A DNA stretch of 32,426 nucleotides from Candidatus Ozemibacter sp. (GTDB lineage Bacteria; Muiribacteriota; Ozemobacteria; Ozemobacterales; Ozemobacteraceae), in the NCBI GenBank assembly GCA_030446435.1, contig JASURT010000013.1:1-32426 (forward strand), read 5' to 3'. The notes under the pieces were generated by a model. The model ran no database searches. It was not told the origin of the DNA and saw only the letters and a list, made by a program, of their open reading frames with translations. A program made the translations under genes and the position numbers. This document shows positions 1-32,426 of the stretch, one piece after another. Positions within the stretch are counted from its first letter, which is position 1, and each line of letters begins with the position of its first letter.

Positions 1-2
1 TT

Positions 3-1298
3 TTACTGATTACGACCACCTTCAAATGATGCCTGAGTATCAACTACATAAAGGGGCATTCGAATCGAGGTGCTGTTTCCGTCTTTGTCAGCCGAAAATG
101 CGGTGAAGAAATATTCTGGCTGATCTGAATACTTATCACGTGGGAAGTTGGGAATACGAAAAATATAACCATCGCCATCTTTTTCAACTTCGCTGCCATC
201 TGCATATTCAATTCTGGCTTCGGCCAGGCCTGCGCTGGCGCGTTTGTTACCGTTATCGGTAGCCATTGCAGCAAAAATAAACGGCACGTTTCGGCGAACA
301 AAAACACCCTTCAAGCTTTTGCCTTCGCCGCCAATTACATTCACAGCATTTTTGTAATCTTTTTCGTCGATTTTTGCAGGTAGACGGCCGCTTTCGAATT
401 TAGGTGCGCCACGTTCATTAAACAATGGCCCGGCAATAGACAGACGAGCTGATTTTTCCCAGGGGATACTGTCGCGTTCATCTTCTGAACCTTCATCGAG
501 AAAAATGTAACTGGCTTCGTCATAGTCTTCAGCTTTGGTAGAGAATGGTCTGCCGAGATTTTCAACGATTTTTTCTGCCATTTTAGCTTTGAGTTCTTCT
601 TCAGTCTGCGCCATATCAACTTTACCTGCGCCTTCCTGAAAGGCGACCCAGATGTCAGGAGAAGTACAGTCATGAACGTGTATGCCCACACGCTGTTGCG
701 CAGTAACATCTTTAACTTCGCCACCTGCTGCTTCGCCGCCTTCAGAACCACTATCTGAATCTGAACCCGAACCCGAACCCGAACCGTCGCTGCCTGAACC
801 CGAAGTTTCTCCGCCACTGGCAGAGCCATCTTCTACAGCGCCGCCTGAAGTCGAAACCTGGCGAGCACCGCCATTGTGAACTTCATAAAAACCTGGTGAA
901 GTGATGTTGCAGTCTTCAGTGGCTTTATTGGTGTTATCAGCGCTTTCGGTAACCATATTGCCTTCACCGTCGTCTTTTTTAATTTCCCAGGTGATGTTAG
1001 GTTCAGTTTCGAACTTCGCGCTTTCGGCAATTGCGGCAGCATCTATATTATAAAGGTCCGAATTTTCCTGCATAAGATAGCCCACGTCTTCGAGCCAGTG
1101 AATGTCACCACTATCAGGGTCAGAGCCTCTGAAACCTTCAGGCATAACATTTTCCTGCCCTTTAACCCCGAGAGTCATTGGCACTGAATCAGGCACAGGC
1201 GCCGGCTCTTCTGCCGTGGTCGAATCATCCTGAGCGAAAACGACGCCAAAAACAAAAACAGCGACTAGAACCAGTAGAAATCGTTTATAGAATCTCAT
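3..1298 (-). CDS. Secreted acidic protein of unknown function with a Ser/Gly/Asp low-complexity linker
   Basis: I do not recognise this 431-residue protein. It opens with a clear Sec signal peptide (MRFYKRFLLVLVAVFVFGVVFA, cleavage likely after the Ala before QDD), so it should be exported. An Asp/Glu-rich N-terminal part leads to a low-complexity Gly/Ser/Asp linker at about residues 150-190, then a C-terminal part of about 240 residues with mixed beta-like character. Two cysteines (in CNIT and HDCTS) flank the linker and could pair. The open frame extends 23 codons upstream, but I chose the ATG at 1298 because a strong GGAGG site lies just ahead of it (complement of 1302-1306) and the signal peptide then starts properly. 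The stop is inside the window, so the gene is complete. It is divergent from the next gene pair. No enzyme motif was seen. Confidence 0.8.
   Translation of the reverse strand: MRFYKRFLLVLVAVFVFGVVFAQDDSTTAEEPAPVPDSVPMTLGVKGQENVMPEGFRGSDPDSGDIHWLEDVGYLMQENSDLYNIDAAAIAESAKFETEPNITWEIKKDDGEGNMVTESADNTNKATEDCNITSPGFYEVHNGGARQVSTSGGAVEDGSASGGETSGSGSDGSGSGSGSDSDSGSEGGEAAGGEVKDVTAQQRVGIHVHDCTSPDIWVAFQEGAGKVDMAQTEEELKAKMAEKIVENLGRPFSTKAEDYDEASYIFLDEGSEDERDSIPWEKSARLSIAGPLFNERGAPKFESGRLPAKIDEKDYKNAVNVIGGEGKSLKGVFVRRNVPFIFAAMATDNGNKRASAGLAEARIEYADGSEVEKDGDGYIFRIPNFPRDKYSDQPEYFFTAFSADKDGNSTSIRMPLYVVDTQASFEGGRNQ
763..785. repeat. Hexanucleotide tandem repeat (GAACCC)n inside the linker codons
   Basis: Three exact GAACCC units followed by GAACC lie in the secreted-protein gene. 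On the coding strand this is a GGGTTC repeat that encodes part of the alternating Gly/Ser stretch. The 6-base unit keeps the reading frame if the copy number changes, so only linker length would vary. Confidence 0.7.
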
Positions 1299-1456
1299 AT
1301 TCCCTCCGTATTTTGTAAAGTCACAACCAAACTCGTCTCTAATCAACAATACGTATAAGCAATACATTATGTTTCAAAAAAAAATCTTTTTCGAGCTGTA
1401 CTTTTTTGCCTCTGTTCGGTATCATTTTGCCAAGATTAAGTTTAATCGGGGTAAAA

Positions 1457-1636
1457 ATGAGCGGTAAACTGAATTCTAACTCAAAAATGTCTTCTATAAA
1501 TGAATTGATTGCCTTTCTTATAAAAAAGAAAGAATGGGTGCTGATACCAATAGTGGCAACTTTACTGCTGCTTGGCATATTACTGACGCTGGCACAGTCT
1601 TCAACCATCGGAACTTTCATGTATACAATTTTCTGA
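1457..1636 (+). CDS. Small membrane protein, DUF5989-like
   Basis: This is a 59-residue protein with a hydrophilic N-terminus, the segment INELIAFLIKKKEWVLIPIV, one transmembrane helix (about residues 29-47) and an AQSSTIGTFMYTIF tail. That layout (short amphipathic start, basic R/K-K-W block, single helix, AQ-S-x-x-x-x-F-x-YT-hydrophobic end) matches what I know of DUF5989 peptides, which are often found beside SGNH-hydrolase or carbamoyltransferase genes. The frame is open from 1406, but the ATG at 1457 follows a GGGG stretch and gives the usual family length. Its TGA overlaps the ATG of the next gene (TGATG), so the two are probably translationally coupled. The biochemical role of the family is unknown to me. 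The family call comes from recalled sequence pattern only. Confidence 0.6.
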   Translation: MSGKLNSNSKMSSINELIAFLIKKKEWVLIPIVATLLLLGILLTLAQSSTIGTFMYTIF

Positions 1637-4044
1637 TGCTCAACCAAGATCAAAAAAAATCCGGCGCGCTCAATAAAATCTTCTTTTTGTTCATCACGAT
1701 TTTTCTGATTCCCATTTTACTGATTTTCTTAATTGAAGCATCAGTCAGAGTCATATCGCCTGCGCACCCCATCAGTTTTTTTATCACCGAAAAGCTGCCT
1801 GATGAGTCAAAAGTTTTACGGGCCAATTATCTTGCAGCCAAAAGATTTTTTCCGGCAAACCTTGCTCGAAAACCTCTTCCAGAAATTTTTTCAGCGAACA
1901 AAGATTCGCACCAATTCAGAATTTTTGTTCTGGGAGAATCAGCAGCCCGGGGCGAGTTTCTTGCTGATTTTTCTTTTGCCCGCATGCTTCAAGCCGTTTT
2001 ACAAAGCAACAATCTGCAAATCAAAGTTGAAACGATAAACACGGGAATTCCGGCAATCAACAGCTGGGTAATAAACGAAATTGCCGGCGAAATAGTCGAT
2101 TACCAACCTGATCTGGTAATCATTTATGCAGGACATAACGAATTTATCGGCCCCTATGGGCCGGCCTCGGTTTTTTCGGGCAATGCAGGCAGATTGGCTG
2201 CAAAAACCGGCATTTTCGCATCGTCACTTCATCTGATTCGAAAGCTTAAAAGCGACAAACTTCCCGAGAATTTACAACAAGGCTGGCAGGGGCTTGAAAT
2301 GTTCGCAAGCAACAGAATTGAGCCCGACGACATGCGCATCGAAACCTGCCGGGCAAACTGGCGAAAGAATCTCTCTGAGATGCTCGGCAAGCTTAAAAGC
2401 AAAGCGATACCGACGATTATATGCTCGGTGCCATCTAATTTACGCGATTGCCCACCTTTCATGTCAAAAAAGCTGAACCCTTCCAACGAAGAGCTTATAG
2501 AAAAACTAGTTCAGTATTACGATGAAAAAGACTGGCAGAACCTTGACCAACTTTTTTCGCAAAATCAGATTCTGCTTGAAAAACATGCTCTTGCGAACTG
2601 GCTATGGGGCCAGAGCAAACTCCATCTGGGTGAGGCAAAACTGGCGAAGCCCATCTTCAAAAAGGCCAGAGATCTTGATTGTTTTAAAGTCAGAACCACT
2701 TCAGGCATGAACCTTACGACCGGCGAGGTTGCTTCTTCGACCGGCGCTTATTTTATCGATCTAGACCCGTTTTTTTCTCAGGCTTCGAAAGATGAAATCA
2801 CCGGAAACGAACTGATTTACGACCATGTTCATCTAACCGAAAAAGGCCATTATATTGCGGCAAAAGCCATTTTTAACAAGATAAAATCTTCATCGGCGAA
2901 CAAAAACCTCGCACTGCCCGATCATTTTCCAACACTGGTTCAAACTCTCGATTTAATGGGCTATACAAATTTCGATAGAATCCACAACCTGAAAAATATT
3001 CTTGCAGCAACCCGAAGCAATCCATTCAACCTGTTGTTCAACAACCGGCAAAGAATCGAAGAGTTGTCTCAAGAGTTAATGAAAATCAGCACCGAGAATG
3101 ATTTAACCTCGAGCATTCACCTTTGCACCAAAGCACTTGAGACTTTTCCAGATAGCTGGATGATCGCACAACGCCTGGCTCTTCTTTATACTCAGGCGGG
3201 GCGTTTCGAAGAAGCAGTGGCATATTATAACCGAGCTTTAAGCAAAAACCCTTTCAATATCGACACCCTCAACAACCTGGGATCTCTGTATTTAAGCGCG
3301 AGAAAGCTCGAAAAAGCTGAACCTCTTTTCAGACAGGCTTTAAAGCTTGCACCGAATTTTCCAGATGCGTTTTTTAATCTGGGTCTCTACTACAGTCAGA
3401 AAAACGATCAATCTGCTGCTATAGACAATTATCAATTGGCTCTAACCATAGAACCAGGCTTCGCAAGGGCTCTACGCAATCTGGGCAATATATTTTTCAG
3501 TCAGAAAAAATTTAAAGAGGCAGAATCTTGTTACAGAAAAGCTTTTGCAGCGGATCCAACTGATGAAAATTCTTTGCTTGGCCAAGCCAACAGCCTCGAC
3601 GCCATGAACCAGAATGAAAAAGCAATAGAGCTTTACAAGGACTCTGTGGCAAAGTTTCCTGAAAGTGCGGCCAGTCTATATAGCCTTGGGCTTGCATATG
3701 AAAAAAGAGGTGATTTTTCGATCGCTCTCGACAGTTATAAGGAAGCGATGAAAAAGCGATTTGCCCCGGCCAGCCAGCGTGCTCTGCAAATTCTGACAAA
3801 CCAGCAAATTGAAATTCCAGCCGACAAAAAGCTTCAGATAAGTCTTCTGGCTTGCGAAGCAAGTAATTATTCTGACCCCTACAATCTACAGATTCTGGCC
3901 GCAATTTATACCGAAAACGCGTTGTTTGCCGAAGCCAGAAGCACACTGCACAAAGCTCTTGAAATTGCCCGGCAAAAGAATGAAATCAAGCTTGCCCAGG
4001 ACCTCGAAGAATCGCTGAAAATTTTAGCTGCAGCCGGACAGTAA
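1636..4044 (+). CDS. Membrane-anchored SGNH/GDSL-type hydrolase with C-terminal TPR array
   Basis: The protein has 802 residues. An N-terminal transmembrane helix at about 15-35 likely anchors it so that the rest faces the periplasm. The SGNH core follows: LGESAARG with candidate nucleophile Ser102 (block I reads GES rather than GDS), a glycine in NTGIPAINSW (block II), YAGHNEF with Gly166 and Asn168 (block III), and YDHVHLT with Asp396 and His399 (block V). From about residue 480 to 770 at least seven TPR-like 34-residue units can be read. The start at 1636 was chosen because it overlaps the stop of the preceding small gene and gives a clean N-in anchor; a longer frame back to 1534 would overlap that gene. 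SGNH proteins of this type often act on acyl or acetyl esters of polysaccharides. The substrate cannot be read from the sequence. Confidence 0.8.
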   Translation: MLNQDQKKSGALNKIFFLFITIFLIPILLIFLIEASVRVISPAHPISFFITEKLPDESKVLRANYLAAKRFFPANLARKPLPEIFSANKDSHQFRIFVLGESAARGEFLADFSFARMLQAVLQSNNLQIKVETINTGIPAINSWVINEIAGEIVDYQPDLVIIYAGHNEFIGPYGPASVFSGNAGRLAAKTGIFASSLHLIRKLKSDKLPENLQQGWQGLEMFASNRIEPDDMRIETCRANWRKNLSEMLGKLKSKAIPTIICSVPSNLRDCPPFMSKKLNPSNEELIEKLVQYYDEKDWQNLDQLFSQNQILLEKHALANWLWGQSKLHLGEAKLAKPIFKKARDLDCFKVRTTSGMNLTTGEVASSTGAYFIDLDPFFSQASKDEITGNELIYDHVHLTEKGHYIAAKAIFNKIKSSSANKNLALPDHFPTLVQTLDLMGYTNFDRIHNLKNILAATRSNPFNLLFNNRQRIEELSQELMKISTENDLTSSIHLCTKALETFPDSWMIAQRLALLYTQAGRFEEAVAYYNRALSKNPFNIDTLNNLGSLYLSARKLEKAEPLFRQALKLAPNFPDAFFNLGLYYSQKNDQSAAIDNYQLALTIEPGFARALRNLGNIFFSQKKFKEAESCYRKAFAADPTDENSLLGQANSLDAMNQNEKAIELYKDSVAKFPESAASLYSLGLAYEKRGDFSIALDSYKEAMKKRFAPASQRALQILTNQQIEIPADKKLQISLLACEASNYSDPYNLQILAAIYTENALFAEARSTLHKALEIARQKNEIKLAQDLEESLKILAAAGQ

Positions 4045-4170
4045 GCTTCGAACCATTATACCCTCACAAGCTGTTGTGCAGTTTTCACTAATTTTTTCAG
4101 AGAAAAATGTCGATAATATTTCCAGAGTCTGATGTTTTCAGAAAAAAAAATTAAGGAAGCAAACCTGAAC

Positions 4171-5271
4171 ATGGAAGTAAACAGATCTGCAATCTCATCA
4201 AAAAAAATCAGTGCCATACTGATCGTATTCAGCCTATTTTTGACTTTTTCAACTCTTCCCGCCTTTCCACAGGCACAGGTAAGGTTGAAAGACATCGCCC
4301 GCTTCAGCGGTGACCGAGAATATCAGCTGATTGGCTACGGCCTGGTCACAGGTCTCGATGGCACCGGCGACAAAAGCGCCATGAGCATCGAGATGATAAG
4401 AGGCATGTTGCAGAACATGGGAATGGAATTGACTGCCAACCAGATTCAGACTCGAAACTGTGCCGCGGTAGTTGTTACAGCGATGCTACCTTCATACGGA
4501 AGACCAGGCGAATCGTTTCCGATCACCATCAGCTCGATTGGAGACGCGAAAAGCCTTCAGGGCGGCGTTCTTCTTCCAACGCTTCTAAAAGGCGGCGATG
4601 GGCAGGTTTATGCAGTCAGCCAGGGCCAGATTTCTATCGGCGGCTTTGAACAGGGCAATGCCGGGGGCGCACAAAGATCAGGGCAGAAGAATCACCTGAC
4701 GGTGGGCTATATTCCGCAGGGCGCAATCATGGAAAGAAGCGTCGGCGATAAATTTGCCCGCAACGGCAAATTCAACATTCTCCTCGAAAATAAAGACAGC
4801 ACTCTGACGCGTCAGGTTAAAGAAGCCATTGACCGTCGTTATGGTCTTGGCTGGGCGAAGATTATCAACCCGGGCACTATCGAGGTCAGAATACCAAGCA
4901 GCCTTATGGATGACCCCGTTTCATTTGCCGCTAACATTGAAGATTTGCCTCTTTCAATCGACGAACCGAACCGGGTGGTCATAAACGAACGCACCGGCAC
5001 AGTCATTGTCGGCAACAAGGTTCGCATCAGCCGGGTAGTTATCTCTCACAATGGCATAAAGATAGAAGTTGCCGACGAAAACGCACCGCAAAACCGCAAT
5101 GCAAGACAAGACGTGAAAATGGCGAGCATGATCGAAGTTAATGGCGAAACAACCGTCGATGATCTGGTCGAGGCATTGAATGCGGTGGGAGCTTCTCCGA
5201 AAGATTTGATCGCCATCTTCCAGGCCATTAACGCAGCGGGTGCACTTCACGGAGAGCTGAAAATAATGTAG
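4171..5271 (+). CDS. flgI: Flagellar P-ring protein FlgI
   Basis: This is a 366-residue protein of normal FlgI length. It forms the P ring around the flagellar rod in the peptidoglycan layer. A Sec signal peptide ends near FPQAQV. The mature N-terminus has the family signature RLKDIARFSGDREYQLIGYG followed by LVTGLDGTGD, with the conserved downstream blocks NCAAVVVTAMLP, SSIGDAKSLQGG and VRIPSS. The C-terminus carries VDDLVEALNAVGASPKDLIA and GALHGELKIM, also typical. I chose ATG 4171 over 4132 because AAGGAAG lies about 11 bases upstream and a normal signal-peptide n-region results. No flgH or flgFG gene is adjacent in the window. A P-ring implies an outer membrane and a periplasmic flagellar rod. 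Confidence 0.96.
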   Translation: MEVNRSAISSKKISAILIVFSLFLTFSTLPAFPQAQVRLKDIARFSGDREYQLIGYGLVTGLDGTGDKSAMSIEMIRGMLQNMGMELTANQIQTRNCAAVVVTAMLPSYGRPGESFPITISSIGDAKSLQGGVLLPTLLKGGDGQVYAVSQGQISIGGFEQGNAGGAQRSGQKNHLTVGYIPQGAIMERSVGDKFARNGKFNILLENKDSTLTRQVKEAIDRRYGLGWAKIINPGTIEVRIPSSLMDDPVSFAANIEDLPLSIDEPNRVVINERTGTVIVGNKVRISRVVISHNGIKIEVADENAPQNRNARQDVKMASMIEVNGETTVDDLVEALNAVGASPKDLIAIFQAINAAGALHGELKIM

Positions 5272-5308
5272 TTTTCAACTTCCAGACAGAGAAATTTCTG
5301 GTCAAAGC

Positions 5309-5338
5309 TTGCAGTTTTGTCTGGGGGTATGATATAAA
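5309..5338 (+). promoter_or_regulatory. Candidate sigma-70 promoter for the TPR-flgJ-rho run
   Basis: TTGCAG at 5309-5314 and TATAAA at 5333-5338 are separated by 18 bases and lie in the 130-base gap after flgI, about 64 bases before the next ATG. The match to the consensus is good but not perfect, and no start-site data support it. Confidence 0.45.
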
Positions 5339-5401
5339 TTAGGGAAATGTTTTGATATTTTTATTCAGATCAGATTTTTCCCCTGTGAGGTTCCCCCATT
5401 A

Positions 5402-6250
5402 ATGGTTGCACCAATTTCAATTGAAGAAAAAGATCTTGCTAATCAGCATCTTGATCGTTCTATCTCTTTCGCCATGTGTGGCAAAATCGATCAGGCCATT
5501 GAAGCCGCCCAGAAGGCCGTTGAAATTGACCCGGATTTTGCACAGGCATTTAACAAACTCGGAGATTACTATCTCAAAAAAGGTCAGGTCAGTCACGCCG
5601 TAGATGCATATCGAAAATCGATTGTAATCAATCCTGACAATGAAAACTCTCATTTTGACCTTGGCAGATCGCTCGCATTGCTGGGCAATTTTGATGAGGC
5701 TCTAACTTCGTTGAACAAAGCGCTCGACCTTAATCCGGTTCATGGCGAAACTTATTGTCACGTCGGCCAGATTTATATGGAAAAAGGCGACATGGAAAGC
5801 GCACTTACCAATCTTCAGCAGGCTCTTAAAAACGACGAAGACAGCCTGATGGCCAATTATCTTTTTGCTATCGCCTGCCAGAAAACCGGCCGGGAAAACG
5901 AAGCCACCCAGTATTTCAAGAAAGTTATCGCTCGCTATAACAGCCTTGCGCAGATGAAATCAAGATTTGCCGAAGGCTTTTTCTATATGGGCAAATGCTA
6001 TTTCTATCTTGGTGACCTTGCCAATGCTTTGAAAAGTCTTGAAAAAGCGGTTGAATTCGACACCGAAGCGGTTGATTATCACTATAGTTTCGGCATGCTC
6101 TACAGCGATGCAGACGCTTTCCACGCCCTTGCAGAAGTCCAGAACGAACTGGGCAACACTGCCGATGCAAGAGAAAACCTTAAAAAAGCCATTGAACTTG
6201 AGCCTGACAATAAAAAGTATCAGGAATTAAAAATGAAACTCGGGATTTGA
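5402..6250 (+). CDS. TPR-repeat protein encoded between flgI and flgJ
   Basis: The protein has 282 residues, no signal peptide and no membrane helix, and is probably cytoplasmic. It consists almost wholly of tetratricopeptide repeats: units begin near residues 20, 43, 77, 111, 145, 187 and 240, with the canonical pattern A...Y....A...L..A....P (for example AVDAYRKSIVINPDN and ALTSLNKALDLNPVHGE). TPR proteins are scaffolds that bind other proteins; no partner can be named. The ATG at 5402 follows GTGAGG by 11 bases. The stop is one base before the flgJ start, so the two are surely co-expressed. The gene is a possible flagellar-export or assembly helper by position only. Confidence 0.85.
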   Translation: MVAPISIEEKDLANQHLDRSISFAMCGKIDQAIEAAQKAVEIDPDFAQAFNKLGDYYLKKGQVSHAVDAYRKSIVINPDNENSHFDLGRSLALLGNFDEALTSLNKALDLNPVHGETYCHVGQIYMEKGDMESALTNLQQALKNDEDSLMANYLFAIACQKTGRENEATQYFKKVIARYNSLAQMKSRFAEGFFYMGKCYFYLGDLANALKSLEKAVEFDTEAVDYHYSFGMLYSDADAFHALAEVQNELGNTADARENLKKAIELEPDNKKYQELKMKLGI

Positions 6251-6251
6251 A

Positions 6252-6557
6252 ATGAGCAGTTTTCCGATTAACTCTGCCCTGTCTCCTTCTAAATTGCAGC
6301 AGCTTCCTGAAGCAAAAAAGAAAGAGCTTGAAAAGCTCAAAAAAGCCTGCGGTGATTTTGAATCAATCTTCATGCACCAGATGCTGAAAGAAATGCGAAA
6401 AACCGTAGATAAAACCGGAATGATTCATGGCGGACAGGCAGAAGAAATTTTTTCGGATATGCTGGACCAGGAACGAGCCAAGACAATGACAATCGGCCTT
6501 GGAGACATGCTGTTCATGCAACTTTCCAAAGCTATAGTGCCACCTAAAAGATCATAA
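6252..6557 (+). CDS. flgJ: FlgJ-type flagellar rod-binding protein, single domain
   Basis: The 101-residue protein matches the N-terminal rod-binding domain of FlgJ. It has the signature CGDFESIFMHQMLKEMRKTV, then GMIHGGQAEEIFSDMLDQE, and the closing helix GLGDMLFMQLSKA. In enterobacteria FlgJ continues into a glucosaminidase domain that opens murein for the rod. Here that half is absent, as in many non-enteric bacteria, where a separate hydrolase serves. It follows the TPR gene by one base. The protein should act in the periplasm as a rod cap or scaffold. The M23 peptidase gene three genes on is one local candidate for the missing murein activity, but that is only proximity. Confidence 0.88.
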   Translation: MSSFPINSALSPSKLQQLPEAKKKELEKLKKACGDFESIFMHQMLKEMRKTVDKTGMIHGGQAEEIFSDMLDQERAKTMTIGLGDMLFMQLSKAIVPPKRS

Positions 6558-6613
6558 AGCAAATCCGGCCAGTCCGGTAGACATCACTGTTATTCCCTGA
6601 AAGGAAAGCAATT

Positions 6614-7903
6614 GTGGACAATCCATCATTCACTTATCTTCAACTCTGTGAAGAATCCATCAAAAACCTCAGAGCTGTTGCAAAAGCACTGAACGTAGAA
6701 AATATCGAAAAAATGAGAAAACAGGATCTCATTCGGGTAATTTTGACCGAACAACTCGCACAGCAGGGTCTTGGCCTGTCAGAAGGAGTTCTGGAAATAT
6801 TGCCTGAAGGTTACGGTTTTCTCAGAACCAGAAGTTATGTTCAGAATGATGACGATGTCTACGTTTCTCCATCACAGCTTAAACGCTATGGGCTGCTGAC
6901 CGGCGACACCATCGTCGCCCAGGTAAGACTGGCAAAAGACGATGAAAGCTATCATTCACTGCTTAAAATCGAAGCAGTAAACGGTGTTGGTCTTGATAGA
7001 ATCAGAAATCGCCGCAATTTTGAAGAAGGCATTCCGGTTTTTCCGACCGATCGTTTCAGACTTGAAATGGGCGAAGAAGATACCTCTACCCGTGTGTTCG
7101 ATCTGGTCTGCCCAATCGGAAAAGGCCAGCGTGGCCTGATCGTTGCTCCGCCGAAAGCGGGTAAAACGGTTTTGTTAAAACAACTGGCCAATGTCATCAG
7201 CGCCAATCACCCCGAAGTTTTGATGCTGATTCTTCTAATAGACGAACGACCAGAAGAAGTTACAGACATGCGCCGTTCGGTCGATGCCGAAGTCGTTGCC
7301 TCAACCTTTGACGAACACATCAATAATCACATCAAAGTTTCAGAACTGCTTCTCGAAAAGGCGAAACGTCATGCCGAACTCGGACGCGACGTCGTAATTC
7401 TTCTTGACTCTATTACCCGCCTTGCAAGAGCCTACAATATCTCGATGCCATCAGCCGGACAAACCCTTTCTGGTGGCGTAAACCCGTTTGCACTGCACAA
7501 ACCCAAAAGATTTCTCGGTGCTGCCCGTAAAATCGAGCATGGCGGCAGTCTTACCGTTATTGCCACAGCCTTGATCGATACCGGTTCAAAAATGGATGAA
7601 GTCATTTTTGAAGAATTCAAAGGCACAGGCAACATGGAATTGCACCTTGACCGAAAACTCTTCAACAAGCGCATTTTCCCATGTATCGACGTTAAAATGT
7701 CCGGCACAAGAAAAGAAGAACTTCTTATGGATCCCGAAGATCTCAAGAAAGTTATCATTCTTCGCCGCGCCTTCGAAGACAAAAGCTCTCAGGAAATCAT
7801 CGAAATGCTGGTTAAAGGCATTTCCAACACCAAAAACAACATGGAATTTCTTAGTCTCATCAACCCGAACTACAAGGGATCAAACAGCAAAAGCGCCGAT
7901 TAA
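6614..7903 (+). CDS. rho: Transcription termination factor Rho
   Basis: Rho is a hexameric RNA-dependent ATPase that ends transcription. The 429-residue protein has the full domain order: N-terminal helical Rho_N domain (about 1-50), cold-shock-like RNA-binding domain starting at EGVLEILPEGYGFLR (about 58-125), and the RecA-type ATPase. Walker A is VAPPKAGKT (residues 177-185), with LIDERPEEVTDM, Walker B VVILLDSITRLARAYN, and the Q/R-loop region downstream. The start is GTG at 6614 with AAGGAAA just upstream; no in-frame ATG is available before the conserved N-domain. Its length equals that of short Rho proteins without the inserted domain of some Actinobacteria or Bacteroidetes. Its TAA overlaps the next ATG by one base. 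Confidence 0.97.
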   Translation: MDNPSFTYLQLCEESIKNLRAVAKALNVENIEKMRKQDLIRVILTEQLAQQGLGLSEGVLEILPEGYGFLRTRSYVQNDDDVYVSPSQLKRYGLLTGDTIVAQVRLAKDDESYHSLLKIEAVNGVGLDRIRNRRNFEEGIPVFPTDRFRLEMGEEDTSTRVFDLVCPIGKGQRGLIVAPPKAGKTVLLKQLANVISANHPEVLMLILLIDERPEEVTDMRRSVDAEVVASTFDEHINNHIKVSELLLEKAKRHAELGRDVVILLDSITRLARAYNISMPSAGQTLSGGVNPFALHKPKRFLGAARKIEHGGSLTVIATALIDTGSKMDEVIFEEFKGTGNMELHLDRKLFNKRIFPCIDVKMSGTRKEELLMDPEDLKKVIILRRAFEDKSSQEIIEMLVKGISNTKNNMEFLSLINPNYKGSNSKSAD

Positions 7904-8604
7904 TGAATCACAACAACAAACATTTTTCCGAGACTGCACGAATTTTACTGATAGGGCTTTCGCTTCTATTACTACAATTCAATGTGCCGCTTCCGACAAA
8001 CTTTAAAAATTCATGGTGCGCCGACATCTGCATAAGAGAAGTCGGAAGCGACACCAGAACCTGGCAAAACTTTCATTTGCTTAAAACTGCTGCGACAAGC
8101 AATCTCAAGCAATATGCCTCACTGATAGAACTACCTGAAAACCTCGATGATTACCTGACCAGGCCAGAAGCCAAATCATTCAGAATCGTTAAGGTTGAAA
8201 GTCGCAAAACCAGCACCCATTTCAGCTGGCCGGTCAACGGCAGAATCTCATCAGGATTCGGCATGAGGCGACACCCGGTAACCACACGAAGATCTTTTCA
8301 CAATGGTATCGATATCAAGGCCAAAAGAGGCACGGTGATTCGTGCCCCCGAAGATGGTCTTGTAGTCAGCGCAGGTCGAGCCGGGCTTCTGGGCAGAATG
8401 GTCAAAATAAAGACCGCAAAGGGTGCATATCTTTACTTTGGACACATGCACAGAATTAAATGCAAAAGAGGCCAAAAGGTCAGTCGCGGCCAGGTAATCG
8501 GCACCGTAGGCTCGTCAGGAAGAGCTACCGGACCCCATCTGCACTTTTCGGTAAAATTATCCGGCAAATATGTTAACCCGATGAAGTATCTGCCCCGCAG
8601 ATAG
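7903..8604 (+). CDS. M23 (LytM-type) zinc metallopeptidase
   Basis: The protein has 233 residues. An N-terminal hydrophobic segment (about 12-30) is a signal peptide or anchor, so the enzyme works in the periplasm. The peptidase domain covers about 105-230: GRISSGFGMRRHP, zinc ligands His133 and Asp137 in FHNGID, YFGHMHR with catalytic His181, and GPHLHFSV with His212 and ligand His214. All expected LytM residues are present, so it is predicted active on peptidoglycan cross-bridges or stem peptides. It has no LysM or coiled-coil regulatory domain of the EnvC/NlpD type. The ATG overlaps the rho stop (TAATG), which suggests coupled translation. Members of the family cut murein during division, growth or assembly of trans-envelope machines; which applies here is unknown. 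Confidence 0.93.
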   Translation: MNHNNKHFSETARILLIGLSLLLLQFNVPLPTNFKNSWCADICIREVGSDTRTWQNFHLLKTAATSNLKQYASLIELPENLDDYLTRPEAKSFRIVKVESRKTSTHFSWPVNGRISSGFGMRRHPVTTRRSFHNGIDIKAKRGTVIRAPEDGLVVSAGRAGLLGRMVKIKTAKGAYLYFGHMHRIKCKRGQKVSRGQVIGTVGSSGRATGPHLHFSVKLSGKYVNPMKYLPRR

Positions 8605-8698
8605 CAGCTTCGGAGCTCTAAAACCTTCTTCTTGCAAAATCCGGCTATTTTGCCGATAGGTTAATCAGGTTAACCAAAAAATTGTGGAGCTCCATTTG

Positions 8699-9769
8699 AT
8701 GCGTTGGAAAAGATTTCGAACAGCATATCTGCTGACCATGATTATTACCGGTTCTCTTTCGCCCGTTTCTTCAGCAAACAGGTTTCCAGTGCCGGTTTTA
8801 AAAACTCACCCTGCCGACCAGGCCATATCTGCCTATGAAAAAGGCTATGATTATTATCGCAAGGGCCTTTTCAAAAAGGCCGAAGACTATCTGACAGAGG
8901 CGATAAAACACGAACCGAATCTGATCAAGGCCCACTACTGGCTGGGCAAACTGTATCGCGAAACCGGCCAACTTGAAAGCGCGATTTACCACTGGGAAGA
9001 AGTCGAAAGACTCAACGACCTGATTCGTGACCGTCGCATCGCTCTTTCTGTAAAAAACAACGAATATCCTGCCAGAGCGCAGACTCTTCGGGCCGTCAAG
9101 CTTAGAAACGACGCGAGAAAGCTTTTCGAAAAGGGCATCTATCTGCTTGACCGCGGCCACTGGGATGGCGCTGAAGTCGAACTTAGAGAAGCCGTGAGAC
9201 TGTATCCGGCCAACCATAAGTATCTGATCACCCTTGCCAGAATGCTCTGGGATAAAGAAGAAAAAGCTGCAAGTATAAAATTTTATCGTGATCTTTTAAG
9301 TTTACGCGATGTAAGTTATGAAGATTTCAGGGAAGGCGTCGATCGAATGTTGGCAGCTGACATGGATTATGTTGCTGCACCCCTGATTCATGAGCAAAAA
9401 AATCGCTTCATGACAAACCCCGGATTCAACGAACTCTGCCAGCGTTTCAGCTCAGAGAGAATACCTGACATAGTTTCTGCGGGCAGAATCGTTCAGAAGC
9501 TGAATGGTCAGGTAGTAATAAACATTGGCTTCAATGATGGCATTGGTTTAAGCGATGAGTACAGTTTGAATTTGCGCTCATTCAAACCCGGCAAACCGAT
9601 TTTCGACCCGGATTCGGGGAAAATGATCGGTCGAACTGCTGACGAGCCGACTGCCGATTTAATGGTAACGAAAGTAAATAGAGATTCCAGCTGGGCCCTT
9701 ATAAAGAAAGAGATGGGCTCAGGAGTGAAAGCAGGTGACCTGATTGAAATCAAAAAAGCAATCCGCTGA
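8699..9769 (+). CDS. Secreted TPR protein with a FlgT-C-like beta domain
   Basis: The protein has 356 residues with a signal peptide (MRWKRFRTAYLLTMIITGSL, then SPVSSA). Two TPR regions follow, at about residues 42-110 and 135-205 (A..AYEKGYDYYRKGLFKKAE and KLFEKGIYLLDRGHWDGAE). The C-terminal 90 residues read GQVVINIGFNDGIGLSDEYS, FDPDSGKMIGR, then GVKAGDLIEI. This resembles the small beta-barrel at the end of FlgT and related periplasmic proteins (pattern G-x-V-x-I-N-x-G-x-x-x-G-I-x-x-G/D). I chose ATG 8699 because GGAG at 8686-8689 sits 9 bases upstream; a GTG at 8684 would include that site. The last 26 bases overlap smpB. The function is unknown; the FlgT-like end could hint at a flagellar or envelope role. 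Confidence 0.8.
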   Translation: MRWKRFRTAYLLTMIITGSLSPVSSANRFPVPVLKTHPADQAISAYEKGYDYYRKGLFKKAEDYLTEAIKHEPNLIKAHYWLGKLYRETGQLESAIYHWEEVERLNDLIRDRRIALSVKNNEYPARAQTLRAVKLRNDARKLFEKGIYLLDRGHWDGAEVELREAVRLYPANHKYLITLARMLWDKEEKAASIKFYRDLLSLRDVSYEDFREGVDRMLAADMDYVAAPLIHEQKNRFMTNPGFNELCQRFSSERIPDIVSAGRIVQKLNGQVVINIGFNDGIGLSDEYSLNLRSFKPGKPIFDPDSGKMIGRTADEPTADLMVTKVNRDSSWALIKKEMGSGVKAGDLIEIKKAIR

Positions 9770-10220
9770 TGGCATTAAAATTATCGCTGCTAACCGCAAG
9801 GCTCATCACGATTATTTCATCGTCGAAAAGCTCGAGGTTGGCATAGCTCTGGTTGGTTCAGAGTTAAGACCCTGCCGCGAAGGCCGGGTTACTCTTAAAG
9901 ATTCTTATGCAGAAGAAGAAAATGGCCAGTTATGGCTTTATGACATGCATATAGGTTCAAATCAATATTCAAACATAAACGATCATGAACCCGAACGAAA
10001 AAGACGCCTTCTGGCACACAAAAACCAGATTTTAAAATTTGGCCAGAAAGTCAGAACGACAGGAATGACAATCGTTCCGCTTAAAATCTATTTCGCCAAA
10101 GGAAAAGTTAAACTTGAAATAGCGCTGGTAAAAGGCAAAGCCAAATACGACAAACGCGACAGCCTTGCCAAAAAAGATGCACAGAGAGACATTGAAAGAG
10201 AGCTTGGAGGAAGATACTGA
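9744..10220 (+). CDS. smpB: SsrA-binding protein SmpB
   Basis: SmpB binds tmRNA and delivers it to stalled ribosomes for trans-translation. The 158-residue length is standard. Conserved blocks are IIAANRKAHHDYFIVEKLEV, LVGSELRPCREGRVTLKDSY, HIGSNQYSN (usual HISPY/F variant), LAHKNQIL and the C-terminal tail ALVKGKAKYDKRDSLAKKD that enters the decoding centre. The start is TTG at 9744, preceded by AGGTGA at 9733-9738 inside the end of the upstream gene; no in-frame ATG lies before the conserved core. The gene overlaps its neighbours on both sides (26 bases upstream, 1 base downstream). The partner RNA gene ssrA was not found in this window. Confidence 0.96.
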   Translation: MKSKKQSADGIKIIAANRKAHHDYFIVEKLEVGIALVGSELRPCREGRVTLKDSYAEEENGQLWLYDMHIGSNQYSNINDHEPERKRRLLAHKNQILKFGQKVRTTGMTIVPLKIYFAKGKVKLEIALVKGKAKYDKRDSLAKKDAQRDIERELGGRY

Positions 10221-11794
10221 TGTTTTCGTTAATGAGATTAGCTGACACAAGATGGCTTGTCTGCCTGGTGGTTCTGCTGGCTTTTTGTATGCCCGCTTTT
10301 TCGCAGGACGGCTTCATCAGTGCCAAGAATTTTGCCGATGCCCAGGGAATCGCCTATCAATGGTTTCCGATTCAAAAAATGCTAGTGATGCGCAAGGGCC
10401 TTAATTCCTTGAAACTGACTGTAAACGAAACCGCGGCCATAATGAACGACAAGAAGGTTTATTTACCGGCGGCACCAAGAATACAGGATGGGCAGATTAT
10501 GGTTCCGGCAACCGCGATCATAAAGATTTTTCAGGGCGACACCGAAGCTTTCTCCGCACCGCCCAAAACTGCATCGAAACCGGTTAAGCCCGCTGTTGCG
10601 CCTAAACCGGCAAACAACACCGCAAACCTGAACACTTCGCCACCGATCATCAAACCTCCTGCCAATACCATTGGGCAGGCAAAGGCAGACGCCATCCTCG
10701 TTGCATTAAGACATTCCGTTAGAGACGATCATACAAGAGTAGTTCTCGAGTTCAACGAAACCATAACCTACACAACCGAAACCAAAGACAATGTTTATCG
10801 ACTCAGCATAAAAGGCTGCCGCAATCTGGTTCCAACAAGAAGAACCAATCCGGTTGGCCGCGACATAAAAAAAATGGATATCAACAGCGGGCCGAATCGT
10901 AGCGGCCTGATTTTAACCTTCACCATGGCTCAGAATAAAAGAATGCCCGAAATAGAAACTGTCAACGACCCGTTTCGTATGATCGTTTCTTTCTTTTCTT
11001 CGACAGAGCCTGAAGTTGCAACTTCCACCATAGCAGCCAACCAGGCGAAACCCGAAGAAAAGCCTGAAGAAAAACCTGTTGTAAAGGTTGTTCCCCAGGA
11101 AAAGGCCCCGGAAATCAACATTGAAGTTGAACCCGCCACCCTTGAAAACGAAAATTTCAAAAGCAGAACCATCGTTATCGATCCTGGTCATGGCGGCAAC
11201 GACAGCGGTTACACCTTTCCCGGAAGAATTCCTGAAAAGGAGATAACCCTTTCGGTAGCGCAACACCTTGCCCAGTCACTTGAAAAGGCCGGTTTAAAGG
11301 CAGTTCTATTGCGTAATAGAGATGTTGAAATGTCGCAATCTCAAAGAGTTTCAATCGCGAATCGGCATGGTGCCGATCTTTTGATTTCATTGCACGTTGG
11401 TGGCTCGAACGACCCTGACAAGTCGGGAGTTGCCTGTATGATTTACAGCAAAAGCGGCACCCATGTTCCCGAAAGCGAGACCATTCTGACAGAGGGCATG
11501 GTCTATAAGAACTGGCTTGAAAGCACAAGATTCGATCTTGCTTCGTTTCTTGCCCGTAGAATCAATACCCGACTGAAAGACCAGTTGAAAGTGGAAAGCC
11601 GTGGGGTTAAGCAACTACCACTTCTGCCACTGAAGTTCATCGTAAACCCTGCAGTTCTTGTTGAAGTCGGCATGCTTTCTGAAAAAACCGAAGGCAAGAA
11701 TCTGCTGAGCAAGAATTATCATCAGGCTATTGGCGCCTGTATTGCCAACGGAATCGTAGATTTCTTCAACGGCATAGTCATCAACAAACCCTGA
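10220..11794 (+). CDS. N-acetylmuramoyl-L-alanine amidase (amidase_3) with AMIN domain
   Basis: The enzyme cuts the bond between muramic acid and the peptide in murein. It has 524 residues in this order: signal peptide (to about 29, ending PAFSQ), a copper-amine-oxidase-N-like beta region (about 30-100), a Pro/Ala linker, an AMIN domain for envelope targeting (about 153-258, HTRVVLEFNETITYTTE), a second Glu/Pro/Lys linker (EKPEEKPEEKP), and a zinc-dependent amidase_3 domain (about 313-520). Active-site signs are IDPGHGG with His324, PEKEITL for the Glu ligand, LLISLHVGG for the second His, and catalytic Glu482 in VLVEVGMLS. The ATG overlaps the smpB stop and is preceded by GGAGGAAG. AmiC-type enzymes split daughter cells. 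The extra N-terminal beta region is unusual among proteobacterial AmiC. Confidence 0.92.
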   Translation: MFSLMRLADTRWLVCLVVLLAFCMPAFSQDGFISAKNFADAQGIAYQWFPIQKMLVMRKGLNSLKLTVNETAAIMNDKKVYLPAAPRIQDGQIMVPATAIIKIFQGDTEAFSAPPKTASKPVKPAVAPKPANNTANLNTSPPIIKPPANTIGQAKADAILVALRHSVRDDHTRVVLEFNETITYTTETKDNVYRLSIKGCRNLVPTRRTNPVGRDIKKMDINSGPNRSGLILTFTMAQNKRMPEIETVNDPFRMIVSFFSSTEPEVATSTIAANQAKPEEKPEEKPVVKVVPQEKAPEINIEVEPATLENENFKSRTIVIDPGHGGNDSGYTFPGRIPEKEITLSVAQHLAQSLEKAGLKAVLLRNRDVEMSQSQRVSIANRHGADLLISLHVGGSNDPDKSGVACMIYSKSGTHVPESETILTEGMVYKNWLESTRFDLASFLARRINTRLKDQLKVESRGVKQLPLLPLKFIVNPAVLVEVGMLSEKTEGKNLLSKNYHQAIGACIANGIVDFFNGIVINKP

Positions 11795-11804
11795 GGAGGA
11801 TATA

Positions 11805-12452
11805 ATGGCAGCAGCAAAAAAAGCAGCACGCCACAACCAGGAAACAATACTTTTTATTTTGATGGGGCTGATTATTGTCGGCCTGATCATATCAGGTTAT
11901 TTCCTGTTCGTGAAAAAAATATTGCCAGAACTGGCAGCAACAGAGCAAGTCAACAGTCTGAACTCTACCCCTGCACAAAATCAGGCCGGAGAAGAAGCTC
12001 AGGCAGCCTCAGTATTCATTCCCGACGATGACGCGCAAATTCTGACTCTGTACTTTCCGCAAAAAGGTCAGGACAACTTCCGAGCTGAGGCACGAAAAGT
12101 ACGGCGGCAAAAAATGCTGACCGCCCAGGCAAAACAGATTGTTGAAGAACTGTTGAAAGGACCTGCAAACATTGATTTCAGCACGGCAATTCCAGAGGGC
12201 ACCAAACTACGCGGCCTGTTTTTTGATGCAGGCACATTCTTCGTCGACCTTAGCAGGGAATTTGCGTCAATTCAGCAATCTGGACCATCTGAAGAGCTTC
12301 TTGGTGTTTACTCGATCGTTAACTCTCTTACTGAAATTGATCCCAGAGCCAAAGTGAAATTTCTGATTAACGGAAGCGAGCAAAACGGCGAGAAAGGTCA
12401 CATAGATTTGTCAGAGCCTCTGACTCGTTTGCAGGAAATGATTGTAAAATAA
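11805..12452 (+). CDS. Membrane-anchored GerMN-domain protein
   Basis: The protein has 215 residues: a short cytoplasmic start, one transmembrane helix (about 16-36, TILFILMGLIIVGLIISGYF), a linker, then a GerMN domain at about 72-205. The core pattern is visible: ILTLYFPQKGQDNFRAEARK, QAKQIVEELLKGP, AIPEGTKLRGLFFDAGTFFV, DLSREF, ELLGVYSIVNSLTEI and VKFLINGSE. GerMN was named in the Bacillus spore proteins GerM and LpqB, but is also frequent directly downstream of amidase_3 genes in non-sporulating Gram-negative bacteria, as here. The gene starts 10 bases after the amidase stop with GAGGAGG upstream. It probably works with the amidase at the outer face of the inner membrane; this is inferred from neighbourhood. 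Confidence 0.85.
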   Translation: MAAAKKAARHNQETILFILMGLIIVGLIISGYFLFVKKILPELAATEQVNSLNSTPAQNQAGEEAQAASVFIPDDDAQILTLYFPQKGQDNFRAEARKVRRQKMLTAQAKQIVEELLKGPANIDFSTAIPEGTKLRGLFFDAGTFFVDLSREFASIQQSGPSEELLGVYSIVNSLTEIDPRAKVKFLINGSEQNGEKGHIDLSEPLTRLQEMIVK

Positions 12453-12474
12453 AACCACCATTAGTTGGATAAAA

Positions 12475-12506
12475 CAAAAGGCTGCGAATCAATCGCAGCC
12501 TTTTTC
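12475..12506. terminator. Bidirectional rho-independent terminator
   Basis: AGGCTGCGA at 12479-12487 pairs perfectly with TCGCAGCCT at 12493-12501 around a 5-base loop, with A-run before and T-run after. It can end the plus-strand run from flgJ/rho to the GerMN gene and also the minus-strand pilin gene. Confidence 0.93.
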
Positions 12507-12525
12507 TTTTCTTTAGAAAACCTTT

Positions 12526-12885
12526 TTAACCACCCCAGGTGGCAGAAGCACAACCATGCTTGGTGCAAAAAACTTTTTTGCCATTGGGTAAGCCGTCTTC
12601 GGTACCCTTGACCCAGTCGTATTTACCCTCTGAGGGGCAAACAGGCATGCGCTGCTGAGCCAGATAAGGTCTTAAATCTTCAATTGTATCCGGGTACTGC
12701 TTATTTTCGATATTGTACAATTCGGCAGTACGACTTAAAAGAGCAGAAAATTCAAAACACTTGTTCTGACGAGCCAGATCTCGGGCCCGACGAAAATGCG
12801 GCAACGCTATCGCCGCCAGTATGCCAATAATGGCGATAACAATCATTAATTCAATTAAAGTAAAACCTTTTGTGTGCTTTTTCAT
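12526..12885 (-). CDS. Type IV pilin / pseudopilin-like prepilin
   Basis: The protein has 119 residues and a classic class III leader: MKKHTKG then [20 protein letters not shown], with Glu5 of the mature protein present, so a prepilin peptidase should cut after the Gly. The small globular part carries three closely placed Cys late in the chain ([12 protein letters not shown] and VFCTKHGCA). It could be a major or minor pilin, or a pseudopilin of a type II secretion system. No assembly ATPase or platform gene lies in the window, so the system cannot be assigned. Its 3' end faces the amidase/GerMN run across the shared terminator, and a strong promoter lies upstream (12900-12928). Confidence 0.93.
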
Positions 12886-12899
12886 AACTTTCTGAAAGA

Positions 12900-12928
12900 A
12901 TTATACAACCGTGAGAAATATTTTGCAA
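12900..12928 (-). promoter_or_regulatory. Sigma-70 promoter for the pilin gene
   Basis: On the minus strand TTGCAA (complement of 12923-12928) is followed after 17 bases by a perfect TATAAT (complement of 12900-12905), about 15 bases before the pilin start codon. Expected transcription start is near 12893, which leaves a very short leader. Confidence 0.75.
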
Positions 12929-12951
12929 ATTAAATATTTTTGTTTTATAGT
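12923..12951 (+). promoter_or_regulatory. Sigma-70 promoter for the NHL gene, sharing its -35 with the pilin promoter
   Basis: TTGCAA at 12923-12928 is its own reverse complement. On the plus strand it is followed after 17 bases by TATAGT at 12946-12951. Expected transcription start is near 12958, which supports the ATG at 12994 as the start of the downstream gene. Confidence 0.65.
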
Positions 12952-12993
12952 AATGAAGATACAAAAAACAAGATAAGGATATTTCTGTCCACT

Positions 12994-13896
12994 ATGATTT
13001 TTAAGAAAAAACTGTTATTGGCTTTGGTTCTGGCCACGGCTCTGACCACAGGCTGTGTACCCAACAAATTCCAGTTTGAAGAGGAAATCGGCAGCTCAGG
13101 TTCCGGCAGAGGACAATTTCTCAGTGCCACCGACCTTGACATTAACAAAGATGGTGATCTGGTTATCTGCGACAACGGCAACACCCGTTTTCAGGTTGTA
13201 ACCCCCGAAGGCACCGTTAAACTCACCGCCGGCGAATACGGCCGTGAAGGCTACAAAATTCATGGCATGGGCGGTCTTGGTGTTAATCACCTGACCAATG
13301 ATATCTGGGTTTGCGACCAACGTGGCAACAAAATGGTTCGTTTCGACCCGACAGGAACTCCTAATCTCAAAGTTACCACCAAGATGAAATACCCTCTTGA
13401 TGTGGCCATCGACAGGTCTGGTAGTGCCTATGTAATCATGTCGAAAAAGCCCGAAATTTACAAATATGCACCTGATGGCACTTTTCTTACCACCCTCGGT
13501 GGAACCGGAAAAGCCGCGCTGATATTTCCGACCTCTATTCTTATCCATGATAACAACATTTACATTTCTGACTTTGGCGGCAAAAGAATCGTAAAACTCG
13601 ACACCAAAGGCAACTTTCTTGCTGAGTTTAAAGACAAGGGTGAATACGAAGAAATGAAAGGCCCATCCGGCCTGCACATAGACAACGAAGGCAATATTTA
13701 TGTTCTCGATCTTGGTGAAGTGCCCGTTGTTCTCCTTTCACCCGAAGGAAAAATGATTTCGAAAATTGGTGATTTCGGCAATGAAAAAGGCCGTTTCATC
13801 TACCCCACCGGAGTTATTGCCAAATCTGAAGAAGAAATTTTTGTGCTCGACAACAGCAGAAATACAATTCTCAGATTCAAGAAGAAACCAGAATAA
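12994..13896 (+). CDS. NHL-repeat beta-propeller lipoprotein
   Basis: The protein has 300 residues. The start MIFKKKLLLALVLATALTTG followed by Cys looks like a lipoprotein signal, though Thr at -3 is not ideal. The rest is a chain of about six NHL blades of some 45 residues, each with the pattern P-x-x-V/I-x-x-D-x-x-G-x-x-Y/W-V-x-D (KDGDLVICDNGNTRFQVVTP, TNDIWVCDQRGNKMVRFDP, NNIYISDFGGKRIVKLDT, EGNIYVLDLGEVPVVLLSPE, EEEIFVLDNSRNTILRFK). NHL propellers bind proteins or glycans; the ligand is unknown. The frame is open back to 12940 (TTG), but that start lies ahead of the predicted transcription start and lacks a ribosome site, so ATG 12994 is preferred. It is the first gene of a four-gene run with mltG. 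Confidence 0.82.
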   Translation: MIFKKKLLLALVLATALTTGCVPNKFQFEEEIGSSGSGRGQFLSATDLDINKDGDLVICDNGNTRFQVVTPEGTVKLTAGEYGREGYKIHGMGGLGVNHLTNDIWVCDQRGNKMVRFDPTGTPNLKVTTKMKYPLDVAIDRSGSAYVIMSKKPEIYKYAPDGTFLTTLGGTGKAALIFPTSILIHDNNIYISDFGGKRIVKLDTKGNFLAEFKDKGEYEEMKGPSGLHIDNEGNIYVLDLGEVPVVLLSPEGKMISKIGDFGNEKGRFIYPTGVIAKSEEEIFVLDNSRNTILRFKKKPE

Positions 13897-13924
13897 AAAG
13901 CTTTTTGCGCTTGTTTAGATCGTC

Positions 13925-14947
13925 ATGAAAATCTTTAAATCACTGATTTACATGGCGATTTTTGCATTTTTATGCCTTGCCGGCTTTGCCGGCGGAGCTT
14001 TTCTCTGGGTAAGAGACATGTCTGCCCCACCTGCGAACTCAACCGAGCAGAAAATTTTTGTCGAGCCCGGAGCGAACACTCGTCAGATAGCTTCTCAACT
14101 CAAGCAGGGCGGCGTAATCCGCAGTGCTTTTCTGTTCAGAATATACATAAGATTTCTCGCAGTCGACCAACGCCTGAGACCAGGCGCTTATTTTTTTGCT
14201 GCCGGAGAGACTCTCGACCAGGTGGTTTTCAAATTGCTGAAGGGCACGATGAAAACGGTTCCGGTAACCATTCCTGAAGGCACGACCAATGCCCAGGTCG
14301 CTGAAATTTTGCAAAATGCCGGCATTTGCAATGCCCGGGAATTCGAAGAAGCTTCATTCGACCCGCTTATCGTCGGCAAAGCCTTCTCAGACTGGGAACT
14401 AATCCCCTCCGGCGAAGGCCTTCTTTTTCCGGATACTTATAACTTCAATCGCCCAACTTCGGCGAAAAAAGTTGCCGAAAGAATGTTCAGGCTTATGCGT
14501 TATCAGATAGAACGAATTTTTCAGGGCCAATTGCCCCAGAATCTCAGCCAGTATGAAGCCTGTATTCTTGCCTCTATCGTTGAAAAAGAAGCGGTAAAGG
14601 AAGAGGACCGACCCATGATTGCTTCGGTCTTTCTCAATCGCCTCAGGAAAAAGATAAAGCTTGAATCCTGTGCCACAGTTCTTTATGCTCACGGCGAGCA
14701 TAAAGACAGGCTATTGTTCGAAGATTTGAAAATTGAGTCTCCGCATAATACCTACAAATATGCGGGGTTGCCGCCAACCCCAATTTCAAATTTCGGTGCG
14801 GCTTCCATGCTTGCGGTTGCAAATCCCGCCGAAACAGATTTTCTTTACTTTGTTTCCGATGGAAATCAGGGGCATCGCTTTTCAAAATCTCTGAAAGATC
14901 ACAACCGCTACCGCAAAGAGTTTTTCAGAATAAGAAAGAAGAAATGA
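13925..14947 (+). CDS. mltG: Endolytic murein transglycosylase MltG
   Basis: MltG cuts nascent glycan strands at the inner membrane and sets strand length. The 340-residue protein has one N-terminal transmembrane helix (about 6-28), a LysM-like region (VEPGANTRQIASQLKQGGVI, then RLRPGAYFFAAGETLDQVVF) and the catalytic domain. Typical motifs are VTIPEGTTNAQVAEIL, EGLLFPDTYNF, ILASIVEKEAV with catalytic Glu220, MIASVFLNRL, and the late SPHNTYKYAGLPPTPISNFG and FVSDGNQGHRFSK. The length is normal. It begins 28 bases after the NHL stop; the ribosome site is weak. In many bacteria it is next to holB, tmk or ruvX; none of them is here. Confidence 0.95.
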   Translation: MKIFKSLIYMAIFAFLCLAGFAGGAFLWVRDMSAPPANSTEQKIFVEPGANTRQIASQLKQGGVIRSAFLFRIYIRFLAVDQRLRPGAYFFAAGETLDQVVFKLLKGTMKTVPVTIPEGTTNAQVAEILQNAGICNAREFEEASFDPLIVGKAFSDWELIPSGEGLLFPDTYNFNRPTSAKKVAERMFRLMRYQIERIFQGQLPQNLSQYEACILASIVEKEAVKEEDRPMIASVFLNRLRKKIKLESCATVLYAHGEHKDRLLFEDLKIESPHNTYKYAGLPPTPISNFGAASMLAVANPAETDFLYFVSDGNQGHRFSKSLKDHNRYRKEFFRIRKKK

Positions 14948-14953
14948 GCAGAG

Positions 14954-15775
14954 ATGAAAACATTTAAATTACTTCTATTTTCAATTCTCTTAACCCTCGT
15001 TGCGCTTTGTTCAAGCGCTCAGAATCTGGTGCAAACCAGAATCGTTTCTTTGATTCCATCTCAAACAGAGATGCTGTTCAAACTGGGTTTTGGCGACAAG
15101 GTTGTCGGTGTTTCAGACTATTGCAATTTTCCACCAGAAACGTCGAAAATTACGAAAATCGGCGGTCTTGAAATAAACATAGAAAAGGTAATGGCCTTGC
15201 GCCCCACCCTGGTGCTTGATTTGAACAGTATGCACCGAAGATATGAACTTCTTTTCGGGCAACTTGGCCTGAACTACGTCAACATGAACATAAACAAACT
15301 TTCAGACATTCCCGAAACAGCGAAGCAGATCAGTACAATATTGGGCTCAGCTACAAAAGGAAATGAGTTTGTCGAAAACTGGCATAAGGGCATGGCCGAG
15401 ATTACCCTTAACTCTTCAGACATTGAACCGAAAGTATATCTTGAAATCTGGGATCAACCCATGCAAGCAGCAGGCCCAACCAGCTTCATGGGCGAAATGG
15501 TCACTACCGCACATGGTCAGAACATCATTACCAATCAAACCGATTATCCGGTAGTAAATTCAGAGCACGTAATCGCTGCAGATCCTGATGTAATACTCAT
15601 CGCATACCCTCTGACCAATCTTGAATCAATAAAAAATCGACCCGGCTGGAAAAATATAACAGCGATTAGAAAAAACAACATCTTTGCCCTTAACCAGGAT
15701 CTTTTCGTTCGACCCGGGCCAAGAAACATCGATGGTCTGAAAGAATTGCGGCGAATTTTTTCGAATTTAAAATAG
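14954..15775 (+). CDS. BtuF/FecB-like periplasmic binding protein (helical-backbone fold)
   Basis: The protein has 273 residues. A signal peptide (about 1-22, ending CSSAQ) sends it to the periplasm. It shows the class III binding-protein pattern: RIVSLIPSQTEMLFKLGFGD, VVGVSDYCNFPPE, KIGGLEINIEKVMALRPTLV, a connecting helix, then VYLEIWDQPMQAAGPTSFMG, VIAADPDVILIAYP and VRPGPRNIDGLKELRRIF. SLxPSxTE and VGVxxYCxxPxE are characteristic of the cobalamin-binding BtuF group, so vitamin B12 or a related corrinoid is the best guess, with ferric siderophore as the alternative. No permease or ATPase gene is adjacent. It starts 7 bases after mltG. The B12-binding radical SAM enzyme encoded 3 kb further on may use a corrinoid. 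Confidence 0.85.
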   Translation: MKTFKLLLFSILLTLVALCSSAQNLVQTRIVSLIPSQTEMLFKLGFGDKVVGVSDYCNFPPETSKITKIGGLEINIEKVMALRPTLVLDLNSMHRRYELLFGQLGLNYVNMNINKLSDIPETAKQISTILGSATKGNEFVENWHKGMAEITLNSSDIEPKVYLEIWDQPMQAAGPTSFMGEMVTTAHGQNIITNQTDYPVVNSEHVIAADPDVILIAYPLTNLESIKNRPGWKNITAIRKNNIFALNQDLFVRPGPRNIDGLKELRRIFSNLK

Positions 15776-15800
15776 CTGCGGCTAAAGAAAGGTAATTTTC

Positions 15801-17009
15801 ATGAAGTATACAAAGATTCTTTTTCTTTTTAGCCTGAACCTGCTTTTAACAATCACTTCGATTCAAGCTGAGTTACCGGCGATGGATAAAATGTGGGCAA
15901 GTCTTGAACTGGCTTCAGACACAGCCAGCTTTCGCATAAACATTCCCGAAAACGGCTGCGTTTCAATCATCAGCACAGTTCCTGGACGCAAGCAGATCGA
16001 CAGAATCTGGGGACCCAGATACATGAAAAAGGGCACCTACAAGCTTGCTTTTCCAATCAGTCGGATCGAAAACAGAAGCGGCTTTGTCGAACTTTTCAAC
16101 CTGCATATAAAACCGTCAGACACGATCGGCACCAGAGGAAGCGGAGAGCGCCAGTTCAACTACCCCATGGGCATCGACTGGGACCCGGGTCGCCAGGAGA
16201 TACTCGTTGCCGACACCGGCAATGATCGCATAGTAAAGCTTTCTGCCGATGGCAGGTTTATCTCACAACACGGCGGCTTTGGCATATCATTCGGCGACCG
16301 GTCAGAAGAGCGAGAAGATAGTCTTGATGAACCTTTTGACGTTGCCACCGGTGGTTTTTCCGATTTTTATATTTCAGACCAGAACAATGACCGCGTCTGT
16401 ATTTTTGATTCATACCAGAGCTATCGTGGCAATCTTTACCCGCAGGCAAACGATCGAAGAAACAGACTCGACCGACCAAGAGGCCTTAAAATAGATACAG
16501 AAAACAATGTGTGGGTCATAGACGGCAGAGCGGACAAGGTTTTGAAAATAACCACTACCGGTGACAAGCTTTTCGAACTTGGCGGATACGGCTATAGTTC
16601 TTTTCAGCTCGAAGATCCGACCCAGATCGACGTAAACATTCTTGGCGAAATCTACATTGCTGACCGAGGCAAAGGCAGAATCGCGATTTTTGACCGACTT
16701 GGCTCATTTCAGCGGGAAATGAAAGACCACCTGAAATCACCGACCGGTGTAGCTATTGACCCCGACGGCATGATTCTGGTTTGCGACGACACCACCAACG
16801 AGCTTGGGCTATACACTCCGAGAGGGGTAAGATTGCTGCACATAAACTCTGCCGCTGACGGTTCCTTTTTTCGCAGGCCGTCAGATATTTCGGTAAATGA
16901 AAATCAGATTTTTGTTGCTGACTCAGGTAATCATCGCATTGTGACTTTCGTGCGGAAAAAAAGCAGCTCTGCTGTGCCTTGGCAAGCAAAGAGTGCTGTG
17001 ATAGAATGA
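15801..17009 (+). CDS. Secreted protein with N-terminal beta-sandwich and NHL propeller
   Basis: The protein has 402 residues. A signal peptide ends near TSIQA. Residues about 30-110 (SFRINIPENGCVSIISTVPG, MKKGTYKLAFPISR) look like a small Ig-like beta-sandwich similar in style to FlgD-type domains. Six NHL-type blades then run from about 112 to 390 (QFNYPMGIDWDPGRQEILVA, DTGNDRIVKLSADGRFI, DFYISDQNNDRVCIFD, NVWVIDGRADKVLKITT, GEIYIADRGKGRIAIFD, QIFVADSGNHRIVTF). It is a probable periplasmic or surface binding platform with unknown ligand. AAAGGTAA precedes the ATG. It closes the NHL-mltG-btuF-NHL run; the two propellers are related in fold but clearly different in sequence. Confidence 0.85.
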   Translation: MKYTKILFLFSLNLLLTITSIQAELPAMDKMWASLELASDTASFRINIPENGCVSIISTVPGRKQIDRIWGPRYMKKGTYKLAFPISRIENRSGFVELFNLHIKPSDTIGTRGSGERQFNYPMGIDWDPGRQEILVADTGNDRIVKLSADGRFISQHGGFGISFGDRSEEREDSLDEPFDVATGGFSDFYISDQNNDRVCIFDSYQSYRGNLYPQANDRRNRLDRPRGLKIDTENNVWVIDGRADKVLKITTTGDKLFELGGYGYSSFQLEDPTQIDVNILGEIYIADRGKGRIAIFDRLGSFQREMKDHLKSPTGVAIDPDGMILVCDDTTNELGLYTPRGVRLLHINSAADGSFFRRPSDISVNENQIFVADSGNHRIVTFVRKKSSSAVPWQAKSAVIE

Positions 17010-17045
17010 CTGCGATAAAAAAATAATTAGCAGGAGCGCAAACCT

Positions 17046-18026
17046 TTGAACAACAGCAGATTTCGCTTTATCGTCTGTTTCTTTGTGGCTGTTTCACTAT
17101 TATTCAGTCTGACCGGCTGCAAAAGAAGACGATCTTCCAAACCGTCCAACCAGGTAAAGCTGCCCGACAACATTCGCAGCATCACCGTCGCAGAATTGCT
17201 TCCCAAAGCGACCAAGGTAACCGGAAAATTCAAAAACGAAGTGCCTGAATCGGTCAAAGATGAATATATGTATGGCACCCTCGCCGGCCAATATGGAAAA
17301 ATAGATACGGCCAGAAAGCATTTACAAACTGCTTTGCGCAAAGAGCCCCGTTTTGTCGACGCACATCACAATCTTGGTCTGGCCTATTACAAGCAAGGCC
17401 GAATTGAAGACGCCATCAAGGAATGGAAAACCACTCTTGAGCTTGCTCCCAATTACGCAGAAACTTACTACAATCTGGCCATCTTCATGATGGACCTGAA
17501 CCGTGAAGCCGATTCGATAAAACTTTTAGAAACATGCACAAGGTATGAACCTTTTCACCTTAAAGCCAGATACGCACTTGGCAAAATCGCCCAGCGCAAA
17601 GGCAAAAACAAAGAAGCGATCAGACATTTTCGTGCTTTTCAAAGCAAAGATCGCGGTGACGTAAGAGTTCTGGAAGCTCTTGGTGAGCTTTATCTTCTCG
17701 AAGGACAACACGACGCCTCGTTGAAAGAGTTTGAAGCAGCTTCGAGAATTGACGATAAAAACCCGAGAATTCACTACCAGCTTGGCGTGGCCTATCATCG
17801 GCGCAATCTTCTTGACCACGCGGTTCTGCAATACAAGCGTGTGGTCGAGCTCAGTCCTGATAATGTAGATGCTTATATCAATCTTGGCGACATCTATCAC
17901 CATCGCGGCGAATACGCATCGGCACTGGCCTCATATAATGCCGCTCTGGCCATTGACCCAACCAACACCTATGCGTCAAGAAAGGCCAAACTCTCAGAAG
18001 CCAGGCTTCTCGAAAACAGCAAATAG
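17046..18026 (+). CDS. TPR-repeat lipoprotein
   Basis: The protein has 326 residues. The N-terminus has a lipoprotein signal with lipobox SLTGC (Cys at about residue 25), followed by a basic KRRRSS stretch. From about residue 75 onward at least seven TPRs follow in register (YMYGTLAGQYGKIDTARKHL, AHHNLGLAYYKQGRIEDAIK, YYNLAIFMMDLNREADSIKL, ARYALGKIAQRKGKNKEAIR, VLEALGELYLLEGQHDASLK, IHYQLGVAYHRRNLLDHAVL, AYINLGDIYHHRGEYASALA). PilF/NlpI-type TPR lipoproteins support pilus secretin or murein enzymes; which applies cannot be told. The start is TTG at 17046 with AGGAG 9 bases upstream. The next gene starts 3 bases after its stop. Confidence 0.85.
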   Translation: MNNSRFRFIVCFFVAVSLLFSLTGCKRRRSSKPSNQVKLPDNIRSITVAELLPKATKVTGKFKNEVPESVKDEYMYGTLAGQYGKIDTARKHLQTALRKEPRFVDAHHNLGLAYYKQGRIEDAIKEWKTTLELAPNYAETYYNLAIFMMDLNREADSIKLLETCTRYEPFHLKARYALGKIAQRKGKNKEAIRHFRAFQSKDRGDVRVLEALGELYLLEGQHDASLKEFEAASRIDDKNPRIHYQLGVAYHRRNLLDHAVLQYKRVVELSPDNVDAYINLGDIYHHRGEYASALASYNAALAIDPTNTYASRKAKLSEARLLENSK

Positions 18027-18029
18027 CAA

Positions 18030-18272
18030 GTGAAATACAATTCAAAACCGAACATTACCCGTCGACCTCTCGAAAAAGTTCAGCTAGCCCTTCTGAGTGA
18101 TCGTCTCAAATCGAGCGAAGAACACACTCAGCTTTTGTTGAAAAAAATGACAGGTGACATCGCAAACATTCTTGGCATTACCGACCGGGGTATAACTACC
18201 GAAATGGAATTTTCCGGCCGGGAATTAGACCTGATTTTTACGATTAACAAACAAAACACACCAAAAAAATGA
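18030..18272 (+). CDS. MinE-like small protein (cell division topological specificity factor candidate)
   Basis: The protein has 80 residues and a GTG start. Residues about 13-30 read PLEKVQLALLSDRLKSSEE, close in pattern to the MinD-activating helix of MinE (A-K-E-R-L-x-x-x-L-x-x-D/E-R). Then LLLKKMTGDIANILGI, TTEMEFSGRELDLIFTI follows the helix-strand order of the MinE topological domain (L-x-x-M-x-x-D-I-x-x-V-I-x-x-Y, then the two beta strands). The TGA overlaps the ATG of the next gene (ATGA), so it is a true coupled gene. In Clostridia minE lies upstream of the same radical SAM, DUF2344 and rng genes, which supports the call. No minD or minC is present here. The alternative is an unrelated small amphipathic protein. 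Confidence 0.55.
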   Translation: MKYNSKPNITRRPLEKVQLALLSDRLKSSEEHTQLLLKKMTGDIANILGITDRGITTEMEFSGRELDLIFTINKQNTPKK

Positions 18273-19975
18273 AAAAAGTTACCGATCACATCACTCACTG
18301 GGAACTCCTGCAAATAGAAAAACCGGCACGCTATCTGGGCGGTGAAGTAAATCAGGCCCAACCGAAACAGAACCCCGAGCTGAAAATATGTCTGGTATTT
18401 CCTGACCTTTACGAGCTGGGCATGTCAAATCTGGCGATCAAGATTTTTTACGAAACCCTGAATGCAGACCCAAGGCTGCAGGCAGAAAGGGCCTTTTCGC
18501 CCTGGGTAGACTTCGAAAAACTTTTGCGACACAAAAACCTGCCGCTGTTTTCACTTGAAACCGGCACCCCCTTGAATCAGTTCGATGTAATTTTCGTTAC
18601 CCTGCCGTATGAAATGACTTTCACCAATGTTTTGAACCTTCTCGATCTGGGCAATATACCCCTTACCTGGCAGGAAAGAGCAGAAGGCCCATTGGTTATC
18701 GCCGGTGGCCCATCAGCATCTAACCCGCTTCCGGTATCGCTTTTCATGGATGCAGTAGTAATCGGCGACGGCGAAGAAGTCATTCATGAGATCTGTGAAT
18801 TTCTGATTGAAGCTCGAAAAAGCGGTGCAACCCGCGAAGAAACACGCAAGAAACTTACAGCAATCGAAAGCGTCTGGGTTCCACAATTTCCCGGCAAAGT
18901 GCGCAGAAGAGTTTACAAAGGCTTTGCCGACTCAGCGCCACCGCTTAAACCGGTTATTCCAAATGTTCAGGCGATTCATAACCGCGCCGCTCTCGAAATT
19001 TTTCGCGGTTGCATCAAGGGTTGCCGATTCTGCAATGCAGGCTATTACTATCGCCCCAAAAGAGAACGCAGTGTCGACAACCTTGTAAAATACAGCCAGG
19101 AATTACTGAACAATACCGGTGAAGAATCGCTTGGTCTGCTATCGTTGTCGACCTCAGACTATTGCAATCTTGACGAATTGATAAGCCGGCTTGACCGCAA
19201 CAAACTTTATGCCGAACAAAGCATATCGATACCATCGATGCGCATGAACGAGAATACCCTCAAGCTTCTCGATACCGCACCGCACATTCGCAAAGGCGGG
19301 CTGACTTTTGCCCCTGAAGCCGGCACCCAGAAGCTCAGAGACATTATAAATAAAAACATCACAGAAGAAGATATAATAAGCGTGGTCAAGGCCACCAACA
19401 ACTCGGCATACCGCACGCTGAAGCTTTATTTTATGATGGGTCTGCCATTTGAAACTGCCGAAGATATTGAAGGAATTGCGGATCTGGTTTTGAGAATAGA
19501 AGATATTTCGCGCACTCTCAAACCACGAAAACAAATCTCGATCAGTCTTTCGGGCTTTGTGCCGAAACCTTTCACCCCATTTCAATGGAGCCCCCAGGCC
19601 AGCATTGAAGAGTTCAGAGAAAAACGCATCTTCGTACGCCAGAAGCTGCAAAACAGCAAAGCAAAGGTTTCATGGCGAGAAGAATATCTCTGCATGCTCG
19701 AAGCCGTGCTTTCGCGTGGTGACGAAAGAGTGTCAAAATTGATTCTTGAAGCATTCAAGGCCGGTTGCAAATTTGACGGCTGGAATGAGCATTTTACCCG
19801 AAGCGGCTGGGAAAAAGCCTTCGAGATTTGTCAACTCGACCCACAGGAATATCTGCAGCAAAAGCCAATCGCCGATCCCCTTCCATGGGACTTCGTCGAT
19901 TTTCAGGTTCCCCGGGCCTATCTTGAAAAAGAATACCGCGCTGCGGCCGAGATTGCTGGAGTAACGGATTTATGA
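18269..19975 (+). CDS. B12-binding-domain radical SAM protein (TIGR03960 type)
   Basis: The protein has 568 residues. The N-terminal part (about 35-190) is a B12-binding-like Rossmann domain (KICLVFPDLYELGMSNLAIK, GDGEEVIHEI, VIAGGPSASNP). The radical SAM core starts near 230, with the [4Fe-4S] motif Cys248-x3-Cys252-x2-Cys255 in RGCIKGCRFCNAGYYYRP. Later marks are LSTSDYCNLDEL, LTFAPEAGTQKLRDIINKN and LKLYFMMGLPFETAEDI. This is the conserved partner of the DUF2344 protein that follows; in some bacteria the two are one polypeptide. The family sits by rng in many genomes and is thought to modify RNA or ribosomal targets, but the reaction is not established as far as I know. It overlaps the neighbours at both ends by 4 bases. 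Confidence 0.92.
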   Translation: MKKVTDHITHWELLQIEKPARYLGGEVNQAQPKQNPELKICLVFPDLYELGMSNLAIKIFYETLNADPRLQAERAFSPWVDFEKLLRHKNLPLFSLETGTPLNQFDVIFVTLPYEMTFTNVLNLLDLGNIPLTWQERAEGPLVIAGGPSASNPLPVSLFMDAVVIGDGEEVIHEICEFLIEARKSGATREETRKKLTAIESVWVPQFPGKVRRRVYKGFADSAPPLKPVIPNVQAIHNRAALEIFRGCIKGCRFCNAGYYYRPKRERSVDNLVKYSQELLNNTGEESLGLLSLSTSDYCNLDELISRLDRNKLYAEQSISIPSMRMNENTLKLLDTAPHIRKGGLTFAPEAGTQKLRDIINKNITEEDIISVVKATNNSAYRTLKLYFMMGLPFETAEDIEGIADLVLRIEDISRTLKPRKQISISLSGFVPKPFTPFQWSPQASIEEFREKRIFVRQKLQNSKAKVSWREEYLCMLEAVLSRGDERVSKLILEAFKAGCKFDGWNEHFTRSGWEKAFEICQLDPQEYLQQKPIADPLPWDFVDFQVPRAYLEKEYRAAAEIAGVTDL

Positions 19976-20625
19976 ACGAAACACACGAAATCAAAGCCAG
20001 AGTTTTTTACAGCAAAACAAAGCAGGCATGTTACATTGCCCATCTCGACACCATAGACATAATCTGTAAAGCTTTGCGCCGTTTGCAGCTGCCTTATCAG
20101 GTTACCCAGGGGCACCATGTCAGACCGAAAATTTCTTTTGGGTCACCGCTGCCCCTTGGCCATGCAAGCCGATGCGAGCAGTTCGTTCTTTGTCTTGAAA
20201 GCATGGTCGATGACCAATGGCTGAAAGAAGGCCTTTCGCAACAATTACCCGATGGAATGGATATCATTTCCGTCGAGTTACCCTGTAAAGAAGAGAAAAA
20301 AGGCGCAAATGGCGATCTGGTGGATTATACCTTCGGTTTTACCAGCCCTGAAACAGCCGAAAAAGCCGGTGAATTTCTTTCAAACCCCGAGACCACTTTT
20401 TCACTTGTCAGCAAAGGACGTATGAAAGAATACAGACTCGGACAGGCTCTGCAGGCCATCAACAAAAGCAGCGACGGCAATCTGCAGCTGATAAATGCCA
20501 GATTTATTCAGGGCAAGCCCGAAGTTCCATCGGTATCTAAAATTGTAACTGCACTCGCCGAATTTCTCGGTGAGCAAAAAGACAATCTTGTTCAAATCGA
20601 ACGAGTTTCTTTAACCAAACTTTAA
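19972..20625 (+). CDS. DUF2344 / TIGR03936 radical SAM partner protein
   Basis: The 217-residue protein matches the DUF2344 family that accompanies TIGR03960 enzymes. Recognisable parts are the opening KARVFYSKTKQACYIAHLDT, the block ALRRLQLPYQVTQGHHVRPK, ISFGSPLPLGHASRCEQFVL and LPDGMDIISVELP. The usual family wording is R-x-x-Y-x-K-x-G-x-x-x-F-x-S-H-L-D, then R-x-x-L-P-x-x-x-S-x-G-F-x-P-x-P-x-x-x-F-x-x-x-L-x-x-G. The catalytic role is unknown; it is likely a subunit or substrate-recognition factor of the radical SAM enzyme. ATGA overlap with the upstream gene supports equal expression. It lies 20 bases before rng. Confidence 0.9.
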   Translation: MNETHEIKARVFYSKTKQACYIAHLDTIDIICKALRRLQLPYQVTQGHHVRPKISFGSPLPLGHASRCEQFVLCLESMVDDQWLKEGLSQQLPDGMDIISVELPCKEEKKGANGDLVDYTFGFTSPETAEKAGEFLSNPETTFSLVSKGRMKEYRLGQALQAINKSSDGNLQLINARFIQGKPEVPSVSKIVTALAEFLGEQKDNLVQIERVSLTKL

Positions 20626-20645
20626 AAGAACTGGAGAATAGCTCC

Positions 20646-22190
20646 TTGAGCCGAAAAATACTTGTAAACATTGGTCCTTACGAATCCAGGGCCGCAATTC
20701 TTGAAGACAACGTGCTTGTCGAACTTCTCTATGAAATTCAGGATTCAGAAAAAATCGTCGGCTGCATTTTCAAAGGCCGCGTCGCAAATGTGGTTAAGGG
20801 CACGCAAAGCGCCTTCGTCGACATTGGAATACACAAAGATGCCTATCTGACTCTTGCCGGAGTCGAAAACTACAGCAATGATGACGATTTGAAAGATGTT
20901 TTTCGCAGCCCGATACAAGACACTCTGAAGGTCGGGCAAAATGTCGTATTGCAGATTCTTAAAGAGCCCACGCCGAATAAAGGCCCAAGATCGACAATGA
21001 CCTTGTCATTTCCGGGCAGATACCTGGTTTTTATGCCCAAGGTAGACCATATTGGCGTTTCAAAAAGAATTGCCTATGACAAAGAAAGAGACAGGCTTCG
21101 CAGTATCGGTCGCAGAATCACCCCCAAAGGCAGTGGTGTCGTGTTTAGAACAGCTTCGGAAGGGCTTGAAGAAAGCGTTCTAAAAGCAGACCTCGACCTG
21201 CTGGTACGCATGTGGCGCAAAGTCGAAGAAAAATCGCGCAAGGCTTCGCCGCGCACCATGCTTCATCGCGATATTCCACTGCCGATGAAGATCGCCCGCG
21301 ATTTTTTCGATGACTCTGTGGACGAAATGATCATCGATTCAGAAGAAGCTTTTAAAAGCATTCTCGATGACTGCGACTTTCTTTCGCCTTTGCAAAGAGC
21401 CTCGCTTGAGCTTTATCGTGAAAGCACCCCTCTTTTTGAAAAATTCGGCATTGAAAAAGAAATAGAAAGGGCTTTGTCACGAAAAATCTGGCTCGATTCA
21501 GGCGGCTATATTTATCTTGATAAAACAGAAGCCATGCATTGCATAGACGTAAACACCGGGCGTTTTTCAGGCGGTTCAGATCTTGAAGAAACTGTGTTCA
21601 AAGTCAATCTTGAAGCTGCCCAGGTAATTGCCAGACAAATTCGCCTGCGTAATCTATCTGGAATGATCATTATCGATTTTATCGATATGGAATCAAAAGA
21701 TCATCGCAATAAAGTTTTAAAGGCTTTCAAGGAAGGCTTTAAAGGCGACAGAAACAAACCCAACATTCTTGATTTTTCAGAACTTGGTCTGGTTCAGATG
21801 ACGAGGCGAAGAACCGCGGCCAGTCTTATAGAAATTCGCAAAGAGGTTTGTCCATGCTGCCACGGCAATGCCAATATTCTTTCGATACAGACTCTTACCA
21901 ACAAGGTTAAAACGGCGGTTATCGACAATGCCAAACGTTTCGAAACCGGCAAAATTATCGTCAATGCCCATAAAACTGTCATCGATCATCTTCGGGGTCA
22001 GGGAAACGCAGGACTGAAAGAGCTTGAAAACAGAGTAAACCGAAGATTAATACTAAAATCCAACATGAGCCTTGATATAGAAACTTTCAAAGTCGAACCT
22101 GTTCTGGAACAACCTAGAAAGAAGAAAAGAAATGATAAACCAGAAACCGACAATTCTTCAAAATCAGACGAAGGCGATAAGCAGTCTTAA
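20646..22190 (+). CDS. rng: Ribonuclease G/E (Rne/Rng family)
   Basis: This single-strand-specific endoribonuclease processes rRNA and decays mRNA. The protein has 514 residues, RNase G size, without the long RNase E scaffold tail. It has an S1 domain interrupted by the usual insert (KIVGCIFKGRVANVVKGTQS, AFVDIGIHKDAYL), the RNase H-like and 5'-sensor parts (GVVFRTASEG), and the DNase I-like catalytic core with Asp301 (CIDVNTGRFSGG) and Asp344 (IIIDFIDME) at the positions of the E. coli Mg-binding pair. The zinc-link CPxC motif is C402-P-C-C405. The start is TTG at 20646 with GGAG 9 bases upstream and the expected first residues (SRKILVNIGPYESRAAILED). The Lys-rich tail overlaps the next gene by 59 bases. 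Confidence 0.95.
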   Translation: MSRKILVNIGPYESRAAILEDNVLVELLYEIQDSEKIVGCIFKGRVANVVKGTQSAFVDIGIHKDAYLTLAGVENYSNDDDLKDVFRSPIQDTLKVGQNVVLQILKEPTPNKGPRSTMTLSFPGRYLVFMPKVDHIGVSKRIAYDKERDRLRSIGRRITPKGSGVVFRTASEGLEESVLKADLDLLVRMWRKVEEKSRKASPRTMLHRDIPLPMKIARDFFDDSVDEMIIDSEEAFKSILDDCDFLSPLQRASLELYRESTPLFEKFGIEKEIERALSRKIWLDSGGYIYLDKTEAMHCIDVNTGRFSGGSDLEETVFKVNLEAAQVIARQIRLRNLSGMIIIDFIDMESKDHRNKVLKAFKEGFKGDRNKPNILDFSELGLVQMTRRRTAASLIEIRKEVCPCCHGNANILSIQTLTNKVKTAVIDNAKRFETGKIIVNAHKTVIDHLRGQGNAGLKELENRVNRRLILKSNMSLDIETFKVEPVLEQPRKKKRNDKPETDNSSKSDEGDKQS

Positions 22191-22881
22191 AATCGCTGTT
22201 TTATGCCTTTTGTCAGCCCTGATTTGTCGCGGCGCTTTCGCCGTAGAAGTCAAGTTTGGTTTTCGTCCGGGCGCGACTTATGAATACGAGCTTACGTCAA
22301 CCAGCAGCTCTGAATCAGATGCTTTGGGCATCGATTACAGCCATTCGCCCACTTCAGTAACCTCAAAATTTCAGGTTAAAACCATTGATTTTGAAAAAGG
22401 GGCGTTTATAGTCGATATAAAATTCAACGACCAGACTTACAGACGCTATATCAAAGAAAACGGTGAAATTTCCGGTGCACCGGGCGAAGCGGGCAAGCAG
22501 GTTCCGTTTTTCATAAGTTTTCCAGCTTTTGATTGGCAACCAGAGCAGCGCCATCAGGTAACAAGACAAATTTCTCTTGGCAGAATCAGTGTTCCGGCAG
22601 GCTGGAATCTGCTTTTAAAGTCGTTTGACCCTGATAAACAAATTGCCGAGATCTGGTTTGCTGCCAATTTGAAGCTTCCCGAAGACCGCCTGAGAAGAAA
22701 ACAGTTCTCGCAAAAGGGACGCATCTTTTTTGACCTGGCAGCAGGTGTTATAAATCAGGCTGAATGGAATACCGAATATTCATTCAATTTCATAAACAAA
22801 GAAATCGCCGTTGTAAGAGAGATCTGGGAAATCAAGGAAAGAACCTCTTTCAAACTCAAACTGCTCGACATCAAGGAGTAA
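22132..22881 (+). CDS. Secreted beta-rich protein of unknown function
   Basis: The protein has 249 residues. A long n-region leads to a signal peptide core (LKIAVLCLLSALICRGAFA), so the product is exported. The mature part alternates short hydrophobic and polar strands and opens with VKFGFRPGATYEYELTSTSS, a layout seen in several periplasmic beta-sandwich or LolA-like proteins whose first strands read F-x-P-G-x-x-Y-x-Y. I cannot name a family with confidence. The start at 22132 (AAGAAGAAAAG just upstream) lies inside rng in another frame. No in-frame ATG after the rng stop would keep the signal peptide, so the overlap seems genuine. It is followed 4 bases later by another secreted protein gene. 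Confidence 0.75.
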   Translation: MINQKPTILQNQTKAISSLKIAVLCLLSALICRGAFAVEVKFGFRPGATYEYELTSTSSSESDALGIDYSHSPTSVTSKFQVKTIDFEKGAFIVDIKFNDQTYRRYIKENGEISGAPGEAGKQVPFFISFPAFDWQPEQRHQVTRQISLGRISVPAGWNLLLKSFDPDKQIAEIWFAANLKLPEDRLRRKQFSQKGRIFFDLAAGVINQAEWNTEYSFNFINKEIAVVREIWEIKERTSFKLKLLDIKE

Positions 22882-22885
22882 ACCA

Positions 22886-23827
22886 ATGAAAAAAATCCTT
22901 GTCGCTTTAGCTCTTTTCATCTGTCTTTACTCTTCATCAGCTCACTGTGCTCTCGAAAACAATCTAACCGGTCGTTTCAAATTCTGGCTGCTGAACAACG
23001 AAGCCAGAGCTTTTTCATCTCTTAGTTTCGACCGCGAGATCATCGCCAGAGTTGAAACCGCTTTTTCAATCATTGCCAAACACCCCGACCAATCAATAAA
23101 AGCAGCCGAAACTATCTGGGAAAAGAACCGCAGCTTTTATGTTCTGCTCGATGAAATAGAACATGTTTACAGCGTTGCAAGAAGATATGGTAACGGCCGT
23201 TTTGCAATAATACTTCAACAGGCCAGACCAGAGATTTACAGCACCGTGCCCTTTCACCAATTGATTCCCGGAGTTTTCACAAATTTACAGTCTGTCTACC
23301 GTAAAGCCTTCTTTTCTGCGCTGATAAAAGCACTAAGTCTCGACCCAGACCAGGATGTGAATCTGTCAGCAAGATTGAATAAAGCCCTTCGCAAGCTTTC
23401 AGACCAGGATCTGCGTCTGTTCAACTCATATCTTGACAACTTTTCCGCATTATTCCCCGGTGACAACTCTGCGAGAATGATCAAAGCTTTTATTCAAACC
23501 GGTTCACGCGAAGAATTCGGACAAGGTGTATCAAAATTTCTCAGACCGGAATTCATAGAACTTGAAAGCCTTCCCCTGAGCGACGGAAAAAATGCTGAAA
23601 AAATCGCCGACCCACTCGCTGAGCTTGAAAAACTTGCTTCTATGAGTGATTCTTCTTCTGAACTTGACATCAGAGTTTCACAGCCTGCCCAGGATAATGC
23701 CCCAGCCACCGCCGAAGATTACCCTGAACCTGAAAACGTTGCTCCCCCGAAAGAAACAATACCCGAGAACAAGCCTTTAGAAGAGCCTGAGCCGGGTGTT
23801 GAAGAAATGTTCAATATCTGGGATTAA
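22886..23827 (+). CDS. Secreted mostly helical protein of unknown function with acidic Pro-rich tail
   Basis: The protein has 313 residues with a signal peptide ([21 protein letters not shown] then ALEN). Residues about 25-215 look helical and charged, without a pattern I recognise. From about 235 the chain becomes low-complexity, rich in Glu, Pro, Asp and Ser ([24 protein letters not shown]), and probably disordered. AAGGAG lies 8 bases before the ATG. It is the last gene of the run that began at 17046; its stop overlaps the rpoD stop on the other strand by 3-4 bases, with no strong terminator between them. An anchored periplasmic adaptor is possible, but there is no direct evidence. Confidence 0.75.
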
Positions 23828-24834
23828 TCTTTGTGGTAATAATCTTTCAGTTTGGGTGGTGAATTGGCCCGCAGTTTTTTCAGGGCTTTTTCTTCAACCT
23901 GTCTGATTCTTTCTCTGGTAACGCCGAGAATTCGCCCGATTTCTTCGAGTGATCTTGGAATTCCGTCGTCGAGGCCAAAGCGAAGTTTTACCACCATTTG
24001 CTCGCGTTCGGTAAGAGTTACCATTACGCGCTCGATCTGATCACGAAGAAGCGAATCGATAACAGCTTCTTCAGGGCTGACGGCATCATCGTTCGAAATG
24101 TAATGTTCTAAAGAAGTATCTTCTTTATTGCCAACCGTTACTTCGAGTGAAACAGGTTCCTGGGTGAGTCTGATCACTTCTTCGATTCTATCGACCGTTA
24201 AATCAACTTTTTCGGCAAGCTCTTCAGTTGTCGGTTCACGGCCATTCTCCTGAACGAAAATTCGTATATTTTTACGAACCTTGTTCACGATTTCCATAAT
24301 GTGGACCGGAATGCGAATAACTCTTGATTGCTCGGCCAATGCTCGGGTAATGGCCTGTCTTATCCACCAGGTCGAGTAGGTAGAAAATTTGTAACCAAGA
24401 GTATAATCAAACTTCTCGATCGATCTTAACAGGCCGAGGTTGCCTTCCTGAATCAGATCGAGAAAGAGAAGTCCTCGGTTGGTATATTTCTTGGCAATAC
24501 TGACGACTAGTCGCAGATTAGCTTTGATCAAAGCTTCTCTTGCATCCTGGTCTTTTTCGAGAATACGTTTGGCAAAATCCTTTTCCTGGTCATGAGTGGC
24601 CAGAGTAAGTTTTGTCAGCTGCTGAAGATAAAGTTTGACCGAATCGTCGAAAATAGACTCTTCTTTACGCTTTTCCCGCTCGTCTTGCGAATCGACGACA
24701 TCATCATCTTCTGAGCGCTTTCGATATGGTGAAGCGATTTTAATATCGTCATGATGCGTTTTTTTGCGTGTTTCACGCGGCTTTTCTTCAGTTTTCTTCT
24801 TTTTTGTCGTCGCCTTAATTACCTTTTTAGGCAT
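23824..24834 (-). CDS. rpoD: RNA polymerase sigma-70 factor, RpoD-type
   Basis: The protein has 336 residues. After a Lys/Glu-rich tail of about 60 residues comes region 1.2 ([20 protein letters not shown]), region 2 ([60 protein letters not shown]), region 3 ([20 protein letters not shown]) and region 4 ([37 protein letters not shown]). This is the pattern of primary or closely related group 2 sigma factors. Region 1.1 is replaced by the short charged tail and the non-conserved insert between 1.2 and 2 is missing, as in the shorter primary sigmas of several phyla. AGAGGAG precedes the ATG. It lies one base after accA, third in the accD-accA-rpoD run. Primary rather than alternative status is likely but not proven. 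Confidence 0.9.
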
Positions 24835-24835
24835 T

Positions 24836-25804
24836 TCAGAGCTCCTCTTCGCAACTGAATTTTCCCATGCTGCGAAATTTACTATAACGCTGTTCCAGCA
24901 ATTCTTCCCGACTCAGTTTAAGCAATGGCGGAAGGTATTTTTCGACAGTCTGCCTTATGGTATCGGCAAATTGCGCAGGATTCCGATGTGCTCCTCCGAG
25001 TGGTTCAGTTAATATCTCGTCAATAATGCCTAATTCTTTTAGGTTTTGAGCTCTCATTTTTAAAGCTTTTGCCGCTTCCTGTGATTTAAGCGGATCATTC
25101 CAAAGAATAGCGGCACAACCTTCAGCAGAAATAACTGAATAAACAGAATATTCAAACATAAAAATCCTGTCGCCGACACTTATGGCCAAAGCGCCGCCGC
25201 TGCCACCTTCACCGGTTACGAAACAAAGAATCGGAACGCCTATCTGTGACATTTCAGCCAGATTACGGGCAATAGCTTCACTTTGTCCGCGTTCTTCAGC
25301 GCCAATACCAGGGAAAGCTCCGGGGGTGTCGATAAAAATTACAACCGGCAAATTAAAACGATCTGCCATTTTCATCATGCGTAAGGCTTTGCGATAGCCT
25401 TCCGGATGGGGCATGCCAAAATTTCTGAAAATGTTTTCTTCGGTGTCGTGCCCTTTCTGATGCCCGATAAACATGACTTTGTGCTCACCAATTTTTCCGG
25501 GCCCGGCAACGATGGCCGAATCATCACTGTACAATCTATCGCCATGCAGTTCAACAAAGTCATCATGGCTCAAAAATTTGATCAAATCAAGAGTAGACGG
25601 ACGATCTATATGTCTGGCGACTTGAGTTACCTGCCAGGGTTCGAGCTCGGTATAGATTTCTTCTTTCAAGGTATTGATCTTCTCAGCAATGGCGTTGATT
25701 TCTTTTGAAAGATCGATCTTGCCATTTTCAGAAATAGACTGCAACTCATTCAGTCTTGCTTCGAGTTCAATAATGGGTTTTTCAAATTCAAAATCTCTTG
25801 ACAT
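24836..25804 (-). CDS. accA: Acetyl-CoA carboxylase carboxyltransferase subunit alpha
   Basis: With AccD this subunit moves the carboxyl group from carboxybiotin to acetyl-CoA, giving malonyl-CoA for fatty-acid synthesis in the cytoplasm. The protein has 322 residues, normal for AccA. Signs are the N-terminal [16 protein letters not shown] coiled segment, [73 protein letters not shown] and the oxyanion-hole region [19 protein letters not shown]. The frame opens 8 codons earlier, but ATG 25804 is preceded by GGGGAG, so I use it. It follows accD by 13 bases. Confidence 0.97.
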
Positions 25805-25817
25805 GAATACTCCCCGG

Positions 25818-26642
25818 TCAGCTGCCAAACAGCTTGATCAATTTTGCCAACGTGTTTTTCAGCACTCTTCGATGAACAACCGCGTCTATCATACCATGTT
25901 CAAGCAGAAATTCAGCTCTCTGAAATCCTTCGGGCAATTTCTGCCTGATTGTCTGCTCAATGACTCTTGGGCCGGCAAAGCCTATGTATGCGCCGGGCTC
26001 GGCAATATTAACATCGCCAAGACTGGCAAAACTGGCTGAAACTCCGCCCGAAGTCGGATCGGTAAGAATAGAAAAGAAAGGCACTTTGGCAACATTCATT
26101 TTCTGAATTGCCGCTGAAGTTTTGGCCATCTGCATCAACGAAAGAATGCCTTCCTGCATTCTTGCACCACCGCTGGCTGAAACAACAATTACCGGAGTTT
26201 TTTCTTCAACTCCAAGTTCAAGAAGCCTGGTTATCTTTTCTCCAACCACTGAACCCATACTTCCGCCCATAAATTCAAAATTCATGACCGCAAGAAGAAT
26301 CGGGCTCTGGTTGTTTGCACCCCGACCGCAGGTAACGGCTTCAAAGACATCGGTTTTGTTTACGGCAATAGCCAGGCGTTCAGGGTAAGACTTTGAGTCA
26401 ATGAACTCGAGCGGATCAACCGATTTCATTTCCCGGTCGAGTTCTACAAATGAATTATCGTCTGTTAAAAGCGCAATGCGGTCCCAGAGAGGCATGCGCA
26501 GGTGATGATCGCATTTGTTACAAAGGTAAAGATTCTTGGCAAGATCTTTAATAAGTAGAACCTCGCCACACTTAGTACACTTTTTCCACAGATCAGAAGG
26601 AACGTCTCGTCTGGGCCGAGTAAGCTTGTCAAACCATCCCAT
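25818..26642 (-). CDS. accD: Acetyl-CoA carboxylase carboxyltransferase subunit beta
   Basis: AccD forms the alpha2beta2 carboxyltransferase with AccA. The protein has 274 residues. The N-terminal zinc ribbon is complete: Cys22-x2-Cys25 (CTKC) and Cys41-x2-Cys44 (CNKC). The crotonase-fold core shows DSKSYPERL, MNFEFMGGSMGSVVGEKI, VSASGGARMQEG, LSLMQMAKTSAA and LTDPTSGGVSASFASLGDV, the last of which contributes to the CoA site. It is about 30 residues shorter than the E. coli protein, mostly at the C-terminus, as in many bacteria. It is the first gene of the accD-accA-rpoD run and has a strong promoter upstream. The biotin carboxylase and carrier genes (accC, accB) are not in the window. Confidence 0.97.
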   Translation of the reverse strand: MGWFDKLTRPRRDVPSDLWKKCTKCGEVLLIKDLAKNLYLCNKCDHHLRMPLWDRIALLTDDNSFVELDREMKSVDPLEFIDSKSYPERLAIAVNKTDVFEAVTCGRGANNQSPILLAVMNFEFMGGSMGSVVGEKITRLLELGVEEKTPVIVVSASGGARMQEGILSLMQMAKTSAAIQKMNVAKVPFFSILTDPTSGGVSASFASLGDVNIAEPGAYIGFAGPRVIEQTIRQKLPEGFQRAEFLLEHGMIDAVVHRRVLKNTLAKLIKLFGS

Positions 26643-26689
26643 GGCTTACCGCCTACATAAAAGTTTTTTTGTTTCGCTCATAAGTTCTG

Positions 26690-26718
26690 GTTATACCAGA
26701 TTTATAAACCCTTTTCAA
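26690..26718 (-). promoter_or_regulatory. Near-consensus sigma-70 promoter for accD-accA-rpoD
   Basis: On the minus strand TTGAAA (complement of 26713-26718) is followed after exactly 17 bases by TATAAC (complement of 26690-26695). Expected transcription start is near 26683, about 40 bases before the accD ATG. Confidence 0.8.
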
Positions 26719-26726
26719 GAGGAAAG

Positions 26727-26756
26727 AAAAAAGGCCACCTGCGGTTGCAGATGGCC
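26727..26756 (-). terminator. Rho-independent terminator after the haem-motif lipoprotein gene
   Basis: On the minus strand a 10-bp stem (GGCCATCTGC with GCAGGTGGCC, one G-U pair, 4-base loop; complement of 26733-26756) is followed by six T. It ends the gene whose stop is at 26777 and lies only 9 bases ahead of the -35 element of the accD promoter. Confidence 0.9.
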
Positions 26757-26776
26757 CGGGAGGTCAAAAGAAAGTC

Positions 26777-27814
26777 TTATTCGAAATCGTCAGTGGTAAT
26801 GGTATAGGTTTTACTTTTGTGCTGCGAGAATGAAGTATCGGTTGCTTCAAGATAGGTTTTGTATTTTGTTCCCGCCTGAAGACCGGTCACGAAGCCGTCA
26901 AAATTGGTAATGGGGCCACCGGTGATATCATTGAGCTTCATCTGGTCAGCAAGCTGATTTGTATCATCATAGATGAAATAAATGTATACGGTGCTTGGGT
27001 CAGCGACTGTAAACTTAACTGTTGCCTTGAATGAACCGTCTGCACTTATGCTGACTCCTGAAAAGAAAGAGTCTACTTCTGTGTCGGTTGGACTGATAGA
27101 ATCGATGTCCTGCTGCGGATCAAGAGTGGTAAAAGAAAGGGTTCCGAAAGAAGCGGTGGTTGTCTGGTTACCGTTCTTGTCGGTTGAAATCAGTTCATAA
27201 TAATAATTCGTGTTGGCCTGAAGACCGTTTACGACATACCTGTGACTGGTGGTGTATGAAGTCGAAACCGGAAATTCGAGGCGATCGCCGCCAACCGTTC
27301 TGAGCACCATGCGGCTAAGACAGTTTTCATCTGTTTTCCAGGTAATGGTAACGGTTTTGTCGGTTGGGTTTGCAACAACACCACTTATGATCGGGGGAAT
27401 ATTATCGCCAAAGCCAGGCAGGCCGTTAGTTCCATGGCAGAGATAACACATACTCGAGTCGGTATAGTTATGATCAGGGTTTCTGGAAGTGTCGTTATGA
27501 CATGAAAGACAGGTAGACTGCTGCCAGCCAGGATGCATGTTGTTCAGCAACGGTGCATTCTGATGACCGTCGATACTGCCTGATCCATCTGTCGGAGTTG
27601 AAATGATGGGCGAATCTATCGCTCCGGGGTTTTGCACCACGCCATCGGTGGGTATACCTGATGTTCCTTCTGTCGACTGATAAGCTCCAAGGGGGTTGAC
27701 GCTCGAGCCAGAATCTACTGAGCTCGACGAACAACCCGCCGACATGAATGCCACTGCCGTCAATACAAACAGCAGAAGCCAAGAGTTTTCACGCAACTGG
27801 CGATAAGACTTCAT
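26777..27814 (-). CDS. Lipoprotein with doubled CXXCH haem motifs and fibronectin-like domains
   Basis: The protein has 345 residues. The lipoprotein signal ends at MSAGC (Cys28), followed by a Ser/Gly-rich tether. Two c-type haem attachment motifs, CLSCH (102-106) and CYLCH (123-127), lie 16 residues apart, with His84, His94 and His115 nearby as possible distal ligands; this is the layout of doubled-CXXCH domains. From about 138 to 232 a fibronectin type III-like sandwich is seen (PIISGVVANPTDKTVTITWK, VNGLQANTNYYYELIS), and a second similar part at about 245-340 ends GLQAGTKYKTYLEATDT. It should sit on a membrane surface and carry two haems. Redox function is inferred from the motifs. GGAGG lies 13 bases before the ATG, rather far. 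It has its own terminator. Confidence 0.85.
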   Translation of the reverse strand: MKSYRQLRENSWLLLFVLTAVAFMSAGCSSSSVDSGSSVNPLGAYQSTEGTSGIPTDGVVQNPGAIDSPIISTPTDGSGSIDGHQNAPLLNNMHPGWQQSTCLSCHNDTSRNPDHNYTDSSMCYLCHGTNGLPGFGDNIPPIISGVVANPTDKTVTITWKTDENCLSRMVLRTVGGDRLEFPVSTSYTTSHRYVVNGLQANTNYYYELISTDKNGNQTTTASFGTLSFTTLDPQQDIDSISPTDTEVDSFFSGVSISADGSFKATVKFTVADPSTVYIYFIYDDTNQLADQMKLNDITGGPITNFDGFVTGLQAGTKYKTYLEATDTSFSQHKSKTYTITTDDFE

Positions 27815-27848
27815 AAGTGATTTGTGACCTCCAGATTTTGTTCCTGCT

Positions 27849-27871
27849 GATACAGGTCTCTAGGCTGTATC
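27849..27871. repeat. Inverted repeat in the divergent 206-base gap
   Basis: GATACAG (27849-27855) and CTGTATC (27865-27871) form perfect 7-base arms around a 9-base spacer, 35 bases upstream of the haem-motif lipoprotein start. It could be an operator or a leader hairpin. The rest of 27815-28020 shows a T-rich stretch with a TTCACTTTT near-repeat and no clear promoter hexamers for lspA. Confidence 0.4.
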
Positions 27872-28020
27872 GACATTTTTTCGCCAAATTGTTAACTCTT
27901 TTAGCGCAACAAGTTTTACATCGAAGTTAATTCACTTTTTTTTCACTTTTCGTTCAGAAAAAAAAGAAAGCTGTCGAAAAGGAATCAAGATTTAAGAACC
28001 ATTTCAATCACGGGAAAGTT

Positions 28021-28629
28021 ATGAAACCTTTGAAAAACCTTATTGCATGGACCGCGACAATCACTTTTTCAGGAATATACTCCCTGTTGGTTTATCCATT
28101 ACATCTTATCAGAAACCTTGGATACCATCTGAGATCACCATCTGTTCTATTATATGCCCTGATATTCTTTCTTCTCGATCGCTTTACCAAACTGATCATT
28201 CTCAACAATACTCATCAGCTTCCCGTCAAAGTCGTTGAAGACTTCTTTACCATAACCTATGTGAAAAATCCGGGTGTGGCCTTCGGCTGGTTTCCCGACT
28301 GGCGATTGCCACCAATCATCATGGCTGTGACCATGATCATCATCATTGCCTACTACAGCCTTAAACTTCCTGAAGAAGAACGACTGACGAGATGGTCGCT
28401 GGCATTGCTTGTGGGCGGTGCTATCGGTAATCTATATGACCGTATCGTTTACGGTTTCGTTGTAGACTTTTTTCTCTTCCATTTTGGAAGCTTTGATTTT
28501 CCGGTTTTCAATGTTGCCGATGTGGCCATTGACTTTGGCGTGTTCATGCTGTTCATCGACATTTTCTTTCTCAGTCCAGAAGAAGATGAAGATGATTCAG
28601 ATCGCCTTCTTGCTGCCGGCACAGCTTGA
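28021..28629 (+). CDS. lspA: Lipoprotein signal peptidase (signal peptidase II) with N-terminal extension
   Basis: LspA removes the signal peptide from diacylglyceryl-modified prolipoproteins in the inner membrane. The protein has 202 residues. Family blocks are LLDRFTKLII with Asp53, YVKNPGVAFGWF, LLVGGAIGNLYDRIVYG, and the two catalytic aspartates Asp149 (FVVDFF) and Asp167 (FNVADVAI). The typical protein is about 160 residues and begins near residue 43 here. The first 40 residues add a hydrophobic segment (AWTATITFSGIYSLLVYPLH), so there may be five membrane helices instead of four. The C-terminal tail is strongly acidic (SPEEDEDDSDR). No in-frame ATG exists between the first one and the core, so the extension seems real. 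It is the first gene of the lspA-lgt-lgt-rluD run. Confidence 0.94.
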   Translation: MKPLKNLIAWTATITFSGIYSLLVYPLHLIRNLGYHLRSPSVLLYALIFFLLDRFTKLIILNNTHQLPVKVVEDFFTITYVKNPGVAFGWFPDWRLPPIIMAVTMIIIIAYYSLKLPEEERLTRWSLALLVGGAIGNLYDRIVYGFVVDFFLFHFGSFDFPVFNVADVAIDFGVFMLFIDIFFLSPEEDEDDSDRLLAAGTA

Positions 28630-28640
28630 TTCAGGTGTAA

Positions 28641-29423
28641 ATGTATCCGATAATCTGGAAAACGCCCTGGTTTAACATTTATTCATATGGGCTTCTAATC
28701 GCTCTCGGCTACACCATTGGCACAATCTGGATTTTAAGAGAAGCATCGAAAGATGGCCTGCCCGTAGAATCAATTTTCGACATGCTGATTCTTCAGCTGA
28801 TAGTCGGAATCTGCGGTTCGCGCCTGCTTTTCATTCTTGAATACACACCCGAGAAGCTTAATTTCAAAGATTTTTTTGCCTTCGAACAGGGCGGCCTTAC
28901 CTTCTACGGTTCTTTGATCAGCAGCTTCATTTTTGACCTGCTCTTTCTTAAAATAAAAAGAATTCCTTTCTGGCGCGTTATGGATTGCATTGGTTTCGGT
29001 ATGCCACTGGGAATAGCGGTTGCACGAGTTGGTTGCTTTCTCAACGGTTGCTGTTACGGCACAGCCTGCAATTTGCCCTGGGCAGTTAATTTTCCGTTGC
29101 TTGAAAACCAGGCGGTTCATCCCACTCAGCTTTACGAATCATTCAGTGCTTTGCTGATCTTTTTTCTGTTACAGAAATTCAGAAAATTCAGACGAAACTA
29201 TGGTGAAGCTTTTTTGGCTTCAACCGCTTTATACAGCATTTTCAGATTTTTCATCGAATTTTTCAGAGCTGAAAATCCGGTAATCTTTATGGGCTTGCGA
29301 CTATCGCAATTGATTGGCATCGCTCTTCTGGCTTCATGCTACATCATATGGAAAAAAATAGACCGGGATAAAAAACACCGCATCTTACCTGAAACTGATG
29401 TAAAAACCATTGCAGACAAATGA
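28641..29423 (+). CDS. lgt: Prolipoprotein diacylglyceryl transferase, first copy
   Basis: Lgt moves diacylglyceryl from phosphatidylglycerol to the lipobox cysteine, the first step in lipoprotein maturation. The 260-residue multi-pass membrane protein has the family layout: FNIYSYGLLIALGYTIG, GSRLLFILEYTPE, EQGGLTFYGSLIS (Tyr89 where E. coli has His103), the signature RVGCFLNGCCYG at 129-140, HPTQLYES and FRFFIEFFRAENP. The E. coli form of the signature is RLGNFINGELWG; the Cys-rich GCFLNGCCYG form is, to my knowledge, widespread outside proteobacteria. It starts 11 bases after lspA and overlaps the second copy by 4 bases (ATGA). Confidence 0.93.
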   Translation: MYPIIWKTPWFNIYSYGLLIALGYTIGTIWILREASKDGLPVESIFDMLILQLIVGICGSRLLFILEYTPEKLNFKDFFAFEQGGLTFYGSLISSFIFDLLFLKIKRIPFWRVMDCIGFGMPLGIAVARVGCFLNGCCYGTACNLPWAVNFPLLENQAVHPTQLYESFSALLIFFLLQKFRKFRRNYGEAFLASTALYSIFRFFIEFFRAENPVIFMGLRLSQLIGIALLASCYIIWKKIDRDKKHRILPETDVKTIADK

Positions 29424-30205
29424 CCTGCACATTGAACAATATTTCGGCAACCGCTTATTTTTATGGTTTTATGATGACGCTGGCATTTGTTACCGGCCTG
29501 AGTCTGCTCTGGTTCAATCTTCGAAGAACCGGCATAGACAGAAGCATTTTCATTGATCTGGCACTTATAACGGTTTTCAGCTCTGTAGTCGGCGCAAGAA
29601 TTCTTTACATTCTTCTCTATCCCCATCAGTTCAACAGCCTTTATGATTATCTTGCCCTTCACGAAGGCGGCCTGGTGTTTTTTGGGGGCTTTATCGGTGC
29701 AATATCTGCACTTCTGGCTTTTGCTTATCTGAAGAAGATGCCGGCCATGCGCCTGCTCGACTCACTTGCCCCGTCGATAGCCATCGGTCATGCTATCGGG
29801 CGTATCGGTTGCTTTACCAATCATTGTTGCTACGGCATCAAGACAGACTTGTTTCACCTCTATCATCTTCCTGCCGACCCCGAAAAAGATTTCAGGCACC
29901 CCACCCAGCTTTACGAATCAGCCTTTCTCTTGATTCTAGCCGTATTTCTGCAACTTAGACTGAAAAAGACCTATTCTTCGACCAGGCCTATTTCAGGTTT
30001 TATCGCAACTATCTATCTTTCTTCTTATACTTTCTTCAGATTTCTGATAGAATTCATTCGCGGTGATGACCGGGGTGGCAGTTTTACTCCGCTGGGCTTA
30101 TCAATATCACAGATATTGAGCCTGACAATCTTCATCGCAACTGCTTTTGCAGCGAAAAGAATTTATTATGAACACAAAAAGTCAGGAAAAAATTTGAATG
30201 AGTGA
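29420..30205 (+). CDS. Prolipoprotein diacylglyceryl transferase paralogue, second copy
   Basis: The 261-residue membrane protein has the same fold and motif order as the gene before it: YFYGFMMTLAFVTGLSLLWF, GARILYILLYPHQ, HEGGLVFFGGFIG (Phe88 at the E. coli His103 position), RIGCFTNHCCYG at 128-139, HPTQLYES, FRFLIEFIRGDDRGG, then LGLSISQILSL. It diverges strongly from its neighbour outside these blocks, so the duplication is old or one copy was acquired. HCCYG replaces GCCYG of the first copy, and the usual Arg-rich C-terminal half is better kept here (EFIRGDDRGG versus EFFRAENP). Both appear intact. Its last 8 bases overlap rluD. Whether it transfers diacylglyceryl, or another lipid group, cannot be told. 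Confidence 0.88.
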   Translation: MTCTLNNISATAYFYGFMMTLAFVTGLSLLWFNLRRTGIDRSIFIDLALITVFSSVVGARILYILLYPHQFNSLYDYLALHEGGLVFFGGFIGAISALLAFAYLKKMPAMRLLDSLAPSIAIGHAIGRIGCFTNHCCYGIKTDLFHLYHLPADPEKDFRHPTQLYESAFLLILAVFLQLRLKKTYSSTRPISGFIATIYLSSYTFFRFLIEFIRGDDRGGSFTPLGLSISQILSLTIFIATAFAAKRIYYEHKKSGKNLNE

Positions 30206-31136
30206 CATTCATGAATGGCTGGTAGAAAAAGAATTTGCCGGCACTAGACTCGACAGCGCTTTAAATCAAAAATTCGGCAAGAATCTCTCGCGCACCCAGG
30301 CCCAGGAGCTGATAAAAAGCGGAGAAATCACCCTTGACGGCAAAATGGTCAAACCCAACCTGAAGCTTAAAGGCGGCGAAACCGTCGCGATAAGGTTCGC
30401 AGCCCAGGAAAAAGAAATCACCCTTTCGCCGACCGCTTTGAATTTTCCGATTATATTTGAAGACGAACATCTAATTGTTATCAATAAGCCTGCCGGGCTG
30501 GTCGTGCACCCCGGCGCAGGAGCCGAAAAAGAAACTGTGGTTTCTGCCCTTCTCGGCTACACGCAATTAAGCCCAATCGGCGCGCCTCTTCGCCCCGGAA
30601 TCGTGCAAAGACTCGACAAAGGCACCAGCGGCATCATGGTGGCGGCCAAAACCAAAGAAGCACACCGAAAGCTTGCCAAAGCCTTTGCATCGCACGATAT
30701 CGAAAAAGAATATCTGGCCATAATTCAGGGGCACATAGTCAACAAAAAAGGCCGAATCGAAGTAGCGATTGAACGAGATAAAATTCACCGCAAACGCATG
30801 AAAGCGACTTCGCCTGAAAAAGGCAGAATGGCTGTCAGCCAGTTCGAGGTACTGGAATATCTTCAGGGCGCAACACTGATAAAAGTTGGCATTCTGACCG
30901 GCAGAACGCACCAGATCAGGGTTCATATGGCATTTACCGGGCATCCTTTACTTGGTGATTCTACCTACGGCGGCAGAAAATTTGCCGGTAATGCGCAACA
31001 TTTTCTGCATAGTGCCAGACTGGCGATGAAACACCCGATCACAGGTCAACAAATGGAATGGAAAGCCGGGGTTCCCGATTCATTTCTGGCAGCCCTGGAG
31101 CAATTGGGTCTGCCAAAAAAAGAACTGAAGCTTTAA
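30198..31136 (+). CDS. rluD: RluA/RluD-family 23S rRNA pseudouridine synthase
   Basis: The enzyme isomerises uridine in RNA, in the RluD case U1911/1915/1917 of 23S rRNA. The protein has 312 residues: an S4 RNA-binding domain at about 15-75 (TRLDSALNQKFGKNLSRTQA, then GEITLDGKMVKPNLKLKGGE), then the catalytic domain with VINKPAGLVVHPGAG, VQRLDKGTSGIMVAAKT (catalytic Asp140), GRTHQIRVHMAFTGHPLLGD and YGG. The presence of S4 and a VHPG motif favours RluD over RluA or RluC. HRLD is read here as QRLD, a mild variant. It lies in the lsp cluster, a common arrangement (lspA-rluD in Firmicutes). AGGA lies 11 bases before the ATG, which is within the end of the second lgt. Confidence 0.93.
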   Translation: MSDIHEWLVEKEFAGTRLDSALNQKFGKNLSRTQAQELIKSGEITLDGKMVKPNLKLKGGETVAIRFAAQEKEITLSPTALNFPIIFEDEHLIVINKPAGLVVHPGAGAEKETVVSALLGYTQLSPIGAPLRPGIVQRLDKGTSGIMVAAKTKEAHRKLAKAFASHDIEKEYLAIIQGHIVNKKGRIEVAIERDKIHRKRMKATSPEKGRMAVSQFEVLEYLQGATLIKVGILTGRTHQIRVHMAFTGHPLLGDSTYGGRKFAGNAQHFLHSARLAMKHPITGQQMEWKAGVPDSFLAALEQLGLPKKELKL

Positions 31137-31188
31137 TAAATTCCCGGCTTAACCGATAATGTTTAAAATACTTTACAGGAATTTTCGT

Positions 31189-31566
31189 ATGAAAAAGACA
31201 ATAAACCTGTGCATTCACAGGGCTAACCGGCAAAATACCGGCAGTATCGGCCTGTATGTAATCGTTTTTCTACTGGTCGGACTGTTGTTATCAGTTTTCC
31301 TTTTTTTCCCGCAGTTTTTGAATATGCAGTCAGGTATACACAATATTACCTGCCGGGAAATTCGCAAAAAGGTAAAGTTGGCGATTGAAGACCATGACGC
31401 CAATAATACCAAATCGATCATAATCGAAGGGCAACCCATCGATCTCGATTATCTCAAAGAAAAGGGTTATCTTGCAGAAGTTCAGCCCTGCCCCGAAAAA
31501 GGCAAATATTTCGTCGGTAAAAACGGCGAAGTCATCTGCAGTTTTCACACTAATGACAAAGACTGA
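31189..31566 (+). CDS. Small membrane-anchored pilin-like protein
   Basis: The protein has 125 residues. A short basic N-terminus leads to one hydrophobic helix (about 19-43, SIGLYVIVFLLVGLLLSVFL), followed by a small soluble part of about 80 residues. It lacks the GFTLIE prepilin leader. Its tail LAEVQPCPEKGKYFVG, GEVICSFH repeats the CP-x-x-GKY ... C-x-x-H pattern at the end of the pilin at 12526-12885, so the two are probably related in fold. I chose ATG 31189 because AGGAA lies 7 bases upstream; the frame is open 10 codons earlier but without a ribosome site. It is 52 bases after rluD and 12 bases before the HAMP gene. A minor pilin or assembly accessory is possible, but unproven. Confidence 0.75.
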   Translation: MKKTINLCIHRANRQNTGSIGLYVIVFLLVGLLLSVFLFFPQFLNMQSGIHNITCREIRKKVKLAIEDHDANNTKSIIIEGQPIDLDYLKEKGYLAEVQPCPEKGKYFVGKNGEVICSFHTNDKD

Positions 31567-31578
31567 TTTGGAGGTATT

Positions 31579-32235
31579 ATGAGTAAGCACAGAAGAAGAA
31601 CTTATCTGATCAAAACAGGCCTCCAGCTTAGATACATGGGAATCATAATTTCAACAATGCTTATGGTTGCCTTTGGCGTAGGCTGGATCATCTACCATAC
31701 ATCCTGGAGCAAAATTGCAAACACTCCTGATCTGACCCTTGACAAGCTTTCGCTGATTTTTGATTCAGTCAACGGAATTCTCATGCGCTGGATAGTGGTG
31801 TTTGTCTTCATTATTGCGATTTTATCTATCTTTGTCTCGCACAAGATTGCGGGGCCGGTGTATCGACTTGAAGAGACGACGCGAATAATCGCTTCGGGCG
31901 ATCTGACCTATCAGGTTAATCTTCGCCAGGGCGATGAGCTTCAGGACCTTCAGGAAGCATTCAACAAGATGTCTGATTCGCTACGAAACATGGTCGCCAA
32001 AGATCGCGAAATAATCGAGAGACTCATTCTGGCCGGCAACAAGCTTAAAGATACAATTAACAAGAAAAAGCAGAACCCTGATGATATTGAAGGTGTGGCC
32101 AACGATTTGTATGCCATCATCGAAGAACTTCGAATGGTAACCAGCGGCTTCAAAATCGATGAAAAGGCAGAAGAAGCCAAAGATGACAACAACAAAGAAA
32201 AAACTGAATCAGAGGAAAAAGAAACGGTAGTCTGA
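31579..32235 (+). CDS. HAMP-domain membrane protein without an output domain
   Basis: The protein has 218 residues: transmembrane helix 1 at about 20-40, a short periplasmic loop of about 30 residues, helix 2 at about 70-88, then a HAMP domain at about 88-140 (SHKIAGPVYRLEETTRIIAS, GDLTYQVNLRQGDELQDLQE, AFNKMSDSL). A coiled-coil segment follows (about 140-190) and a charged Lys/Glu tail ends the chain. No histidine-kinase, GGDEF or methyl-accepting domain is present. HAMP domains relay shape changes across membranes, so this may signal through a partner. The KIAGPVYRLE phrase recurs in short HAMP proteins of several uncultured phyla in my memory, without known role. TTGGAGG precedes the ATG. 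A strong terminator follows. Confidence 0.87.
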   Translation: MSKHRRRTYLIKTGLQLRYMGIIISTMLMVAFGVGWIIYHTSWSKIANTPDLTLDKLSLIFDSVNGILMRWIVVFVFIIAILSIFVSHKIAGPVYRLEETTRIIASGDLTYQVNLRQGDELQDLQEAFNKMSDSLRNMVAKDREIIERLILAGNKLKDTINKKKQNPDDIEGVANDLYAIIEELRMVTSGFKIDEKAEEAKDDNNKEKTESEEKETVV

Positions 32236-32255
32236 ATTTTACCCGGCTTTGATCG

Positions 32256-32296
32256 AGAGCCCCGATTTTGAACAAACGAAATCGGGGCTCTTTTTA
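32256..32296 (+). terminator. Rho-independent terminator after the HAMP gene
   Basis: AGAGCCCCGATTT (32256-32268) pairs perfectly with AAATCGGGGCTCT (32279-32291) around a 10-base loop and runs into a T-tract. It closes the transcription unit that began at lspA. Confidence 0.94.
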
Positions 32297-32361
32297 TGTT
32301 TCATTTTTTCGTAAAAATAAGCTAAACTTCAAGCAAAACAGAAAACTCAAGGAGTGGGTTA

Positions 32362-32426
32362 ATGATTCATCATCCGGTATTGAAAAATGGTCAGTGGTGC
32401 GAAGCCAGTTTTCCCGTATCATCGTT
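32362..32426 (+). CDS. Start of an unidentified gene, cut by the window end
   Basis: ATG at 32362 has AAGGAG 8 bases upstream and opens a frame with no stop up to the window edge (MIHHPVLKNGQWCEASFPVSS). Twenty-one residues are too few to assign a family. The LKNGQW phrase is reminiscent of the first strand of aldehyde dehydrogenases, which is only a weak hint. It follows the strong terminator, so it begins a new unit. Confidence 0.6.
   Translation, partial: MIHHPVLKNGQWCEASFPVSS

Follow-up and report, generated by a model that had tools for sequence, protein, structure and literature searches.

A strongly diverged MinE-like gene, without minC or minD, ahead of the radical SAM, DUF2344 and RNase G genes in a family of Riflebacteria

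In the window, which is the whole stretch of 32,426 nucleotides of a Candidatus Ozemibacter sp. contig (JASURT010000013.1), we identified a short gene standing directly ahead of a radical SAM gene, whose product is very probably a strongly diverged homologue of MinE. In textbook accounts MinE acts together with MinD, and it is best known for MinD activation. A MinE lineage that is kept by selection in genomes without MinD would thus point either to an activity of this fold that is not yet known or to an exchange of partner, and on balance we favour reading the gene as a MinE homologue that has ceased to cooperate with MinD. An earlier note, made from the sequence alone, had described an orphan MinE-like gene coupled to the radical SAM/DUF2344/rng cluster, and this description is supported by the presence of the gene, at the same place, in 21 of the 24 genomes of its Riflebacteria family (family f1).

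Neighbourhood and conservation of the gene

The features of the region are listed in Table 1. The open reading frame was present with the residues quoted in the earlier note, and the genes that the note had placed after it were confirmed by their NCBIfam and Pfam matches. The gap between the TPR gene and the MinE-like gene is of 3 bases.

Table 1. Coordinates of the MinE-like gene, of its parts and of its neighbours in the window
Feature	Position	Strand	Basis or remark
NHL-repeat protein, upstream in the cluster and conserved	15801..17009	+	Pfam NHL, 1.2e-23; order kept in 9/9 named loci (L133-L141)
TPR-repeat protein, directly upstream of the MinE-like gene	17046..18026	+	Pfam TPR; directly upstream in 21/21 loci
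Diverged MinE homologue without MinC/MinD, 80 aa, GTG start, TGA stop	18030..18272	+	Profile, fold, selection, synteny
Helix 1 and N-terminus, codons 5-27, aligned with the MinD-contact helix of MinE	18042..18110	+	AlphaFold, profile alignment
Beta hairpin and tail, codons 55-77, family-specific conservation (EF.GR[ED]LDL.FTINKQN)	18192..18260	+	AlphaFold, family alignment
TIGR03960 radical SAM gene	18269..19975	+	NCBIfam, 1.7e-181; first 4 bases shared with the end of the MinE-like gene
TIGR03936/DUF2344 radical-SAM-associated protein	19972..20625	+	NCBIfam, 6e-32; Pfam, 6.4e-28
RNase E/G family gene (rng)	20646..22190	+	NCBIfam TIGR00757, 1.2e-131; Pfam PF10150, 1.2e-98

The 21 genomes were found by a protein search of 56 genomes and the same 21 were recovered by a profile search of 39 genomes of the phylum, in which the other 15 phylum genomes gave no member of the MinE-like family. 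One weak match among these (G024, E 0.062) was rejected, as the frame encodes a protein of 155 aa that does not resemble MinE. Each of the 21 loci has TIGR03960 directly downstream of the gene in addition to the TPR gene upstream; the stop and start codons of the MinE-like and radical SAM genes share 4 bases in 19 loci and are arranged as TAATG in the other two. Among the genomes in which the gene was missed, two (G011 and G013) lack a TIGR03960 match above the cut-off, and therefore the region is probably absent from these assemblies.

The longer order, as far as each of the nine named loci reaches, is MltG, BtuF-like, NHL, TPR, MinE-like, radical SAM, DUF2344, RNase G and a further gene; in one of these loci (L141) the BtuF-like and NHL matches are about 2 kb apart. 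The further gene, located at 22132-22881 in the window, is conserved after rng in the Riflebacteria family with 32-54% identity in seven loci, and its product gave no confident Pfam family. The scan of contigs for relatives was queried with nine closer members and reaches close relatives only. The titles of the nine records name Riflebacteria or Rifleibacterium in six cases and Methylomirabilis, Erysipelotrichia or an uncultured bacterium in the other three. The record titled Methylomirabilis (L133, DYKG01000064.1) carries the Riflebacteria cluster and the closest relative of the window gene, and its title is probably wrong.

The dN/dS values of the MinE-like gene were 0.05-0.44 in 13 of 21 close pairs, the other eight being saturated at synonymous sites, and fell to 0.05-0.14 in the closest pairs. 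Since it is kept in place in 21 genomes with low dN/dS, the open reading frame is a real gene under purifying selection. The suggestion of the earlier note that it may be a relic of the min operon therefore has to be divided, as decay is not supported, given purifying selection and the intact state of the gene in 21 genomes, whereas a remnant of a min operon is what the neighbourhood fits. That the gene is a decaying and functionless remnant of minE is in our view very improbable. The absence of MinC and MinD would agree with it, as would the place of the gene among the least conserved of the cluster and a copy in one genome (G008) that is cut short and fused. However, elsewhere the gene is open and carries residues that are invariant in this family, the dN/dS of the closest pairs strains such a reading, and the case of G008 may be an assembly error.

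In that genome (L178, G008:C155) the first part of the MinE-like gene runs in frame into a radical SAM gene whose own first residues are missing. The assembly is 64% complete in 580 contigs, and the fusion may be either a real deletion or an error of assembly.

A further observation concerns the radical SAM protein itself. The TIGR03960 proteins of the window family stop short of a C-terminal cysteine cluster (C-x3-5-C-x2-C-G), which was found in none of the 14 rows read (window 18269-19975; L133-L137, L140, L141, L163, L164, L168, L169, L171, L178), from 16 rows given of which two were not read and with one genome entered twice. Outside the window family the cluster was found in 42 of the 47 rows read (54 given, seven not read), and two of the other five have a variant spacing. 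No tie was found between the loss of the cluster and the MinE-like gene, as three loci from genomes without any MinE match (L227, L228 and L241) are also without the cluster.

Sequence and fold relationship with MinE

The relationship with MinE was not recognized by direct look-ups. None of the 21 family members matched PF03776 or TIGR01215 in Pfam and NCBIfam, none of the 24 family genomes gave a protein over the cut-off, and a PDB sequence search, with the single protein or with the family, found no MinE. The best chance names obtained (T3SS_CopN_3rd at 0.0035, acyl carrier protein at 0.071 and others), which lay below the cut-off or were weak and matched only parts of the sequence, were set aside.

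The alignment of profiles gave a different picture. When the 21 family members were compared by hhalign with 38 non-redundant MinE sequences, a match over 68 gapless columns was obtained with a probability of 90.1, P 1.6e-6 and a score of 35.1; a first trial against 12 MinE sequences had given P 5.5e-4 and a probability of 30. No control reached this score: the maxima of 200 shuffles per side were 21.0 and 19.9 (0/400), reversed MinE gave 17.6, and 87 windows of other real alignments gave at most 17.7 (0/87). Random halves of both sets had probabilities of 74-93 in all 20 repeats. The match is carried by the MinE sequences of the phylum of G051, which alone (20 sequences) gave P 1.3e-5, and vanishes with the sets restricted to the G048 phylum (n=12, P 0.11) or to proteobacteria (n=5, P 0.12).

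Moreover, when the HMM of the family was run over 6545 distinct open frames, a set that includes many loci chosen for holding MinE, the 13 frames that followed its own 21 members (ranks 22-34) were all MinE genes, with E-values from 5.6e-7 to 0.008. The reverse search of the same frames with the MinE profile placed the best family member only at rank 81 (E 0.33). In 381 genomes the family HMM found nine matches outside the phylum at E<=0.01, four of which are MinE genes with a minD-like frame next to them (G188 at E 3.4e-5, G331, G132 and G411); the one in G188 matches PF03776 at 5.3e-16 and stands after a MinD of 340 bits. Four more (G425, G443, G307 and G229) lie in long frames of other genes and were discarded, and the ninth is a frame of 29 aa in G048 that is not the MinE of that genome.

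The helix followed by a helix-strand order, which the earlier note had compared with MinE, was recovered by AlphaFold (helices at 13-25 and 30-48, strands at 55-62 and 65-72, mean pLDDT 83), and a distant family member (L011) was modelled with the same helix-helix-strand-strand order and the same mean pLDDT. In both models, which are of monomers only, the helix and two-strand hairpin of the MinE dimerisation domain are found. The top match of both in the PDB was MinE (6u6r) by Foldseek, with probabilities of 0.91 for the window protein and 0.75 for the distant member and with weak E-values (0.57 and 0.47). It was also the top match by a second aligner (VIA), with Z 5.1 and rmsd 1.6 for the first and Z 4.6 and rmsd 2.0 for the second over 44/44 residues, other MinE entries being found further down the lists. 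A Z of about 5 may reflect a common arrangement, and such scores, which are insufficient as sole proof, agree with the evidence from sequence. Of the two signs against its own reading that the earlier note had named, one was thus found, as there is no direct match to a MinE profile, and the other was not, as the predicted fold resembles that of MinE.

The lack of a curated match, the weak Foldseek E-values and the asymmetry of the HMM searches could also be explained by a different small protein that became similar to MinE by convergence on a helix-hairpin fold. We consider this improbable, given that the gapless, full-length match of profiles lies far above shuffled and real decoys, that MinE genes come first after the family itself among the frames searched, and that the gene shares a genomic neighbourhood with minE.

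Changes in the MinD-contact helix and probable loss of a min operon

In MinE a membrane segment (2-12), a contact helix (13-31) and a dimer domain have been described (PMC6803595), and R21 is reported to act in stimulating the ATPase of MinD (PMC7276532). At the position of this residue in E. coli MinE, Arg is present in 38/38 MinE sequences, whereas in the window family it was found in one of 21 members, 11 having Lys and nine no basic residue. Position 18, which is Ala in 36/38 MinE, is Ala in two and Pro in 14 of the 21. An N-terminal stretch with at least four bulky hydrophobic residues within nine positions was seen in 3/20 family members against 29/37 MinE (one of 21 was too short and two of 39 MinE were not read), a count that depends on uncertain start codons. 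The Arg that corresponds to E. coli R30, itself invariant in MinE, is, on the other hand, kept in 21/21 members; it is R25 of the window protein and forms with L22 and L26 the invariant residues of helix 1. The family-specific constraint lies in the motif of the hairpin and tail (Table 1), in which G63 is invariant.

No minC or minD was found in the listed bases 10000-26000, in agreement with the earlier note. Its proposal to look for them elsewhere in the genome also gave a negative result: in the 24 genomes of the family, 14 with a completeness of at least 90%, there was no MinD over the TIGR01968 cut-off and no MinC. A working MinE with a distant minD, one of the three possibilities raised in that note, is hence not supported, given these genomes and the near-complete loss of Arg at the R21 position. 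A classic Min role is unlikely, and the protein is probably no longer a partner of MinD in the classic sense. It could have become, independently of MinC and of the membrane, a direct binder of FtsZ or of another division protein; its MinE ancestry and the lack of MinC and MinD in the family would be compatible with this, although we regard such a role as rather improbable.

The main rival of a MinE homologue that has parted from MinD is a protein that is still a MinE and activates another ATPase of the MinD/ParA type, most likely FlhG, to position flagella or division. MinD-like ATPases are present in every family genome, and the best one of the window's genome is FlhG-like and adjoins flhF, an FlhF-like P-loop protein being nearby in 11 of the 12 family loci read. 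Moreover, most FlhG-like proteins of the family (L067-L075, L078-L080) end in a conserved amphipathic tail, GIEGF..RL..FFKGG, like the membrane anchor of MinD. A basic residue at the R21 position (12/21 members) and the Arg kept at that of R30 would also be in favour of such a role. However, Arg itself is nearly lost at the former and many members are without any basic residue there. The residues of MinD helix 7 named for the binding of MinE in PMC6803595 are S148, D154 and I159, and FlhG of the window's genome has T, Y and I at these positions. Because two of the three differ, FlhG is a second choice as partner, and we consider it a doubtful one. In addition, one genome with the MinE-like gene (G022, assembly 82% complete) has a weak best MinD-like match (E 1.6e-19).

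The order of genes in other bacteria is informative about the origin of the gene. The earlier note had likened its position to that of minE ahead of the same gene set in Clostridia, and this holds in kind. In the phylum of G051, minE lies about 1.1 kb upstream of TIGR03960 and on the same strand in 13 of the 17 genomes with matches to both. In the two loci examined for the intervening gene (L147 and L257) it was identified as rodA, and in this the window differs, as rodA does not stand between. The complete order in the second of these loci (G132) is minC-minD-minE-rodA-TIGR03960.

Three genomes of other Riflebacteria families (G024, G027 and G034; L064, L066 and L065) have instead the order TPR-minC-minD, with no MinE-type gene adjoining and none over the cut-off in the genome. 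The best match of the window TPR protein in each of them is precisely this min-linked TPR (E 1.3e-34, 2.6e-29 and 4.3e-29, respectively), the next best matches being at 1e-22 to 1e-18. In two further genomes (G028 and G030) its best match stands directly before TIGR03960, and in G026 a gene so placed ranks second. A TPR gene is therefore associated with minC and minD in some families and with TIGR03960 in others, which brackets the site of the MinE-like gene. This supports a lost min operon without proving it, as MinC, MinD and the MinE-like gene were found together in no genome of the phylum (39 searched).

Possible role and comparison with known systems

We hypothesize that the TPR gene and the radical SAM/DUF2344/rng genes were formerly separated by a minC-minD-minE arrangement, as the neighbourhoods suggest, and that minC and minD were lost in the Riflebacteria family of the window. 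The descendant of MinE would then have lost the Arg of the MinD contact and a visible membrane anchor, kept the helix-helix-hairpin fold, presumably pairing by the hairpin strands into a homodimer like that of MinE, and gained the strong conservation of GR[ED]LDL.FTINKQN. The overlap of stop and start codons in all 21 loci suggests that its translation is coupled to that of TIGR03960.

As the activating Arg and MinD are lost and yet the gene is selected and overlaps the radical SAM gene, we are inclined to propose, tentatively and as one possibility among others, that the product is an adaptor or a dedicated dimeric subunit for its operon neighbours. The partner of such a small dimeric adaptor may be, in first place, the radical SAM enzyme with the DUF2344 protein and, in second place, RNase G, both encoded on the same putative transcript, and the conserved surface of hairpin and tail would be used in place of MinD binding. 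A MinE-like fold with a new use was indeed the best fit of the three possibilities of the earlier note, the fold agreeing with the models and the new use being the conjectural part. If this is true, the uncharacterised TIGR03960/DUF2344 set or RNase G has gained a part recruited from the division machinery. In E. coli a link between MinD and RNase E has been published, with RNase E modelled in the MinE-binding pocket of MinD (PMC10897333), so that the worlds of division and of RNases can touch. The gene also offers a handle on the TIGR03960/DUF2344 pair, on which a literature search found no dedicated paper; none turned up either on a MinE that lacks MinD or on the Min proteins that Riflebacteria have, for terms of which "MinE" also matches an English word and in a literature where subscription papers are mostly outside reach.

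The closest known system is MinE itself (PF03776, TIGR01215). The window family resembles it in length, in the order of helices and strands, in the gapless profile match and in being matched best to it in fold, and moreover in the invariant Arg at the R30 position and in its site ahead of TIGR03960, as in the phylum of G051. It differs in failing the curated models, in not keeping R21 and A18, in having no clear N-terminal membrane anchor, in the added conservation of its hairpin and tail, and in belonging to genomes without MinC and without MinD over the cut-off. Because the curated cut-off, R21 and the presence of MinD were all tested and none was found to hold, the gene is not filed under MinE proper and is a diverged variant of it. 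With the minC-minD-minE-rodA-TIGR03960 order of G132 the window shares a gene of MinE type that precedes the radical SAM gene, whereas it is without minC, minD and rodA and has a TPR gene upstream instead. With the TPR-minC-minD order of the other Riflebacteria families it shares the TPR gene, theirs being the closest relative of the window TPR in those genomes; these have MinC and MinD without a MinE over the cut-off, and the window family is the opposite.
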